A stretch of DNA of 64,000 nucleotides from Phycisphaerae bacterium (lineage in GTDB: Bacteria; Planctomycetota; Phycisphaerae; UBA1845; UTPLA1): contig JAHBXN010000001.1 of NCBI GenBank assembly GCA_019636475.1, positions 744,001-808,000 of the forward strand, given 5' to 3'. Both the position numbers and the translations under genes were made by a program. The notes below the pieces were generated by a model, which saw only the letters and a list, made by a program, of their open reading frames with translations, was not told where the DNA came from and made no database searches. How positions within the stretch are numbered: position 1 is the first letter of the stretch; every line of letters begins with the position of its first letter. Below are positions 1 through 64,000 of this stretch, piece after piece.

Positions 1-1006
1 GTTCGACAATGTTCCGAGTCACTTGTTTCTTGCGGCGGTCGTATAACCGAGTCGTTCGCGGATCAGAATGGCCCGCTAGGTACTGAACATCCTCCAGCGG
101 CACGCCTTGATCAAGCAGGTCGGTGATCGTCGTGGCGCGAAAGGAATGACACGTCAATCGATCTGCTGGCAATCCGGCGGCTTGTAGCCGTCTTTTCACC
201 ATCCTGAGCACGTCATTTTCGCTCATGCCGTTTTCCCCTAACTTCCCGGTTCGACCGACTGCGGAGCGGAAGAGGGGAGACTCTCCGTCGTGAATCGTGC
301 CGACTGCATTGAGATATTCGCGAACGAAGCCGTCCAGGTCGTGACGGGCAGGGATGTCCCGTATCTTGCCGCCTTTCTCGTCGAACCGAAACACCGACTG
401 ACGACCGTCGGCGTAGAAATCTCGCCGACGCAACTTAGCGACGGCTCCCGCACGAACGGCAGTGTAAATCATGACTGCGATGATGGCGCGGTCTCGAAGC
501 CCGATGACGGTGCGGGTGTCGATCCCGGCGAGCAACTCGCGAGCCTGCTTCACGCTCAGGGCAGGCGTTTTGCCCTCGGTCATGCTGTGCTTCGGCCCGC
601 GAACGGACAACGCGGGATTCAAAACGATCGCGTGACGCTCCACGAGCTTGTCGAAGAATTTGCGGATGCCCGCCAAGTGGAGCTTCTTGGTCGGCTTCGA
701 CGCCGCTTTGAATCGCTCTGCCTCGTTGCGGCGTGTCTTGACCTGGGCCTGAAGCCGCTTGAGATAATCGCTCACGATGCCGGGCGTCACTTCCGGCAAC
801 GCGACGCCGATGGATTCGCAATGCTGAAGGAACCGATGCACTGCGTGCCGGTACGCTCGCTCCGTGTGCGAGTTTTCTTCTCCGGCGAAGAACTCGTCAT
901 ACGCGAACCGGGCGTTGCTCCCAGCGAGGTGGACCAAAGCCGGTGGCTCCGGTCGGCTGCCAGTAACGCGAGGCGGGGAATCGAGTTTCAAAAGGTCCGT
1001 GCTCAT
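1..1006 (-). CDS. Tyrosine recombinase/integrase (C-terminus cut by window edge)
   Basis: Reading the minus strand from an ATG at 1006 gives 335 residues with no stop before the window edge. An N-terminal SAM-like core-binding region (HTERAYRHAVHRFLQHCE) is followed by a catalytic domain with the R of RAGAVAKLRR, the H-x-x-R of CHSFRATT, and the GHSDPRTTRLYDRR block carrying the late H and the tyrosine nucleophile, so the catalytic set is present. It is the same type as the integrase at 29600-30586, sharing the SDP/DPxTTxLYDRR end. An in-frame stop lies shortly upstream of the chosen start. Family assignment is firm; its target site is unknown. Confidence 0.9.
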   Translation of the reverse strand, partial: MSTDLLKLDSPPRVTGSRPEPPALVHLAGSNARFAYDEFFAGEENSHTERAYRHAVHRFLQHCESIGVALPEVTPGIVSDYLKRLQAQVKTRRNEAERFKAASKPTKKLHLAGIRKFFDKLVERHAIVLNPALSVRGPKHSMTEGKTPALSVKQARELLAGIDTRTVIGLRDRAIIAVMIYTAVRAGAVAKLRRRDFYADGRQSVFRFDEKGGKIRDIPARHDLDGFVREYLNAVGTIHDGESPLFRSAVGRTGKLGENGMSENDVLRMVKRRLQAAGLPADRLTCHSFRATTITDLLDQGVPLEDVQYLAGHSDPRTTRLYDRRKKQVTRNIVE

Positions 1007-1023
1007 GGTCTTCGGCCGAGAGT

Positions 1024-1043
1024 GAAGCCGCTAGAACGGCTTC
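1024..1043. promoter_or_regulatory. Inverted repeat upstream of integrase
   Basis: Seven-bp perfect arms GAAGCCG/CGGCTTC separated by CTAGAA, lying 18-37 bp upstream of the integrase start. It could be an integrase or regulator binding site or an mRNA leader hairpin. No function can be assigned from sequence alone. Confidence 0.4.
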
Positions 1044-1073
1044 TCAGGAGCGGCGTCCCGCCCCTCCTGGTAG

Positions 1074-1099
1074 TGCATGATAACATCCTTTATCATGCA
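1074..1099. other. Recombinase-core-like palindrome (TGATAA-N6-TTATCA)
   Basis: A perfect 10-bp inverted repeat, TGCATGATAA and TTATCATGCA, with a 6-bp centre CATCCT. The layout ATAA-N6-TTAT resembles Xer/dif-type tyrosine recombinase core sites (known pattern). The same TGATAA-N6-TTATCA arrangement occurs in front of the integrase gene at 29600-30586. It lies 67 bp upstream of the integrase start. Role as a strand-exchange site or operator is inference. Confidence 0.5.
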
Positions 1100-1158
1100 T
1101 TATGGCCACAGGCAAGGGGGCTGATTCCCATCGCCGCCAGCCAAGTCAGAATTCGCCG

Positions 1159-2322
1159 TTACCACTCCCGAGCCGTCGAGAATCTGCCGCCCTGAGGAAA
1201 GAGAACAGTCAGCGAGCCGTGTTCGCCAAGCGAAATTGCCTGCTCCGTCAAAATGTCGTTTCGCGTACTTCCGTGTTGAATGAAGGGGAACCAAGCTGCC
1301 GCTGTCGTACCTTGCTCGATGGGCTGTCCAACACCTGCCTCGCCTGCGAGCACTCGGCCAGTCGCAGAATCTCGCGGCACGAGATCCGTTTGTTCAATCG
1401 TCTTTCTTATGCCGGCCGCGTACGCCGCGTCCGAGAGCCACTTCCATCCGAAGCCATCGGGGTTCCACTTGAGGACGACGACTGGTGCCAGATTCGCAGA
1501 GACATAGCGAATGGCTGCACTTGTTAGCGACGTTCCAAAATGGTCGGCAATCCCTCGCATGGCAGGAAGTCCCGGCGAGAATCTCATCGCTCGGTCCTTA
1601 AGCTGGCTAAGCGGCATCAACAACGCTGATGCAAAGTGGTCCGCCTCACGCTCAAACATAAGGTCACTCGTGAAGTCGGAGTGTGACGGGTGCGGATGTC
1701 CGCCGCGAATCAACCGAGCTCGGTGGTGGTCAAGGAAGTAGTGCCCGAGTTCATGAGCAACAGAAAAACGCGTACGCGGATGATGGCCCTTCTGGGGCCA
1801 CGTGGCGTCATACTTGGAGTTCACGAGCATCACAAACTCGCGACTTACTTTGTCAAACTCCAGTTGCCCATCGAAGCGATTTCCGAAGTCTTTCGCTTGA
1901 ACGTGGAGTATTGGAGTCTCACTTTCAGCGATTGCGAAGGGGTCGATTGGAGGGCTTAAGCCCATATTCACCACGATGTCCTGAGCCGCCGTCTCTGCTC
2001 GTTCGCACCGTCGGCGAACCTCCTCCCATCTCTCAGGTGGAACATCTTTCGTAGTGCCGGCACGATTCCGATTGAAAACAAACTCACTGGCTTCAGCGGT
2101 TGGCACGTCAGCGAGCCACACGTAATCTGGAGCGAGCAACGGCTCGGGCATCTCTCCTCTGACTGCTTGGTCCACGATTCGCTGCACGACGGCTCGTGTC
2201 ATCGGAATGCCCTTGGCCTTCCGCATCAATGCCTCGGCCTCTTTTGCCGTCGGTGGATTGAAACCGAGTGCTTCGCGAAGTTTCGCCTCAAGCTCACTCT
2301 GTTTTTTCTCGCTGTCGCTCAT
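1159..2322 (-). CDS. ImmA/IrrE-family metallopeptidase
   Basis: The 387-residue product carries the zinc-binding HELGH at residues 190-194 and a downstream FEREADHFASALLMP segment that supplies the third ligand, diagnostic of ImmA/IrrE peptidases. These enzymes cleave or inactivate a partner regulator after a signal. About 110 N-terminal residues precede the peptidase core and are not recognised. Its start overlaps the stop of the sigma-factor gene by 4 bp (ATGA), so the two are translationally coupled, and the sigma factor is its most likely partner or target. Confidence 0.88.
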   Translation of the reverse strand: MSDSEKKQSELEAKLREALGFNPPTAKEAEALMRKAKGIPMTRAVVQRIVDQAVRGEMPEPLLAPDYVWLADVPTAEASEFVFNRNRAGTTKDVPPERWEEVRRRCERAETAAQDIVVNMGLSPPIDPFAIAESETPILHVQAKDFGNRFDGQLEFDKVSREFVMLVNSKYDATWPQKGHHPRTRFSVAHELGHYFLDHHRARLIRGGHPHPSHSDFTSDLMFEREADHFASALLMPLSQLKDRAMRFSPGLPAMRGIADHFGTSLTSAAIRYVSANLAPVVVLKWNPDGFGWKWLSDAAYAAGIRKTIEQTDLVPRDSATGRVLAGEAGVGQPIEQGTTAAAWFPFIQHGSTRNDILTEQAISLGEHGSLTVLFPQGGRFSTAREW

Positions 2323-2957
2323 GGTTTATTCCACATTGAGTCCGCCGAGTACCCCTTCCGAGTCAAGCACTTTTCAAGGGCGGCATGAGCCTTGTTGCGA
2401 TAGGAATAAACACGCTCCTTCGCAATGCCTAGCTTCTTTGCCAATACCGCCGCCTCCATCGGGCCACCTCCCAACGCTTGGTCTGCTTCAATAATTGCCC
2501 GCTGTAATTCCCCGAGCGACTCGATGCACTCCAATAGGTCCGCCCGTGCTCGCGGAGCCAGGGTTCTTGATCCATTGTCGTCGCTCGCCTGCGAGGCCGG
2601 TTCCGGGAAGGTCTCGTCGTCGAGCGACAACGCTGGCTTACCACCGATGCGGCGTATGAAGTCCCGTGCCGAACTAAATGCGATGGTGTAAAACCAGCCG
2701 TCCATTTCCGCTCTGTCTGGGTCAAAGTGATTCGCGGCTCGCCGGGCTTTCATGGCAGCTAGAACAAGAACATTGTCGATGTCGTCTTCGTTGAGCACCC
2801 TTCGGAACGTACCGAGCAAGACTTCCCTGGTTCGAGGGCCATAGAGCTCCAGCAGTCGCAACAGGGCGTCGTTGCTGCCCTCGGCAATCGCCAAGGCCAG
2901 TTCGAGCTGCTCATCGACGCTGAGTGCGACCTGTTCGGCCATCACCGCCAAATCCAT
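2319..2957 (-). CDS. ECF-like RNA polymerase sigma factor
   Basis: The 212-residue protein has a sigma-2 region in its middle (DPDRAEMDGWFYTIAFSSAR resembles the region 2 core) and a C-terminal sigma-4 helix-turn-helix (AVLAKKLGIAKERVYSYRNK). An acidic linker DDETFPEPASQ separates them, as in ECF factors. It overlaps the downstream ImmA/IrrE peptidase gene by 4 bp. Regulation of a sigma factor by an ImmA-type peptidase is inferred from this coupling. Divergence from ECF consensus in region 2 leaves the subgroup undetermined. Confidence 0.75.
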   Translation of the reverse strand: MDLAVMAEQVALSVDEQLELALAIAEGSNDALLRLLELYGPRTREVLLGTFRRVLNEDDIDNVLVLAAMKARRAANHFDPDRAEMDGWFYTIAFSSARDFIRRIGGKPALSLDDETFPEPASQASDDNGSRTLAPRARADLLECIESLGELQRAIIEADQALGGGPMEAAVLAKKLGIAKERVYSYRNKAHAALEKCLTRKGYSADSMWNKP

Positions 2958-3139
2958 TGAACATACGCACGCCCCTCACCTGCGAAAATTCGGCTGGCGG
3001 CCAGGTGAGGTGCCTGCGTATCGATAATGAGGGCCGCCTCGGTCCTCTGACGTTACCCGGTTTTGAGCCGGAGCCAAGCGGTTTCCGGCCGGTCAGGCCC
3101 GCCGAACTCGGGCCAGGCAAAGCGATTGGAGCATGCAGA

Positions 3140-3379
3140 ATGGCAAACAGCAAGAATTACAGCGTGGGCCCGCACGACGATGGCTGGCAGGTGAAGCGTG
3201 ACGGTGCCGGCCGGGCCTCATCGGTCCACGATACTAAGGCGGATGCCGTCAGGGCCGGAAAGGAGCTCGCCAAAGTGAGCGGCGGCGAACTTCGTATCAA
3301 GGGCCAGAACGGGCGGATTCAGAACAGCAACACGTACGGGCCGCATGACCCCAACCCGCCGAAGGATACGAAGCATTGA
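3140..3379 (+). CDS. DUF2188 family small protein
   Basis: The ATG at 3140 follows a GGAG motif and gives 79 residues. NYSVGPHDDGWQVKRDGAGR followed by a lysine/alanine-rich helix and GGELRIKGQNGRIQ fits DUF2188, a small family of unknown function with an antiparallel-sheet signature around a VxPxxxGW motif. Divergent from the sigma/peptidase pair; about 240 bp before the CBASS-like cluster. Role unknown. Confidence 0.75.
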   Translation: MANSKNYSVGPHDDGWQVKRDGAGRASSVHDTKADAVRAGKELAKVSGGELRIKGQNGRIQNSNTYGPHDPNPPKDTKH

Positions 3380-3619
3380 ACCGCATGTCAGTGTGGCCAA
3401 GCGTCCACGAGCTCTCGCCTTCGGATAGAAGCCCGAACGCGGCCACACGCGGTCGAACACTGACGAAGCGAAGGATGCGTCATGCCGCGGGTGAGGTCGA
3501 TGCGTACTTGGCTACGGATATTCGCGCTCGGGCCCGCTGTCATTCGAGTCGGAATGCCGGGCTGAAAAGACACGGTGTCAGGAGTGCCTGTAACAGGAAT
3601 TTTTGTTAGGATAATGTTC

Positions 3620-4534
3620 ATGTTCAACCAAGCGGCGTTTTCATCGCAACGGCAGGGTATTACGGTGAGCCAACGCTTCGACAGATTTCTGTCAAACCTC
3701 CGGCTTACCGAAGACCAGCGACAGGACGGTATTACGAAGCACGGGGGCGTCCGTTCCTGTCTGAACGAACACTATTGGGGCACGACATCGACCACGGCAA
3801 ACAGCATGCTAGTCGGCTCGTGGGGAAAGAACACGGAAATACGGCCACCACGAGACATCGACGTGCTTTTTTGTCTGCCCAAGTCGGTCTATGACCGTTT
3901 TCAGACGCGGCCGGGCAACAAACAGTCTCAGTTGCTCCAGGAGGTGAAGGACGTGCTCACCCGCCGATACGGGAGCACGACGATGCGAGGAGACGGTCAG
4001 GTGGTCGTCGTCAAGTTCGCCTCATACGCCGTCGAGGTAGTGCCGGCCTTCACACTCACAAGTGGCCAGTATTGGATTTGCAATACACACAACGGCGGCA
4101 GCTATCAGACTATCGACCCTGCGGCTGAGATTGAGCACGTTCGCGAGTCGAACAGTGCGACAAGCGGTAACAGTCGTGACCTGATTCGCATGCTGAAGTG
4201 CTGGCAGTGGAATTGCAGTGTGCCGCTAAAGTCGTTTTGGCTCGAACTGCTTGCGGTCGATTTCCTGCGGACTTGGGAACATCGCGGGAAGAGTACGACC
4301 TATTATGACTGGATGGTGCGGGACTTCTTGCGGTGGCTTGTTGGCAAGGCTTGGAGCTATGTCTACGTGCCCGGCACAGGGGAGATAATCTCCATTGGCG
4401 ACGCCTGGAAGAGCAGAGCGGAGACTGCCCGTGACCGTGCCGTGAGAGCCTGCGACCTCGAAGCTGCAGACAAGGTGTATGATGCTGGTGTCGAGTGGCA
4501 GAAGATTTTCGGAACCCAGATTCCGGTTTCGTGA
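3620..4534 (+). CDS. CD-NTase (CBASS-type cyclic oligonucleotide synthase)
   Basis: The 304-residue protein has the nucleotidyltransferase signature GSWGKNT at 66-72 followed by D79-x-D81, and a third acidic position in AVEVVPAF (here E rather than the usual D). This is the SMODS/CD-NTase pattern: such enzymes make cyclic di- or trinucleotides on phage infection to switch on an effector. I chose ATG 3620 because TAGGA lies about 9 bp ahead; an in-frame ATG at 3614 is an alternative. The next gene, a SLATT membrane protein overlapping or 8 bp downstream, is a typical effector, so the pair forms a short CBASS operon. Confidence 0.85.
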   Translation: MFNQAAFSSQRQGITVSQRFDRFLSNLRLTEDQRQDGITKHGGVRSCLNEHYWGTTSTTANSMLVGSWGKNTEIRPPRDIDVLFCLPKSVYDRFQTRPGNKQSQLLQEVKDVLTRRYGSTTMRGDGQVVVVKFASYAVEVVPAFTLTSGQYWICNTHNGGSYQTIDPAAEIEHVRESNSATSGNSRDLIRMLKCWQWNCSVPLKSFWLELLAVDFLRTWEHRGKSTTYYDWMVRDFLRWLVGKAWSYVYVPGTGEIISIGDAWKSRAETARDRAVRACDLEAADKVYDAGVEWQKIFGTQIPVS

Positions 4535-4542
4535 GCAAGCAG

Positions 4543-5091
4543 ATGGGAAACAAAACGGCAGACTTGGTGACGGAGTGCAAGCGGCAAGTCGAGAATTGCC
4601 TTTACACGTCAACTGCATTTTTCATCTGGCTCCGACTGCTTCGATACACTCGACTATTCTTCGTCGTCACCCCTCTAGTGCTCGGGTCGGTTGCGTCCTG
4701 GAAGCTGCTTACCCAATCCGACCTTCAAGCGGTGAAGCTTGTCGTGAGTCTATGTGCGTTCTTTGCGGGCCTGCTCCCGACGGTTTACGCGGCCCTGAAG
4801 TTCGACGACACGCTCGAACACGTAAAAAGGGCGGCCGCGGATTTCAAGAATCTGCAGGACCGCTTTCGGCAGGTGGCAATCATCTCCTCGAAGAAGTCTT
4901 TTGCTGACTTTGAGGCGGACTTCAATGCCGTAATGGCTCGAATGGAATCCGCTCGTTCGCCAAGCTTAACAACGCCGGAGGTCATTTTCAGGTGGGCACA
5001 ACGCAAAGTGAAGTCCGGTGATTACACCTTTGACGTAGACTTGGAGACTGCGGGCAATGAAGATGCCGAGCGTCAGAACAGTTCTTCATGA
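4543..5091 (+). CDS. SLATT-domain two-TM effector
   Basis: About 182 residues with two hydrophobic segments, FFVVTPLVLGSVASW and LVVSLCAFFAGLLPTVYAAL, followed by a helical cytosolic part (FKNLQDRFRQVA). This is the SLATT (SMODS/SLOG-associated two-TM) architecture, an effector thought to form pores or disrupt membranes when it binds a cyclic nucleotide. A GTG at 4531 overlaps the CD-NTase stop (GTGA) and could be the true start; ATG 4543 is in the same frame. Immediately downstream of the synthase, as expected in CBASS. Confidence 0.82.
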   Translation: MGNKTADLVTECKRQVENCLYTSTAFFIWLRLLRYTRLFFVVTPLVLGSVASWKLLTQSDLQAVKLVVSLCAFFAGLLPTVYAALKFDDTLEHVKRAAADFKNLQDRFRQVAIISSKKSFADFEADFNAVMARMESARSPSLTTPEVIFRWAQRKVKSGDYTFDVDLETAGNEDAERQNSSS

Positions 5092-5251
5092 TGAACGCAA
5101 CGCCGTGATTTACGACGTGCTCGCTTGTCGTTATCTGACGGAACGCGAGCTCCTGTGTGCCGTTCGGACGTTTCAGTCTCAAAAGGCTCACCGGCGGGTG
5201 AAGCGGGGCAGCACTGTGCAAATCGTGACCATCATCGGACACAGGGACTAG
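5057..5251 (+). CDS. Small unknown protein in CBASS-like cluster
   Basis: A 64-residue frame overlapping the end of the SLATT gene by 35 bp and ending immediately before the next gene. The segment AVIYDVLACRYLTERELLCA looks like a folded helical protein and the C-terminus GSTVQIVTIIGHRD like a beta-strand end, which argues against noise. No family recognised. The overlap suggests translational coupling. It may be a regulator or accessory of the effector; this is inference. Confidence 0.5.
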   Translation: MKMPSVRTVLHDERNAVIYDVLACRYLTERELLCAVRTFQSQKAHRRVKRGSTVQIVTIIGHRD

Positions 5252-5266
5252 GTGCGGAGAACACGG

Positions 5267-6295
5267 ATGTTTGACGATATCATTCGCGAACTAAAGCGAT
5301 TGGAGCAACCGCGGCGGGTCAGCATCAATGTGGCCCTTGATGATAAAGGCTACTACGACCGCGAGTGCCCGAATTCGGAGTGCGGCGGCCATTTCAAGGT
5401 GCTCTTCGATGATTGGCGTGACAAGGTCCGCGATGAGCAAGTGTTCTGCCCGTTTTGCAGGCACGAAGATGAATCGGGAGCCTGGAACACACCCGAGCAA
5501 CAGCGATACATTGAGCAGGTGGCCCACGCCGAAATGAGTCGGCTACTCAACGGTGCTCTGTCGCGGGCCGTTAGTCGAACTCGGCCACGGCACTTCGGCG
5601 GCGGGCTTCTACGCCTTTCGATGAGCCTGAGTTACAAGCCGGGCAGCATCCCGGCGGTCTTTCCCGTTTCGGCCCGTGAAGAGCTCCGTCAGGACTTTAC
5701 GTGCGAAGCATGCGGATGTCGTTACGCATCGCTCGGAGCGTCGTTCTTCTGTCCGGCGTGCGGGCACAACTCCGCCGCATCCTGCTTCGACAATACGCTT
5801 GAAACGGTTCGAAAAACGGTGGCAGCCTTTGCCGGTATCCGAAGTGCAATCGAGCAAGAGGCAAACGCCGATGCGGCAGCCGATGCGGCAGCCGACGCGA
5901 TTCGGCAGGTCCTTGAAGACCAGTTTCCCCGGCTCGTGGGTGCATTCGAACGGCTAAACGAAGCTCTTTTTGCGAAGCTCCCCAATGAATCGCAGTTTAT
6001 CCGGAAGGGCAACGTCTTTCAGCGTCTCGACGATGCCGCGACTTTGTGGATGCAGGCGACGGGCAAGGGCTATGGGGATTTTCTCGACGCCGGCGAGCTG
6101 CAGCGGCTCAAGCTCCTGTTTCAGCGACGGCACGTGCTTTCGCATCGTCAGGGTATCGTTGACCAGGCCTATCTCGACAAATCCGGCGACCGGACCTATG
6201 CAGTCGGCCAACGACTCGTATTTCGTGATGCGGACGTGCTTGAACTGATAGACCTGCTTGCAAGAGTGGCTGCTGGCCTCCGTTCACTCATCTGA
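5267..6295 (+). CDS. Double zinc-ribbon protein with HEPN-like C-terminus
   Basis: The 342-residue protein has a first zinc ribbon (CPNSECGG ... CPFCRH), a second (CEACGCRY ... CPACGH), a repetitive ADAAADAAADA stretch, and a C-terminal helical domain with RHVLSH, an R-x4-H motif as in HEPN ribonucleases. ATG 5267 is preceded by CGGAGA at good spacing; a GTG at 5252 directly abuts the previous stop. Being fourth in line after CD-NTase, SLATT and the 64-aa gene, it may be an additional toxic effector that cuts RNA. The HEPN call is from the motif only. Confidence 0.62.
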   Translation: MFDDIIRELKRLEQPRRVSINVALDDKGYYDRECPNSECGGHFKVLFDDWRDKVRDEQVFCPFCRHEDESGAWNTPEQQRYIEQVAHAEMSRLLNGALSRAVSRTRPRHFGGGLLRLSMSLSYKPGSIPAVFPVSAREELRQDFTCEACGCRYASLGASFFCPACGHNSAASCFDNTLETVRKTVAAFAGIRSAIEQEANADAAADAAADAIRQVLEDQFPRLVGAFERLNEALFAKLPNESQFIRKGNVFQRLDDAATLWMQATGKGYGDFLDAGELQRLKLLFQRRHVLSHRQGIVDQAYLDKSGDRTYAVGQRLVFRDADVLELIDLLARVAAGLRSLI

Positions 6296-6384
6296 GAGTA
6301 GTCGCGGTTTGGAGCCTGAGCGACGTTCATTTGGCCGCTTCGTGGAGTCAGAGAAGCACGACCGCCTTCCTGCCGGACGCCGCC

Positions 6385-6675
6385 CTAACGTGGTTCGATA
6401 TTGAGTCCGGCCCGATGTGCGAGCATTTGAACGGCGTCTTCGCGATGGATGCGGTTGAAGCTCCGCACAAAGTCGATGACGTTGCCGGCTGCACCGCAAG
6501 CAAGGCAGCGGAACTCTTGGCGGTAGGGGCTGACGCCAAGGGAGTAGGTCATGTCGTGATGAAACGGGCAGCGAGCAATCCACTCGTCTCCGAGCGGCGA
6601 CACGGCCGTCTTCTCGTGAATCACTTCAACGATATCGATAGCCCGTACGATGCGGCACTCGATGTCATCAACCAT
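6385..6675 (-). CDS. Stand-alone CHC2 zinc finger (DnaG N-terminal type)
   Basis: A 96-residue protein with C36-x2-H39 and C57-x2-C60 in the order of the CHC2 zinc-binding domain of DnaG primases (CPFHHD ... FRCLACG), including AAGNVIDFVRSFN after it. There is no TOPRIM or helicase-binding domain, so it is not a primase on its own. Such domains occur in mobile-element replication or mobilisation proteins. It is transcribed away from the CBASS-like cluster and sits beside an integrase. Confidence 0.75.
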   Translation of the reverse strand: MVDDIECRIVRAIDIVEVIHEKTAVSPLGDEWIARCPFHHDMTYSLGVSPYRQEFRCLACGAAGNVIDFVRSFNRIHREDAVQMLAHRAGLNIEPR

Positions 6676-6705
6676 TTGCGGCTTCGTCCCATTGGACTGG
6701 TGTGG

Positions 6706-7926
6706 TTATGCACTTCCAAGCAACCGGGTGCGTGCCCATTCGACAACCTCACGATACTCGGGGCGGACGGGCCGCATGTAAACGTCGGCCATGTCGGAGC
6801 TCGCTGAGTGCCCGAGCCATCGCTTCACCTCGCTGATGGAGGTTCCGGGCCGAGAGCCGAATTCGGTCGCCCCGAGGTGACGGAGCGTGTAGAAACCGGG
6901 AAGCGTCTCCTTGCTCTCCCCCACCCTCTTCCGAAGCTTGTCCCACCACTGCGTCACAGCGTTTGAAGTCGGCTGCACGAGCGGCACTCCGTGTCGCGTC
7001 ACGAAGAGAAGCTGGCCTGTCGGCCGCTTCTCCGTTGCCTGATACATCGAGACGTAGTGCCAAACCCGCGGCGGCGTTTCGCCAAATCGCTGCACGCCGG
7101 TCTTACTGCGGCGGAGGTCGTAGGCGTCTTTCGTAATCTGACCAACGCGAATCGCTGCGAGGTCGCGAGCTCCAAAACCAAGGCCGATGCCGAGCCAAAT
7201 CATCGTGCGGCCGCGGAGGTCGGTGCCGCGGAGCATCTTCAGAATTTGACGCCGTGTTGGCATGAGCCGCTCGTTGGTGGGCTTGCCGTGCGACACGTCG
7301 CGGGAATCCCAATTCCAGGTGAGCATCTGACCGCCGTGCTCGGGTCTCCCGGCACGGTCGATGATGGCCTTTACGAGTTGAAGCCGCTTCGCAACCTGCG
7401 AAGCCGAAAAGCCCTGCTTTACAATCGCCCGGTTGAAGTCCTCGATGTCCTCCATCTTCAGGTCGGAGAGTCGCATCCTGGCGGTCGCTCCGGCCCCGTG
7501 CTCGGCGTTGATGAAGGCGAGGAAGTCCTTCACGGCCTTTTGGCGGTCGCGAAAGACCTCGGCCGCGATGGTGCCGCGTCGCTTCGGCTCGTGCCCCTTC
7601 CGTGCCCGAGCCTCCTCGGAATCGAGGAAGCCACTTGATATTTCGAGCAAGCTCCCTGAAAGTATCCGGTTGTCCTTCTTGGGTTTGGTGGCTCGCTTGG
7701 CCTTGGTCGGGAACGCTTTCACATTCTCGCCGCCAAGGTGCTCCAAGACCCAAGCGTGATAGAGGAGCTTTGCTTGCGGCTCGCCGCTACGCTCTTTGAT
7801 GCCGAACCGATGACGGCGAGGGACTCCGTCGTCGTCTCGGTAGCTCACGTGCCAGCCGATGCCCTGGTTGGCGGTGAAGGAGAGCTTCGGCACTCGTTTG
7901 TGGTGGTTGGGTCCCTGCTTCGGCAC
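6706..7926 (-). CDS. Tyrosine recombinase/integrase
   Basis: A 406-residue integrase. GTG 7926 is chosen because AAAGGAGG lies 7-8 bp ahead; the longer upstream reading frame is only the antisense of the tRNA gene. Catalytic residues are visible in LGFGARDLAAIRVG (the usual R context), YTLRHLGATEFG (H-x-x-R replaced by L-R-H-L-G-A arrangement), and RWLGHSASSDMADVYMRP ending with the tyrosine. It lies on the 5' side of tRNA-Gly and outside the 38-bp repeats, so it probably belongs to another or older element. Confidence 0.85.
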   Translation of the reverse strand: MPKQGPNHHKRVPKLSFTANQGIGWHVSYRDDDGVPRRHRFGIKERSGEPQAKLLYHAWVLEHLGGENVKAFPTKAKRATKPKKDNRILSGSLLEISSGFLDSEEARARKGHEPKRRGTIAAEVFRDRQKAVKDFLAFINAEHGAGATARMRLSDLKMEDIEDFNRAIVKQGFSASQVAKRLQLVKAIIDRAGRPEHGGQMLTWNWDSRDVSHGKPTNERLMPTRRQILKMLRGTDLRGRTMIWLGIGLGFGARDLAAIRVGQITKDAYDLRRSKTGVQRFGETPPRVWHYVSMYQATEKRPTGQLLFVTRHGVPLVQPTSNAVTQWWDKLRKRVGESKETLPGFYTLRHLGATEFGSRPGTSISEVKRWLGHSASSDMADVYMRPVRPEYREVVEWARTRLLGSA

Positions 7927-7978
7927 GGCTCGTCCTCCTTTGCAGTTAGGTCGATTGCCGGGTTGCCGTACCGGAAAT

Positions 7979-8020
7979 TGTAGTAGAAGCGGCCTCGAAA
8001 ATGTAGTAGAAAACGGCCTT
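7979..8020. repeat. Tandem direct repeat between integrase and tRNA
   Basis: TGTAGTAGAA followed by CGGCCT occurs twice with a 23-bp period (from 7979 and from 8002), immediately upstream of tRNA-Gly and about 50 bp upstream of the integrase start at 7926. Could be integrase arm-type sites or a regulator's binding sites. Confidence 0.5.
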
Positions 8021-8021
8021 C

Positions 8022-9280
<1,259 letters not shown>

Positions 9281-9295
9281 GGCGGTGGCCGATCC

Positions 9296-9598
9296 TTATC
9301 GCGGGTTCTCGTTTGTCAGACGATCCAAGAACCGATCGAGTTCAACACGCCGATAGAAAACGGACTTCGACACCTGCGTGCCTCGAAGTAGTCCTATCGC
9401 TCGATAGCGAGCGAGCGTTTCACCGGGATTGCGAAGCCCGCGGATGGTATCGAGACGGAGGTAGCGGACTGCCTCGGCCTCAGTCAGCAACTCAGGATAT
9501 GCCCAAAGTGGGTCTCCGGGCAAAGCCGAACCGGGCATTTGATGCCGCGCTGGGGCGTTGTGCGTTGCGACCACTTGATCATCACGATCTTGGTTCAT
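9296..9598 (-). CDS. Excisionase-like helix-turn-helix protein
   Basis: A 100-residue protein. LLTEAEAVRYLRLDTIRGLR followed by TLARYRAIGLLRGTQVSKSVFYRRVELDRFL is the winged-helix layout of MerR/Xis-type DNA-binding domains. It lies 15 bp upstream of the integrase gene in the same direction, the usual xis-int order, so it most likely directs excision. Its stop codon side is followed directly by the integrase start; its ATG overlaps the HEVR-family gene stop by 4 bp. Confidence 0.75.
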   Translation of the reverse strand: MNQDRDDQVVATHNAPARHQMPGSALPGDPLWAYPELLTEAEAVRYLRLDTIRGLRNPGETLARYRAIGLLRGTQVSKSVFYRRVELDRFLDRLTNENPR

Positions 9599-9855
9599 GA
9601 TTCTTTCCCCACACGCAGAGTGAGGTACTCGAACAGCTTATTTGCAACGAGCACCAGCCTCGGCAGGTCGTCCGGACGCATGTATCCCGTGCTTCTCCAC
9701 TCTCCAGTGTGTTCATCGCGATAACGCTTCTCGATTCTGATGCTGTGCTGCAAGACTGGCCGACCGTCGAGGGTGGATGTCTTGCTCCATACGGCACCAT
9801 TGATAGCGCCGGCACGTACCTCGTGAACGGGCGCTTCACCTGCTCTCGCTGTCAT
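9595..9855 (-). CDS. Small HEVR-family protein, copy 1
   Basis: An 86-residue protein with PVHEVRAGAINGAVW at the N-terminus and a closing ...RPDDLPRLVLVANKLFEYL helix. The same layout (P-x-HEVR, an A-x-W strand, an aromatic strand, then DL-x-x-hydrophobic helix) recurs at 39245-39532, 43548-43790, in a broken copy near 36194 and in a diverged one at 44730-44960. No domain name is known to me. It heads the xis-int operon behind a palindromic operator and overlaps the excisionase-like gene by 4 bp, suggesting a role in excision or DNA handling. Confidence 0.72.
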   Translation of the reverse strand: MTARAGEAPVHEVRAGAINGAVWSKTSTLDGRPVLQHSIRIEKRYRDEHTGEWRSTGYMRPDDLPRLVLVANKLFEYLTLRVGKES

Positions 9856-9874
9856 GTTCTCATCCTCCGCGCTG

Positions 9875-9894
9875 TGTACGCTAACTTGCGTACA
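9875..9894. promoter_or_regulatory. Palindromic operator upstream of xis-int operon
   Basis: Perfect 7-bp arms TGTACGC and GCGTACA around TAACTT, 20 bp upstream of the first gene of the HEVR-xis-int operon. A related sequence with TGTACGC lies in front of the XRE gene (about 11069-11088). This fits binding by the XRE repressor encoded at 10657-11052, as in ImmR/ImmA-controlled elements such as ICEBs1 (known model; application here is inference). Confidence 0.6.
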
Positions 9895-9918
9895 GCCACT
9901 GCAAAAAATTTTCGCGGT

Positions 9919-10653
9919 TCAACCCATCGAAATGCTTCCTCCGCCGAAGGCGAGTTGTTGCTGCGGGTCTGGAGCCGGTTGAATCAACTTCTCAACCAAA
10001 GCACGGGGAAGCAACGGTTGCGTATTGCGTATCCGTGGTTGTATGTCTGAGCAGCGAATCACGGCAGCTTGCGTGGAAACGTTGAACCTCCGTCGCAATG
10101 CAGACAGGAACCGCCGCCAGAGTGCCTCGGAGTCTCCCGCTGGCTCCATCAGCGCTGCTATGCATTCGGAGCGGCTCGTCCGTCGGTTGTCGCAAAGCTG
10201 CAGGAGTTCGCGTTCTAGCAACACGAGCGGCATCAGGAAAGCAGCAGCGAAGCGATTCGCCTCACGCTCGAATTGATTACGGGCGCTGAATCCGTAGTCG
10301 AGTGTGTCCTTAAACGTACGGGCCACCTTGGAGTGAAGTATGATGTGGCCGAGTTCGTGTGCCGCAGTGAACCGACAACGCCCCTCGTTCGTCAGCACCT
10401 GTTGGTCAATGAGGATCTCCGGTTTTGTTGGATAGGCCGCGCCCAACACGTCAGAGCCGAGCCGCGAAAGGTCGGCGAAGCCGAACTTGATTCGTAACGG
10501 ACCCTCGATCCAATCCTCGACGGGAATCGGAAGCGGCAGTGTCTCCAGCTTCCGGCGCTTGCGGCACCTCTCAAGGCACTCCCACGCACGGCGGTCCACC
10601 TGGCGAGAACCCCATCGTGGCTCGAAATAGCGGTAGCTTAGCGCGGGTCGCAT
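9919..10653 (-). CDS. ImmA/IrrE-family metallopeptidase (element regulator)
   Basis: The 244-residue protein has HELGH at residues 99-103 and FEREANRFAAAFLMP downstream, the standard ImmA/IrrE zinc site. It follows the XRE regulator gene by 3 bp in the same direction. In known elements the ImmA partner cleaves the ImmR repressor after DNA damage or mating cues, releasing int/xis expression. The neighbouring operator and xis-int operon make that role likely here. Confidence 0.9.
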   Translation of the reverse strand: MRPALSYRYFEPRWGSRQVDRRAWECLERCRKRRKLETLPLPIPVEDWIEGPLRIKFGFADLSRLGSDVLGAAYPTKPEILIDQQVLTNEGRCRFTAAHELGHIILHSKVARTFKDTLDYGFSARNQFEREANRFAAAFLMPLVLLERELLQLCDNRRTSRSECIAALMEPAGDSEALWRRFLSALRRRFNVSTQAAVIRCSDIQPRIRNTQPLLPRALVEKLIQPAPDPQQQLAFGGGSISMG

Positions 10654-10656
10654 CGA

Positions 10657-11052
10657 CTATTTCGCCTTTCGTGAATCCTTCTGCGCTGATAGACGCTGAG
10701 CTTCTTCGATCAGCGCGTCCCACTGGTCACGTGTGAGTCGACGAGCATTTCGCAGAAGTGCCGGCACCTTTTCAGCCGTCATAGCATCCTGGGTGGCTAC
10801 TTCCGAGACAATCGCGTCGGGACGTGCCCATCCAGCCCGCAGCGTTGACTCGGGAATGCCATATGCTCCGCTGACTCGCCTGAGAAGGTCCTCGGACGGA
10901 GTGCGTCGCCCAAGCTCCAGATCTGTAAGGTGGGCTGGAGCGATATCGAGAATCTTGGCCATCTCGCGTAATCCCTTGTTCAGGCTCTCGACGCGAGTTC
11001 GGCGAAGCAACTCGCCCACCGGCTCCGGACTGGATCGTGCGTGTCGTGGCAT
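10657..11052 (-). CDS. XRE-family transcriptional regulator
   Basis: A 131-residue protein with an N-terminal helix-turn-helix (LREMAKILDIAPAHLTDLEL) and a C-terminal helical tail. ATG 11052 is preferred over the upstream in-frame ATG at 11106 because the upstream bases contain a promoter-like stretch and GTACxGTAC motifs. Partnered with the ImmA-type peptidase 3 bp downstream; the likely repressor of the xis-int operon and of itself. Confidence 0.85.
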   Translation of the reverse strand: MPRHARSSPEPVGELLRRTRVESLNKGLREMAKILDIAPAHLTDLELGRRTPSEDLLRRVSGAYGIPESTLRAGWARPDAIVSEVATQDAMTAEKVPALLRNARRLTRDQWDALIEEAQRLSAQKDSRKAK

Positions 11053-11100
11053 TGGCTTCTCACGTACTGTACGCTTATATGCTAACAACCGATCCGGAGA
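11053..11100 (-). promoter_or_regulatory. XRE gene promoter/operator region
   Basis: On the minus strand a TTGACT (-35-like) lies 16 bp from TAGCAT (-10-like), followed by TATAAGCGTACAGTACG, which includes GTACAGTAC and one TGTACGC half-site also found in the palindrome at 9875-9894. Suggests autoregulation. Exact promoter elements are uncertain. Confidence 0.4.
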
Positions 11101-11139
11101 AGTCAAGCCTCTGGAACCGGAATTCTTTTCCCAGCCTGG

Positions 11140-11766
11140 TTACTCGTGTCGCATCGCCGCGAACGGCAATCTTGGACTCGCCGGGGACCGCCGGTAGCGA
11201 TAGCGCCGCAACGAGCGGAACGCTACGGCGACGTAACCAGCGGACACAAGGACGTACCCGTTGTAAGCCATCGCAAGTGGCGGCGGGACGTTGGTTTGCG
11301 TCTGGAACAGGAAAGCACATGCCGCAAAAGCGATTAGGCAGGCGCTCGCAACGGCCATGATGGCGGCCGCTCCGGTTCGGCCCGCAGTAACAGCCTGACG
11401 GTTCGGATGCTGAGATTGAAAGACGAGCAACTCTTCCCCAGCAATCTGGTTGACGTGCCGCTCGATTTCGTCGATTCGTCGCAGGTGGTCCTCTTTGGAC
11501 CGTGCATGGCCGAACGTGGTAGCTGCAATCCACGCCAGGCAGGCTGGGGCGCCAGCTAGGAATAGAAGCTGGGTCTCCTTCGGCACCACGGGGACGCTGC
11601 CCAAAACGACACCGAGCAACCCACCAGCAGCAGGAACACGTTGGTCCATCGCGCGAAGGCGAAAAAGAAGCAGCTGATAAAGTGCCCTGTACTCCTCAAC
11701 AAGGACTGCGATTCGTTCAGATTCTGTGAGCCCGGCTGTTCGGCCAGACCGAAATCCATGCTCCAT
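11140..11766 (-). CDS. Four-TM membrane protein of unknown function
   Basis: A 208-residue protein from the ATG at 11766. An N-terminal amphipathic part (LVEEYRALYQLLLFRLRAMDQR) precedes hydrophobic segments in two pairs: around GGLLGVVLGSVPVV and LLFLAGAPACLAWIAATT, then AAIMAVASACLIAFAACAF and YNGYVLVSAGYVAVAF, with a charged coiled linker (HLRRIDEIERHVNQI) between. The layout resembles small sensor-less integral membrane proteins near defence genes, but no family is recognised. Divergent from the cupin gene. Confidence 0.65.
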   Translation of the reverse strand: MEHGFRSGRTAGLTESERIAVLVEEYRALYQLLLFRLRAMDQRVPAAGGLLGVVLGSVPVVPKETQLLFLAGAPACLAWIAATTFGHARSKEDHLRRIDEIERHVNQIAGEELLVFQSQHPNRQAVTAGRTGAAAIMAVASACLIAFAACAFLFQTQTNVPPPLAMAYNGYVLVSAGYVAVAFRSLRRYRYRRSPASPRLPFAAMRHE

Positions 11767-11855
11767 ACCCCTTGACGCCCGGCCGATGTACCGTACAAGT
11801 ACCAAACTTCTTGCCGGACCGCGCCCGGAGAGTCAAGCCGAAAGGAGGTGCGGAC

Positions 11856-12545
11856 ATGTTGCAGACCATTTCCTCAACGATCAGTGCGGGTTTGCTGGGA
11901 GGCATTTCAGGGCACGAAAGCTTGCGACTGCTCCTAGACCTCGGTCGCGCTGCCATTCAGGAGGTGGCGCCTCCGAAGGGTGGAGTGTGGGCGACAACCC
12001 GGTCGCTCAAGCTCGGATTTCCTGAGACGGATGGACCGCTTGTTCGCGAAATGGTGGCGCTCGCCGAGAACGAGTTTCCGCTCGTGCTGAAGGCGCCTTT
12101 CGAGCAGACGAACAGCATCGCTGGTGCCGTGTGGTCGGCACAGGAGCTACTCGACGAGTGCAGGGATGACGGGTTTGCCAAGCTTCGATTCGACCCCGGC
12201 ACGCTCGACCTGCCGATGCATATGCACGAGTTCTCCGACCGCTTCATCGTCGTGCTTGACGGCGAAGGGTTGTTCCACATTTCAAGCGAGCCGCTGGAGC
12301 GGTTCACCGGAGAGCGGATTCGGTCTATTCCCGTTAAGGCAGGCGATGCGCTGACGTTTACGCGCGGGCTGATGCACACGTTTAGCGCTGCTGAAGAGGG
12401 ATTGCTGCTGCTTTCTTATCACGCACCGCTTGTAGAGCTTGACGACCCGCGACAATACACGCTGCCGAAGCTGATCTGGACTCCGCGCAAACTGCAGAGG
12501 ATCTGTCAGGAATCGCAAGGTGCCAGCAAGTCGGATGTACGGTAG
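11856..12545 (+). CDS. Cupin-domain protein
   Basis: ATG 11856 follows an excellent AAAGGAGGT and gives 229 residues. The cupin core is visible as LDLPMHMHEFSDRFIVVLDG (H-x-H and E of motif 1) and FTRGLMHTFSAAEEG (H of motif 2), so a metal-binding beta-barrel is likely. The N-terminal 100 residues are not recognised. Substrate unknown; could be a sensor or dioxygenase-like enzyme. It precedes the 1.5-kb structured region in the same orientation. Confidence 0.8.
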   Translation: MLQTISSTISAGLLGGISGHESLRLLLDLGRAAIQEVAPPKGGVWATTRSLKLGFPETDGPLVREMVALAENEFPLVLKAPFEQTNSIAGAVWSAQELLDECRDDGFAKLRFDPGTLDLPMHMHEFSDRFIVVLDGEGLFHISSEPLERFTGERIRSIPVKAGDALTFTRGLMHTFSAAEEGLLLLSYHAPLVELDDPRQYTLPKLIWTPRKLQRICQESQGASKSDVR

Positions 12546-12552
12546 GTTCGAG

Positions 12553-14017
12553 CCGCGAGCTTTGGCTCGTGGTCGTCAGTGACGGAAATCACGTTGCGCG
12601 ACACCGTTCGGATTGGCGACACAACCCGTTCAACTCGGCCTTACCAACCGAGCCAAGGGGGCGGATTTCACCACCCGCCAATGTGTCGGCCCGTAGAGCT
12701 GGATGCCATGAGAATGGCTCGTCCAGATCGACGGAGGCTCGTCGGCGCAAATCCTTGACCACCAATCAAGGTCAATTCCGACGTTCTATCCGATGACGTG
12801 GCGGGGAGGCGGGGCGACGGAGACAGACCCTTGTCGAGTTGCGCTTATTTTGCGTCTCGATGAGGGCTGCGGTCGTCAAAGGCGGTGAGCTTCGGCGCAA
12901 GTCGAAGCAAATCCCCCCGCGGGGTTCGGACCACAGTTTCGTTTATGCGGGACAATTCGGGTGCAAGACCCGTGAGGTTCGTTCAACGCTGGCCGGCGTG
13001 GGGAGCTTCTGCGTCCGCGAGGACGGGAACCGGGCCCTTGATCAGGCTCGGCGATCGGGTGAAAGAAGCCCGACGGTGAAAAGCTCAACCATGAAAGGCC
13101 CGCAAGGGCTTGCCGGTGAATTTCAACCTGAGACGGTGCTGAACCGCGAAAGATCCAGGTCGAAGGGTAGGCGGGTGCTTCTTGTTTCGGCCCGCAGAAA
13201 TCACGAGCGATTCGCTCGTGGAAACGATGCCACCGCGGGAGCGGTGCGCGTACGACCTGGCTTGGAGGGATAACACCCTCTAGCGACGTGACGGGTTGAA
13301 TGAAGACGATCGCTAATCCGGGAAGGACTGAAGCGGCCGGTGTGGTGACCGGTGCTCGGCATGATCAGCTGAGTGATTCAAATGCTTCAGTCCGGGAGTG
13401 TGCCTTGAGTAGAAGCGGCCGGGAGGCCGGCGAAGCGGCTGCAAGGCAGTGGCCGTTCGTTCGCGCCGGGGCTGGTAACCTCGGCATGGAGCGACGACGA
13501 AAGAGGCGACGGGCATGAACCCGTCCGAATGAGTGTTCTGACGAGGCGTTCCGCCTCGCAACCTTTGGCTAGGAACAACGTGGCCCCACGCGGCTGGTCG
13601 TGGTGGACCGGCTGCCTGGGGCACACGCATTTGATGACGACACTCGAGGTACGTCTTGAGGGTGCCTCGGGTGCGTCAGGTTCCTGCTTTGGGCTGTTCT
13701 ATTATTAGCCGCGTACAACTTAGAAACAAGTCGCGCGCGGCGCGACAGCCGTAAGCAATCGGCGAAGGCAGGCGTGCGGCATGGCTCCGATTTCGAGCCG
13801 TGCGGTCCATGCTTGCTGGTCCTGTATGCGTGGGTGGCGGTGGAGCGTGAATCGGTTCGCGGGCGATAGCGGGCCGGCCGTAAGGCCGGACAATATGAGC
13901 ACCCGCAAGTCCGCGACGATTCGCAGGCTCCCGCACCGGTCGGTACAGGAAGCCGAAGTCACGGTTGCAATGCGATTTCGCATAACGGCCTTGGGGATTG
14001 TGCCGTGAACAATCCCC
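12553..14017 (+). ncRNA. Large structured RNA candidate (about 1.5 kb)
   Basis: No convincing coding frame, but hairpins throughout. Examples: 12958-12972 (CGGGT/ACCCG); 13012-13025 with GCGA loop; 13096-13111 with GCAA loop; 13202-13220; 13231-13246 with GGGA loop; 13265-13280; a perfect 10-bp long-range helix, 13325-13334 with 13384-13393, enclosing a second hairpin; 13416-13429 with GGGA loop; 13508-13525; 13542-13558; 13779-13803 (9 bp, one G-U); 13874-13889 with GTAA loop; 13993-14017 (9 bp). At least five tetraloops are GNRA, which is characteristic of folded RNAs with tertiary contacts. Strand is inferred from the flanking plus-strand genes and from GNRA loops reading correctly on plus. 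It may be one RNA or several. Size and complexity recall GOLLD/ROOL-type RNAs or a ribozyme; no identity is claimed. Confidence 0.7.
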
Positions 14018-14049
14018 ACCTATCGGGCAGTATCAGGCGTCGGCGGGAC

Positions 14050-14709
14050 ATGCAGTATCGGTGTAGGGCGACTTCGGTGGACGGGTTCATTCAGCAGGTG
14101 GCGGTTGCTTACGTCGCCCGCGGCTATTGGTTCTACGTGTCGGGGCGCATCCCCCCGCACAAGGATCCCGAGCTTGTTGATCAGAAACTCATCGCCCGTT
14201 ATGGCGTCGCCGTTTCACAGAAGGAACGCTGCCGACGAAAACGCGGCGGCCTGGCGAATATGCAGTATATCCGTCATGAACGGTTCTTCCTGCTCATGGC
14301 GACGCACGGCAAACACGAGTTTTTTGATGAAGAAGATGGGCAGGTGAGGGATGCACGGCGGGTACCCATCCGATACGCGGGCTACACAATTTCGCACCGC
14401 AATCGTCGCGTGTGCGTGAGAATCGCGGTTGATGAATACGCGCGACTCAAGGCCCACTTCTTGGAATTGGCCTGCCGACGCTCGGAAATCACACTCGCCG
14501 TAGAGTTCGCCCGAATCCGGATGCAGCCGTACGCACCGATCCGCGCACAAGTGTTAACCATTTGGCGAGCCGTGAACCGTACCCGTCGTGCGGCCGGGTA
14601 CGACGCTGTTCCGATCGAAGCGGTTCCGTGGAAGCGTTCGATTGTTCGACCTTTCGCCATAGCATTTTCGAACACTACAAAAACGGGCAGGGGTTGCTCT
14701 GGGGAGTGA
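14050..14709 (+). CDS. Unrecognised basic protein next to structured RNA
   Basis: From ATG 14050, 219 residues, rich in R and K and aromatic residues. Recognisable only by its own pattern: opening MQYRCRATSVDGFIQQVAVA, then GYWFYVSGRIPPHKDP, YIRHERFFLLMATHGKHEFF and a C-terminal LTIWRAVNRTRRAAGY helix. The final 17 residues overlap the 3' end of gajB on the other strand by 35 bp and may be readthrough past a lost stop. Position directly after the large structured region suggests an RNA-binding or RNA-processing partner; that is inference only. Confidence 0.72.
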   Translation: MQYRCRATSVDGFIQQVAVAYVARGYWFYVSGRIPPHKDPELVDQKLIARYGVAVSQKERCRRKRGGLANMQYIRHERFFLLMATHGKHEFFDEEDGQVRDARRVPIRYAGYTISHRNRRVCVRIAVDEYARLKAHFLELACRRSEITLAVEFARIRMQPYAPIRAQVLTIWRAVNRTRRAAGYDAVPIEAVPWKRSIVRPFAIAFSNTTKTGRGCSGE

Positions 14710-16390
14710 GGAGCGTAGTCCGCGTCATTGCGCGGGTCACCGCCACCCTCAGTGACAGGCGGGCCTGCGCAATCTCTCGCGCCGATGCCTCAGCTCGCAC
14801 GATGCGCCCCTGATATGCGCCCTCGTAGACGATCACTTCGTCGAATTCCTTACCTTTCGACTTATGAATCGTCATTACGTTTACGCCCTTCCACACGCGG
14901 GTCGATGCGGAGAAATGCTCCTGTAACAGGGCATCATGCACGGCTTCAGCGGCCCCAGGATAACCGCGATTGCCGCGCCACAGGTCGCCCAACCGTGCGC
15001 GCAATAGCGCCCCCTTGTGAAGCAATCTGAGGTACTTAGCATCCTCCGCGACCTGTTGGATGTGCGCGACTTCCGAGTCGGCAAGAAGCTGACGAACCGC
15101 GAGCCAATCAGCTTCGGGGTCACCTGTTAACGTCATCCCTTTGCGGGCGACGGCGATACGTTGGCAATCTGCGATCAGAGCGAGCCGAGTGCTGCCCCTC
15201 GCAGCACCGGTCTCCAGATACGTCGAAAGAGCGTCGGTCAGCTTTAGGTCGTTCTTCGTTGGTGGTGTCGTACCACGACGCCCCCGAATGTGGGCACAGA
15301 GTTCACGAATGAGTGTGGCGGCCGTGTAAGCGATATCCACACCTGAATCAAGCAGTCCTGCAATGAGCTCAGCTGCGATGGCCGGCCCTTCTGTGTCCAG
15401 GGCCACGTCATGGCTGAGGGCTGGGAACCCGTCAGCTTCAGCGGATAGGTAGTCTGAGACGGTGAGCATGAACCGTTTGCTTGGAACGAGCACTGCAATC
15501 GACCAGTCGCCCGGCTTACTAGCGATGCATCGTCTCATAGCGTGAATTAGCGCTGCCTTCACCGCAAAGTGCTGGCTGCGGTCGCGATAGAATCCATAAG
15601 AAACAACTGTCACATCCGAATAGCGACTGGACTTGTTTGCCCCGGTGAGCAGGTCATTCCCGAAGTTGACGATGTCAGTTCCATTGCTCCGGTGGTTCTC
15701 ACCGCTGAAGTCAAACTGTGCAGGAGCGTATGCATTGATGAAGTCGCCTATGCGTGCGGGGTCGGCTCCACGAAACTCGTAGATGCGCTGCTCGGGATCG
15801 GCGAGGGCGATCAAACGGCTATGCTGCCCGAGTGATTGAATCAGACGCCACTCGTCGGCGTTCGTATCTTGGAACTCATCGAGAATGATCATAGGGTATG
15901 AGCTACAGACAATGTGCGCAAGGGCGCAGCTTCGCGTCAAAAGCTCCGCTGCCGTCGTCGCAAACAGATCAAAGTGCAGTAGGCCCTCCTGGTCGCGCAA
16001 TCTAAGCATCTCACCCTTCCGGGATTCCGCCGAAACGTCGGCGAGACGCGAAGCAGCAGTCGGTGGAGGAAGGAGAGTACACCTCCGTTGCGTTAAGAGA
16101 TAACCGTGGCTCCGAATGAGGGCCCAAGCAAATCCATGATACGTGTTGATTTCGATGCACGATCGCGTAGGCGTCGATATCAACGTCCGAGCTTGTTCCG
16201 CAACTCGGGCGACAGTCGCCCGAGCAAAGCTGAGAAAGAGAATGCGCTGGGCTCGCTGAAGCTGTCGCAGTTCGATTTCGTGCTGCGCCTTGCATAGTGC
16301 GACGAATGTCTTCCCGCAACCCGGTCCTCCCATCGCCAGAGCATGCCCGTTCGATTCAACGAAACGCCGTTTGTCGATTGAGAGTTCCAC
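14675..16390 (-). CDS. gajB: GajB: UvrD-like helicase of Gabija
   Basis: About 571 residues from a GTG at 16390 (VELSIDKRRFVESNG), 16 bp after the gajA stop; the frame stays open further upstream inside gajA, so the start is uncertain. Superfamily I helicase motifs are in order: GGPGCGKT (Walker A), LDEFQDTN (motif II), DPEQRIYEFRGA (motif III), IHKSKGKEFDEVIV (motif V) and VAVTRAMTRTTL (motif VI). Gabija GajB senses nucleotide or DNA-end changes and licenses GajA cleavage of phage DNA. The OLD-type gajA immediately upstream in the same direction completes the system. Confidence 0.88.
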   Translation of the reverse strand: MELSIDKRRFVESNGHALAMGGPGCGKTFVALCKAQHEIELRQLQRAQRILFLSFARATVARVAEQARTLISTPTRSCIEINTYHGFAWALIRSHGYLLTQRRCTLLPPPTAASRLADVSAESRKGEMLRLRDQEGLLHFDLFATTAAELLTRSCALAHIVCSSYPMIILDEFQDTNADEWRLIQSLGQHSRLIALADPEQRIYEFRGADPARIGDFINAYAPAQFDFSGENHRSNGTDIVNFGNDLLTGANKSSRYSDVTVVSYGFYRDRSQHFAVKAALIHAMRRCIASKPGDWSIAVLVPSKRFMLTVSDYLSAEADGFPALSHDVALDTEGPAIAAELIAGLLDSGVDIAYTAATLIRELCAHIRGRRGTTPPTKNDLKLTDALSTYLETGAARGSTRLALIADCQRIAVARKGMTLTGDPEADWLAVRQLLADSEVAHIQQVAEDAKYLRLLHKGALLRARLGDLWRGNRGYPGAAEAVHDALLQEHFSASTRVWKGVNVMTIHKSKGKEFDEVIVYEGAYQGRIVRAEASAREIAQARLSLRVAVTRAMTRTTLLTPQSNPCPFL

Positions 16391-16406
16391 TCTTGCGTCG
16401 ATTCCA

Positions 16407-18212
16407 CTACTGCTCGGGGCCTTCCGCCACTGGGGGTGCGTTCTGCTCGTTGACGTCGACCGGCGCGGGCGGAGCAACAATCGCCCGAATCGATCGTAAG
16501 GTGTCGACGATGAAGGGCGGCATCTCATCCAGTACACACACTGCGAGTAGGTCCGCCGCACCGCTGTCGCCTTTGGACCAGATTAGGTATTCGCGCAAAG
16601 AGCTCCGCAAATCGGCTAGCGGCATCGCGTCGCTCGGCGTACGGTCGGCAAGATGGGCTGGCCACGCCCCCTCGGCGACAAGACCGCTAGCGAAGCGCCT
16701 GAGAGCCGTCTCTGCAACACCATTGAGCAAGACGTCTTCGAAGCCAGCCTCGGGGGCTTCAAATGCGTGGTCTACGGCCGCCTCAATGGCGGCCTTGTTG
16801 GCGGCGCCCTGTCGGTCGAATGCGGCGAATACGGCTTTTCCGAGTCTTCTGAAGTGGTTGCCGAGCTGCGTGATTTGGGAATCCGTCTGAGCGTTCACGA
16901 CTGCGATGCCCATCGCTTCCAAAGTTGTGAATTGGTCCGGATGCAGTTCATTCAGCCGACGAGCTGCGGCAGGGAATGCGTCGTATTCGGTACGCCCTTC
17001 CGTGATCAGGACTCGCCTGGCCAACAGCGCTTCGCAGAAACGAACACGAAACTCAGTACGATAGGTCTTCGGCTTAACAGCTGGTGGATAGGTCGCAGGA
17101 ATGCCCGTCAGTTTGCCCGACTCGCGCCGGATGACGAGTACCTGTTCAGGTGGGAATTCCTCCAACACGTACGGCGAATGTGACGTGAATATCGCCTGAG
17201 CCGACTTGCTCCTGACGTTGTCGATGATGCACTTTTGTGCGTGCGGTGGCAGCGCGATTTCCGGTTCCTCCATCGCGAAGATGACGTTTTGCTTGAGTTC
17301 CGCGATTTGGGATAGTAGTGCAAGGACAAGCGTATTGATCGTTCCGGTCCCCTGATGCTGAAACGGCGCCGCATGGTCTGAACCATCCTCTTGCTTCGCT
17401 CCGCTGCTCATGAATACCGTGAGCGTGCGTCGCAAATTCTCCCGCGTAAGGTCGGAAACGCGCATGTGCGGATTTTCGGCCCATTCGGATGGGACAAACG
17501 CGCGAACGGCCGTTTGAACCGTTGATAGCGTGTCGCTGATGCCGAGTTCGGGCTTGTCGGCGACGGGAAGGTGGCGAAGCTGTTCTAGGACATCCTCCCA
17601 CATCTGCAGACGCTTCTCCTGAAGTCGGAGAATAATGTCGAGCAGCGACCCGCGCTCAAGGCTGAGCGCTCGCGATCCAGTACGATGCGTCCGCAGAAGC
17701 AAAAAACCGCACAAGCGTTTGTCCGAAGTTCGGAACGGCGTGCGGCTCCCATCTTCGAGCGTGGGGGACATGAAATACGTGGCCCCGGAAAAGTCGTCCT
17801 CCTCCTCGTCATATTGCCCGACGAATTTGACCTGAAGCGCGGGAAGGACCGTGGGATCATCCGTTCTTTCGGGTGGAGGACCTTCCAATAACTGGATCGC
17901 GACAGTGTCCCACCACTCCAGGTGGTCACGAAAGTGAAGCTTCTGCTCGTCCGAGAGGTCGATGATAATGACCTCAACTTGAATCTCGATCGCCGGGCCA
18001 TCCTTGTTGAGATAGCGGCTAGCATAGAAATCGTGCTCGTCGACTACTGGGCGCCGGGACAGTCGCTCCGGGCCTAGGACAAGATCTATCGCTTCGAGGA
18101 CGGTTGACTTTCCGCTGTTGTTATCGCCGACCAGCGCGGTATGTCCATTGAAGTGAAGCTCTCCTGACGCAACACCCCGAAAGTTCTGAATGCGAATGCG
18201 CGCGATTTTCAT
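16407..18212 (-). CDS. gajA: GajA: OLD-family ATPase/TOPRIM nuclease of Gabija
   Basis: The 601-residue protein starts MKIARIRIQNFRGV with Walker A GDNNSGKST at 29-37, an ABC-type Walker B region (FAMEEPEIALPPHAQ), and a C-terminal TOPRIM domain with LITEGRTEYDAF (catalytic E) and FAAFDRQGA. This is the GajA layout: ATPase plus TOPRIM endonuclease, length close to the usual 570-600. The GajB helicase gene follows. In Gabija the GajA tetramer nicks phage DNA when nucleotide pools fall. Complete, no visible damage. Confidence 0.9.
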   Translation of the reverse strand: MKIARIRIQNFRGVASGELHFNGHTALVGDNNSGKSTVLEAIDLVLGPERLSRRPVVDEHDFYASRYLNKDGPAIEIQVEVIIIDLSDEQKLHFRDHLEWWDTVAIQLLEGPPPERTDDPTVLPALQVKFVGQYDEEEDDFSGATYFMSPTLEDGSRTPFRTSDKRLCGFLLLRTHRTGSRALSLERGSLLDIILRLQEKRLQMWEDVLEQLRHLPVADKPELGISDTLSTVQTAVRAFVPSEWAENPHMRVSDLTRENLRRTLTVFMSSGAKQEDGSDHAAPFQHQGTGTINTLVLALLSQIAELKQNVIFAMEEPEIALPPHAQKCIIDNVRSKSAQAIFTSHSPYVLEEFPPEQVLVIRRESGKLTGIPATYPPAVKPKTYRTEFRVRFCEALLARRVLITEGRTEYDAFPAAARRLNELHPDQFTTLEAMGIAVVNAQTDSQITQLGNHFRRLGKAVFAAFDRQGAANKAAIEAAVDHAFEAPEAGFEDVLLNGVAETALRRFASGLVAEGAWPAHLADRTPSDAMPLADLRSSLREYLIWSKGDSGAADLLAVCVLDEMPPFIVDTLRSIRAIVAPPAPVDVNEQNAPPVAEGPEQ

Positions 18213-18261
18213 TCACAAATCTCGCTTCCAGTGGTCCGGGGCGCCCCTTGCGTTCGCCGTT

Positions 18262-21060
18262 TCAGCCGATTCCCGCTTCAATCGCAACCGCGCCCAGCAG
18301 GTTCGTCGAATAGCTGCCACGTTCTGACAGCAATCCTGCATGACTCATCTCTCGATGAAGCGCATCCCGGAACCGAGCGACAAGGACTCCTGCATCGCGC
18401 GTATCGGGTCGGGCATCACTGGATTTCAAACCGCCAAACGAACGGACCACACGTTCAATGGCGAGAGAGCGGTCGCCGGATTCATCGAAGCCGAGTCGTA
18501 CAACTCGGTTGTCGACCTTCCCGCCGTCCGCCTGAACAATGACTCTCCAGACGGTACTCAATCCTGGCCCCGGGAGGTCGGACTCCGTTCGTGCTGATAC
18601 AAAACGCCGCTCTGCCTCAAGTTGCCGACAGCTTTCGATTAGCCGAGAAACCGCAGGATGCTCCAGGCCAAGCAACTCGACGTTTTCTTCGCGGAGAGCT
18701 TCGTCTCGGTCGGTCGTAAAGGGCGTCTCTGCTTTGTCAGGATCGATCAGAACGTATCGCGTGTCATCCTTCGACACGAACTGACCGCCAAATAGTGCAG
18801 AAGCTCGCTGCACAAACGCGACCAGTCGCCGCATGCCCTCGCCTTTGTCATCAAACTTCTGATACTCGCCAAGATTGAACTTTTCCAAGTCTTGGAAGAG
18901 CTCGAAGACCACGTGCCGTGCAAGGCTGGCGTTCGACATCGCGACTTCGAGTTCTTCTTTGGTGCGCTGAAGTGACGGATCGCGCAGGGCGTCCTGATAG
19001 AGCTTGTCGTAGCTCAATCGGCTGCCGAGTTGGCCGAGAATCTGCGAGCGCAGGTCCTCGGCAATCTGACCTTGGTCATCCACCTTGCCGAGTGCCGTGG
19101 CGATCTCGCGCAGCTTGTCCTCCAGCAAGAGGAAAATCTGCCCCTCAATCGTGTCGGCGGCGACAAGGTTGTACACCTGGGCCGTGTGTTCTTGCCCGTA
19201 GCGGTGGATGCGGCCGATACGCTGCTCTAGGTCCATCGGGTTCCACGGCAGGTCGTGGTTGAACAAGACGCGGGCGAACTGAAGGTTGATGCCCTCGCGC
19301 CCGGCGGCGGTCGTCAGCAGCACGCACGGACCGTCCGGCCGCTTGAAACGCTTCTGAGCGGCCGTCTTGGCGCCGTGGTCGCCACCTTTGAGCACCTCGA
19401 CGCGCTTGCCAGGGAATTTCCACTCAATCGCGGTACGTAGGCTGTCGATGCTCCCGAGATAGGTCGTAAAGATCACGACCTTCTCCTGCGGATTTAACTT
19501 CCAAAGCTGCTCCAGCGCGCCGAGCAATACGGTCGTCTTCGTCTCGGTTTGGGGCGGAAAGCGGTCGAGCAACTCGCGGATTCGGCGGCGCTCTTCCGGC
19601 AGAGCCACGAGCACCATGCTTGCCGCGGTCTCGTCTGTCATTGCGGCGGCGGCTTCTGAATCGTCCATCGACTCCGGTGCTTTCACGAACTCGAAGCTCT
19701 CATCGCGTTTACGGAGCAACTGCACCTTCAAGTCGGCGAGAATCTGGTCTACTTGCGCCCGACCGATTGCGTCTGCCGGAAGGCCGTGGAGATCGCGAAT
19801 CTGATCGCGGGCTTCGTCGAGAGCTCGATTTCGCCCGTCCACGTCAAGCGCCTCGTCGCGTTCGATGGCCTCTTGCAGCGTCAACATAAGCAGCCGCTTG
19901 CGAAGCGTGGCACGCACAGCCGAAAAACTGCTGGCGGCAATCTTCTGAAAGATCGTCATGACGAAGCCGAGCGCCCGGCTCTTGCCGCCAAGCTGCTCAG
20001 CGAGGGCGTAGCCCTCGTTCAAATAGTCGGACAACGCCGAGTAGAACACCTTCTCTGTGTCGCTCAGCGAAAAAGCCTCGGTATGCACCTGCCGTCGGGC
20101 AAACAGCGGTCCGCCGCGCGCGTCGCACGCATCTGCCTTCGTACGGCGGATGACGACGGCGTTGAGCCGATGCCGGTTGTCCACCATGTCCGACTCGTCC
20201 TCGAAAAGCGAGGGGTCGAGCAAGCGCACCAGCATCCAGAACCGATAGTGGTCGCCCTGATGTGGCGTGGCCGACAGGAGTAACAGGTCGCGAGAATGCT
20301 CGCGCATCGCCTCGGCGAGCTTGTAATTCTGAGTCTTGGTCGATTTGCGCCCACTCTTGTAGACGCTCAAGTGGTGAGCCTCATCGAACACGACGAGATC
20401 CCAAACCGGCGCCTCCTTGATTCGGCGAAGCCGTTGTGGGCGTTTCAGCGTGTCAATCGAAGCGATCATCCGATTGTGCTTCGCAAATGCGTTCGATTTG
20501 CGGTCGGACACGTCGCCTTCGGAGCCGAACACCTCGAAGTCGAGATTGAACACGTCGTTCAACTCGCGCCGCCAGTTCTCGACCAAGCCGGCCGGCACGA
20601 TCATGAGCGCCCGCTGCAACTCTCCGCGTGACGCCAGCTCGCGGAGTATGAGCGCAGTTTCGATGGTCTTTCCCAGCCCGACTTCGTCGGCGACCAGAAA
20701 ACGCCGTGGCCGCGCATTCGCCATTCGATGAACAAGCACGACCTGGTGCGGCAACAGGTCCACCTTCGCCGACGTGAGAACGGCCGCGCTCTCCATCAAC
20801 GGCAGCTCTTCGGCCTCAATCGCCAGCGCCAGCCGTTCAATCGCTTCCGGCGTGCCGGGCCGAAGTGATGAAAGCACCCGCTGTTCCCACGTCATCGCTC
20901 CCGCAAGCGCATCGGCCGGCACCTGTCGCTCGCCGTGCGTGCGGAAATAGACGCGGATGAAACCCGTCGGCTCGATGCCGAGCACGACGCCTTCGCCCAA
21001 CTCGCCGTGCGAAACGGGCTTCCCGACCTCGATATTTGGGTGCTCAGGAGCGCGGGGCAT
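18262..21060 (-). CDS. SNF2-family helicase of a BREX/Hma-like defence operon
   Basis: About 932 residues from ATG 21060 (MPRAPEHPNIEV). Motifs: DEVGLGKTIETALIL (Walker A region), VFDEAHH (DEAH box), LLLSATPHQGDHY (motif III) and EQRIGRIHRYGQ (motif VI). A C-terminal region of about 300 residues follows. SNF2-type ATPases occur in DISARM (DrmD), BREX variants and helicase-methylase-ATPase systems, where they move along or remodel DNA. Last gene of a run that includes the DUF1156 methylase, PglZ-like and DUF499-type genes. Its start overlaps the 166-aa gene by 17 bp. Confidence 0.88.
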   Translation of the reverse strand: MPRAPEHPNIEVGKPVSHGELGEGVVLGIEPTGFIRVYFRTHGERQVPADALAGAMTWEQRVLSSLRPGTPEAIERLALAIEAEELPLMESAAVLTSAKVDLLPHQVVLVHRMANARPRRFLVADEVGLGKTIETALILRELASRGELQRALMIVPAGLVENWRRELNDVFNLDFEVFGSEGDVSDRKSNAFAKHNRMIASIDTLKRPQRLRRIKEAPVWDLVVFDEAHHLSVYKSGRKSTKTQNYKLAEAMREHSRDLLLLSATPHQGDHYRFWMLVRLLDPSLFEDESDMVDNRHRLNAVVIRRTKADACDARGGPLFARRQVHTEAFSLSDTEKVFYSALSDYLNEGYALAEQLGGKSRALGFVMTIFQKIAASSFSAVRATLRKRLLMLTLQEAIERDEALDVDGRNRALDEARDQIRDLHGLPADAIGRAQVDQILADLKVQLLRKRDESFEFVKAPESMDDSEAAAAMTDETAASMVLVALPEERRRIRELLDRFPPQTETKTTVLLGALEQLWKLNPQEKVVIFTTYLGSIDSLRTAIEWKFPGKRVEVLKGGDHGAKTAAQKRFKRPDGPCVLLTTAAGREGINLQFARVLFNHDLPWNPMDLEQRIGRIHRYGQEHTAQVYNLVAADTIEGQIFLLLEDKLREIATALGKVDDQGQIAEDLRSQILGQLGSRLSYDKLYQDALRDPSLQRTKEELEVAMSNASLARHVVFELFQDLEKFNLGEYQKFDDKGEGMRRLVAFVQRASALFGGQFVSKDDTRYVLIDPDKAETPFTTDRDEALREENVELLGLEHPAVSRLIESCRQLEAERRFVSARTESDLPGPGLSTVWRVIVQADGGKVDNRVVRLGFDESGDRSLAIERVVRSFGGLKSSDARPDTRDAGVLVARFRDALHREMSHAGLLSERGSYSTNLLGAVAIEAGIG

Positions 21061-21544
21061 AATACCCTCCGCGAACCTTCTGGCCGGACGCACGGTCGGT
21101 GCGTACCAGTCGACGCATGTCCGTCACGGCAGAGCCGTTCCAAAGCTCGGTCGAAAGGCAGATCGTGGTATCGTCACGTCGCTTGAGATTCACCATCTCG
21201 CTTACCGGGTCTTCGATCAGTCGTCCGGGCTCGGTATTCAATCCAAAGACGAGGCCATGCTCGGGCCAGCAACTTTGAAACTCAGCGATGAGCGGGCGAA
21301 TGTACCGACGCACGAAGTCCTCCGCGTCGCTTACCGCCAGCATTTCCAGAACCGTCTCCAACCCACCAACCAATACCGTCTTTCCGCCGGTCGGGGTCGC
21401 GCTCGGCCACGACGAAAGCCAACTCAAGGCTTGCCGCAGCGGAATCAGCGCGCCTTCGGTGAGCAGCGGACCAAGCATGACCTTGTCGAAGATCACGCTC
21501 GAACCGCGCGTCAGCCACATCTTGGAATCGACAAATTCGTCCAT
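21044..21544 (-). CDS. Unknown 166-aa protein in defence operon
   Basis: Begins one base after the DUF1156 methylase stop (TAG-ATG) and overlaps the helicase start. Composition is that of a folded soluble protein, with ETVLEMLAVSDAEDFVRRYI as the clearest helical part and LGPLLTEGALIPLRQALSW near the N-terminus. No family recognised. The tight packing between methylase and helicase points to an essential accessory of this system, possibly in the position taken by DUF3780 proteins in related operons. Confidence 0.7.
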   Translation of the reverse strand: MDEFVDSKMWLTRGSSVIFDKVMLGPLLTEGALIPLRQALSWLSSWPSATPTGGKTVLVGGLETVLEMLAVSDAEDFVRRYIRPLIAEFQSCWPEHGLVFGLNTEPGRLIEDPVSEMVNLKRRDDTTICLSTELWNGSAVTDMRRLVRTDRASGQKVRGGYYAPRS

Positions 21545-24500
21545 CTACGCGGCTCCGCCTTCCGCCTGCTGCTCCAGCATCGAGAACAGCGTCATTTGCT
21601 CAGCCTCCACGCGCCGCGGCTTGCTTCGCCATGCCTCAACCAATCTGATCGCGCGAATGGCCGCCTCCTTCGCGTGCGATTCGCGTGCCGTTTCTGCGTA
21701 CCACTTCAGAATCGCATCGGTGGAGCGCTTCAGGCTGCCGGCCCAGTTATCCAACTCGCGGTCGATACTCAGCCCGCTGCTGTCGCGGGCGGCGCCGATC
21801 AGGAAGTGGGCCTGGTCGAGGTCGGTCTTCAATGCCGCCTTGCGTGTCCGGCCGCGCTGCGTGAAATACGTCATTCGCTCGTCGAGCGGCAGGGCATGCA
21901 CTTTCGTGCCGACGATGCGCGCCCAGCCGCGGGCTTGCAGGTCGTTCGGTTCCACGCCCGTACCTCGGAGCGTCTTGCTCAACTCGTCGCGGCTCATTTC
22001 GTCCCGGTCATGGAACAGGCTCAGATACAGACGCGAAGCCGGCTCACACTCGGGCGGGCGCTGCCGGGCGCCCGGCTCTGAGGCGAGCAGGTCGTCGAGC
22101 AACTGGTTGATGCCCAGCAGGGCTTCGCGCACCTGGAGCACCTGGCCTTCGCCGGTGAACACCTGGCCGTAGTGCTGGCTGTAGAACTCCAGCGACTTGC
22201 CGATCAGGATGACGCGCACGTCGGCGGCATTGAGTGCCCGGCCGTGAACGTGCTCCAGCAGCGTCTTGTAGCGGGCAGCCTCATCCTTCACCCAGCGGCG
22301 CATCTTGGCCCACGCTACCGGCTCGGGCATCTCCAGCCGCTTGCGGCAGACGTGAATGATGTCGTATTCGATCTTCTTGGAGCCGAATGCAGCGGTCTCT
22401 CCCTTCGTCTCGTCGCTGCGGATGGGATACGTCGCCTCAAGGATGAACCCGGCATTGAAGAGGGCTTCCAGCACGTCCACCCACGGTGCGTCGGCGCTGT
22501 GGTGGAATGTGAACGCCATGATGCCACCGGGCTTGAGAACGCGCGCCGATTCGGTCCAGCATGCCGTTAGAGTGTCGCAGTAGAATTGAGAAGCCGGCTC
22601 GCGCCGATATAAGGGGTTACCTTCGCCAGGCAGTAAGGTCTCGTCATGCGTGTGCTCACGAATCGTGCTGAGCCACCGCTCTTCAATAATCGGCTCCTGC
22701 TCCCATTGTTCGCGATCGTCTGGATGCTCAACGGAGTTTTGCACTGCTTCAATCGCCCGTGGTGTCCGCTCCGGCTCAAAGTATGCTCGCTCCGGCATAC
22801 CTTCGTACCACCTAAGCAACGGTAGTCGCATCCATACGTAAAAGAAGTCTGCCAGATCACCGTAGAACAAATTATTCCCAAAAGGTGGATCGGTGATCAC
22901 CATGTCAAACGCTTGGCTCTCCATTTCGCCCAATTCCGTTGACGATGCGCAAAGCAGTCGGCTTGACTCAGGCGGGACAGGGTCTTCAGTCGCGATTTTC
23001 AGCGTGCGTGGACCATGTTCATCTGGGTTGAGAACGAGTTCAGTAGGGTCGTTGCACCACTGAAGGCCGGTTAGCGCACCATCGACGCAACTGGCGAGAT
23101 TTGCACGACCAACGGAAAGCCACTGGTTGTTCTCAACCACCAGATTCTTCGGGTGGTAATTGGCATTCGCCAACATCGGAGCGAGACAATCCTGCTGGAT
23201 ATCCCAAAAACAGAACATTGACTGATGACGACTGAATTCTTGCCACGCTCCGAGCGCTTGCTCGCGAACATCAATAGGCCATCGGTCCGGTTCATGCGCA
23301 CAGATTGCTCGCATCAGCTGGCTATGGACCAAGAGTTGGCGGGAATTGAACATCTTCCACCAATGTGTGTATCCCCAGCCTCGGTTTACACCGCCGTTTG
23401 CGCGCATCATGTACGCATCCCAACATTGACTGGTGGGCCAGTATCCGGAGAGATCAGTGCTCCGTCGGGATTGCCACTCCTCCTCCGCAAGGATCAACTG
23501 CCGGACATCCTCGCTTGTCACGTCCTTGAAGAAGCGACCGCTGTAGGTATAGCCATCCGCGTTGCACGCTGGGCACAAGCATTGAAGGGCGTATGGGGCA
23601 ACAGGTGCTGTATGCCTCGTCTTGCCGACAGACGTGAGAATGTCCTGCCCGATTCCGTCCACGCCACAACGAAACGCCGATTTGCCGGGAACCGTGCCGC
23701 TTCTCGTTTCGATTACTCGCCCATCGCGAAGCGTGATGCGCGCCGGGGGCCCAAACTGTTTGCGGTCGGTCTCGATTTCGCCGTCATCGCCTGACCCTAC
23801 TTCGGATACATCGCTATCAGTTTCGTCATCCGACTCTTCGTTCGCTGTGGCGTCGTCAGCGAGCTTCACGCGGCCGCGTACCTCAATCAGTTTCAGCCCC
23901 TCCATCCGCTTGCGCCACCATCGGGCCGTCGCTTCCGGCTCCGCGCCGGCCCAGCCGCCGTATTCTCTTCCTTCGTCGTCCTTCTCGGGTGCACCGTCGA
24001 ACCACTTCGGATCGATCAGCAGGTACATGAAGACGTGCTTCGACTCGATCCCGAAATCCTTCTTCTTGATGTCGCCGACGCGCGTACTGGTCTTCGCATG
24101 TCGCGCGAGCACGCGCTTGGTCTCCTCGCCCGCGAACGCCTGACAATGTGGGCACCTGAAGCCCGGCTCCGCTTCGATGGCCGCGAGCAATCGCTCGACT
24201 CGCTGGCGCTTCTCCATCGCGGCGCCCTTGGAGTAGTCCTTCAACTCCTGGGCGAATGATTGGGTCACTTCCGTGAACGGCGTCTCGTCTTCGACGATGA
24301 CGCGCTCGGCGCCGGGCGCCATGCGTGTCTCACCGAGTTCGGCGTGAAACTGATAGCCGCACGCGGGACAGTCGATGGGCAGGTAATAGGCGGTGAGTTT
24401 CTTCTCGGCGATGACCGGCGAGCGGAAGATCGGCGTGCGGTGGCCGCAGGGCTGGCCCTGGCTGCCGGCACAAGGGCCATGCTTCGCCCAGAACGTGTAA

Positions 24501-25312
24501 ATGACTTCCGGGCCTTCCCAACGATAGTGCTTGCGGCCCTCCGGCGCAAGATTGATCGGATCGATTTCCGCCGGTGCCGGTTGGTCGGTTCGCACGTCGA
24601 TCCAACGACCTTTGTGCCCGCGCGGGCAGGTCGTTGTGTAGAAGGGCTGAATCTGCGGCTTGACCTCGGCTTCGATCTCGTCGAAGAACGCCTTGACCTG
24701 GGCCGGGTCGCTGCACGCCAACTCGTTCTTGACGATGAACCACGCGACAGGATTCAGATCAACGCCGGTGACCTTGAACCCGAGCCGGCTGCCTTCGACC
24801 AGCGTCGTGCCGCCGCCCATGAACGGGTCGAGCACGCGGAGCTTTTTGAAACTACCTGCCTTCTGATGGTTGCAGTAATAGTGGTCCCAGATCAGCTTTG
24901 CGGCCTCCTCGGGATTGTCGGGAGCCTCTGCTGACGCACCGATTAGCATGCTTTTAAATACGCTCGATGCACGTCGAGCCCACCATTTACTCATGCAGTA
25001 CACGCGCTTCCGTGCCGGACCAGAGGAGACCTCCACTTTCGCGAGCGCATTGATTGGCGCGATGGGGAAATCGACCTCAAGACACGTCTTGCGGCGATTC
25101 GGATCGGAGAAATCGGGAACCGGAAGGCGGATCGCCTTGGCGAGATTGGGCGGCTCGAAGCCGTCGGCGCCGTTCTTCTTGGACTTGCGCTTCCCGTTGG
25201 TCGCGGACTCGCCCGTGGCATTCGCCGCGCGCTCGTTCATGTTGAGCAGATTGTCCGGCTCAACGTCGATTAGCAGCGCTTGATTGGGAACGTCTCGTGG
25301 TGTCTTCGCCAT
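21545..25312 (-). CDS. DUF1156-type DNA methylase
   Basis: The 1255-residue protein has an AdoMet-binding motif (LDPFMGGGTTLVEGSRLGF) and the catalytic DPPFGNNLFYGDLADFF with the DPPF motif IV. The N-terminal part around KVYCMSKWWARRASSVFKSM is typical of DUF1156 methylases. A middle region has CPRGHKGRW, CGHRTP, CPACGY and CPHCQAF, several zinc-ribbon-like pairs, and there is an acidic spacer (SDDETDSDVSEVGSGDDGE). This modifies DNA, presumably marking host DNA as self. Central gene of the operon, followed by the PglZ-like gene upstream by 15 bp. Confidence 0.88.
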   Translation of the reverse strand: MAKTPRDVPNQALLIDVEPDNLLNMNERAANATGESATNGKRKSKKNGADGFEPPNLAKAIRLPVPDFSDPNRRKTCLEVDFPIAPINALAKVEVSSGPARKRVYCMSKWWARRASSVFKSMLIGASAEAPDNPEEAAKLIWDHYYCNHQKAGSFKKLRVLDPFMGGGTTLVEGSRLGFKVTGVDLNPVAWFIVKNELACSDPAQVKAFFDEIEAEVKPQIQPFYTTTCPRGHKGRWIDVRTDQPAPAEIDPINLAPEGRKHYRWEGPEVIYTFWAKHGPCAGSQGQPCGHRTPIFRSPVIAEKKLTAYYLPIDCPACGYQFHAELGETRMAPGAERVIVEDETPFTEVTQSFAQELKDYSKGAAMEKRQRVERLLAAIEAEPGFRCPHCQAFAGEETKRVLARHAKTSTRVGDIKKKDFGIESKHVFMYLLIDPKWFDGAPEKDDEGREYGGWAGAEPEATARWWRKRMEGLKLIEVRGRVKLADDATANEESDDETDSDVSEVGSGDDGEIETDRKQFGPPARITLRDGRVIETRSGTVPGKSAFRCGVDGIGQDILTSVGKTRHTAPVAPYALQCLCPACNADGYTYSGRFFKDVTSEDVRQLILAEEEWQSRRSTDLSGYWPTSQCWDAYMMRANGGVNRGWGYTHWWKMFNSRQLLVHSQLMRAICAHEPDRWPIDVREQALGAWQEFSRHQSMFCFWDIQQDCLAPMLANANYHPKNLVVENNQWLSVGRANLASCVDGALTGLQWCNDPTELVLNPDEHGPRTLKIATEDPVPPESSRLLCASSTELGEMESQAFDMVITDPPFGNNLFYGDLADFFYVWMRLPLLRWYEGMPERAYFEPERTPRAIEAVQNSVEHPDDREQWEQEPIIEERWLSTIREHTHDETLLPGEGNPLYRREPASQFYCDTLTACWTESARVLKPGGIMAFTFHHSADAPWVDVLEALFNAGFILEATYPIRSDETKGETAAFGSKKIEYDIIHVCRKRLEMPEPVAWAKMRRWVKDEAARYKTLLEHVHGRALNAADVRVILIGKSLEFYSQHYGQVFTGEGQVLQVREALLGINQLLDDLLASEPGARQRPPECEPASRLYLSLFHDRDEMSRDELSKTLRGTGVEPNDLQARGWARIVGTKVHALPLDERMTYFTQRGRTRKAALKTDLDQAHFLIGAARDSSGLSIDRELDNWAGSLKRSTDAILKWYAETARESHAKEAAIRAIRLVEAWRSKPRRVEAEQMTLFSMLEQQAEGGAA

Positions 25313-25327
25313 GTGCTCATGCCCCCG

Positions 25328-26290
25328 TTACAGCGCTGGCAATTCGATAAAGGGGACCGCCACCTCCAGGAGGCTCATCCCACCGTGGCAGAGGTACGGG
25401 TATCCACCCTGCACCTTCCATTTCCGCTGGCCCATCACCACGTGGTGGCCATTGTGCGTGAAGACGACGGGCGGCATGAGCCGGTGAGTCCACGCGCTCG
25501 TCGCAGGTTTGCAGCGCGACGCGCCGAAGGCGTCTTTCAGAACGGCGACAACTTCTTCATCCGTCTCGTTTGTCGCGAAGCTGCGTGATAGCGCGTAGCC
25601 GTGGTCCGACGTGATGATCAAACGCCGGCCCTGGCGGAGCGCATCGACGAATTGCCAGAAGCCGGGGCCTTGAATCGTCTGCCTTGCGACAGAATTCACC
25701 TGGTCGGGCGAGCGCTCGTGAACGTGTAGGATGTCGTCAAGCCAGGTGTGCCACACGAACACGTCGCGACGGGGCCGAATAGCGCCGACCGCGTCTTCAA
25801 ACGGATGATTGAAAACGTCGACCGCCAGATCTTGCGAATTCAAGGCAAAGCTGGCGGGCGGGGAGCCACTGGCGAGCCGAGCGCGCGACTGTGCGCCGAA
25901 AGCAGCCGCGAAGCTGTCCGTATCGGATGGAATCTCAGAGCCGGTGACGCGGATTTGCGTTGGCACGACTTGGCGTTGCTCGGCTACGGCGAGCAGGACG
26001 AACATTTCGCGCAACGAAAAGGCATCAAGGACCAGGACGGCGCGGCCGGTTGCGTTGACCGTCGGCCACCACTCACGCAATGCCTCTGATGTGCGTGGCG
26101 CGGCGCCGGGGTATTCCTGCCACAGATCCCACCCGGCCTCGGCGAGCAGCCGGTCGGGCGGAATGGTCTGGCTGTGCAGCTCCAACGGCGACGCGGTCGT
26201 CTTGGCGATGTCGCAAAGCGACGCGAAGATTTCGGTCCACGTATCTCGCGCGGTCAAATTGCCAAGAATGGTGTCCTGCCACGACCTCAT
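25328..26290 (-). CDS. PglZ-like protein
   Basis: A 320-residue protein with an alkaline-phosphatase-superfamily signature: AVLVLDAFSLREM (metal-binding D), RLIITSDHGYALSRSF (SDHG), and C-terminal YLCHGGMSLLEVAVPFIEL, as in PglZ domains of BREX and related systems. Shorter than BREX PglZ (800+ aa), so probably the catalytic domain alone. Overlaps the DUF499-type ATPase gene by 4 bp. Role in defence is known in BREX, mechanism unclear. Confidence 0.8.
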   Translation of the reverse strand: MRSWQDTILGNLTARDTWTEIFASLCDIAKTTASPLELHSQTIPPDRLLAEAGWDLWQEYPGAAPRTSEALREWWPTVNATGRAVLVLDAFSLREMFVLLAVAEQRQVVPTQIRVTGSEIPSDTDSFAAAFGAQSRARLASGSPPASFALNSQDLAVDVFNHPFEDAVGAIRPRRDVFVWHTWLDDILHVHERSPDQVNSVARQTIQGPGFWQFVDALRQGRRLIITSDHGYALSRSFATNETDEEVVAVLKDAFGASRCKPATSAWTHRLMPPVVFTHNGHHVVMGQRKWKVQGGYPYLCHGGMSLLEVAVPFIELPAL

Positions 26291-29106
26291 GCGCCGTCGC
26301 CCCCGCCGTTCGGTCGAAATGACACTTCGAGCTTGGCCCGAATATGAGACGGAAGACGCTGGAGAATCTGCTTGGCCTGTTGAACGGAGAGGCCCTCGAA
26401 TTCAATCTTTGTTCGGTCGAGCGCAGCGTCGGCCGGAACGCCCCATTGCTCGAAGCTGCCGATCAGATTCACAATCGTCGTTGCGCCGTCGGTGGCGCGA
26501 ACTTGGGCGGGAATAACTGGTGTGACCGGTGGGTTGATGGGCTGCGGCCCCGCGCCCGTTGTTTGGGGCTGCGTCGGTTGCTGGTCGTTGCCGGTTGGCT
26601 GCGCGCCGCCGGTCGCAGTGGCTGATGTATCGGTTGGAAAAAGGCCGCCCGGCACGGGCTGTGTCGGCTGGGGTGGCGTCGGCCCCGAGACAGCGCCCGA
26701 GCCTGCCGCCGCCGGTAAGGCAAGCTGAACTTGCCGCATCTCCTGTGTGCCGCGAAACGCCTTCGGCCGAATGTAGCGCAATGCCTCGTCTTCGTCAGCG
26801 TGATCGGGAAGCCGTGCGACCCATGTGCCGGCGACATTGAAGACCACCTTGCCCTTGGCGGCGACTTTGCAAACTTCTTCGCACGTATCGCGGTCGCCGA
26901 GAAACGGGATCGCGCTCTTCTCGGCCGATGGCGGCGGCTCACGCAAACCGTCGATGAGTCGGCTCACGTCGTCACCGTTGCGTGCCGAATCGATGACGAG
27001 TGACTGAAAATCGGTCGCGTCGAACAAGTCTCGTTTGATTTGCTCGTCGATCGCGACGGGAATAGCGCCCTTTTGGCGAACCAGTTCGACATCGATCCGC
27101 TCCACGTCAAACCGGCATTGCTCGGGCTGGCGAAAGTTCCAACGGCTGAGAACCGCGAATCGATCAAAACGCGTTCTCAACGCATCACGTAACGGGCGCT
27201 CGAACTCATCTTTGAGACCGCGATAGTGCGGATCGTCCTTCCAAGCCTGTGACGTGAGGTAAGCACAGCGGGCGACAAATCGCAGATTGGTGTCCTGGTA
27301 CAGGTTCTTGCTGCCGACGGCGGGGAGAAGGAATCGCACGGTGTTCCGCTTGGACTGTACCTTCGTCGCGAGCCACGTGCCGAGGGTCTTTTCGATGGAA
27401 CCGGCTGGCTCATCGAGTGGCGTCGGAATGACAAGGAGGATTGGCTGAGTCCAGGTCGCTGGGCGGTCCGATTCGTCGATATCGCTCCACGGATCGTTCT
27501 CCCAGTTTGGTCCGAGCACCACGACCTTCGAAACCGATTGGCGGTTTTCGGGTTCGAGGATGTAGCGGAGCGTCTTGCGGATGTGTTCCAAATCCTTGCC
27601 GGAATAACTGGTCGTTGCGCCGGGCGTGCCTGATGCCGCCCAAAGGCGGTCATTGCGAGCCGTCGAGCGGACCTTCGTTTTCGCGTTCTCTTCGCGGCCG
27701 AACCAGATTCGGCCTTGAAGGTTGTCGGACCCGTGGATGTTGACGCTGCTGTCCTTCGTCTTTAGCAGTTCGTCAAGAAACGCGTTGTCGTCCACAGGCG
27801 TGTCGCGCGTTACGTCGAGCTGAAGCTCCTCCTTCGTACCGCCCGCCTCTCGGCCCGGCGTCATCGATCGTATCCAGAGGGCGCTAATGATTTCGCGGCT
27901 GTGTACAGTCGATTCACCCTGCGCCTTGATTCCGTCGAGGTTTCGCTGCGCGATTTCAAGCAGGTCGCTCTGCGCTCCATGCGCCGCAATCGATTCCAAG
28001 AGTGCCTGGACGCCGTGCGTGTCGGCATCTACGAAGAAATCGGCGGCCGTGAGTAACGGCACGGCATCGCCGCGTTCGCGGTATGCGGCGGCAAGAATGC
28101 GAATCAGGTCGCGCGTTTCCTGGGCCGCTTGGGCCATCAGGATGTGATCTTCAAGCAAGTTCACAAGCTCCGGCGAGAAAGGCCAAAGCGTGACTACTTC
28201 TTCGGCGATTCGATTTCGTTCCGATGCCGGCAAGTGCGAGAATCGCAGGCGGTATCGCTCACCGGCGTACGCGGTGACGAGCTGGTCGATCTGAGCCCTG
28301 CTGATGTTGTCCCGGTTCTTGAACAGGCGGTGGAGCAGCAAAAGCTGACGGTCCTGCTTCGCCGTTGGCCCTAGGAAATTCACGACGACCGGCGTGTCAC
28401 GGTGAACCTGCTGAAATGCCTCCGTCGTGTTGTTCAGGACAGAGATCACGAGCATCACGAGTTCCGGACGCTCGCGTGAAAGCTCAGACAGATTCTGAAC
28501 GAAATTGGACGCCATGTCGCGCTGTCGCGAACCATCGCGGCCGACCTCCGGCAAGCCGTCGAACCATTTCTGGAACTCGTCGAGGATCAGCACCACTGGC
28601 TGGGCTTGAAACATCTCTTCGACCAGGGAGCGCGAGGGAACATTGCTTCCGCTTTGCTCGAACCGCCCGCGAAAGCGCTGGCCCTGAGGATGGCGGTCGA
28701 AAATCAGATCCCAAAGGAACGGGTACTCGTGATTGTGAACCGCTTCCGAGATCGCGAAATACCCGGTTTGCAGCTGCAGGTTGGCGAGAGCTTGGCTGCC
28801 AAGGCGATTGCCCCAGTTCCTGGCCCACGCTTGGACGACGTCCGGCGCCATCGTGGCGTGGTGCACGACCGCCATGATGTGCGATTTACCGCGGCCCCGG
28901 TCGCCCAGCAGAGCCATCGGCTTTTGCGGCCTCCCGACGCTGAGGGCGCGAAGGGCCGCTTGAACATCGCCCGTGGGGTAGGTTATTTCGAGGATGCGGT
29001 CGGCCGGTTGCTGCGCCGCTCCCAAATTGTCGTTTCGGCGAAGGGAGATTGCCGTGCCCGGCGTGTTCGTGCCAAGAAATTCATCTCGTAGCTGAAGTCC
29101 GAGCAT
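26287..29106 (-). CDS. DUF499/BrxC-PglY-like P-loop ATPase
   Basis: About 939 residues from ATG 29106 (MLGLQLRDEFLG). Walker A is in MALLGDRGRGKSHIMAVVH, Walker B in VVLILDEFQKWFDGLPE, followed by sensor-like VISVLNNTTEAF. This is the arrangement of DUF499 and BrxC/PglY ATPases. A proline/glutamine-rich linker (TPPQPTQPVPGG and TGNDQQPTQPQTTG) separates a C-terminal domain. First large gene of the defence operon; the preceding small gene at 29259-29576 may be its leader. Confidence 0.82.
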   Translation of the reverse strand: MLGLQLRDEFLGTNTPGTAISLRRNDNLGAAQQPADRILEITYPTGDVQAALRALSVGRPQKPMALLGDRGRGKSHIMAVVHHATMAPDVVQAWARNWGNRLGSQALANLQLQTGYFAISEAVHNHEYPFLWDLIFDRHPQGQRFRGRFEQSGSNVPSRSLVEEMFQAQPVVLILDEFQKWFDGLPEVGRDGSRQRDMASNFVQNLSELSRERPELVMLVISVLNNTTEAFQQVHRDTPVVVNFLGPTAKQDRQLLLLHRLFKNRDNISRAQIDQLVTAYAGERYRLRFSHLPASERNRIAEEVVTLWPFSPELVNLLEDHILMAQAAQETRDLIRILAAAYRERGDAVPLLTAADFFVDADTHGVQALLESIAAHGAQSDLLEIAQRNLDGIKAQGESTVHSREIISALWIRSMTPGREAGGTKEELQLDVTRDTPVDDNAFLDELLKTKDSSVNIHGSDNLQGRIWFGREENAKTKVRSTARNDRLWAASGTPGATTSYSGKDLEHIRKTLRYILEPENRQSVSKVVVLGPNWENDPWSDIDESDRPATWTQPILLVIPTPLDEPAGSIEKTLGTWLATKVQSKRNTVRFLLPAVGSKNLYQDTNLRFVARCAYLTSQAWKDDPHYRGLKDEFERPLRDALRTRFDRFAVLSRWNFRQPEQCRFDVERIDVELVRQKGAIPVAIDEQIKRDLFDATDFQSLVIDSARNGDDVSRLIDGLREPPPSAEKSAIPFLGDRDTCEEVCKVAAKGKVVFNVAGTWVARLPDHADEDEALRYIRPKAFRGTQEMRQVQLALPAAAGSGAVSGPTPPQPTQPVPGGLFPTDTSATATGGAQPTGNDQQPTQPQTTGAGPQPINPPVTPVIPAQVRATDGATTIVNLIGSFEQWGVPADAALDRTKIEFEGLSVQQAKQILQRLPSHIRAKLEVSFRPNGGGDGA

Positions 29107-29258
29107 CCAGGCCCATCTCCCAGAAAAAGCCGAAACGACGCTGCGTATTAGCGCAAGTCTCTGACGGAACCGCAATTGTACGTCGGAGCACGCTCCCGTA
29201 CAGCCGGAAAGCCCGGTCGGGGGCTGTATCGCGGCGATCGACTGGCTGCCCGAAGGCG

Positions 29259-29576
29259 CTAAACCCCCGTGCCTGGAACCACCGTTATGCGCTGTGAGAA
29301 CAGCCGAACCGCCTCGCGCCGCTCGTCAGGAGTTAGGTCGGCCGCGTCGAGCAGCCGATTCCAGTTTTGCCGCAAGTCGGTCAGGCTTTGAAGCCCGTCG
29401 AAACCGTCGCCACCGCTCCTGCGAACATAGACGAGATCTTCGGTCTCGCTGACGGTGATCTCGGCGATTTCCGGCCTGGTCCAGGACTCGCCCAATACGA
29501 ATCCAACCACCGCCGCCATGAACGGCGACATCTCGGTGAAACGGTCGGGATGGAGCTTCTCGGCGAGCTTGGCCAT
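29259..29576 (-). CDS. Small unknown protein upstream of DUF499-type gene
   Basis: A 105-residue protein from the ATG at 29576. SLTDLRQNWNRLLDAADLTPDERREAVRLF near the C-terminus is a helical motif I associate with small proteins next to integrases and accessory operons in planctomycetes and actinobacteria (DL-x-x-NW-x-x-LL-x-AA-x-L-T). It lies between the DUF499-type gene and the second integrase, both in the same direction. No function known; may belong to the mobile unit rather than to the defence operon. Confidence 0.65.
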   Translation of the reverse strand: MAKLAEKLHPDRFTEMSPFMAAVVGFVLGESWTRPEIAEITVSETEDLVYVRRSGGDGFDGLQSLTDLRQNWNRLLDAADLTPDERREAVRLFSQRITVVPGTGV

Positions 29577-29599
29577 GACGAGGCCATTATGGCGCGCCG

Positions 29600-30586
29600 T
29601 CAGTAACTCGCAAAGAACGCGGCCGATTTTTCGGGGTTGTAGCCCCGGCGGTCATAGAGCTTCGTCGTGGATGGGTCTCGGTGGCCGACGGCCCGCTGGA
29701 CCTGCTCCAGGCTGGCGCCGTTTTCGAGTGCGGTCGTGATGAACGTGGCCCGCATGGAGTGGGCGGAGTAGCCGCGGGTCAGGCCGAGCCGAGCGGCGTA
29801 TTTCCGCAGCACCCGGTCGATGGCGTCCGGAGCCATGTGCCTGCGGGGCTCCCGTGAAAGGCCGTTGTGGCTGAGCGGACGAAATAGCGGTCCGTCGAAA
29901 TCGGCAGCGTGTCCGACTGCGGCGAGGTACTCGCGAACACGCTGGGCCGTCTGCGGGTGAAGCGCGAGGGCGTCCTTTCTGGCACCCTTGCGGATGACGC
30001 GGATCGAGTCGAAGCCGCGATTTTGGTGCAGGTCGCCAACGCGGAGCCCGGCGATCTCGGCCCGTCGAAGGCCTGCTTGAAGTCCCACTGAAAGAATTGC
30101 CCGGTCACGGAGCCCGGCCAAGGTGTCGGCGGGCGGGTGGTCGAGCAGTTTCCGGGCCTGGGCCTTGGAGAAGGCGAGCGTGAAGCCCTCGTCGCGGTTT
30201 ATTGCCGGGCGGCGGATAGCCGCCACGGGGTTCCGGTCGACCAGGTCATACTCGACAAGGTGCTTGAACAGCGATGATAATGCCGCCAGCCGCCGCCGGA
30301 CGGTAGATGCTTCGGCATCCTCGGCTTCGCACATGAACCGCTCCCAGGCGATGATGGCACGGTGGTCAGCTTGGCGAAGCTCCTGGGGAGCGACGATTCT
30401 GCAGAACCGCATGAAGTGCTGGACGTCGGCCTGATAGGCCCGGCGGGTTCGCGGTGACTTCTGTCTGGCAAGCCAAACGGCTTCTTCCGGTATGGCCGCG
30501 AGAGAATCGAGGGTCGCGATGGCGGGTTTCCCTGCCGATCGTTTTGCGAGCGAATTGATGCTCGAATCTGCCAACTTTTCAGTCAT
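29600..30586 (-). CDS. Internal tyrosine recombinase/integrase
   Basis: Start ATG 30586 gives 328 residues (MTEKLADSSINSLAKRSAG); a longer open frame upstream is not needed. Core-binding helices (RTRRAYQADVQHFMRFCR) precede the catalytic domain with LQAGLRRAEIAGLRVGDL (R), YSAHSMRATFITTALENG (H-x-x-R) and VGHRDPSTTKLYDRRGYNP (late H and Y). The closest relative in the window is the truncated integrase at 1-1006. A TGATAA-N6-TTATCA palindrome lies 9 bp upstream of its start. It separates the defence operon from the ABC cassette and may be a scar of a nested element. Confidence 0.88.
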   Translation of the reverse strand: MTEKLADSSINSLAKRSAGKPAIATLDSLAAIPEEAVWLARQKSPRTRRAYQADVQHFMRFCRIVAPQELRQADHRAIIAWERFMCEAEDAEASTVRRRLAALSSLFKHLVEYDLVDRNPVAAIRRPAINRDEGFTLAFSKAQARKLLDHPPADTLAGLRDRAILSVGLQAGLRRAEIAGLRVGDLHQNRGFDSIRVIRKGARKDALALHPQTAQRVREYLAAVGHAADFDGPLFRPLSHNGLSREPRRHMAPDAIDRVLRKYAARLGLTRGYSAHSMRATFITTALENGASLEQVQRAVGHRDPSTTKLYDRRGYNPEKSAAFFASY

Positions 30587-30595
30587 GCCCTTCCA

Positions 30596-30617
30596 CGTGA
30601 TAATCCAGTTTATCACG
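30596..30617. other. Recombinase-core-like palindrome at second integrase
   Basis: Arms CGTGATAA and TTATCACG with a 6-bp centre TCCAGT, starting 9 bp upstream of the integrase ATG. Same TGATAA-N6-TTATCA core as 1074-1099 but with different central bases, as expected if the centre is the overlap region of recombinase sites. Promoter or operator is the alternative reading. Confidence 0.5.
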
Positions 30618-30762
30618 CGCATGACGATTCGTCGAGGGAGTCTCGGCCCGACACGAATCCGGTATGAGTTGTGCGTTCCGAGTCTTGACCGCCTGCACCG
30701 GACCCGACACAGCGAAAGCTGGAGCGAATGGATCCCCACGCATAGATAAAGGTCCGCCAGCA

Positions 30763-31572
30763 ATGAACCGACGTGGACGTGACAGGCAACCTGAGAGTGC
30801 GCGGGGCAGCCGACCGTACGAAGGCCTCCAAGCCGTAGAGGTCCTGTCGCTGTCCCACATTTCATTCTCATTCGGTGCCATCGAAGCTCTCCGTTCAGTC
30901 TCTCTTTCAGTTAGAGGGCCAGCCCTAATCGGGCTTGTGGGTGACAATGGGTCCGGAAAGACAACCCTGCTTCGACTGCTGAGCGGCGAACTCAGGCCAA
31001 ATTCCGGTGTTGTTAAGATGTTGGGCGAACAACGCTTCTTCCGTCGCCCAGCGGACGCAATACGCGCCGGAGTTGCATTTGTTCCACAAGACGATGCTGT
31101 GTGCGCGGACCTGTCAATCGCAGAGAACCTGATGCTCGGGCAAGAGGCCATTACGCGAATACTCGGCATTCCTTTCATTCGTCGCGCTGCTTGCAAGCAC
31201 ACTGCCAAACAGACCCTGTCGCTTCTACGCAAGGATTTCCCGTCGGTCACTCGTCTCGCGATGCGCCTTTCGGGCGGCGAGCGAAAGGTACTCGCAATTG
31301 CAAAGGCCCTGTTAAGATATCCTAAGATCCTTTTGTTGGATGAACCGACTAATTCGCTAGGATCCCACCAACGAACGACGTTTTTTGAAAACCTGCGGAA
31401 AGAGGTTGAGCGCGGGGTTACCGTAATTTTTTCGACGCACCGCTTGAATGAGTTGCGTGAAGTCGCGACGAGCGTGATCGCGCTGCGCCAGGGCAGATTA
31501 GCAGCAGTTCAAAGCATCGGCGATCTCACCGACGCCGAGCTCCTCCAGTTACTTTCGGGAGCGGAAGGATGA
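30763..31572 (+). CDS. ABC transporter ATPase, sugar type
   Basis: ATG 30763 follows AAAGG and gives 269 residues; an upstream in-frame ATG exists. Motifs: GLVGDNGSGKTTLLRLLSG (Walker A), RLSGGERKVLAIAKALL (signature), ILLLDEPTNSLGSHQR (Walker B, D-loop). RbsA-type ATPases usually have two such domains, so this one, single-domain, should act as a homodimer. Followed by an RbsC-like permease with 4-bp overlap and by a binding protein, kinase and receiver. Confidence 0.86.
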   Translation: MNRRGRDRQPESARGSRPYEGLQAVEVLSLSHISFSFGAIEALRSVSLSVRGPALIGLVGDNGSGKTTLLRLLSGELRPNSGVVKMLGEQRFFRRPADAIRAGVAFVPQDDAVCADLSIAENLMLGQEAITRILGIPFIRRAACKHTAKQTLSLLRKDFPSVTRLAMRLSGGERKVLAIAKALLRYPKILLLDEPTNSLGSHQRTTFFENLRKEVERGVTVIFSTHRLNELREVATSVIALRQGRLAAVQSIGDLTDAELLQLLSGAEG

Positions 31573-32522
31573 CTTTCAACGAACTCGCGCGCCTAGGGCG
31601 CATAGCGTTCCCGCTAGTCGCCCTTTTTTCTATCGTCGGGGCAGCCCCGCTTTTCGCCCCGAGATTTCTGACTACGGGCAACATCCTCGTGATCCTCTCG
31701 GAAGCCATATGTATACTACCAGCAGTCGTTGGCATGCAGTCGGTAATGGTAGTGGGCCGCTTCGACCTTTCTATCGGAGCTAATTCAGCACTTTCCGGAA
31801 TCGTGGCTGGGCTGCTTCTTCAATCAGGACATAGCTTGGCCCTCGCGCTCGCATTAGGAGGAATTGCAGCCCTCCTGGTTTCTACTCTGAATGGTCTGCT
31901 GATTGGTCTTTGGCGACTGGACGTTCTGATATCAACGCTGGGCACGATGTGGATAGTCCGATCCCTAGCCTTGGTACTTAGTGATGGAAAGACAACCGGT
32001 TCACTGGCTGTTCCCCTCATGCCACTAACGCACGCATCGATGCTCAACATGCCCTTGCCCATTATTGCTTCGCTCCTGTTTCTTGGTTTGCTTATTGTAC
32101 TGTTCTCGCAACAACTGCACTGCCGGCATCTCTATGCAATAGGCAGTAACGAACATGCAGCGCGCCTATCGGGACTTAATGTTCCGTTCGGAGTGATGCT
32201 TGCGTATTGGATCGCGGGGGTCGGTGCAAGCCTAACAGGCTTTATTCAAATGCTCCGTTCGGAGGCCGCATCGCCGCTCGTCTTCCAGGATCTCGCGCTT
32301 GAGTCAATCGCCGCATGCGTCTTGGGTGGAGCGACACTTGCCGGCGGGCGGGGTAGTATGCTTGGGGCGGCGCTAGGCCTCGTTACAATCGTAGCGATAC
32401 AGAACCTCGTTCTGGCAATGGGGATATCGACTTACTGGCGATATTGCATGATCGGGTCGCTAGTCATGATCGCAATCATGCTTGATCGCCTTGGACTGTC
32501 CGGCAAGTGTTCGCGCATTTGA
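31569..32522 (+). CDS. ABC transporter permease, RbsC-like
   Basis: A 317-residue protein with about 8-9 hydrophobic segments and the family landmarks RFDLSIGANSALSGIVAGLL near residue 60 and ATLAGGRGSMLGAALGLVTI late in the chain. This is the BPD_transp_2/ribose-type permease signature. ATG overlaps the ATPase stop by 4 bp (ATGA), so translation is coupled. Substrate cannot be told; sugars or sugar-like signals such as autoinducer-2 are usual for the family. Confidence 0.86.
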   Translation: MTFNELARLGRIAFPLVALFSIVGAAPLFAPRFLTTGNILVILSEAICILPAVVGMQSVMVVGRFDLSIGANSALSGIVAGLLLQSGHSLALALALGGIAALLVSTLNGLLIGLWRLDVLISTLGTMWIVRSLALVLSDGKTTGSLAVPLMPLTHASMLNMPLPIIASLLFLGLLIVLFSQQLHCRHLYAIGSNEHAARLSGLNVPFGVMLAYWIAGVGASLTGFIQMLRSEAASPLVFQDLALESIAACVLGGATLAGGRGSMLGAALGLVTIVAIQNLVLAMGISTYWRYCMIGSLVMIAIMLDRLGLSGKCSRI

Positions 32523-32535
32523 AGGAGATTGTCTG

Positions 32536-33567
32536 ATGAATCGTCAGCACGCACTTTGGGTTGTCGGCGCGGCACTCGTTGCCGCTGTTGTTGGGTTCGC
32601 TGCAGGACGCTATACATGCCCGCTCGCGACGCCAAAAGTTAGTCCACCTGAAGCAAGTAGACCTCACGCAACTGAATCAACTCACCTTGAGATGAATGTC
32701 GTTGTCGCGAATGTTCCGTTCTGGACGGAAAGCCGCCTGACGTGGGAAAAGCTCGCCGCGACATCTAACAGTACTACAGCAACCTTCGGGGGGCCACACA
32801 ACTCAGATGCCAATGCGCAGGGAGCCGAATTGCGGTCGATCCTTGCGCGCGGTTGTAACGGACTCGTCGTAGCCCCTGCGGACGCGGCGTCGGTTGCTCC
32901 AATCCTTCGCGACTACGAGTCGGCAGATGTGCCGGTAATTACATACCTAATTGACTCGCCGGAAGTGCACAAACTGACCTATATCACATCGGAACTGGAG
33001 CAGGCTGGAGAGCGGATCGGTCGCTACGCTGTTGGCGCCGTGTCGCGGAAGGGGGCAGTCCTTATTTCTTACGCGCAAGCCGGAAACCCAGAACAGGAAG
33101 CCAGGGCGAAAGGTATTCGGGACGCCGTCCAGCAAACACAGGGGTTTACAGTGCTTGATCCGATTGAGGATAAGTATGACGAACAACATGGCGGAGAGCA
33201 AATTCGCGCTCTTCTTGTTCAGAATCCGAATATTGTTGCTATTGTTGGGTGCAATTCGCGATCTGCAATCGGCGCCGTCCAAGCTCTGAAGGCGCTAAAT
33301 CGCAAGGCAGGGGACGTTGTGGTCACCGGCTGGGACTACGATAACGATCTCCTTGACCTAATTGATCAAGGATGGGTAGCCGCATCGGTGGCACAGAACA
33401 CAGAATTCATGACGTTTCTCGCGTTTGAACTGCTTGAAGGATATCATGAGGGCTTGGTGCGCGCAAAGAGGGGAATTACTCCAGGTGCAATCGTGCCTCC
33501 AGCTCAGATTACTGTGCCTGTTGAGGTAATCACGAAAGAGACTGCGGCCGCCTTTCGACGTCACTAG
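32536..33567 (+). CDS. Sugar-type substrate-binding protein, membrane-anchored
   Basis: ATG 32536 after AAGGAGA, 343 residues. One N-terminal hydrophobic segment (LWVVGAALVAAVVGFAAG) acts as signal anchor; the following mature part has the type-1 periplasmic fold signature: ILARGCNGLVVAPADAASVA (the NxxxL-P-x-D-like region) and YDNDLLDLIDQGWVAASVAQ. Feeds the RbsC-like permease. Next gene is a histidine kinase 14 bp downstream. Confidence 0.82.
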   Translation: MNRQHALWVVGAALVAAVVGFAAGRYTCPLATPKVSPPEASRPHATESTHLEMNVVVANVPFWTESRLTWEKLAATSNSTTATFGGPHNSDANAQGAELRSILARGCNGLVVAPADAASVAPILRDYESADVPVITYLIDSPEVHKLTYITSELEQAGERIGRYAVGAVSRKGAVLISYAQAGNPEQEARAKGIRDAVQQTQGFTVLDPIEDKYDEQHGGEQIRALLVQNPNIVAIVGCNSRSAIGAVQALKALNRKAGDVVVTGWDYDNDLLDLIDQGWVAASVAQNTEFMTFLAFELLEGYHEGLVRAKRGITPGAIVPPAQITVPVEVITKETAAAFRRH

Positions 33568-33581
33568 CACAGGAGAAGACA

Positions 33582-34988
33582 ATGCACGAGGCCGATGTTT
33601 ACGCCGCCCGCATTAAAGACCTAGAGGCGCAATTGAAAGAGCGGGACGCCCTGATAGCGACGCTGCAAGCGCAGCCTCTCGAAGCATCCTATGACCCGCA
33701 AGACCAAGCCTTGCCGCCCCGCATTCGTAGGTTCACCGAGCTGCGCGCATCGTGCGCTTCTGACCTGAGCCTGACACATTCGGGCTTGGCCGCGCAGATT
33801 CTCGATGCACTCCCGGTACAAGTCTATGTAAAGACTGCTGATCGACGTTACGCGTATCTGAACGCCGCAGCGCTACGAAGGATGGACTATCCGAAGATTG
33901 ACCCTCATGGTCAGAGTTCAGACGATGTAATCTTGGAGGACGCTGACCTTCGGAATACCGTACGCGACGAGGATCTGCGCTCGCTGAAGTCGATGGGGCC
34001 CTTACGAGCAATTGAGCATTGGACCGACAACACCGGCCGCTATCGTACGAATGTTACGACGAGATTTCGTATCTGCGATCCCAATGGTAACGTCTTAGGT
34101 ACTGTTTCCATCGCCAGCGACGAGGAGTTCAGGGCATCCACTCGAACGACGGAAGCGATTGTTGAGCTTCTGGTGCATGATTGGGTGTCTGGCTTGCTGG
34201 AGGCCCTACACGACAAACTTCAAAATCTTCTCTATTGGAAGTCCCAGTGCGAAAGCTATTCGTCGGAGGTGCGCGCAGAGGCAGCCAACTTACTTGAGCT
34301 TGCGCGCGCAGGGGATCCAGATCCGTCGCGTATTGATTCGGGCATGACGGGCGAAGTCTTTAATGGATGGGTTGGGCACACGTTTATCCCGATTCATTTT
34401 ATGGAGGGCTACCTGCGCTTCCTTCGATGGTACTTGGGCGATCCGACATTCATGCAAAGCGGTAGCCGAGGATCAATGATGCAGCTATCGTTTCGGTTTG
34501 CTTGCTTAGAGTACATGAATCGGATGTTTGCGTTCCTCCGCGGTGCGGGCAATGGTCCCCTTCCGGTGAGCTCTCAATGGAGCATCAACTACGACAGCGT
34601 GCCGGATGACTTGCAGCTTGAAGGCGATGTGCACCTGCTTAGAATGCTCATAATGGAAATGGTTCGGAACCATGACAAGTATGGCCGCCCAATCAGTGGC
34701 GAGCCTTTGGCGGTTCGGGCAGAGAGGCGGAACGGCGCTGTGGAGATTGCATTCTTCAGCGCAGGTGAACCTTTGGACGGTGATTCGACCGAACTAGAAC
34801 GACTATGGAAGCGGGGCGAACGAAAGCAGCATGATCCTGACCCCCGCCGGCAAAGACCAGGAGCCGGCTTCGGATTGTTTTTTTGCGATCGAATAGCCAA
34901 GATGCACGGATGTGCTCGTGAGATTAGGCCAAGTCGCGGCGGCGACTTCAAAGGCAATGTATTTGTGTTTACGTTCCCAAAGGGGTGA
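33582..34988 (+). CDS. PAS-domain histidine kinase-like protein
   Basis: The 468-residue protein starts with a coiled-coil (ARIKDLEAQLKERDALIATL), then a PAS fold (LAAQILDALPVQVYVKTADR ... YAYLNAAALRRMDYPK) and a C-terminal ATPase domain with an N-box (MLIMEMVRNHDKYGRP) and G-box (GAGFGLFFCDRIAKMHG). A clear H-box with phospho-accepting histidine is not obvious, so it may be an atypical or non-phosphorylating HATPase sensor. Soluble: no TM segment. Fourth gene of a cassette with the ABC transporter and a receiver. Confidence 0.76.
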   Translation: MHEADVYAARIKDLEAQLKERDALIATLQAQPLEASYDPQDQALPPRIRRFTELRASCASDLSLTHSGLAAQILDALPVQVYVKTADRRYAYLNAAALRRMDYPKIDPHGQSSDDVILEDADLRNTVRDEDLRSLKSMGPLRAIEHWTDNTGRYRTNVTTRFRICDPNGNVLGTVSIASDEEFRASTRTTEAIVELLVHDWVSGLLEALHDKLQNLLYWKSQCESYSSEVRAEAANLLELARAGDPDPSRIDSGMTGEVFNGWVGHTFIPIHFMEGYLRFLRWYLGDPTFMQSGSRGSMMQLSFRFACLEYMNRMFAFLRGAGNGPLPVSSQWSINYDSVPDDLQLEGDVHLLRMLIMEMVRNHDKYGRPISGEPLAVRAERRNGAVEIAFFSAGEPLDGDSTELERLWKRGERKQHDPDPRRQRPGAGFGLFFCDRIAKMHGCAREIRPSRGGDFKGNVFVFTFPKG

Positions 34989-34992
34989 AGAA

Positions 34993-35421
34993 ATGGCAAC
35001 GGTGCTGATTCTGGACAACGACGTGAATCATCGACTTCAAATGCAAGGCGCCCTGAATAAACGAAATCACGACGCAATTTGCGTGCATGCGGGCGCAACC
35101 GACGAAATGGCTCGGCTTGCGGAGGAGAAACTGCGCCAAATCGCCTCGCCCGATGCGCCGGTAGATGTCTTGGTGCTTGATATGCGATTGGACGACGCCG
35201 AGCTAGGAGGAGCAATCGTTTACGAGAAACTCATCGCTGCAGGTTGCCGCGCGCTCTGGAAGCATGTCGTTGTCGTTTCAATTTGGTGCGAAGGAGGAAC
35301 CCAAGCCGAGGCCCTTCGGCAATTCATGCAGGACAATGCAATTCCGATGGAAAACTGTCTCCCGAAGCGAACGGCTCGAACCGAGCGACTCGTAAATCGA
35401 ATACTCGAGCTTGTCGAGTAG
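34993..35421 (+). CDS. Stand-alone receiver-domain response regulator
   Basis: 142 residues from ATG 34993, with GGGGTGAAG a few bases ahead. TVLILDNDVNHR (acidic pocket), VDVLVLDMRLDDAELGG (phospho-acceptor D), VVVVSIWCEGG and LPKRTARTERL (conserved K) form a receiver. No output domain follows, so it probably acts by protein contact. 4 bp after the sensor gene. Confidence 0.82.
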   Translation: MATVLILDNDVNHRLQMQGALNKRNHDAICVHAGATDEMARLAEEKLRQIASPDAPVDVLVLDMRLDDAELGGAIVYEKLIAAGCRALWKHVVVVSIWCEGGTQAEALRQFMQDNAIPMENCLPKRTARTERLVNRILELVE

Positions 35422-35490
35422 CCAACAACCTCATCACGCACTTGCAACGGGCCTTGAAAGTTCCGTGTCGCAATCCAGTAACTTGGGGGA

Positions 35491-35739
35491 CTATTCGCCC
35501 CATCTCTTGAGGCCGAGTTTGCTCTTACACGCATCAAAGGTGATATTGACGATATCGTTTACGCTCAATCTCGCCAGTTTATCCCCAATATCTTTCGTCA
35601 CCGAAAACTTCTTAAGAACCTCCCCTGATGCATTCACGAGGGCGAGATAAAGGAGCCCTTTGCCAGCAGCGCCTTCAACCAACTTCCATCTCGCCGGAGA
35701 CCCAACTTCTGTTTTCTTCCCAGGCAGTGAGATATCCAT
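35491..35739 (-). CDS. Small unknown protein
   Basis: 82 residues from ATG 35739 with GGAG about 10 bp ahead. The sequence alternates small beta-strand-like and helical parts (SPARWKLVEGAAGKGLLYLA; DIGDKLARLSVNDIVNITFD). No family recognised. Convergent with the receiver gene and next to an IS21 remnant, so it may be accessory cargo. Confidence 0.55.
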   Translation of the reverse strand: MDISLPGKKTEVGSPARWKLVEGAAGKGLLYLALVNASGEVLKKFSVTKDIGDKLARLSVNDIVNITFDACKSKLGLKRWGE

Positions 35740-35789
35740 AGCATGACTCCAGTGAACGACCCACCGTACAACGCGCACTTACAGGCATC

Positions 35790-35975
35790 TTACCGCAGTT
35801 CCATTCGACTTTCAACACTTTTTCTCTGCTTCGCCGGCATGCGGTGCGGCTCAGATGTCGCCGACGCCTCCCGGATCTTCCGCCGCGAGTGGTGCAGCGT
35901 GTGGGCCAAGGCCCGCACGCTCATCCCATCCCGATGGGCCCTGCGAATCTCGCCGTAATCGTCCACCGTCAGCAT
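35790..35975 (-). pseudogene. IS21-family IstA transposase remnant
   Basis: The 61-residue frame begins MLTVDDYGEIRRAHRDGMSV and ends its similarity after HTLHHSRRKIREA, the N-terminal helix-turn-helix of IstA transposases; the DDE domain and IstB are missing. Truncated, presumably inactive. About 90 bp beyond (to about 36062) may still be insertion-sequence terminus. Confidence 0.75.
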
Positions 35976-36059
35976 CCTTCGTCTCCGCGATCACCGGTCT
36001 TCCCATCGGGAAACCAGCATCTGGAAACGCTGAGGGCGGGTCCATTTTGCGCGCCGATT

Positions 36060-36194
36060 ACCACGTGTATCCTGGTCGGAGTGGCTGACCGTCACGTTGT
36101 GCATCGTACCTCATGCGGCCTGGTTGAGCCAGAGCACAGCCCTGAGGTTGCGGTCCCGGAATTCGAGAACCGGCGCGTTTCCCGATTCAGCCAT
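36060..36194 (-). pseudogene. Broken HEVR-family copy 2
   Basis: From ATG 36194 the frame matches copy 3 (39245-39532) for about 27 residues (MAESGNAPVLEFRDRNLRAV), then a TGA at 36111-36113 interrupts the place where copy 3 has a lysine codon; the next codons in the same frame again match (GTMHNVTV). The rest diverges after about 36060. A clear in-frame-stop relic next to the IS21 remnant. Confidence 0.75.
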
Positions 36195-36532
36195 GACGCT
36201 CTTCCCAAACGTGCGCGAAGGCCCGGCCGCACCGGCCGGGAGGATCGTTATGCCGGTTTGGGCGGGGAGCGCAGCCAGTCTCGGCGGGCAAGCGGCACCC
36301 ATGCATAGCGCTGCCAGTTTGGCACATTGGGCGATCTGGGGGATAGGGGTTGACCGATCTTGCCCTCTCAATGACCCCCACGTTCTAACCTGCCAGCAAG
36401 AGAGGTTGTCGGTCCACACAAAGTGCATCGGGCGGGCGTGCGAGCTGGCGGGGGTTCAACTAAACCGGGCAATCGGGCAGGCCGGATCGCTTCTTCCGAG
36501 GGCTGCAGCCGGTACAATACGGCGAATGGACG

Positions 36533-36631
36533 ATGCGGGCGCACCCGGTCGCCCTGTTCTTTCTCAAGTGCATCGCATGCGGCTCGGAGTTCAACCCCCT
36601 CGTGGGGTTCACATGCTCCCAAGACCGGTGA
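36533..36631 (+). CDS. Possible 32-aa protein
   Basis: MRAHPVALFFLKCIACGSEF and so on, ending before a TGA at 36629-36631. It has two cysteine positions (CIAC) and lies just upstream of a chain of two better-supported small genes. Against it: part of its coding sequence is a repeat (36593-36609) that is also found elsewhere. Low confidence. Confidence 0.28.
   Translation: MRAHPVALFFLKCIACGSEFNPLVGFTCSQDR
36593..36609. repeat. 17-bp hairpin repeat, copy A
   Basis: AACCCCCTCGTGGGGTT, a 6-bp stem and 5-base loop. Its exact reverse complement occurs at 57310-57326, and flanking bases are partly shared too. A looser version lies at 44421-44436. Confidence 0.5.
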
Positions 36632-36643
36632 GGGAGCCTAAAT

Positions 36644-36766
36644 ATGAAACCGGCAAAGGAAGGTGCGTTTGTCGTCGCTCATGGCCTCGGCGAAGCGTTG
36701 TTTTGCAAGCCGGCAGGGAAACCTGCCGGTGTGTGTAGCAACTGCATTCGTTATGGAGGAATATGA
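36644..36766 (+). CDS. 40-aa small protein, coupled to next gene
   Basis: ATG 36644 is preceded by AGGGAG at 8 bp; the frame ends at a TGA that overlaps the next ATG (ATGA, 36763-36766). Contains KEGAFVVAHGLGEALFCKPA and a CSNC pair, possibly a mini zinc-binding motif. The good ribosome site and 4-bp overlap argue it is translated. Confidence 0.5.
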   Translation: MKPAKEGAFVVAHGLGEALFCKPAGKPAGVCSNCIRYGGI

Positions 36767-37074
36767 AACAACGACAATCACAAAGAAGAAAGACCCGGGT
36801 GTTCCATGTTGAAAACCCCACCTTTCAATGGCCTGAAATTCCGTGTGCGGAAATTCCGGCCGGCTACAAACTTGTAGCCGAGGTGGACACGTACAACCTG
36901 GATAAGGCTATCCTGCTGACGAACAACGTCGATCAGGATTGGTCGCTAAATGTCGGCGTCACGGCGATTGTTCAACCATGTCGCTCAACTTCGGTTGGCG
37001 ACGTGATTGTGACACCAGACGACGAGGCGTACCTGATCCTGTCCAGGGGTTATCGTCGGCTCGGAAGAGTCTAG
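36763..37074 (+). CDS. Small unknown protein (103 aa)
   Basis: ATG 36763 is preceded by GGAGGAAT at close spacing. Mainly beta-type sequence: GYKLVAEVDTYNLDKAILLT, VGVTAIVQPCRSTSVGDVIV, LILSRGYRRLGRV. Followed by a strong terminator at 37100-37133, so this little operon is a complete transcription unit. No family recognised. Confidence 0.65.
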   Translation: MKQRQSQRRKTRVFHVENPTFQWPEIPCAEIPAGYKLVAEVDTYNLDKAILLTNNVDQDWSLNVGVTAIVQPCRSTSVGDVIVTPDDEAYLILSRGYRRLGRV

Positions 37075-37099
37075 GCACCCATTTCTTCTTTACCTTCCG

Positions 37100-37133
37100 C
37101 GCCTCGGTTTAACAACCGAGGCGTCTTTTTTTT
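37100..37133 (+). terminator. Rho-independent terminator
   Basis: 10-bp perfect stem CGCCTCGGTT/AACCGAGGCG with TAAC loop, then TCTTTTTTTT. Ends the small operon 36644-37074. Confidence 0.93.
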
Positions 37134-37275
37134 GCGCCCAGCACGCGCCTCGATCTGCGACGGGAAAATACGACGGCCAGTCGCCGCTTGTTGGCCGCAA
37201 GCTGAGAACCTATTCGCCAGCGACTTTGAGTGCTGATAGGTGACATTAGCAGGATGATGTGCTAAGTGGCCAGCT

Positions 37276-37434
37276 ATGCCTGCTGCACCCCTCATTCTCG
37301 GCGCGATGCTTGTCGTTGGCTACCCCGCGGCTGCAACCTTCGCCCTACTGCCCCTGGCCGCCCTCTTTGCGCACGGGCGACACTACATCCTCGCCTACGC
37401 GACATTGCTGGGCTTTCTGGCGAGTCAGTGCTAG
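37276..37434 (+). CDS. Possible 52-aa hydrophobic membrane protein
   Basis: A short frame with two hydrophobic stretches (APLILGAMLVVGYPAAATFA and LPLAALFAHGRHYILAYATL), consistent codon choice and a stop at 37434. Reads like a two-TM mini protein. No clear ribosome site, so it stays tentative. Confidence 0.4.
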   Translation: MPAAPLILGAMLVVGYPAAATFALLPLAALFAHGRHYILAYATLLGFLASQC

Positions 37435-37546
37435 CCCGGACAAGTTGTTCCATGACGGACAGGAGCCCGGTTCCATCGCCGACAGCATCGGAGGGGTGGC
37501 AAGGCGCGAACAAAACCTTGCCAAGAGACCCTGTCGGAATGGCGAA

Positions 37547-38950
37547 TCAGAGCCAACGGAACAATCCGAGCGAACCCGGATCTGTCAGAAAACAAGAGGG
37601 CTCTGCCGGAATCGTGCCCCGTCGCCGGGCTGACGTAATAAGCAGCCGCTCGCGTGCGCGGGTAATGCCGACGTAGCAGAGCCTCCGTTCCTCCTCGACT
37701 GCATCCATGTCGCCCTCGGAGTTTCCGTGCGGGATCGTCCCATCCTCCATCGCCGGCAGCACGACGATGGAGAACTCCAACCCCTTGGATTGGTGCAACG
37801 TCAAGACTGCGACGCCGTCGGCGTTCGCACGGCCCGTTGCGCACGGAATCCCGGCCCGCCGGAACTCGCGCGAGAATGAGCCAACCAGCTTGTGGCTCCG
37901 AACGAGCACCGCCATGGAGGACCACTTGGTGGTGCTAGAGCGCCTTCGCAGGCACTCCGCAACGAACTGCCGCTCCTCAGTCTCGTCGGCGGCGATCATC
38001 CATTCGACCGGATTGCCGGAGCCGGCTTCCGCGGTGAGTCGTTTTGGGCAACGATTCGCGGCCTTTGAAATGACTGCGTTCGCAAGCGCGACAATCGGTG
38101 CGCGAGAGCGATAGTTTGATTCCAGCGTGACGGTGCGTGTGCCGGGGACGCGTTCGGAGAATCGGCGGATGCGTTCCACGTCGGCGCCGCGAAAGCTGTA
38201 AATCGACTGGTCATCGTCGCCGACGACGCAAACGTCGCGTTCCGAGCCCAGAATCAAGTGAGCCAGACGATCCTGACCTTCATTCGTATCCTGGTACTCA
38301 TCGATCAGCACGGTCGGCCAGCGCCGCTGATATCGTGAGCGCACATCCGCATCGCGCGCGAGTAGTTCAACAGGACGGAGCACCATGTCGTCGATATCGA
38401 TCGAACCGGTTTCGGCAAGCGCTGCCTGGTATCTGGTGTAAGCGTCTGCCACGACCTGTTGGAAGTCATTGGCAGCAGAACGGCGGCATTCCTCGGGACA
38501 TAGGCCCTGATTCTTGGAGCGGGAAATCGCGGCCTGAACGCGACCAACGTCATCGCTGAATCCGCTTGCCTGCAACGAAGCGCTGATGACGCACCGTTGC
38601 TCCTCTTCCGTTATGACACGAAGCCTGACGTCTTCACGGATCCGGCCGCACTGCTCGCGCATGATCCGAAATCCGAGCGCATGAAACGTGCAAACGGTCA
38701 AGCCGCCGGCGCGAGAGCCGAGCAGCAATTTCAGGCGGTGCCGCATCTCGTCAGCTGCCTTGCGTGTAAAGGTGAGCGCAAGGATATGTTCCGCAGCGGT
38801 GCCATCGCGGATGAGGCGTGCAATCCGGGCGGTAATGACGCGCGTCTTTCCCGTCCCAGCGCCGGCCAACACGAGCATCGGACCGGCCGGAGCTTCGACG
38901 ACCTGGCGCTGTTGATGGTTCAATTCCCTGGTCAGGTCTGTCTGGGTCAT
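37547..38950 (-). CDS. Short UvrD/PcrA-like helicase
   Basis: ATG 38950 follows AGGGAGG and gives 467 residues. Motifs: LAGAGTGKTRVI (Walker A), VLIDEYQDTNEGQ (II), VGDDDQSIYSFRGAD (III), TLESNYRSRAPI (IV), TLHQSKGLEFSIVV (V) and YVGITRARERLLI (VI). All core motifs are intact but it is about 250 residues shorter than UvrD, lacking most insertion domains. It is separate from gajB and lies in the plasmid-like part of the island, so replication or repair of the element is likely. Confidence 0.88.
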   Translation of the reverse strand: MTQTDLTRELNHQQRQVVEAPAGPMLVLAGAGTGKTRVITARIARLIRDGTAAEHILALTFTRKAADEMRHRLKLLLGSRAGGLTVCTFHALGFRIMREQCGRIREDVRLRVITEEEQRCVISASLQASGFSDDVGRVQAAISRSKNQGLCPEECRRSAANDFQQVVADAYTRYQAALAETGSIDIDDMVLRPVELLARDADVRSRYQRRWPTVLIDEYQDTNEGQDRLAHLILGSERDVCVVGDDDQSIYSFRGADVERIRRFSERVPGTRTVTLESNYRSRAPIVALANAVISKAANRCPKRLTAEAGSGNPVEWMIAADETEERQFVAECLRRRSSTTKWSSMAVLVRSHKLVGSFSREFRRAGIPCATGRANADGVAVLTLHQSKGLEFSIVVLPAMEDGTIPHGNSEGDMDAVEEERRLCYVGITRARERLLITSARRRGTIPAEPSCFLTDPGSLGLFRWL

Positions 38951-39244
38951 AGAACCTCCCTCTAAAAAAACCGAGTCTTCGGTCAGCCTTGCCATCGCAG
39001 TGATGCGCACCCCGAGCGCAAGGCTCAACTGCACTGATCAAAGAGAGAGGAGAAAGAACGACTCGACATGCGGCGCGACCGACCGCACCTGCGGACGGTC
39101 AGAACACGTGGTGAGACGATGGAGAATGACACAAGTCGCGTGAAAATGCACGCATTGGCCGCAGTACCAATCGGACAATCTGGAATCGTGCCGCGGCGGC
39201 ATTATTCAAGTGGCCGGGTGGATGCTCGGCCTTCGCAACAACGC

Positions 39245-39532
39245 TCAGCGTTTCAAACCTGTTTTGCGGCCCTCGTCGCCACGCGACGACGTATTTCGAG
39301 CCGCAATCAACTGCTCGTGAATCCACGAATGCGCTTCGTTCAGCGCCTTGGCCAGCGGGAGCAGGTCCGCGGGTCCGAACGAGTGCGCATTCTTCCAGGT
39401 CTCGCCGTCCCGGTAGGAGCGGCAGACTGTCACGTTGTGCATGGTTCCCTTGGCGGTCTGGTTGAGCCAGATCGCGGCCTTGACGTTGCGGTACCGGACC
39501 TCGTGGACCGGCTTGTTTCCCGACTTGGCCAT
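39245..39532 (-). CDS. Small HEVR-family protein, copy 3
   Basis: 95 residues from ATG 39532. KPVHEVRYRNVKAAIWLNQT, then MHNVTVCRSYRDGETW, then SFGPADLLPLAKALNEAHSW: the fullest example of the family repeated in this island. No known domain. Follows ParB in the same direction beyond a terminator, so has its own promoter or is coupled to nothing obvious. Confidence 0.72.
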   Translation of the reverse strand: MAKSGNKPVHEVRYRNVKAAIWLNQTAKGTMHNVTVCRSYRDGETWKNAHSFGPADLLPLAKALNEAHSWIHEQLIAARNTSSRGDEGRKTGLKR

Positions 39533-39680
39533 GACGCACCTCGATTCCGTGTGCGAGGACCGAAAGCGTTCCACCCGGTACTCCGTTATGGCGAGACGGC
39601 GTGCAACTGTGCTTCCTCCACGGGGTGCTCGTAGGGGCTGGGTGTCGTACTTCGTTGAAACCAATGGCGAATACCGCAAG

Positions 39681-39719
39681 AAAAAATGATCACCCAGCGG
39701 CGGCTGGCGCCGCCGGGTG
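39681..39719 (-). terminator. Rho-independent terminator after ParB-like gene
   Basis: Stem CACCC-A-GCGGCG paired with CGCCGC-C-GGGTG (39691-39719) around a GCTGG loop; on the minus strand the hairpin is followed after four bases by TTTTTTCTTG (39681-39686 on plus is a run of A). Placed right behind the stop at 39730. Confidence 0.82.
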
Positions 39720-39729
39720 TCACGCCATG

Positions 39730-41520
39730 TCATGCCGCGCGAACGCGCTTTCGAGACTTTTTCCGGTTAGGCGCCTTGCGTCGAGCGGATTTTGGACGTG
39801 GCGCGTGCTGGTTGCCGTCCGTGACGCCTCCCGCATCGGCAGAGCGATCAGACGGGGCCACTGCGATTCCTTCGGGAGCGGCTTGCTCATCGGATGATAC
39901 ATCCGACGGCGCCTCTTCGGGCGGCAATCCCCAGCTCTTGGGCTGCGGAAGCGTGCGGACGGCCTCGGCTTCAATCTCGGCATGATTGATGCCGAGAATC
40001 TTGCACATTCGCTGGGCCTCGAAGGCCTGAAAACCGACTCGGCTGCTGTCGTGCATCGTCAGCCGTCGAATCCAAATCTGCAGAACGTCATGCACCGCCG
40101 AGGCGTTTCGCTCTTCGAGCGCAACAGCGCGCAGTCGGTCGTAGCGGTCCCATGGATCTTCGTGGTACATGCGATCCGCACGCCCTGATGTTCCGAACGA
40201 CAGCAAGAGCGATAGCACCTCCAGGGGTGATTCGTTGCGGCCGTCGTCAGCCGATTTCGCTGCCAGCATTCGCGACACATCCTCGACGGTGAGATTGCGA
40301 AGCTGCGTCTCGACCTGCTTCACGACAAATGCCTGGCGGCGCTTCTGATGCCGGGCGCGACGCTCGTCGAGTGTGAGGGGCTTCTTCTCGTCCGTCTTTT
40401 CGTCCTTTCGACGGCCGTTCTTGTGGCCGGGCATCTGTGGATCTCCAGCGTCGATATAAACCAGCTTCCCGGCCTTCGGCCCATCGACCTGCATGGCAGG
40501 GACGGCATTGGGGTTGCTCGCCTTCACGAATCGCGGCGCGTACACGCGGTGAATTCGGTCCCCGAAGGCCTCATGCAGCGCCGAACTGCCCGATCCGCTG
40601 CCGATCTGGACCAGCGCGAGATTCGGATGCGCACCGCGAAGTTGTGCCTCGCAACGCTGCACGTGGGCGACCTGCTTCCGCTCGAAGCAAGCGGCATCAA
40701 GGCATCGATCGTCCTTGGCGGACTTTCCGTTGGTGGGGACTTCTTCGGGATCGAATAGAAGCGGATGCGCGCCCGACCGCTTCGGGCAGTTACGGCACGC
40801 CCCCGCAGTTGGGTCGAGGGCCTCGTCGTCCGGTGACCATGGCATGGCGGCAAGCGTGTGGAGCCCGCCATCAATGATTCGCCGAAGCTCCTCGACGCTC
40901 GGAAAGCCTCTGCTGAACACCGGGTAGAACTCGTCCTCGGCCAGCGCAGCCTGGGTCTCGTCCGGCAATCGGGCGATCAGTTCCAAATGTGCTGGCGATA
41001 GTCGACTTGCCGGCGAATCCACCGAAATGACCGCCTTGCGCCACGGTTCAGTAAGCCGCGTCAGCGACGCCCGCCGGGCAACGAACTGCGGGTTCTTGCC
41101 GAGACGAGCCGCGACCGCCTCGACATCGAAACCGTGGTCGAGCGCCTTTTGAATGACAGCGGCTTCCTCCAGCGGATGAAGATTCTCCCGCTGCAGATTC
41201 TCGGTGATGGTGACCGCCAACGCAGCCTCGTCGTCGAGCTTGCCGACGATAGCGGGAATCGTCTCCAATCCCGCCAGCTTGGCTGCCCGCCAGCGCCGAT
41301 ATCCGGCCCGAATCTCCCACGAGTCCGGTTGCTCCGGATGGACGCGAACCAGGATCGGTTGCAGCACTCCATTTCTTTTAATGCTCCGGGCCAGCGATTT
41401 CAACGAGTTGTTGCTGACCGGCCGGCGACCGTTCTCGGTGGACGGTACGAGCCGATCCACGGGCAGCAGTTGGATGCGACGCGCGACCGGGGCGCGCGCC
41501 TTCTTCTTCGAGGTGGCCAT
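39730..41520 (-). CDS. ParB/RepB-family nuclease-like partition protein
   Basis: ATG 41520 after GGAGAAT gives 596 residues. N-terminal ParB domain with RAGYRRWRAAKLAGLETI and TENLQRENLHPLEEAAVIQ, then an HTH (DVEAVAARLGKNPQFVARRA), a cysteine-containing middle (CRNCPKRS ... CLDAACFERK), a charged linker and a basic tail (RRKAPNRKKSRKRVRAA). Larger than chromosomal ParB, a form common on plasmids and integrative elements. Its ParA partner may be the one at 54041-54706, although not adjacent. Confidence 0.86.
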   Translation of the reverse strand: MATSKKKARAPVARRIQLLPVDRLVPSTENGRRPVSNNSLKSLARSIKRNGVLQPILVRVHPEQPDSWEIRAGYRRWRAAKLAGLETIPAIVGKLDDEAALAVTITENLQRENLHPLEEAAVIQKALDHGFDVEAVAARLGKNPQFVARRASLTRLTEPWRKAVISVDSPASRLSPAHLELIARLPDETQAALAEDEFYPVFSRGFPSVEELRRIIDGGLHTLAAMPWSPDDEALDPTAGACRNCPKRSGAHPLLFDPEEVPTNGKSAKDDRCLDAACFERKQVAHVQRCEAQLRGAHPNLALVQIGSGSGSSALHEAFGDRIHRVYAPRFVKASNPNAVPAMQVDGPKAGKLVYIDAGDPQMPGHKNGRRKDEKTDEKKPLTLDERRARHQKRRQAFVVKQVETQLRNLTVEDVSRMLAAKSADDGRNESPLEVLSLLLSFGTSGRADRMYHEDPWDRYDRLRAVALEERNASAVHDVLQIWIRRLTMHDSSRVGFQAFEAQRMCKILGINHAEIEAEAVRTLPQPKSWGLPPEEAPSDVSSDEQAAPEGIAVAPSDRSADAGGVTDGNQHAPRPKSARRKAPNRKKSRKRVRAA

Positions 41521-41842
41521 GATAATTCTCCTGAAATAGGACAATGGGACACGCGCCCGACCACGCGGACGGGCAGTTACGCATGGCGATGCGAAAGCAG
41601 AAGCGCTGACGGCAGACACCCGATCCCATCCGGGACCGAATCAAGCGGCTGAAAACCTATCTGCGTACGACACGGCAGCGCCTCGCGGACCATGGACCGC
41701 GCAACGCTGCGATATCTGGGCCTCTACCGAAATCGAGATGTGAAAGATGGGCCAAGCGAAGCGTGCCATGTTTCAACGTAAAAGGAAAGGCGTGACGCCA
41801 CCAAAGCTCGCTGTGAAGTGCGACCAAGGTCAACGGAGCGCC

Positions 41843-42070
41843 TCAGCCGTTGCGTGAATGGAGGACGCGGGCCGAGCTGCGCGGGCCGAAGGCCGCGATG
41901 ACGTTGATCGCGCCCGCCCAGAAGCGTGCCGCCTCGGCATCCCCGACCATATCGGCTTCGATCCGCATCGCTTCCAACATTTCCAGCACGAAGTCGATGT
42001 TCTCGCGACAAGCAGCCTGATACTGGGCCGCCTCGGGATTGGGCGGGTAGATGACGAACAGGGAATTCAT
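41843..42070 (-). CDS. Small unknown protein (75 aa)
   Basis: MNSLFVIYPPNPEAAQYQAA followed by a helical part (FVLEMLEAMRIEADMVGDAE) ending RSSARVLHSRNG. Composition is that of a real soluble protein; no domain recognised. It sits between ParB and DUF932. Confidence 0.55.
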   Translation of the reverse strand: MNSLFVIYPPNPEAAQYQAACRENIDFVLEMLEAMRIEADMVGDAEAARFWAGAINVIAAFGPRSSARVLHSRNG

Positions 42071-42195
42071 ATCTGTACAGTGCCATGTATTCGTGCAAAG
42101 CGCAAGCGGCAGTCAGGCGCCTGCGAGCACGTTGGCGGTGAAATGAGGCCCGGTGGTGCGTGGGCCTTGGGGGTAACCGTTCGAGCAACCTGAAT

Positions 42196-43290
42196 TCAGG
42201 CCGCCAGGGCCAGCAACGCGCTGGCCCGCTCATCAGCTTCTGTGCGCTCGCCGGCATTCTTGAGCTTGCCTGCAAGTCTCGTCAACGCATCCACGAGACA
42301 GAAGATCGTGAAGCGGCCACGACGGGCGGCGATTTCGACCGCCTCCTTGGCCGCAGCGCGGGCGATACCCTGCTTGGCCAAGACCTTCAGCACGTCGTCG
42401 GCGTTGGAGCCGAGCTGCGTCTGCATCGCCTTTCGCATCACGGTTGCGAAGCCGTCGCGGCGCTCGTCGCGCCGGGCGACCAGCTTTTCGATGATCGTGC
42501 GAATCTGCCCGAAGCACTCATGCACGTTTGCCGTGTGCTTGCGGGTGAACTCGACCACCTCGACGGCGTCCCAGACAATGTGATTAGCGCAGACCGCCTG
42601 GAACCAGAACGTCTGAATGCCAACCGATCGTCGGCCGACTTCGCTGTTCCAGAGAAAGAACCCCGGAGCGAAGGCTTCGCCGTTGATCTCCGCCCAGCCC
42701 GTCGGGTCGATCAGGAAGCAGAACATGTCCTGCTCGCCGCAATACAGCCCGGTGCCGCGCGGAATCTCCGGCGCCGCGTCCGCGTCAAACGGCGGGTCGT
42801 CGTCGGCTGCGGGATTCGTTGTCACAGGCGTCCCTGCTTTCTGCGGTGGCTGAAAGTCGGTCGCGAACTCGCGAACCATCGACAGCAGGTCCGCGTTGTA
42901 GAGCCGCGTATAGGCGGCCCCGTGCATGGCGCGGACGGTCTTCTCCATCGTGAGCGCCTGAAGCGGCTTGCCGTCACGCGGCAAGGTCTCGAAGAAAATC
43001 TGGCTGGCGGTCGCTGCGGACACCCGGTTGAGCGTGTCCTTGTTCACCCCGGCCAGCCGACAGAGCTGGGAGTAGCTCCACTCGTTCATGTCGAACGTCC
43101 CGTCCTCGCCTAGGGCAATGCGAAAGCGCCCGCCGTTCGGCTCGGTCTTTAGGGCCTGAGGCGGATGCCAGCGGTCCACCGAGCGTTGCTTCTCATCCTG
43201 GCAGTGCTGCCAGAGATCCTGCAACGTGGCGAAGGACTCGTCGGCCCCGCGCGAAAACAGCTCATCATGGGCACGCGTGAGATTCTGCAT
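42196..43290 (-). CDS. DUF932 family protein
   Basis: 364 residues. MEKTVRAMHGAAYTRLYNAD, GTGLYCGEQDMFCFLIDP and GFFLWNSEVGRRSVGIQTFW are the hallmark segments of DUF932 (phage/plasmid-like) proteins. Widespread on plasmids and phages, function unproven, sometimes associated with defence or DNA modification. Clean length, no damage. Confidence 0.85.
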   Translation of the reverse strand: MQNLTRAHDELFSRGADESFATLQDLWQHCQDEKQRSVDRWHPPQALKTEPNGGRFRIALGEDGTFDMNEWSYSQLCRLAGVNKDTLNRVSAATASQIFFETLPRDGKPLQALTMEKTVRAMHGAAYTRLYNADLLSMVREFATDFQPPQKAGTPVTTNPAADDDPPFDADAAPEIPRGTGLYCGEQDMFCFLIDPTGWAEINGEAFAPGFFLWNSEVGRRSVGIQTFWFQAVCANHIVWDAVEVVEFTRKHTANVHECFGQIRTIIEKLVARRDERRDGFATVMRKAMQTQLGSNADDVLKVLAKQGIARAAAKEAVEIAARRGRFTIFCLVDALTRLAGKLKNAGERTEADERASALLALAA

Positions 43291-43491
43291 GGTTCATAGC
43301 TCCTTTCGTGATGTTGGATTGAAACCTGATTGGAAGACCCGGATGTGCACCACCGGTCTCGGCCGCGGGGAATGAACTCCTTGTGGACGAGAGCGGTCGT
43401 GGTGTCGTCTTCCCGAGCATCGATGAAAAGGAGCAAGGCACGCCAGGTCGCCAATCACACGGAGTCGGCTGGGATCACAGCGGCTGAGTGC

Positions 43492-43538
43492 CGAGAGGTT
43501 GACGTGCTGCCGGGCGGTCGCCCGGAATCAACCTCTCG
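43492..43538. other. Two-level hairpin between DUF932 and HEVR copy 4
   Basis: Outer 11-bp stem CGAGAGGTTGA/TCAACCTCTCG with an inner CCGGGC/GCCCGG stem (GGTC loop). No T run beside it, so an attenuator or RNA processing site is more likely than a simple terminator. Confidence 0.5.
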
Positions 43539-43547
43539 TGGTTGGAA

Positions 43548-43790
43548 TCAGGCCTGCCTGTCCTGCGAATTCTCGAAGATCCAGGTGTGAGCCATGTCGG
43601 TCACCTTGGCAACGAGCGGCAGATCGTCGCGGCCGAACGAGTCGGACTCGGCCCATTTGTCGCCCGCTTTGTACAGCCGGCGGAGCTGCACGTTGTGCCG
43701 CACGCCGTTCTCCACTTCGTTCGCCCAGATCGTCGCTTTGATGCGGCCGAGCCGCACTTCGTGAGCCGGTCTCTCCTTGTCCTTGGGCAT
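43548..43790 (-). CDS. Small HEVR-family protein, copy 4
   Basis: 80 residues from ATG 43790, chosen because AGGAGAAG lies about 5 bp ahead; an in-frame ATG at 43838 adds 16 residues. PAHEVRLGRIKATIWANEVE, RHNVQLRRLYKAGDKW, SFGRDDLPLVAKVTDMAHTW follow the family layout seen at 39245. Located upstream of DUF932 in the same direction. Confidence 0.72.
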   Translation of the reverse strand: MPKDKERPAHEVRLGRIKATIWANEVENGVRHNVQLRRLYKAGDKWAESDSFGRDDLPLVAKVTDMAHTWIFENSQDRQA

Positions 43791-44156
43791 TGCGTCTTCT
43801 CCTGCCCGGGTTGGGGCAATTTCATTGACTTCGGTCATTGGTTCCTACTCCGATTGGTGCGTCGCGCGGGCGGTCAAACGCACGCAGTGCTTCCCCTGTA
43901 GCCGCGCTGACGATTTTGTGACGTTGCACCTCCTTCCTGTTCAACCTTGCAAGCACGCCACCCCTCTCAGGCCCGCGCGGCAATGAGGCCAAGTCCAGCC
44001 GGAGAGGGTGCGTTCGTGATACCAGCGATTGAATTGCCGCGGGCTGCGGCATGGGAAAGAACTGCTTACCGGCCGACCGTAGCACAGCTCGGCGCAGAGC
44101 GTCAACCCGCCACGCGTCGCCCCATAGAGCTCGCGAATTCAATTCGATCATCGGGC

Positions 44157-44248
44157 GGGTCTGCCGTCTAAAGCCGTCGCCTTCGGGTCCTCGCCCCGTC
44201 GAGGCCGGCAGGCCCTTGGGACCCGAAGGCGGCGGCGACGGCAGACCC
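44157..44248. other. 30-bp stem hairpin
   Basis: Arms 44157-44168 and 44237-44248 (GGGTCTGCCGTC and complement, perfect), then a TAAA bulge at 44169-44172, then 44173-44190 against 44219-44236 (18 bp with one G-U wobble), and a 28-base loop. In a non-coding 850-bp stretch between HEVR copies 4 and 5. Could be a single-strand replication origin, transfer origin or ncRNA. Confidence 0.6.
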
Positions 44249-44729
44249 GGTGTGCGTCGCTCCTCGACGGACCATCCCCACCTGCCGGTAATGCCTGAGC
44301 CGGAGGGTTCCTCGACATCGCCGTATTTCTGACGCGCATCGCCGTTGCCCAGCGGATATAATCCGTCAGTGGCAGCCCCGGCTCTTTGACAACCGCAGAG
44401 CGCCGTTTTCGCTGAGAAACAACCCCTTCGTGGGTTTCGTTGGCCCCTCGCCCGCCGGGGCCCTACAAGTGCGCGGGCATCTTCCCCAACAAGCGAAGGC
44501 GATGAGAGACGCAAGGACCAGCTCCGGCGTGTTGGTGATGATCTGCTGATAGCAGCGCTAGCTTCCTCCGGCCCATGGGCTGTTGGCAAGGTGGCGGTGT
44601 GGAATCAGGAGGGATTATCAACAGCACTAACTGAGAGTAAAAACGCTTATGTTATGGTTACTTCGACTTCTTCTCATCGGACCAGAGAGCTTCCGTTTGG
44701 CCAATTCGGACCGGCCGAAAGCTCCGGTC

Positions 44730-44960
44730 ATGGTTGACATTCCGCCAGGCTCGAAGCCGCCGTTCCAGGAGTTTTGCTATGGGCAAATGGTGATTCGCGC
44801 ATGGCAGAATTGGAACGGACAAGGAGAGCGGTACTTCAACCTCGACTTGGTGCGCTCGTTGGGACGCAACCGGATAGCGAAGTCCTTTCGGCCGGAAGAC
44901 ATTGACGATGCACGACGGTGCGTTGATCGGATGTCGGCCTGGTTGAGAGAAGGTCACTAA
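44730..44960 (+). CDS. Diverged HEVR-family protein, copy 5
   Basis: 76 residues from ATG 44730 (an in-frame ATG at 44649 adds a hydrophobic stretch MLWLLRLLLIG). KPPFQEFCYGQMVIRAWQNW, YFNLDLVRSLGRN, KSFRPEDIDDARRCVDRMSAW match the family positions for HEVR, W, aromatic strand, SF-x-x-x-DL and final W, though the identity is low. Followed by a terminator. Convergent with 45011-46222. Confidence 0.6.
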   Translation: MVDIPPGSKPPFQEFCYGQMVIRAWQNWNGQGERYFNLDLVRSLGRNRIAKSFRPEDIDDARRCVDRMSAWLREGH

Positions 44961-44968
44961 TCGGTTTT

Positions 44969-45003
44969 GGCGTAGGGAGCGATTCCCTACGCCTCTTTTT
45001 TTT
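44969..45003 (+). terminator. Rho-independent terminator
   Basis: 10-bp stem GGCGTAGGGA/TCCCTACGCC, loop GCGAT, then TCTTTTTTTT. Serves the gene ending at 44960; stop is 8 bp before the stem. Confidence 0.93.
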
Positions 45004-45010
45004 ACGCCAG

Positions 45011-46222
45011 TCAGGGTCTGAGCAAGCCCATATCGCGCCATACGGGCGCAAGCTGCTGGAACTCCTCGAAGAGTTTTCGATACTCGGCCCATTGTGCATC
45101 GGTCTGGGGATAGGCGGTCGTCCACAGCGGGCGGTCGTTGCGTTCGAAATAACGACGGCCCTTCGTGTACGGTCCATAGAACTTCGACTTGCCGATTCCG
45201 ATCGCTATGAAGGTCTTCAAGTCACGTGTTGCACCGCAACGCACAAGGTCGTTATACGATGGGAGTTCCGCCGGACCATCGATGAAAAGGTGTTTCGACG
45301 AGAAACCCAAGATGTCCGGATGGTTGATGAGAAAGCGGCCCTTCGCGAGGAACGGCTGATACTTAGCCTGGACGGCGGCATCTTGTGCCAAAGCGCGCAA
45401 ACGAGCGGACTCGACTTGGGCCACTTGTTGCTCGGCAGCCGTGCGTGCACGCTCGGCCTCGGCCTTGGCAAGTTCCTCGGTCTTGCGCTGATGCTCGTCG
45501 CGGACGGCAGTCTCGATGACCTCTGCCCGCTCTTGGGCGAGTCTGCTGTCCAACCGGTCGAGCGCTTCCTGAAGCGTGATTTGTGCCGGGGCTTGAGGGG
45601 CGCTACGCAATGTGGTGATAATGACCTGCCGAAGGTCCATATAGGCCTTCGCCGCAGTCGTGAGCGCCTGTTGCTCGCGTTCGACCTGTGCGGACCAGTC
45701 GGCGGATGGGGCGTAGTCGCCGGTGTTTTCTTTGGTCGCTTCTTCGACCGGGATCATTAAGAGCTTCAGCCGAGCTTCGGCCGCCTCAAGCTGCGCGACT
45801 GTCCAGAGGTCTTCTTTTCGAAATGAAGCGGCAAACTTCTCGACAAGACCGTCGTCGGCCGCCAACCGGCGGCCTTCATCGTTGTTCATGAGCGCGAGCA
45901 CTTCTGTGTCCCAAGCTTCCAGTTGCTGCTTGAGGCCGGCGAGGGCCGCCTGCGCTTCTTTCAGTTCAAGGGCTGCGGCTTGGAGTTTGACGCGATTCAT
46001 GCTGCGTCGTTCGCGGTCCATCGAGTCGACGATGTTCTTCTCGGCAGATAGGACCGGCGGCTGTTCCGGAACCACGGGTTGTTGTTGGGATACACGCGGA
46101 ATCGCAAAGCGTACGACCAGGACGATGACGGTCACGGCCAAGACCACGCCGAGAAACATCACGATTCGACCGCCGGACGCGCGGACGGGCAGCAATGTGT
46201 TGAGGCGCTCGCGTGATATCAT
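45011..46222 (-). CDS. TM plus coiled-coil protein coupled to coupling ATPase
   Basis: 403 residues with one N-terminal TM segment (GRIVMFLGVVLAVTVIVLVV), a long coiled coil (MNRVKLQAAALELKEAQAAL; EELAKAEAERARTAAEQQVA), and a C-terminal domain with LGFSSKHLFIDGPAELPSY. The 4-bp overlap with the TraD/VirD4-like gene suggests a functional complex at the membrane, perhaps a docking or mating-channel component. No family recognised. Confidence 0.68.
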   Translation of the reverse strand: MISRERLNTLLPVRASGGRIVMFLGVVLAVTVIVLVVRFAIPRVSQQQPVVPEQPPVLSAEKNIVDSMDRERRSMNRVKLQAAALELKEAQAALAGLKQQLEAWDTEVLALMNNDEGRRLAADDGLVEKFAASFRKEDLWTVAQLEAAEARLKLLMIPVEEATKENTGDYAPSADWSAQVEREQQALTTAAKAYMDLRQVIITTLRSAPQAPAQITLQEALDRLDSRLAQERAEVIETAVRDEHQRKTEELAKAEAERARTAAEQQVAQVESARLRALAQDAAVQAKYQPFLAKGRFLINHPDILGFSSKHLFIDGPAELPSYNDLVRCGATRDLKTFIAIGIGKSKFYGPYTKGRRYFERNDRPLWTTAYPQTDAQWAEYRKLFEEFQQLAPVWRDMGLLRP

Positions 46223-49200
46223 TTCTCTGGCTCTCCTTCCTCGAGCAATGTGTGCAGGTCCTGAAGTCGTTGCACCATCGTTTTTTGATGAGGCGTGCGA
46301 GCCACTTCCGCGACAACCTCAGCGGCCTTGGTGCGTGAGTCCGACACCCCCGACGGCGCCTGTATCATGGTACCTGGCCGCGGTTGCGGCCAGGGCGCGT
46401 CGGCGCGTTGCTCAAACTCCTTGAATGTGATGTGGAAATCCGAAACCATGGGGAACGAGCAACCGCCGTATTGGGTGAGGCCACGTCCGCGCGTAACCTG
46501 CACAATACTGAAGCGCTCTCGATCGCTATAGTGCAGGATGTCCGACGGGCGCATGCGGGGACCGATGTGCTCGGTGACCGAAAGAGAACCTTCCGGGTCG
46601 GAGTCGGTCGGGGAAGCCCACGGCATGAGTTGTCCGAATCGCTTGGCGACCTGGTCCGCCAGTAGGTAGCTGGCCATCATCTCGGCCGAAGCCAGATAGT
46701 AAATGCTCTCACCGGAGGCGCGACTTAGCATTTCCTGGGCGATCTGGTCGCTGGCGGAAAAGACCTGACGATACCGCGTGTTGCCCTGCACTGTCGGAAT
46801 CAGATCCACGTCGCGACGCTTGAGATCGCTGATCGTTTGATTTGCCAGAATCGCAGCCATGCCCGCACTGCGCGCCTGCCGCAGGATGATTTCGAGATTC
46901 TGGGAAACGACCTGCTGGAACTCGTCAATGAACACGTAGACCTGGTGCCCCGACCGTCCCCTGTGGACGGCGGCGCTGAGGAGCGAGTGCAGCGCAAGCT
47001 TGGCGATCTCGCGCACTGCCGTCTCTTCAAGGGCGGAATGAAGATAGAAATAGATGACGTGCGGACGGCTCACCACGGCCGGCATATCGATCTGATATTC
47101 GAGAATCTCCTTGGATACGCTCTCGGGCGTGATGCTGAGTGCATCGAACTCTGAGAGGCTATCAACGACCGTGTACAGGTGAGCGGCTTCCTCCAGCTGC
47201 TTCTTGTCGATGTGCAAGTCGTGGCGCCGGGACCGCAGGTCGTCCACAAAGTATTTCTGCAGGGCTCGGAAAGAATTGATCCGAGGATCATCGCGCAGCA
47301 CCTTAACGAGGGTGTCACGGTGGACCGCCGAATAGTACGAGGTGCCATACCCCTCGCCGTAATCCAGTCCAAGCGACTGCAGCAGGACGGAGGCCTTTTG
47401 CGAAAGGGTCATATGCTCCATGTGCGACTGCAAGAATGGATTGAAGCCAAACGTGGTTCGGCCCGGAACATTCGTGAACCATCGAAACTGGATCCGATTG
47501 TTCTTGTTCTTCTGCCGCAGATTGGCAGCCTTCACGGCCAGGCGCGTGCCCTCGAACAAGGCCGGGTCGCCCTTGAGGTCGATGATGACGACGCTTGATT
47601 GAGGACGCCCAATCAGTTGAGCCACCAGCGGCGCGATGCCCAGCGCGCTCTTGCCTGAACCGGAATCGCCGGTGATGTGCGCGTGTTCGGCCAGGATGCG
47701 CGCATCAAGAAGGACGGGGTAATCAGCTTCGGGATTGAATCCGAGAAAGAGGTGGTCAGCCTCACGAACGAGCTGCTTCTCCGCATTCTGTGCGCTGAAT
47801 TCGGATTCGGCCAAACGCTCGGCATAGGCCTGCCAGCGGGATACAACTCGCTTGCGGTGATATCGTGCAGCCGGTTGAGTCTGGTCGCCATCGGCGGGCG
47901 CGTCACCCTCTAAGGTCGCGTGATGATGGAGTAGGACGCGTGCACCGACGGCAAAGGAAGTCAAAAAGAGCAAGGCCGGCGCTGCAAGCGCTGAGGCGAG
48001 CACCGAAATCGCAAAGGAAATGAAAAAGAACGGCTCACCGCGAGATATGCCCTGCAAGGTCGCGAGAAGGTAGGACTCATGCGAGTCGAGGGGAAGGCTG
48101 GTTGGGCGTTGTCCGCCGACTCGCTGTTGCTGCTTGAATGCCGCATCGAATCGTTCACGGTCGGTCGCGGAAAGTTGGCGTAGATACGCATCGGATATGG
48201 CCCGCGGCTCAGGCTCCAGCAAAAGGCGGTGGTCGCGAATGACCTCGCTGAACGCCCAGGACTTGGCGGCTGCCACCTCCCACGGACCAGGTCCCCAAAT
48301 TAGCGCCATGAGCGGGAAGTACGCGCAGAGCGGAACGACGGCAAGGGCCGTCAGGATGGTCGCGCAGTACGCTGAGGTTTGTCGGCGTCGGGCGTTGCCA
48401 TGGGGACTGCGGAATACGCCGGGTGCGGGCGTGTCGTGCAAATTGTACGTCAGCCAGTTGCTCCAGCCATGGCAGACGCGGGCCAGAATGTTGCCGATGC
48501 TTTGCTTGCGATCGTACATCGCAGCCTGATAGCCCCCGTAAATGAGAAGTAGCGCACTAAACGTGAACACCGCGCAGATGCCCCCGAAGAATGGTCGGGG
48601 AATCAGGAGCTGGACAAGCAGAGCCGCAAGGAATGCGACGATGACGTACACGTATCCAAAGTCGTAGCGTGCGCGTTCCGCGATTTCGGCGGCAACAAGC
48701 GGCGTGTTGGTATCGGGCGTGTGCTTATTCGGCGCCCAAACTCTGCTGAGGCAGTGCCACAGAGAGACGACTGGCCAAGCCGAGCGCCATTTGAGCCGCG
48801 TTGTGCGCTGGAGTTGGGGATGGGCATGCATCCAATAGGCGTGATGGGTGATCATCGCGTGACAGAACGGAAGGCTGAAGGCGAGCGCGAGCAACCAAAT
48901 GAGGCCCTGCAGTTCCGCAGCGGCAAGTTGGCTAAGAAGCCAGATCACCGGTGCTACGAGTAAGCAGCCGACGGTCTCAAACGCTGGCGCGCGAACGACA
49001 ATCAGATAGAGCGCCTGAATCACGATGAGCGGAATGGCAACCCAGAGGAAGGCAGTCGTAGAGGTAAGCTCTGCGACAATTCTCAGCCCCAGCGCGAGAA
49101 TCGCCCCCCACACGGAAACAGCAACGATCATCCAACGCGCCGCTCGCGCGATTTCTTTGGGCGAGAGAATCTGTGTGCGGTGGTCGAGCTCCATTCCTTC

Positions 49201-49260
49201 AACGGGAGGCAATTGCTCGACAGCAAGGGGGTCGAGGCCGTTGTCAGGCTTGAGACGCAT
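46219..49260 (-). CDS. TraD/VirD4-like coupling ATPase
   Basis: About 1013 residues from ATG 49260. Several N-terminal TM segments (MIVAVSVWGAILALGLRIVA; ALAFSLPFCHAMITHHAYW), later ones (YVYVIVAFLAALLVQLLIP), then the cytoplasmic motor: ITGDSGSGKSALGIAPLVAQ (Walker A), VYVFIDEFQQVVSQNLEIIL (Walker B) and ILANQTISDLKRRDVDLIPT (typical TraD/TraG segment). It pumps DNA-protein complexes into a transfer channel. With two putative DNA-processing genes upstream, this is the transfer module; no relaxase was recognised. Confidence 0.82.
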   Translation of the reverse strand: MRLKPDNGLDPLAVEQLPPVEGMELDHRTQILSPKEIARAARWMIVAVSVWGAILALGLRIVAELTSTTAFLWVAIPLIVIQALYLIVVRAPAFETVGCLLVAPVIWLLSQLAAAELQGLIWLLALAFSLPFCHAMITHHAYWMHAHPQLQRTTRLKWRSAWPVVSLWHCLSRVWAPNKHTPDTNTPLVAAEIAERARYDFGYVYVIVAFLAALLVQLLIPRPFFGGICAVFTFSALLLIYGGYQAAMYDRKQSIGNILARVCHGWSNWLTYNLHDTPAPGVFRSPHGNARRRQTSAYCATILTALAVVPLCAYFPLMALIWGPGPWEVAAAKSWAFSEVIRDHRLLLEPEPRAISDAYLRQLSATDRERFDAAFKQQQRVGGQRPTSLPLDSHESYLLATLQGISRGEPFFFISFAISVLASALAAPALLFLTSFAVGARVLLHHHATLEGDAPADGDQTQPAARYHRKRVVSRWQAYAERLAESEFSAQNAEKQLVREADHLFLGFNPEADYPVLLDARILAEHAHITGDSGSGKSALGIAPLVAQLIGRPQSSVVIIDLKGDPALFEGTRLAVKAANLRQKNKNNRIQFRWFTNVPGRTTFGFNPFLQSHMEHMTLSQKASVLLQSLGLDYGEGYGTSYYSAVHRDTLVKVLRDDPRINSFRALQKYFVDDLRSRRHDLHIDKKQLEEAAHLYTVVDSLSEFDALSITPESVSKEILEYQIDMPAVVSRPHVIYFYLHSALEETAVREIAKLALHSLLSAAVHRGRSGHQVYVFIDEFQQVVSQNLEIILRQARSAGMAAILANQTISDLKRRDVDLIPTVQGNTRYRQVFSASDQIAQEMLSRASGESIYYLASAEMMASYLLADQVAKRFGQLMPWASPTDSDPEGSLSVTEHIGPRMRPSDILHYSDRERFSIVQVTRGRGLTQYGGCSFPMVSDFHITFKEFEQRADAPWPQPRPGTMIQAPSGVSDSRTKAAEVVAEVARTPHQKTMVQRLQDLHTLLEEGEPEK

Positions 49261-49972
49261 TGCCTCGCTCCGTAGGTAAGAGTTCGCCCAGTTCCGGAAA
49301 ATGCGCGAAGCGGAATTCAATCTCCGGGTGCAGACCGTCGAGATACCGCGCAATCTGCTTGGCGGCTCGCTCGCGGATCGTCACAATGGCGAACAGGAAC
49401 AATCGCGGTCGAATCAGATTATGCTTCCAGGCTTCATTCCCAATCCGCTCGCTGATCAAGTCCTTCAAACGCGCACGAATGGCGCGCGGTTCACGGCGCG
49501 TGTCTACAAAGATGTAGCCCAGACGTCGTCGGCTGGCTGAATCGTCCAAGTAGTACCCCTCGGGAATCTTCTTGCCAATCACCAGCTCCGGGAACTCCTG
49601 ACAAAAAACGCTGGGACTGAGAAGCCGGTACGGCCGTTCGCCCAGGCAGCAGAATGCCAGCCGGCCATAAACTTCCGCCAAGCGGGTTGGCCGCTGAAAG
49701 CCTTGGGCACCCGGTTCGAGGCGAAACTCGGTGACGGCTTGATGACTGGGATAGAAGTATCGAACATTGCCATACAGGGGAGCGCCTCTGAGGTATCCAG
49801 CTGACTTCATTCTGCGAACCCAGCTTTTGGCGGCATCAATTTCGCCATCGGGCCAATAGACCCGTCTAAGCGCTTCGTAGGTCGTCATGCGGAAGACGCC
49901 AACATGGTCGCCGAGGATGCGAGCGTCGTGCGCATTGATGCGAACGCCGGATGGACGAGCGGGTTCTACCAT
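49244..49972 (-). CDS. Replication-relaxation-like DNA-processing protein
   Basis: 242 residues from ATG 49972. The N-terminal part (DARILGDHVGVFRMTTYEAL) resembles a winged-helix domain used by replication-relaxation proteins in mobile elements; later LGYIFVDTRREPRAIRARLK and LFLFAIVTIRERAAKQIARY. Overlaps the neighbouring genes at both ends (7 and 17 bp). No relaxase tyrosine motif found. Function inferred from position. Confidence 0.5.
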   Translation of the reverse strand: MVEPARPSGVRINAHDARILGDHVGVFRMTTYEALRRVYWPDGEIDAAKSWVRRMKSAGYLRGAPLYGNVRYFYPSHQAVTEFRLEPGAQGFQRPTRLAEVYGRLAFCCLGERPYRLLSPSVFCQEFPELVIGKKIPEGYYLDDSASRRRLGYIFVDTRREPRAIRARLKDLISERIGNEAWKHNLIRPRLFLFAIVTIRERAAKQIARYLDGLHPEIEFRFAHFPELGELLPTERGNASQA

Positions 49973-50607
49973 AGTTCGTAGCGCCTCCCGCGTCGATCGC
50001 AATCGTCATGAAACGCCTGTATGTCAGCCCTGCTGTACTTCCCGCCTAGTTCGATGACGAGGTCCGGTTGCCCGTCGGCGTATTCCAGGACGGCGTCAGG
50101 ATCCTTCATTCGGAAGCCCGCCTTGGGCCGGAGGTCCTCGCCAACCCAAGCGTCTGCATCACGGGGCCGATGCCTGCGAAAATGGAGGTACACCGTCGCA
50201 AGGTTCAAATCGTGTGTTGCGTAGAGCGCGTCGAGGCGCTTGGGCTTGGGGGGGCCACCAAACTCTCGATGGGCTATTTTCGTGGCCACAAAGACCGTGA
50301 GCCTTTCCGGTGGCTCGCTTGATGCCCAGCGTTGGGCGAGGGCACGCGCAATGCGCTCGCAGTCGGGGGCGAGTTCACCGGGCGCCCATGTCTGCATGGG
50401 ACGGCTCAAATTGAGCAAGGGACCGGCATGGACATGGCTCTCGCTGAGCCACCTGGCGGAAACCAGTTGCGACAGGCGCCGACGGGCTGGGACGGTCGGT
50501 TCGGCACTCTCCCGCCACCAAGACTCCGCGAGCTGCTGCAGCGAGAACAATCGCACGCAACACGCAAGCGCCTCGATGATCTGATTATCTCGATCTGTCC
50601 GAAGCAT
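49966..50607 (-). CDS. Winged-helix plus nuclease-like protein
   Basis: 213 residues. An N-terminal winged-helix-like stretch (LQQLAESWWRESAEPTVPAR) is followed by KPKRLDALYATHDLNLATVY, then LEYADGQPDLVIELGGKYSR, a D/E-x-K-like spacing (PDLVIELGGKY) typical of PD-(D/E)XK nuclease folds. Probably a partner of 49244-49972 in the transfer module (replication-relaxation type). Motif reading is tentative. Confidence 0.52.
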   Translation of the reverse strand: MLRTDRDNQIIEALACCVRLFSLQQLAESWWRESAEPTVPARRRLSQLVSARWLSESHVHAGPLLNLSRPMQTWAPGELAPDCERIARALAQRWASSEPPERLTVFVATKIAHREFGGPPKPKRLDALYATHDLNLATVYLHFRRHRPRDADAWVGEDLRPKAGFRMKDPDAVLEYADGQPDLVIELGGKYSRADIQAFHDDCDRRGRRYELW

Positions 50608-51195
50608 AGCCGGGACTCACTGGGCCGCCTGAGCCTCCGGGCTCGCAGTATACGTCGTACGACTTTGTGTTTCCAGAGCGAAGGGCGCCAGACCCCTCTA
50701 TCGCGAATTCATGAATCCCGAATGTAAAGCCATGCCTCGAAGGTCTTTATGGGAATGGCTGAGAATTGACATGGCACGAAAAGAGACGATGCAACGTGCC
50801 ATCGAGCGTGCCATGTTCACCTGAACGATGATAGGGCTGGGGGTGGATGTCCCAAGTCGCAGACTGGGGAATCCGGGTCGGCGACGAGCTGGTGCTCGAC
50901 GGGTTGCGGGGAGCGGCCGGGCGGTCAGTCGAGGCCGCAGACGGGGGGATGGCGGGGATGTGGTTGGTCGCGAAGCGAAGAAAAAAGAATGTGCGAGCCG
51001 GATGTCCCGCGCAGCGGGGAGCGGCTTGGGCGGCTGCGGCGGGGGAATCCGAGCGAGTTCCGCTTGCCGAAATGGGCGGTACTTCGGTCGGAATTCCGAG
51101 GCCGGCCGGCCGGCCATCAGACACGCTGGATTCTGCCCGTTGACGACAGCCGCGGGGCTGCTCTTGCTTGCCTCGACCGCCCCCCCTCTCGCCGG
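50608..51195. other. 588-bp spacer without recognised gene
   Basis: GC-rich, unbroken frames on both strands are antisense-like and have no supported product. Contains the likely promoter region for 49966-50607 and the downstream region of the methylase at 51196. Confidence 0.5.
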
Positions 51196-51879
51196 TTACC
51201 GTTCGGGCTTTCGGAAGATAACGCAAACCTCATGGCGAATCGGGACGTCTTCCAGCGACCCATACGACCTGCCGTCAGAGCGGCAGTTGTGCTGGGCCTT
51301 GATGATGACGGACCGCAGCTCGCCGAGCTCGCCCTCGAGGTTGAACAGGTCCCTTGACATTGACACATACCGGCCCCGCTTTCGGATGTCGCCGACGAGC
51401 ACAGCGAGTCGGCCTCCGGGAACAAGCGCGGCGTAGCATCGGCGCAGGCAAACCGTGAGCCGCTCCCGGAAAGCCGAATAATCATCGCAGGTGCTGAGGT
51501 CCGCCGGATTGTCGCTGTATCGAATGATGTTCCAATATGGCGGGTGAACCCATATCAGGTCGTATTGGCCCGTCAGGTTGTGAGCGTGGAGATTAAATCC
51601 ACTCTTGAGGTCACTGCCCCAGAATTCAATATCGCTGCCGGTCTTTCGGTTCAGCCAGTTCACCACGTCACGGGTCGTTCCCGAGCCCATCATCGGGTCT
51701 GCGATGCGGCTAGCACCATAGCGAAGGACGAGCCCCAGGAATAGCCGTCCATCGCAGTTGCCGCGATACCTGGCGTCTCCCCAGAGGTTGCATCGCTCGG
51801 GATAGGAGACGATGGATGACAGGTTGTTTTTGAAGTCGTCGAGTTTCTCGATGATGTGTGATTCGGTCTTTGCATTCAT
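51196..51879 (-). CDS. Small DNA methyltransferase
   Basis: 227 residues with IADPMMGSGTTRDVVNWLNR (AdoMet motif I, DPMMGSG), the catalytic WVHPPYWNIIRYSDNPADLS (HPPYW, the amino-methylase motif IV) and LVGDIRKRGRYVSM. Motif order fits N6-adenine or N4-cytosine methylases of the beta class. No cognate restriction gene nearby, so an orphan that may protect incoming DNA, like the ArdA two genes upstream. Confidence 0.8.
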   Translation of the reverse strand: MNAKTESHIIEKLDDFKNNLSSIVSYPERCNLWGDARYRGNCDGRLFLGLVLRYGASRIADPMMGSGTTRDVVNWLNRKTGSDIEFWGSDLKSGFNLHAHNLTGQYDLIWVHPPYWNIIRYSDNPADLSTCDDYSAFRERLTVCLRRCYAALVPGGRLAVLVGDIRKRGRYVSMSRDLFNLEGELGELRSVIIKAQHNCRSDGRSYGSLEDVPIRHEVCVIFRKPER

Positions 51880-51903
51880 AATCCTCGTTAGTCAGGTGTG
51901 AGA

Positions 51904-51930
51904 GCCTGCCGGATTTCTCCACCGGCGGGC
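51904..51930 (-). promoter_or_regulatory. Leader hairpin of methyltransferase gene
   Basis: A 9-bp stem with one G-U (GCCTGCCGG/CCGGCGGGC), loop ATTTCTCCA, 25 bp upstream of the start at 51879. Same position as the hairpins in front of the next three genes but with a different loop. Confidence 0.45.
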
Positions 51931-51962
51931 GAATTGATTCAGTTGCGCATACACGTCGCGAT

Positions 51963-52268
51963 TCAATCGCACGTGTTGGATGCCTTCCATTGGCTGAGCC
52001 GAACCGGGCGGAAGCGACGATCACGCACGTGTCGCCGTCCACCCGAAAACCGCCAGTTCTCCAAGTCGTCAAGCCAAAAGCTCATCGACTCAACATTCAG
52101 GGCCTTCACCAAGCCGTTGAAGCGGTTGATGCCGTCGAACTCAATCGGGTAATAGGCCGTCTCCAGCCCGGGCACGAAGAATCGTGCCCAGAGAATAGGG
52201 TCTGCATCCTTCTCGGTGGCACCGAGCGGCGGAATCTGTCGTCGGAGTTTGTTCGTTAGGAGTTTCAT
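51963..52268 (-). CDS. DUF2958 domain protein
   Basis: 101 residues: KLRRQIPPLGATEKDADPIL, ARFFVPGLETAYYPIEFDGI and FNGLVKALNVESMSFW match the DUF2958 pattern (PPL-x-A-T-E, K-F-x-P, W-Y-x-x-E-F, F-G-L-V). The C-terminal part is short and basic. Found on plasmids and ICEs, often with ArdA; function unknown. Confidence 0.78.
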   Translation of the reverse strand: MKLLTNKLRRQIPPLGATEKDADPILWARFFVPGLETAYYPIEFDGINRFNGLVKALNVESMSFWLDDLENWRFSGGRRHVRDRRFRPVRLSQWKASNTCD

Positions 52269-52290
52269 GTTTCCTCATGTTGCATTAAAT

Positions 52291-52311
52291 GCCGCCGGCT
52301 GCACCGGCGGC
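52291..52311 (-). promoter_or_regulatory. Leader hairpin with TGCAG loop
   Basis: 8-bp stem GCCGCCGG/CCGGCGGC, loop TGCAG on the transcribed minus strand, 23 bp upstream of the DUF2958 start. One of four consecutive leader hairpins in this cluster. Confidence 0.6.
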
Positions 52312-52342
52312 GATTATTGGAAGTTGGACTGATTGAAGATGC

Positions 52343-52903
52343 TTACAGATTGCTGTCGAAAACGTGGACCTTTCCTCCGCACACAATCGTCAACACATCG
52401 CCGCTCAGGTCCATGTCGTGAGCGATTCCCTCGTAATCGATGTGATAGCGGATGAAGTCGGGGAGGTTGTTCAACTCAGCGGCGTAACAGTCTTCAATCG
52501 TCTCCTGGGTGAAGTCGGCGAGCGAATCGAAGGCCCCGCGATACCCCTCCTCCATGCATTGGGCGGCGTCGTCAACGTAACGGGCGCCACCGAAGTGGCT
52601 CACCAATTCGGCAAAGACTGGCCCGTGTTCGACGATGAGTCGCGCGACCTGGGCGACGCGCTCCAAGTCTTCATACTCGGAGAGGCGAAGCGTACCGAAA
52701 TTCTCATAGTCGTGAATAGCCCACTCTTCGGCGATGGGTTCGGGCGACTCAGCGAGCATCTTCCTTACCTGCTCGCGGATTTCCTCGTACGACTCGCCTG
52801 CATCAATCCAACAGCCATGCAGGCGTCCGGCGTTATAGTCCGCCAAGGATGCAACATAAATCCTCGGTTTGTTTGCTGTCTCTTGTGTGTTCATGGTCCC
52901 CAT
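52343..52903 (-). CDS. ardA: ArdA antirestriction protein
   Basis: 186 residues (or 183 from the ATG at 52894). PRIYVASLADYNAGRLHGCW is the canonical ArdA opening, followed by EEWAIHDYENFGTLRLSEYE and an acidic body (ETIEDCYAAELNNLPDFIRYH). ArdA mimics B-form DNA and blocks type I restriction enzymes, protecting the element as it enters a new host. Complete and intact. The start is preceded by a leader hairpin. Confidence 0.92.
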   Translation of the reverse strand: MGTMNTQETANKPRIYVASLADYNAGRLHGCWIDAGESYEEIREQVRKMLAESPEPIAEEWAIHDYENFGTLRLSEYEDLERVAQVARLIVEHGPVFAELVSHFGGARYVDDAAQCMEEGYRGAFDSLADFTQETIEDCYAAELNNLPDFIRYHIDYEGIAHDMDLSGDVLTIVCGGKVHVFDSNL

Positions 52904-52912
52904 TGAATGAAT

Positions 52913-52929
52913 CGGCGGCTACACCGCCG
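52913..52929 (-). promoter_or_regulatory. Leader hairpin with TGTAG loop
   Basis: 6-bp stem CGGCGG/CCGCCG, loop TGTAG on the minus strand, 10 bp upstream of the ArdA start at 52903. Stem bases differ from the other copies but stay paired. Confidence 0.6.
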
Positions 52930-52940
52930 GTGTTGTTTGT

Positions 52941-53186
52941 CTAACCTTGGTGAATCTCGAGTTGCAAAAATCGAACATCTCGCGGGTTTCGGTCCGGGCT
53001 GTGGACCGCAAACAGAAAGGCGAGCGTCTTCTTTCCAAAGAATCCAATTCGGTCTTGAATCGGGTTGCATTCGGGACACGAAACCAGCACGACGGTGTCG
53101 TCTTCCCCCAGCCCCAAATCCTCCCAGCGAGTGTGTTTGAAGTTCCAATGCTGCTCGCATCGCGAACATCTTCCTTTCATCTTCAT
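52941..53186 (-). CDS. Small zinc-ribbon protein
   Basis: 81 residues from ATG 53186, with AGGAGAGG ahead. GRCSRCEQHW and VSCPECNP give a four-cysteine zinc ribbon (C-x2-C ... C-x2-C). It lies directly upstream of ardA in the same direction, so may be a co-regulated anti-defence or regulatory protein. No known family. Confidence 0.62.
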   Translation of the reverse strand: MKMKGRCSRCEQHWNFKHTRWEDLGLGEDDTVVLVSCPECNPIQDRIGFFGKKTLAFLFAVHSPDRNPRDVRFLQLEIHQG

Positions 53187-53211
53187 GGCTTCCTCTCCTG
53201 CTTTTTTTGTC

Positions 53212-53226
53212 CGCGGCTGCACCGCG
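53212..53226 (-). promoter_or_regulatory. Leader hairpin with TGCAG loop
   Basis: 5-bp stem CGCGG/CCGCG, loop TGCAG on the minus strand, 26 bp upstream of the zinc-ribbon gene start. Confidence 0.5.
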
Positions 53227-53313
53227 TCCAAGTTGTTTCAAATCCGGTAATGCTCCGGTCCGACGCTTCGAATCACCGAATCGGTGCGGCCTTCGCCCCA
53301 GCGATTCGACCCT

Positions 53314-53387
53314 CAAGTGGGCCCTGCCCACTTGAAAGGCTGATTGAAAACTTTCACGAACCCTGGAGTTTTCAGTCAGCCTTTCAA
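53314..53387. other. Paired hairpins: 9-bp and 21-bp stems
   Basis: First CAAGTGGGC/GCCCACTTG (53314-53334, 3-base loop). It shares three bases with a second hairpin, 53332-53352 against 53367-53387, 21 bp with a single G-U and a 14-base loop. It sits in an otherwise empty 470-bp spacer (53232-53700) between the zinc-ribbon and ParA-associated genes. Confidence 0.6.
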
Positions 53388-53700
53388 AAGAAACTGAGCG
53401 GCGTCGCCATCGGCGGCGGGGCGGTGTCCTCCGAGTGCAAAAAGCATGACAGTCCGGCGTGCGAGGGTCCGAATCGATTGGACTTTCGGCCGTTGCCTGT
53501 TGCGGCAAACAGTCTCGATAAAGGACTGGCATGATTTTTGTGGGGGTGGGGGCCGATGGCGATGCTGCTCTCCGCAGCCGGGGAGAAGGCGAGCGCAGCG
53601 AGCCTGTGGGTGGCCCAGGTGGGGCAATTGCGGGGCTGCTTACGCGTAGCCGGTCCAAGGTGCGGCTGGGTCTGCCGTTGCCGTCGCTGCGGTGATGCTG

Positions 53701-54072
53701 CTAAGTGTTTTCGTCTGCGATTTGAAAGCCGTTCGCGGTGAGCCAATCGCGAATTGCGGTCTCTGCGATGGCTTGCTGGGTGGCCGGCTCGGCGTTAGTG
53801 AGGACACGGTGAGCGGAAGCGTATCGAAGCGACCGGACGAGTGAGCAGCTGAGACGAAGCGTGACGGAGTGCAATGGAACATCGCGACGCGCAATTGTTG
53901 GCCTGTCCGGCAATGAGAGCTCGCGATGACGGCTCTGCCGCCGCGATAAAGGGGGTGTTGGCCGGCGGGTCCGAGGAATTGCCGATTGCGACGTTATGGC
54001 CGTCGAGTCAGACTGCCGGAGAAACGCTGCCTGTTCCTTGCTAAGTATCTGCGCCGTGGTCTGTCGGGACAT
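53701..54072 (-). CDS. Small ParA-associated protein
   Basis: 123 residues, starting 32 bp inside the end of parA. Basic N-terminal half (RTRRPTPPLSRRQSRHRELS), helical C-terminus (PATQQAIAETAIRDWLTANG). Position directly after parA is where a ParB-like or centromere-binding partner is found on plasmids. No family recognised, so the partner role is inferred. Confidence 0.5.
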   Translation of the reverse strand: MSRQTTAQILSKEQAAFLRQSDSTAITSQSAIPRTRRPTPPLSRRQSRHRELSLPDRPTIARRDVPLHSVTLRLSCSLVRSLRYASAHRVLTNAEPATQQAIAETAIRDWLTANGFQIADENT

Positions 54073-54706
54073 ACGTGTGCTCAGTCAGCTCTGATAGTAG
54101 TTGCGTGGTTTCGAGCGCGGCTGCCCTCGCTCGATGCCCCATACGCCAGACGACTGTCCGCTGGCCAGGGGCATCTGCAACGGCTTCACGCAAGTGGAAT
54201 GCGTTGCGGCAGACGGGTACGCCAAGTGACTGGGCGGCCTCCCGTGCGTCGCGTGTCAGGTGGAATCGCCTGTCCCGGATTCGGGTCAGGACGATTAGGG
54301 CTTGCGGCAGGCCCGGCGAACGTACTGCCCGGGCGTTGTGCAACATGCGGACGGTCGCAGCAGTCGATTCAAGCTCCGGAAGCGTGACTCCGCAGGGGAT
54401 GATGGCCAAATCGGCCACAAGCAGCAACGCCCGAGTGGTTTCCGAGAGATTTGCTGGGCCATCTGCAATGACAAGGTCGTGTGTTGGGCGAAGCCTCACC
54501 GCAGCCTCTATGACCTCGTCGGCCGCATGGTGCGTGACGAGCGTGACTTCCGGCGCGGCGGCATGAATCCAGGGACTTGATGAGGCTTGGCCGTCCGCAT
54601 CGATGAAGGCAACCCGGCGTCCTTCCGCTCTCAGCCAGGCCGCCAGATGGACTGCCAGCGTCGTCTTGCCCACCCCCCCTTTTTGATTGACGATCGCGAC
54701 AAGCAT
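54041..54706 (-). CDS. parA: ParA-type partition ATPase
   Basis: ATG 54706 gives 221 residues: MLVAIVNQKGGVGKTTLAVH carries the deviant Walker A (KGGVGKT), followed by RRVAFIDADGQASSSPW (Walker A') and DLVIADGPANLSETTR (Walker B). It is the short, HTH-less ParA type that uses a separate centromere-binding partner. Together with the replication-initiator-like gene on the opposite strand and repeats between them, this is a plasmid-type maintenance block. Confidence 0.9.
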   Translation of the reverse strand: MLVAIVNQKGGVGKTTLAVHLAAWLRAEGRRVAFIDADGQASSSPWIHAAAPEVTLVTHHAADEVIEAAVRLRPTHDLVIADGPANLSETTRALLLVADLAIIPCGVTLPELESTAATVRMLHNARAVRSPGLPQALIVLTRIRDRRFHLTRDAREAAQSLGVPVCRNAFHLREAVADAPGQRTVVWRMGHRARAAALETTQLLSELTEHTYVPTDHGADT

Positions 54707-54738
54707 ACGGCAACCATGACACAGTCGTGCCCATTCCT

Positions 54739-54789
54739 GCAAGCATGCATACATGCAAGCTCATGGTTCAGGTTGCAAGCAAGCATGCA
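54739..54789. repeat. Direct repeats in ParA/Rep intergenic region
   Basis: GCAAGCATGCA at 54739-54749 and 54779-54789, spaced exactly 40 bp (about four helical turns), with a partial third copy between (ATGCAAGC). In the divergent region of parA. Candidate centromere (parS-like) or ParA operator. Confidence 0.55.
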
Positions 54790-55127
54790 CGCAGTCTCGT
54801 GAAGATGAAGAAGAAACGGCTTGCGCGATGCGCGCAGAGTCGTATGCTGGAATCGGAATGAAAGGTGCGGCGACACTGGGATGACGCCGTCGCCAGAAAC
54901 GAAAAACCGGGAGGCATTAAGTAGGCAATTACTGAAGAAAGGAGCCCCCACACGGGCTAAGCAACCCACACTGAGGCGTGATTGAGGGGGATTTGGTCGG
55001 AACAACCCAATCCTACCACGTCTGCGGTGTTCGTCAACGGCAAAGTGATCGCCGTCGGCGTCGGAGTTCGTGCTCCGCCCGCTGAGGAGACTCTGCTCTG
55101 GCTTCCCTCGTAAAGGGAGACAACACT

Positions 55128-56429
55128 ATGAACACAGGCGTCGAAAGTAAACGTGAAATGGAGCGGATACCCGGTGGGTTTCGGAGGCTTGCCGTGAGAG
55201 ACCTCCTCGTAGCGTGGCACGCGTATCAAACCGAAAGGCAGCTAAGTTATTTCGATTGGCGTGTGTATCTGGCTTTGCACGAGGTCGCGGAGCAGCAAGA
55301 AGCGGCTCAGGCACGGCGTTCGAGAAGGGGTGAGCGTCGACGTACTCCGGCGCGGACGGACGTTGTGCAAAGATGCGTGAAAATCGTGCGGGCCAAAGAT
55401 GCACGGTTAGTCCGCGCGGCTTTGCGGAGATTGGTCGCAAGCGAGCTGATATTGACAGCCGACTTTGGCTTTTCCCCGCGTCGCGCCGTCGGCACAGCCC
55501 ACAGTCGGGCGTCTCAACAATGCACTCATCCGATTCAACGTCGGAGCGTTGCGATTCCGCGGACCGTGATCCGGCACTTGGCTTCCGGCAGGCCGGCTGT
55601 CGAAGCAGCGACCGTGCTGGGCTTGCTGATACGATGCGTGTTCTATCATCGCAACGGCGGATGGAGTTGTGAGGGCTCGTGCTCCGCCGCATTCATCGCG
55701 TCAACGTTCTCGGTGCACCTGCGAAGCGTGAAGCGAGCGCGGCGCCAGCTCGCGCAGTTGGGCTGGATGTCGCCGCTTTCCGCGGACCACTGGCACATTC
55801 AGGCTTACGGGGGCCGCGTACGGGTTAGCCTCGCGGCGCCTGGCGGGACTCAGCGTGAGCATTCATCACGATTCGCTGCGCAACGTGTGTCACCCTCCCA
55901 TCGTAGGTTTGCACGCCGATTGTCACCCCCAGTAACAAAACAATCCCTCCTAACGGAGTACAAAAACCAACCCAGGGAAGAGTCTGGTGTATTAGGAAAC
56001 GCCCTACTGCGCCGCGTACTTCCCGATGACCTGCGAACCCCGAGCCGCGTGTTGCAGCTTTACGGAGAGGCTGTTTCTCGTGGATGGGTGAGCGTGAGCG
56101 ACTGTGACCGGTTGCGAGTATTTGCAGCAGCCGTCCATGCACGGCGCGTCGGAGAGAATCCGTGTGCGTTGTTCATTGCGGTGATAAGTCGGGGGCTATG
56201 GAAGTTCATTTCTCAAGCGGACGAGGACAAGGCGCGATCCGAGTCCAACAGTCTTTGCGACCCGGTACGAAGCGGAGAGGCAGCTTCGATCCAAGGTGAC
56301 ATTGTGGCGGCTGATCGGAAGAATCTGCTGTATCGCATCATCCGCGACCTTGCTTCGTCGCGGGGGCTTCAACCGGCCAAAGGGAGGCCAGCCAGCGGAA
56401 GAAATGGGCAGCCGAGTCTGGCGGCGTAA
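55128..56429 (+). CDS. Replication-initiator-like winged-helix protein
   Basis: ATG 55128 follows GGGAG by 9 bp; 433 residues. The N-terminal region (FRRLAVRDLLVAWHAYQTER and YFDWRVYLALHEVAEQQEAA) and STFSVHLRSVKRARRQLAQLGW read as winged-helix DNA-binding units; the remainder is basic. Divergent from parA across an intergenic region with direct repeats, the layout of plasmid rep-par blocks. No specific initiator family can be named. Confidence 0.55.
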   Translation: MNTGVESKREMERIPGGFRRLAVRDLLVAWHAYQTERQLSYFDWRVYLALHEVAEQQEAAQARRSRRGERRRTPARTDVVQRCVKIVRAKDARLVRAALRRLVASELILTADFGFSPRRAVGTAHSRASQQCTHPIQRRSVAIPRTVIRHLASGRPAVEAATVLGLLIRCVFYHRNGGWSCEGSCSAAFIASTFSVHLRSVKRARRQLAQLGWMSPLSADHWHIQAYGGRVRVSLAAPGGTQREHSSRFAAQRVSPSHRRFARRLSPPVTKQSLLTEYKNQPREESGVLGNALLRRVLPDDLRTPSRVLQLYGEAVSRGWVSVSDCDRLRVFAAAVHARRVGENPCALFIAVISRGLWKFISQADEDKARSESNSLCDPVRSGEAASIQGDIVAADRKNLLYRIIRDLASSRGLQPAKGRPASGRNGQPSLAA

Positions 56430-56892
56430 GAGTCTCGGAGTGTCATTGGTGTCAGTGGATCATGGGCGACTGCGCACGAGATGAAGCAAAAAAGGGCCCT
56501 TCCGCGAATTCCGTGGGTCGGCCGCAATACAAAGGGGTTTATCGCTTGCGGGCCGACGGCAACCACCGGTACGCTGCACGAGCCGTCGCGGAGGATAGGG
56601 CAACGCTGGGGAGCGACCCGAGCGCCGCGACGGGGCCGTACGGCACGGGCGAAATCCTTCGTTTTCGGGGGGTTTCGCCTGATTCGGGGCTGCCGGGGGC
56701 CTGAATGCGCTAAACCCAAACATCGAACCACCAGTCACGTTTGATCGCGAGAACGGTCCAAAACCGAACAGAACCCTACCGAAACACACCCACGGAAATG
56801 GCGGAAGGACCCAAAAAAGAAACCCTGGAGCGGAGATGCTCCAGGGTAAACGCGGACGACCGAAAAATCGGGCGCCCGCGTTGTTCGGCGTT
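56430..56892. other. 463-bp spacer with terminator
   Basis: No gene supported here; open frames are low-complexity and overlap on both strands. It contains the minus-strand terminator at 56812-56847. Confidence 0.5.
56812..56847 (-). terminator. Rho-independent terminator
   Basis: 10-bp perfect stem ACCCTGGAGC/GCTCCAGGGT (56822-56847) with GGAGAT loop; on the minus strand it is followed by TTCTTTTTT. Ends the gene at 56893-57096. Confidence 0.9.
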
Positions 56893-57096
56893 TTAGAGGC
56901 CGCTGGCCCTGATCCGTGCGACGAAAATCAGAAGCACGGCCAGCATGATGCCGATCATCATGACGGTAAACGCCAGCAATACCAGCGTGTGTTTGATCCG
57001 CCATAAGATCAGCCCCAGCGATGACTGTCCCTTCTTACGCCGATCGCCCTTCTTCCTTCCTCGCTTCCTGTTGTATTCAAAGTCATGGTTTGCCAT
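56893..57096 (-). CDS. Small basic one-TM protein (67 aa)
   Basis: ATG 57096 follows GGAGAACA by about 8 bp. Basic N-terminus (RKRGRKKGDRRKKGQSSL) followed by one long TM segment (LVLLAFTVMMIGIMLAVLLI). Resembles membrane-anchored DNA- or RNA-binding mini-proteins. Has its own terminator. No known family. Confidence 0.65.
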   Translation of the reverse strand: MANHDFEYNRKRGRKKGDRRKKGQSSLGLILWRIKHTLVLLAFTVMMIGIMLAVLLIFVARIRASGL

Positions 57097-57135
57097 GGCT
57101 TGTTCTCCTATGTTAAAGGTCAGTGGTTCATCCAA

Positions 57136-57608
57136 TGACCTGGTTTACCCAATCACTTCAACGGCCCTCCGCGGTGGCGGAAGGCCGGTCAAGCACGGGA
57201 GGAGAAACAACCGTCGCGAGGAAAAAAGGGCCTAGGCAGTCTTGCCTCGTTCGAACGCCGAACCTCTCCGGTCGAATTGTTTGGAGCCTGGACCGGGAAG
57301 GCTCATGTAAACCCCACGAGGGGGTTAAGGCCGAGTGATCGCGACTCGTTCGTTCGCGCCTGTCCACCGGGTTTTCAAAGAGCAGCATGGGGGCCACGGA
57401 TGGCCGCCCGCAGCATTATATCCAGCTAAGAACCGCCCCAATAACCTTGCCCAGGAAGAAATCGCGTGACCCGCCCGCGGAGCCCTCGCCGTCAAGAATC
57501 GCTCACGACGGGTATTTGACAGGTGCCCGCTGGCGCGGTGCGCGGGGGGGCCTGCAAAAAACCGCCCGTGGCCATTACGGAAATGGAAAGGCCGGCTGAA
57601 CGCCCGCC
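57136..57608. other. 473-bp spacer
   Basis: No gene is seen. It holds the hairpin repeat at 57310-57326 and the region downstream of the metallopeptidase gene. Confidence 0.5.
57310..57326. repeat. 17-bp hairpin repeat, copy B
   Basis: AACCCCACGAGGGGGTT, exact reverse complement of 36593-36609, with a 6-bp stem. Surrounding bases CATGTAA match CATGTGA near the other copy on the opposite strand. Confidence 0.5.
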
Positions 57609-58736
57609 TCAGGCAGTTCTCAGGCATTCTTCGATTGCTTGCCGTTCCCAGGGTCCGTAGGAGCCTGGATCTTGCTCGAAGCGCCTCCACGCCTCCGACG
57701 TAAGGGAGACGGGATTGAATTTGGCAACGGTGTTCTGGCTGGCGCTGGTCTCGGGATGGGCCTCTTCGAGCATGTCGTCCAGTGTCCGGCGCAAAGGCAC
57801 GAAGAGCTCCTCAAGCCAGGTGCCCTCATAGTCCTCACGGATGTTCATGAGGCCGGCTGCGTCGTTCCATGATTGTTGGATCTGCTCCGTAACTGAGTGC
57901 AGACCGGCCTGCTCCCCCTTGTCAATCAGCAATCGGGCCCTCAAACGGGTGACGGGATGGCGCCGCATAAGTTGGTCCTTTTGCGGAACGTAGTATTCCT
58001 CGGTTGAGCGAAGATGAAAATAGTGAGAAAAGGACTTCAGAAAAGACTCGCCGCCGATCGCAAGGCCGACAGCATCGCAGAAAAACTCTTGGACCCAATT
58101 GTACCACACGGTCATCACGCGCTGCCGAAACGAATCATCGCTGCTGCCGGCGCCACGCTGGCGCACCGTGGCAGGCGCCAGTACATCGCCGACGCGCCGC
58201 TGAAAGTCCGCGACCAAATCGTCCATTTCGCGCTTTCGGCAGACGTACAACAAATGGCCGAACTCGTGAAACAACAACGGAAGATATAGCAACGTCAGGC
58301 GACGTGAGACGGGCAGCAAGTAGATCGGCGGTACTCTATCTGTTGGATATACCGCGAATACTCCGTCACTGATTCCGAAGGGCAATGACACGGTCGCGGC
58401 GTGTGAATCGTGAAGCCACCGCAGAACCAATAGGGCAAGGCGGTCTTCAGGTCGGTGACGGATGATCGGCGCGGCGAAACGAGCGTTAATCAGGTCAAAT
58501 AACTGCGTTGTGCGTTGAGTCTGATCAAGGATGTCCGGGAGCGTATCAGGTAGATCAAATTCGAGATCCTTGAGTGTTCTAAGGACATCGGCACGGAGTT
58601 GGGCGCACACCTGCGACACGTGCCCTGCAAAGGCAGTCAGTTCGCGCACGGTCGGCGTGCCGCCGATCGCTGACTGCACAACTTCGATTTGGTGCAGCAA
58701 GTCTCGATTGGCATGCACGAGCGACGCGCGCATCAA
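57609..58736 (-). CDS. HEXXH metallopeptidase in Argonaute operon
   Basis: 375 residues. LLYLPLLFHEFGHLLYVCRK carries the zinc site HEFGH; WVQEFFCDAVGLAIGGESFL follows with an acidic pair that could supply the third ligand, the gluzincin layout. No TM segment. Its ATG overlaps the coiled-coil gene stop by 4 bp (58733-58736), so it is part of the same transcript. A protease in a pAgo operon may cut a toxin or repressor; the substrate is unknown. Confidence 0.75.
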   Translation of the reverse strand: MMRASLVHANRDLLHQIEVVQSAIGGTPTVRELTAFAGHVSQVCAQLRADVLRTLKDLEFDLPDTLPDILDQTQRTTQLFDLINARFAAPIIRHRPEDRLALLVLRWLHDSHAATVSLPFGISDGVFAVYPTDRVPPIYLLPVSRRLTLLYLPLLFHEFGHLLYVCRKREMDDLVADFQRRVGDVLAPATVRQRGAGSSDDSFRQRVMTVWYNWVQEFFCDAVGLAIGGESFLKSFSHYFHLRSTEEYYVPQKDQLMRRHPVTRLRARLLIDKGEQAGLHSVTEQIQQSWNDAAGLMNIREDYEGTWLEELFVPLRRTLDDMLEEAHPETSASQNTVAKFNPVSLTSEAWRRFEQDPGSYGPWERQAIEECLRTA

Positions 58737-59176
58737 AAGTCCTCGACGATTGCCGACACATTCGCCTGCTGGTGTCGCGACACAACGCGCCGCAGCTCAG
58801 CCAGGCAATCGAGCAATTCCTGTTTTGCTCGACGGTCCTTTGCGTCCAGCAACGTGGCGGCCGCACCGGGACCGGCGCGCATAAGCGTTGAGTGAAAATT
58901 GCTGGCATCCCGCTGGGCGTTCTCGAATCCGGTCGCCAGCTCTTTCAATCGTTCGTCTAATCCCAAGAAGCGCTCTTGCTCGGGAACATCGGCGAGTCGT
59001 TGTAACTCCGCGAAGAACCGACGTAGCGTTTCTTGTGCACGCTGGACACGGTGACGGCGGTCGGGATCGGAAACGCCGGCTAGGTCGTGCTTGATACCGA
59101 TCGAGAGATCGTTGATCGCTTGCAACAGCGACAGATCCGAAAAGAAGCTCTGTATGTCAAGCCATTCCTGACTCAT
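58733..59176 (-). CDS. Coiled-coil protein in Argonaute operon
   Basis: 147 residues, highly helical: RRFFAELQRLADVPEQERF, GLDERLKELATGFENAQRD, LLDAKDRRAKQELLDCLAEL. No catalytic motif seen. It begins 13 bp after the Argonaute gene stop and is fused in translation to the peptidase gene. Likely a scaffold or regulator. Confidence 0.62.
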   Translation of the reverse strand: MSQEWLDIQSFFSDLSLLQAINDLSIGIKHDLAGVSDPDRRHRVQRAQETLRRFFAELQRLADVPEQERFLGLDERLKELATGFENAQRDASNFHSTLMRAGPGAAATLLDAKDRRAKQELLDCLAELRRVVSRHQQANVSAIVEDF

Positions 59177-59189
59177 GGTCTTTCTCCGT

Positions 59190-61421
59190 CTACCTAATCC
59201 CCCTCATGTCACGTGCAACGCGGTCTCTTAGGATTTCATCGCTATCTCGAAGCGGCTGCGCGTAGCGATACGCCTTGCCCGGGCTTGTGAAATTCAGGTG
59301 CGAGAGCGCGAAGAATCCCTTGGTGCCGCGACGTAGATCACTGCCATCGTGGGCAACCAGCATGCACGGGTCAGCCGTCGCCCGCCGCGATAGCGTCGCG
59401 GCGCCCGTACAGGTGACGAGGGCGGTGTTGGGCGTCAAATATATCGCTTGCCCTTCAAGTGCATTCTCGGTGTCCGCTGGTTTCGAAAACCGATGCTTCC
59501 ACATCCTCGCGTGCTTGACGGTTTTCTTGTGCACGTCGAGCACGTCGACAACCGCAGCCTGGGCGAGGTAATCGCGCTTCTTCCATCGCAGTAAGCCCTC
59601 CCGAATACCCTGAAGTTCGAATCCACACTCATGACCGTCGCGAAGCACAAGCATCGAGCGTAACGGATCAAATGAAGATCCCCTGTAGTCGTTCATTAGC
59701 GCCTCGATCTTGTCCGCGAGTTGGCGAGGATTGATAGTTTCGTGCTGGTGATCGCCCTTCGGCCAGGCGACAGTCGTCCGGAAGATGCCAGGGCGGAGGC
59801 CTTGGTCTCGGCAAATTAGCAGGGACAGTGCGAAATAACGGCGAGCCTCGCTTACATCGATGGCCAAGCAGCTCTCATACGGCCAATCTGCGATTCGCCA
59901 CGGAGTACACTCCATCTGGTTAAGCAGGTCGTACACCGAATGCAGCAGTATGTCATCCCATTGGCGCGCGAAACCGTTAGAATTCTGTCCATGTGCATTG
60001 CGAGCGTGCCACGCTTTCAGCAGTTTGAATTTGGTCATGCGTTTGATACGCCAGCCCGCCAGCTCGTGTGACAGAATCGAATACGCCGCTCGATCACGGT
60101 CGTCGAATACAATCACCGCGACCCCGGTGGATCCGGAAAGCTTGGCAACCATTTCTTCAGAGCTGTCGGCTTGCACAACACGCACGTTAAACGTGCGCCC
60201 GCAAAAGTCTTGAAGCAGGTCGACAACACCCGCCACAAGAGCCTCCGTCACGGCGTCGCTCCAATCCCCAATTGACCGAGGGACGACTACATGAAGCTGC
60301 CGACCAACGGACTCCTCAAATCGAAATACGCCTCCCTTGGCCAACGCGTCGCGGCGCCTCGCAAAGTATGTGCGATAGGCGCGAACGGAAGGCTCAGCAG
60401 GCGGGCGGACAGCTCGAGCCAATCCGAATGAGAGTGTCGGGCAGGGAAGTAATTCGTGCTGATCTACGGTTGGCCGCCAGAGATCCTCGTTCATTTGGAG
60501 GCCGAGTGTCTTGAGCGGGTTCGGATTCAAGGTACGCCACAATTGCAAGAGCTTGTCGCGCCGCTCTGATGGCGGCATCGTGGTGCGCGATCGTAGCTGC
60601 TTGGGCATGAATCGCGGGTCAAGCGAAACGCGTAATCGCAGCAGTTTGGCAGCGACAGGCTTCGCGCCGATCATGCCGGGGAATGAGACATAGGCTACAG
60701 GGTCATCTGGAGCGATCTCAAGCGAAGGTCGGGTTGCCTGGTAATACTCGAAAAGGGAACCATAAGTCTCATGTGGCAGCTTAATGGCGCCTGTTGTGGC
60801 GCAGGTGGTGCCAGAGGCGAACTCGTGAAAATAGCATACCTGTGCTACGGTTCGCCGGACCTGATAGAGCAGAGTCCCCCGGCGATCGTTGCGATGCTGC
60901 CGAAGGCGATTGAACTCCCTGCGGCGCTGGTCTCGCGCGCTCGCGGGAATGTGCTCATCGAAGTAGTCCGCGACTGTCATCTCGGTTTGAAACAGGTGGT
61001 GAAAATCGAAAATGACGCCAATTCCAAGATCCGGAAGTGCAATCGTAGAGAAGGAAAGGCGCGGGAGCATTTCGATGCCGCCAGCGACCTGCTCCGGCTT
61101 GGGGTCATGCCAGTAGCGGACTGACTGAGAGGTTCTGACATAGCGGTCTGAACGATGAAAGGAATGAACCAGGGTCTTCTGCACGAGTTCAGCAAGAACG
61201 CTTTGGTCGGGCTCGGCCACGACACTGAGCCGGCGATTCGAACCGGGGTGGACCGTAGCATGCCAGGTATCACCCTCCAATTGCAGCGGCGCAGAGCCCG
61301 CATTGCATGCAATCAGTTCCCTTTGGGCGGAAGAGGCGGGCACCGCGATTACGCCGTGTCGGGTTCTCAGCAAACTGCACACGCCTTGAAGCAGCATGGG
61401 CGAACGATCAGCCGATTGCAC
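59190..61421 (-). CDS. Prokaryotic Argonaute (PIWI-domain) protein
   Basis: About 743 residues from GTG 61421 (an ATG at 61397 is in frame; the frame stays open further upstream inside the Cas4-like gene). The C-terminal part has a MID-like region (GVAVIVFDDRDRAAYSILSH) and a PIWI domain: YESCLAIDVSEARRYFALSL (first aspartate), LVLRDGHECGFELQGIREGL (RDG aspartate and E-rich loop) and the ending HLNFTSPGKAYRYAQPLRDS. So at least two of the four catalytic acids appear present. Long-type pAgo proteins use a guide strand to target DNA or RNA. Its operon partners include a Cas4-like nuclease. Confidence 0.82.
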   Translation of the reverse strand: MQSADRSPMLLQGVCSLLRTRHGVIAVPASSAQRELIACNAGSAPLQLEGDTWHATVHPGSNRRLSVVAEPDQSVLAELVQKTLVHSFHRSDRYVRTSQSVRYWHDPKPEQVAGGIEMLPRLSFSTIALPDLGIGVIFDFHHLFQTEMTVADYFDEHIPASARDQRRREFNRLRQHRNDRRGTLLYQVRRTVAQVCYFHEFASGTTCATTGAIKLPHETYGSLFEYYQATRPSLEIAPDDPVAYVSFPGMIGAKPVAAKLLRLRVSLDPRFMPKQLRSRTTMPPSERRDKLLQLWRTLNPNPLKTLGLQMNEDLWRPTVDQHELLPCPTLSFGLARAVRPPAEPSVRAYRTYFARRRDALAKGGVFRFEESVGRQLHVVVPRSIGDWSDAVTEALVAGVVDLLQDFCGRTFNVRVVQADSSEEMVAKLSGSTGVAVIVFDDRDRAAYSILSHELAGWRIKRMTKFKLLKAWHARNAHGQNSNGFARQWDDILLHSVYDLLNQMECTPWRIADWPYESCLAIDVSEARRYFALSLLICRDQGLRPGIFRTTVAWPKGDHQHETINPRQLADKIEALMNDYRGSSFDPLRSMLVLRDGHECGFELQGIREGLLRWKKRDYLAQAAVVDVLDVHKKTVKHARMWKHRFSKPADTENALEGQAIYLTPNTALVTCTGAATLSRRATADPCMLVAHDGSDLRRGTKGFFALSHLNFTSPGKAYRYAQPLRDSDEILRDRVARDMRGIR

Positions 61422-61438
61422 TTGGAGTCGTTGAAGCG

Positions 61439-62377
61439 TCAGCTCATTGCCTGAAAAAGGGGCAGCGATTCGTATGTTTGTTTCCAGTTGGGGGCGGCTG
61501 TGATCTTCGGACAAATCGACTGGAACTTGCACCGCCGGCAGACGTTCTCTTTCATGCATGGCGTAAATACCTCTTCAACACCTTCTCGCCCGTACTGATC
61601 AAGCTCGTCCATGAGCTCGATGTCCTGCAACACACGTGCGCGACCTCGATGGATATGTTCAGTGGTAAGCAGCGTTGGTGGTTCGAGCGTCCCGTTGCCG
61701 AGAAATGCGCGCTGGGCCGTGATGGTTGTGCCTCGCAAAGCTGCATCTTCGGACGCGAACCATGAGTAGATGAACAACTGCAGGCTATCCTGGGGACCGT
61801 GCGATATGCCGATCTTCCAGTCTATGATCCGCGAGTTCGCCGCATCGAACACGAGCAAGTCGATTTCACCGGTGATGATCCAGCGTCCGACGCGCAGCCC
61901 GGAGATTTTCTTGCCAACCGTCACGCCAGCGCCTGCGATTGAAGCTCGTAAACGGACCAATTCTGGAGCGTCGAAATAATGGTGAAGCGCCAGCGAGAGC
62001 TTGCCTCTCGCCCTGCCAGTGGCGTCTTGTGCGGCAGAATCGGGCCCGAAAAACTCCAAAAGGGCATTGTCGGAACGCAAGGAGGCCGTGTCTCCACTTC
62101 GGTTCTGTTCGACGATGCGATCAAAGTCATTCAGTGCCCGTTGAAGAAACCACGCGGGGCTCCATTCGGCACCGCGACGGAGGTGAAGGCGAATCTGTTG
62201 TTCCAGGATCTTCCCGGCGAGCATGTCACAGTTGGACAGCGCCTTGAGGCGGCGAACGTCAGCCTTGAGTTCATCTCTTAAGGGGCAGTCCTTGTCGGCC
62301 GCGTAATACTGATAGAAGTACTGTCGCAGGCAGGTATCGAGCGTGATTCGTCTCGAATATGAGTAGCGGTAACTCAT
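61439..62377 (-). CDS. Cas4/RecB-like PD-(D/E)XK nuclease with Fe-S cluster
   Basis: 312 residues from ATG 62377. LDTCLRQYFYQYYAADKDCP near the start, the nuclease motif ITGEIDLLVFDAANSRIIDW then K (D...D-x-K), and C-terminal CMKENVCRRCKFQSIC, which together with the early cysteine gives the four-cysteine iron-sulphur cluster typical of Cas4 and AddB-like nucleases. The start overlaps the XRE gene stop by 4 bp. Such nucleases often partner pAgo proteins, supplying or processing guides or cutting targets. Confidence 0.84.
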   Translation of the reverse strand: MSYRYSYSRRITLDTCLRQYFYQYYAADKDCPLRDELKADVRRLKALSNCDMLAGKILEQQIRLHLRRGAEWSPAWFLQRALNDFDRIVEQNRSGDTASLRSDNALLEFFGPDSAAQDATGRARGKLSLALHHYFDAPELVRLRASIAGAGVTVGKKISGLRVGRWIITGEIDLLVFDAANSRIIDWKIGISHGPQDSLQLFIYSWFASEDAALRGTTITAQRAFLGNGTLEPPTLLTTEHIHRGRARVLQDIELMDELDQYGREGVEEVFTPCMKENVCRRCKFQSICPKITAAPNWKQTYESLPLFQAMS

Positions 62378-62742
62378 CCGTTGCTGCCCTCCTGGCCAGG
62401 ATCTCGCAAGCTCTCCAGCTTGCCAATCAGGGCTTCCCACTCCTTGCGCGAGAGTTTCATCGAGGAGGCGGCTTGAAGGAAGCGCTGAGCTTCAGGTGCC
62501 TGAACTATGGCCTCCTCCACTTGAGAGGGCATTTTCCTAGCAGCTGCCAATAGCTCCTCGGCGTCGCAGCGGACGGCCTTGGCAATCCGCAGAATTGTGT
62601 CGCCCGCCGGAGCGGGGATTCGGTCGTTTTCCAGCTTGCTGACGTAGGAAAAATCCACGCCCACTTCCTCGGCGAGTCGACGCTGGCTGATGCCGGCGTC
62701 TCGGCGTCGTGACCGCAGCAGCTGTCCGAACGATTGAGCCAT
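62374..62742 (-). CDS. XRE-family regulator of the Argonaute operon
   Basis: 122 residues. FGQLLRSRRRDAGISQRRLA and VGVDFSYVSKLENDR form a classic XRE helix-turn-helix. First gene of the operon. Its start lies next to the promoter's -10 box, so the transcript would be leaderless or almost so. Autoregulation through the palindrome in the promoter spacer is likely. The downstream gene overlaps its stop by 4 bp. Confidence 0.88.
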   Translation of the reverse strand: MAQSFGQLLRSRRRDAGISQRRLAEEVGVDFSYVSKLENDRIPAPAGDTILRIAKAVRCDAEELLAAARKMPSQVEEAIVQAPEAQRFLQAASSMKLSRKEWEALIGKLESLRDPGQEGSNG

Positions 62743-62748
62743 GTTGAT

Positions 62749-62777
62749 AATATACTCAACGTTGAGTAGTTTGTCAA
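62749..62777 (-). promoter_or_regulatory. Promoter with operator palindrome in its spacer
   Basis: On the minus strand TTGACA (62772-62777) and TATATT (62749-62754) are separated by exactly 17 bp, near-consensus sigma-70. A perfect 14-bp palindrome ACTCAACGTTGAGT (62754-62767) sits across the spacer and -10. A bound XRE dimer would block polymerase. Confidence 0.82.
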
Positions 62778-62824
62778 CTTCGGGAGGGAGATTCGTGGGA
62801 AGCCGGATTAGGGACCGAGCGCGA

Positions 62825-62904
62825 TTTGCGTCAGATTTGCGTCAGAACGAGCCTGAGAACAGTTGTTAGCTAGTAAGCGTACAGGCCGGAATCAGTGACG
62901 CAAA
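62825..62904. other. Candidate integrase arm-type sites, right end
   Basis: TTTGCGTCAG at 62825-62834 and 62836-62845 in tandem, and an inverted near-copy TGACGCAAA at 62896-62904, within about 150 bp of the right attachment repeat. The same decamer lies at 8167-8188 near the left end. Confidence 0.5.
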
Positions 62905-62971
62905 CCTCTGCGCCACAACCGTTAATCGTTGTCAGAACGTGGCTTAGGTTCACCTTCTGGCGATTTTCCAG

Positions 62972-63009
62972 GCTGGACGTCGTGGGTTCGAATCCCATCG
63001 CCCGCTTTC
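62972..63009. repeat. Right attachment repeat (attR), tRNA-Gly 3' fragment
   Basis: Identical to 8059-8096 over 38 bp but without the 5' half of the tRNA, so not a tRNA gene. Marks the right end of the island. Confidence 0.93.
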
Positions 63010-63065
63010 ATAACATCAATAAAGACAAGCACTTCCGATGCAGATAACCTACGACAGATGTAGTA

Positions 63066-63075
63066 TTTGCGTCAG
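63066..63075. repeat. TTTGCGTCAG copy outside the island
   Basis: Single copy 57 bp beyond attR; adjacent bases (to about 63105) also resemble 62836-62872. May be a relic of an earlier integration at the same tRNA. Confidence 0.4.
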
Positions 63076-63215
63076 ATCCAGTCCGGAAACAGTCGCTAGG
63101 AAGCTGGCTGTCGCGTCTCCTAAATTTTGGAGCCGTCAGATCGCGGTCTTCGGCGCGATGCGAGTGAAGACTGCGCCGAGCGAAGCGAAGGCCCCAATCG
63201 CGTCGTCCAATACCC

Positions 63216-64000
63216 CTATGACTTGAAAGAAGGGAGGGCGTCTTTCCTTTTATCATGCTTTCGGAACCATTGCACCAAGCGCCAGGTTGATGGATGCACC
63301 AGATCATCCACGATCGTATATACCGCCGGGACGACAATCAGTGTCAGCAAGGTCGAAGTGGTGAGGCCGCCGATGACGGCGATTGCCATCGGCTGACGCG
63401 ACTCGGCGCCCGCGCCGGTTCCAATCGCTATGGGCAGCATGCCGAAGATCAGTGCCAACGTCGTCATGAGAATCGGGCGAAGCCGGATCGGGCCGGCCTT
63501 GAGGATGGCCGCATTGCGTTCGAGTCCGTCCCGATGACGAAGCGTGTTGATGAAATCGACCAGGAGCACGCCGTTCTTGGTGACAAGTCCCATCAAGAGA
63601 ATGATGCCGATCATCGTGTAGATGCTTACTGTCATCTTGCTGAGGAGCAACAGCCCGAACGCACCGACGACCGAAAGCGGCAAGGCGAGCATGATCGTGA
63701 AGGGATGCACCAGGCTCTCGAACTGCGAGGCCAGCACCATGTACACAATAACGATGGCAAGAAACAACGCGAAGAGCAGATTGGCAAACGCTTCCTTCAT
63801 GTTGTCGGCTTGGCCGGCGAATCCAAAGCTGTACCCCGCTGGCAGGCCTACCTGATTAACGACCGCCGATAGCTCGGAGACGGCTTCTCCAAGCACCTTT
63901 TTGTCGCGCACGAGATTGGCGAGAACGGTGATCTGTCTGGCCCGGTTATAGCGATCAATCTGCACGGGGCCGGCCTCCTCGCGGACATAAGCCACGTTTC
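63216..64000 (-). CDS. RND efflux pump transporter (C-terminal part, cut by window edge)
   Basis: About 260 residues are visible, open to the window edge. VQIDRYNRARQITVLANLVR and GYSFGFAGQADNMKEAFANL match the periplasmic part, then TM segments (LLFALFLAIVIVYMVLASQF; LPLSVVGAFGLLLLSKMTVS; GIILLMGLVTKNGVLLVDFI with the GLVTKN landmark; LRPILMTTLALIFGMLPIAI). This is the AcrB/HAE1 family; only the second half is in the window. It marks the chromosomal flank beyond the island. Confidence 0.92.
   Translation of the reverse strand, partial: NVAYVREEAGPVQIDRYNRARQITVLANLVRDKKVLGEAVSELSAVVNQVGLPAGYSFGFAGQADNMKEAFANLLFALFLAIVIVYMVLASQFESLVHPFTIMLALPLSVVGAFGLLLLSKMTVSIYTMIGIILLMGLVTKNGVLLVDFINTLRHRDGLERNAAILKAGPIRLRPILMTTLALIFGMLPIAIGTGAGAESRQPMAIAVIGGLTTSTLLTLIVVPAVYTIVDDLVHPSTWRLVQWFRKHDKRKDALPSFKS

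Follow-up and report, generated by a model that had tools for sequence, protein, structure and literature searches.

What occupies the interval 12546–14050, which separates a cupin gene from a gene for a basic protein in a Phycisphaerae bacterium, and does it belong together with the protein that follows it? The DNA analyzed here (the window) is a stretch of 64,000 nt from assembly GCA_019636475.1 (contig JAHBXN010000001.1, positions 744,001–808,000, forward strand). A first-pass annotation had placed a single large structured RNA in this interval and suggested that RNA and protein may form an undescribed system carried by mobile elements. The RNA identified by our analysis belongs to the circularly permuted (CP) group II ribozymes, which were published as a class in 2021 (PMC8637638); its arrangement here is new. 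The stretch 12550–14709 is probably one unit, consisting of the ribozyme and then its protein partner, AcpG. With the RNA class already published and the protein falling in the AcpG family (PMC8637638), the system cannot be called undescribed. Three questions were left by the 2021 description: what kind of protein AcpG is, why these ribozymes are never accompanied by an intron protein, and how an RNA of this size functions in the cell.

Domain order and splice sites of the RNA

The genes on both sides agree with the initial description. The upstream gene (11772–12545) matches Pfam Cupin_2, and the downstream product is basic, with 40 Lys and Arg residues against 20 Asp and Glu in 219 aa. As had been supposed, no conserved reading frame runs through 12546–13560. 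In each of 39 homologues, the longest plus-strand ORF (12839–13273, 144 aa) is interrupted, by a mean of 4.1 stops, and protein coding through the RNA region was rejected on account of these interruptions. The conserved RNA starts at about 12550, its closed core extends to about 13514, and another conserved hairpin is located at 13993–14017.

A structure showing the full group II architecture in window coordinates was obtained with RNAalifold from 69 sequences, and its pairs were counted on a separate MAFFT alignment of 40 sequences. Standard pairs were observed in 92.3% of the cells of this 260-pair structure, compared with 71.0% after shuffling and 35–43% with partners slid, although part of this excess is expected, as the structure was derived from related data. 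The compensatory changes are the stronger evidence: both sides change in 209 of the 260 pairs, and the covariation score is 0.575 against 0.086–0.104 with partners slid. The single large RNA with stable hairpins, conserved upstream of homologues of the protein, is thus borne out. The perfect 10-bp helix described earlier (13325–13334/13384–13393) forms the domain 2 stem, in which 96.7% of cells are paired and 9 of the 10 pairs show compensatory change. Four of the five GNRA loops listed at first (13017, 13102, 13237 and 13421) cap co-varying helices; the fifth, GTAA at 13880, lies outside the conserved core, and the list lacked the GAGA loop of domain 5 (12710–12713). Additionally, a long-range pairing between 12601–12613 and 13523–13535 is predicted, with 71% of cells paired.

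The order of domains in the window is P1-P2-D5-D6-[17-nt linker]-D1-D2-D3, on the plus strand throughout. D5 and D6 are placed 5' of D1–D3 by two lines of evidence, namely a match at 12694–12794 to RF00029, the Rfam model for domains 5 and 6 of group II introns, and the covariation that defines D1–D3 at 12812–13508. A comparison with the group II models of Rfam had been suggested in the first-pass annotation, and this match (41.9 bits, E 3.6e-6) exceeds the family cut-off; it was seen with permissive filters, and the whole-window Rfam search at the gathering threshold lists tRNA only.

The 5' part of the RNA comprises the P1 hairpin and a conserved segment with GTCGTCAG at 12572–12579 (together 12550–12613), kept in homologues whose flanks otherwise differ. 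This part probably holds the transcript start, judging from its conservation; a promoter scan found no sigma-70-like promoter. The P2 region (12617–12688) forms two hairpins supported by covariation. The following strand (12689–12694) pairs with 13509–13514 to close the core (98.3% of cells paired, both-side changes in 5 of 6 pairs). This closing helix is the remainder of the domain 4 base, and the ends of the RNA are located where the D4 loop sits in an ordinary intron.

Domain 5 (12696–12729, 34 nt) carries the AGC triad, the GAGA loop and a UC bulge, and its helix is 98.8% paired. Domain 6 (12730–12794) ends with the conserved UUCUA-UCCnAU, in the window UUCUA-UCCGAU, in which the variable n co-varies with the D5/D6 junction. 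The predicted branch point by position is A12788, 7 nt before the 3' splice site and invariant in alignment A5. The 3' splice site follows AU 12794, and the linker of 17 nt (12795–12811) leads to GGGCG at 12812, where GGGCGAC is the motif that marks 5' splice sites in the CP class. Domain 1 (12812–13320) begins at this motif and is closed by pairs 12818–12821/13317–13320 (99.4% of cells paired). Domain 2 (13325–13393) is followed by the conserved, purine-rich J2/3 segment GGGAGUG (13394–13400) and by domain 3 (13401–13508, 96.7% paired).

Both tertiary pairings co-vary. When D1–D3 were scanned for complementarity to the linker end, whose last nucleotides form IBS1, the clear best site was 13183–13188, assigned as EBS1 in the domain 1 loop GCUUCU-NNN-UUC. 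On average, 1.85 of the 3 variable positions pair, compared with 1.30 under permutation, across 54 distinct combinations; none of 10,000 permutations was as high, and shifted registers drop to 1.0–1.3. The second pairing joins the loop of the second P2 hairpin (12669–12673) to the domain 2 loop (13343–13347). All five pairs of this P2–D2 pseudoknot are present in 60% of sequences against 22% permuted, and the helix is 88.9% paired with 4 of 5 pairs compensatory. Roth et al. (PMC8637638) term the pseudoknot unique to CP group II RNAs.

The class is defined there by reversed splice sites, a linker of 15–86 nt, a 5' site GGGCG and a 3' site NU. We assign the RNA to this class because its domain order, splice sites, branch A, P2–D2 and EBS–IBS pairings agree with the defining points. 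With the T-large RNA (PMC8637638), the window RNA shares the order D5-D6-D1-D2-D3, the reversed splice sites and the short linker, together with the GGGCG 5' site, the bulged branch A, both tertiary pairings and an AcpG gene nearby. Linkers across our loci span about 12–110 nt by pattern match, compared with 15–86 nt in the published description (PMC8637638); these lengths are approximate, as the regular-expression list includes some mis-parsed cases with an early GGGCGA. In vivo, the branch A12788 would attack the 5' splice site before 12812, and the freed end of the linker would then attack the 3' splice site after 12794. By homology to the published class (PMC8637638) and by the EBS1 pairing, the products would be a 17-nt RNA circle (12795–12811) and a T-shaped branched RNA, as others have demonstrated for five class members.

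AcpG and its coupling to the RNA

By profile comparison, the protein encoded at 14050–14709 on the plus strand is AcpG, because it matches the Thermus AcpG proteins and gammaproteobacterial proteins form a bridge between them. The profile A1 (34 sequences) aligned with three Thermus AcpG sequences in hhalign over 154 collinear columns (Prob 94.6, E 6.5e-8), and the bridging proteins scored E 2e-8 with the window protein family and 8e-11 with Thermus AcpG. A direct BLAST comparison between the window protein and Thermus AcpG gave no match, and hhalign reached significance only with the three Thermus sequences, not with a single one. The conserved start is ATG 14050 (219 aa), not GTG 14005, from which the product would have 234 aa. 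Like the window protein, the AcpG of the Thermus thermophilus plasmid pTT8 (TTHC007), which it matches over the 154 columns, is encoded beside a CP group II RNA; unlike it, Thermus AcpG has 259 aa, another C-terminus and a divergent gene orientation. According to Roth et al. (PMC8637638), AcpG has no homology to any known class and offers no clue to its function.

The link between RNA and protein, suspected at first from adjacency, was followed across 150 related genomes. Strong RNA loci were defined by a covariance-model score above 60 bits, a level that canonical group II matches (up to 47 bits) do not reach. Among the 59 strong loci, 6 run off contigs. AcpG lies directly downstream, on the same strand, in 47 of the remaining 53 and in 47 of the 48 that are full-length. 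The six untruncated RNAs lacking AcpG include five with incomplete cores and one that is full-length (G019). This coupling indicates that RNA and protein are kept and lost together. Furthermore, 93 loci have the RNA block (P2, D5, D6 and the 5' splice site) 1.0–2.1 kb ahead of the protein gene and in the same orientation.

In the lineage of the window, AcpG is always collinear with the RNA and sits in the position that the intron-encoded protein (IEP) takes in an ordinary group II intron, within D4. This fixed position is not universal, as the gene is divergent in Thermus and in a gammaproteobacterium, an orientation also given by Roth et al. (PMC8637638). Compared with the CP group II RNAs described there, AcpG of the window lineage lies directly 3' of the RNA, on the same strand, behind a conserved hairpin and in the D4 position. 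The fixed position and the near-perfect coupling of intact RNA with AcpG are new and shown here.

The hairpin (13993–14017), in the place of domain 4, stands just upstream of the AcpG start and usually has 8–11 bp with a loop GCC-N(2-5)-A. The motif was recovered by regular expression in 67 of 116 loci, and stem pairs 4–9 (the upper six) vary with compensation. If it is comparable to domain IVa of ordinary introns, this hairpin could serve AcpG as a binding site or act as a translation switch.

A second AcpG copy, N-terminally truncated and without an RNA match, is present about 11 kb before the window (G000 C1 732672–733127, L105).

Predicted fold and likely origin of AcpG

AlphaFold2 models were prepared for the window AcpG (pLDDT 91.2, pTM 0.84) and for Thiocystis AcpG (pLDDT 96.5, pTM 0.89). 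In Foldseek searches against the PDB, group II intron reverse transcriptases (RTs) were the top matches of both models (E 1e-3 to 1e-2, probability 0.91–0.99; for 8t2s, E 2.9e-3 with the window model and 1.1e-3 with the Thiocystis model), with the qualification that these E-values are modest and both models were built on shallow alignments of one subfamily. VIA-align gave Z 9.6 (8h2h) and Z 9.4 (6me0, 182 residues, 4.0 Å) for the window model, and Z 9.9 (8h2h, 184 of 202 residues, 3.6 Å) and Z 9.7 (8t2r) for the Thiocystis model. Group II-type RTs fill the first ten places of both lists, and DRT9, Prp8, retrons, telomerase and RdRps come next; a fold missing from these lists is not thereby excluded. 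The match aligns model residues 1–198 with RT residues ~102–425, which correspond to palm and thumb. Read by eye, YIRHERFF of AcpG takes the place of VRYADDF in RTs, FAGYSI that of FLGYTI, and GYWFYVxGxIP falls at motif A.

None of the 62 AcpG members shows a conserved acidic residue at the positions of motif A or motif C, so AcpG cannot polymerize in the usual way. All 62 sequences lack the catalytic aspartates, and the protein is for this reason filed as a likely RT derivative only, not as a working RT. No Pfam RVT_1 or GIIM match was detected at E 10 in the 62 members. An hhalign comparison with 11 group II RTs gave E 0.0086, no better than a control family (0.0065), with the expected RT7 and thumb as the aligned stretch. 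Kinship with RTs is suggested by the predicted fold together with the gene position; sequence searches alone fail to show it.

Like the group II IEPs (8h2h, 8t2r, 6me0, GsI-IIC), AcpG has a palm and a thumb in its predicted fold and is encoded in the D4 position. It differs from them in having about half the size, no fingers (RT0–2), no YADD or motif A aspartate, no D or endonuclease domain and no significant sequence match. The best reading of these features is that AcpG would be a shrunken, catalytically dead maturase serving the permuted ribozyme, most likely a surviving remnant of an IEP that kept palm and thumb and lost the fingers and the catalytic aspartates. That it represents the missing protein of the permuted ribozymes, an RT reduced to a dead RNA-binding palm and thumb and still encoded in the D4 position, is the account we consider likely. 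The protein would probably bind the ribozyme RNA and aid its folding and reaction; it may first contact the hairpin that precedes its own gene start, in the way that IEPs attach to domain IVa.

Alternatively, AcpG may be an unrelated palm-like protein, not derived from an IEP, that stands beside a published type of CP group II ribozyme and need not act on it. This explanation would account for the lack of a significant sequence match to RTs, and for an AcpG gene that is divergent in Thermus and gammaproteobacteria and sometimes absent (PMC8637638). We regard it as improbable, although it is the best of the alternatives, because the best PDB matches of two models are specifically group II RTs, with palm and thumb together and ahead of retrons, telomerase and RdRps, and because the gene occupies the IEP position and accompanies intact RNA in 47 of 48 cases.

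The maturase-like fold of AcpG is new and a well-supported prediction. In plastids, the maturase MatK has lost most RT function and kept its help in splicing; it retains an X domain recognizable in sequence and serves ordinary plastid introns. Compared with MatK, AcpG would be a bacterial case, and for a permuted ribozyme. On this prediction, the CP class would still have, in disguise, the helper protein that it was thought to lack. If true, AcpG would be a natural example of an RT reduced to a cofactor of splicing, the path suggested for Prp8 in spliceosome evolution. It would then parallel, in bacteria, the way in which Prp8, itself a dead protein of RT fold, cradles an active site derived from group II introns; here the dead-RT partner would be bound to a ribozyme that makes RNA circles instead of splicing. 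The predicted maturase-like fold and a lineage in which AcpG always follows the RNA make the questions left by the 2021 description experimentally addressable.

Distribution, mobile setting and remaining alternatives

Among 101 related genomes, 40 contain DNA of this region; the protein was found in 42 of 150. When 199 genomes spread across the phylum were searched with a profile, the protein turned up in only 3, the genome of the window among them, which indicates a patchy distribution. Scanning 84,980 species genomes revealed 80 further loci, in Planctomycetota, Verrucomicrobia, Acidobacteria, Nitrospira, Thiocystis, a deltaproteobacterium and Thermoleophilia; related plasmid proteins were identified in cyanobacteria and Planococcus, and a search of viral contigs found no AcpG relatives. 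The covariance model R1 was built from the window lineage only, and held-out loci served as its test. It detected the RNA next to the AcpG genes of two gammaproteobacterial loci (E 4e-11 and 1e-10) and of the Planococcus plasmid pA26H1 (2e-13). On the Thermus plasmid pTT8, the match at 5779–5924 of the minus strand was weak (E 0.01), at the site and on the strand expected from PMC8637638. Compared with the phyla named in the main text of PMC8637638, the loci here also include Planctomycetota, Verrucomicrobia, Acidobacteria, Nitrospira, Cyanobacteria and Thermoleophilia, which would add several phyla, as well as mesophilic mobile elements, to the range of the CP class.

The RNA–AcpG unit is also carried by the planctomycete plasmid pK2D_1 (L054 2605–2776) and the Leptolyngbya plasmid pLBX (L053 2958–3090), which, together with the Thermus plasmids, points to a lasting tie with plasmid-type replicons. 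Calothrix plasmid5 encodes two CP RNAs in tandem with one AcpG gene (L055 619–762 and 2770–2904).

The proposed carriage by mobile elements found support in the setting of the window, which lies in an integrative element with two integrase genes at a tRNA-Gly, Xre and ImmA-type genes and ParA/ParB. ParA, integrase and Xre/ImmA genes are recurrent neighbors of the unit, with ParA-like genes near 22 loci. Copies in different phyla share 80–90% identity over ~2–2.5 kb between different flanks, indicating horizontal transfer of the unit. In copy pairs with different flanks, the sequences diverge near the AcpG stop codon and upstream of P1, and no terminal motif or target site was found at these ends. 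A self-mobile element with sharp ends was rejected on this ground; the unit looks like cargo rather than a transposon and would travel with integrative elements and plasmids.

A conserved block at 9919–12545, which precedes the CP RNA in up to 9–15 loci, comprises an ImmA-type peptidase, an Xre regulator, a 221-aa putative membrane protein and the cupin gene. Directly after AcpG, on the opposite strand, lies a complete Gabija pair (14675–18212, minus; GajB E 1e-221, GajA E 9e-263). In the near relative L056, the distance between the unit and the SNF2 helicase region is ~3 kb shorter, suggesting that the Gabija genes were inserted between them. A BREX/DISARM-like cluster follows at 18262–29175 (minus), with an SNF2 helicase, a large methyltransferase-like protein, a PglZ-like protein and an ATPase.

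With the Gabija genes and the BREX/DISARM-like cluster adjoining it in the integrative element, the unit might itself be a defense or anti-competitor device that targets foreign RNA or DNA with the circle or with the branched RNA that carries EBS1. Roth et al. (PMC8637638) raise defense as a possibility. We consider this role unlikely, given that AcpG has no PADLOC match and that the recurrent neighbors are the ParA, integrase and Xre/ImmA genes. A ribozyme with a maturase-derived helper, the reading preferred here, may still benefit its host or the element that carries it.

The patchy occurrence of the RNA among relatives and its degenerate copies (L111, L112, L232, L233 and L230) would also be compatible with a decaying, non-functional rearranged group II intron. 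This explanation is very improbable for the window locus, since compensatory changes in several phyla have preserved all core domains, the splice sites, branch A and the tertiary pairings, and AcpG is intact and conserved. A GOLLD-, ROOL- or OLE-type large ornate RNA, or a new RNA class, as size, many hairpins and GNRA loops had first suggested, can be dismissed, as the RNA has the domain 5, the splice sites and the architecture of a group II ribozyme and GOLLD, ROOL and OLE gave no Rfam match at E 10.

In the genome G046, a nested arrangement was observed (L229 1372–3830), in which a canonical group II intron is inserted within D5 of a CP group II RNA and encodes a full RT-HNH protein with YADD present.
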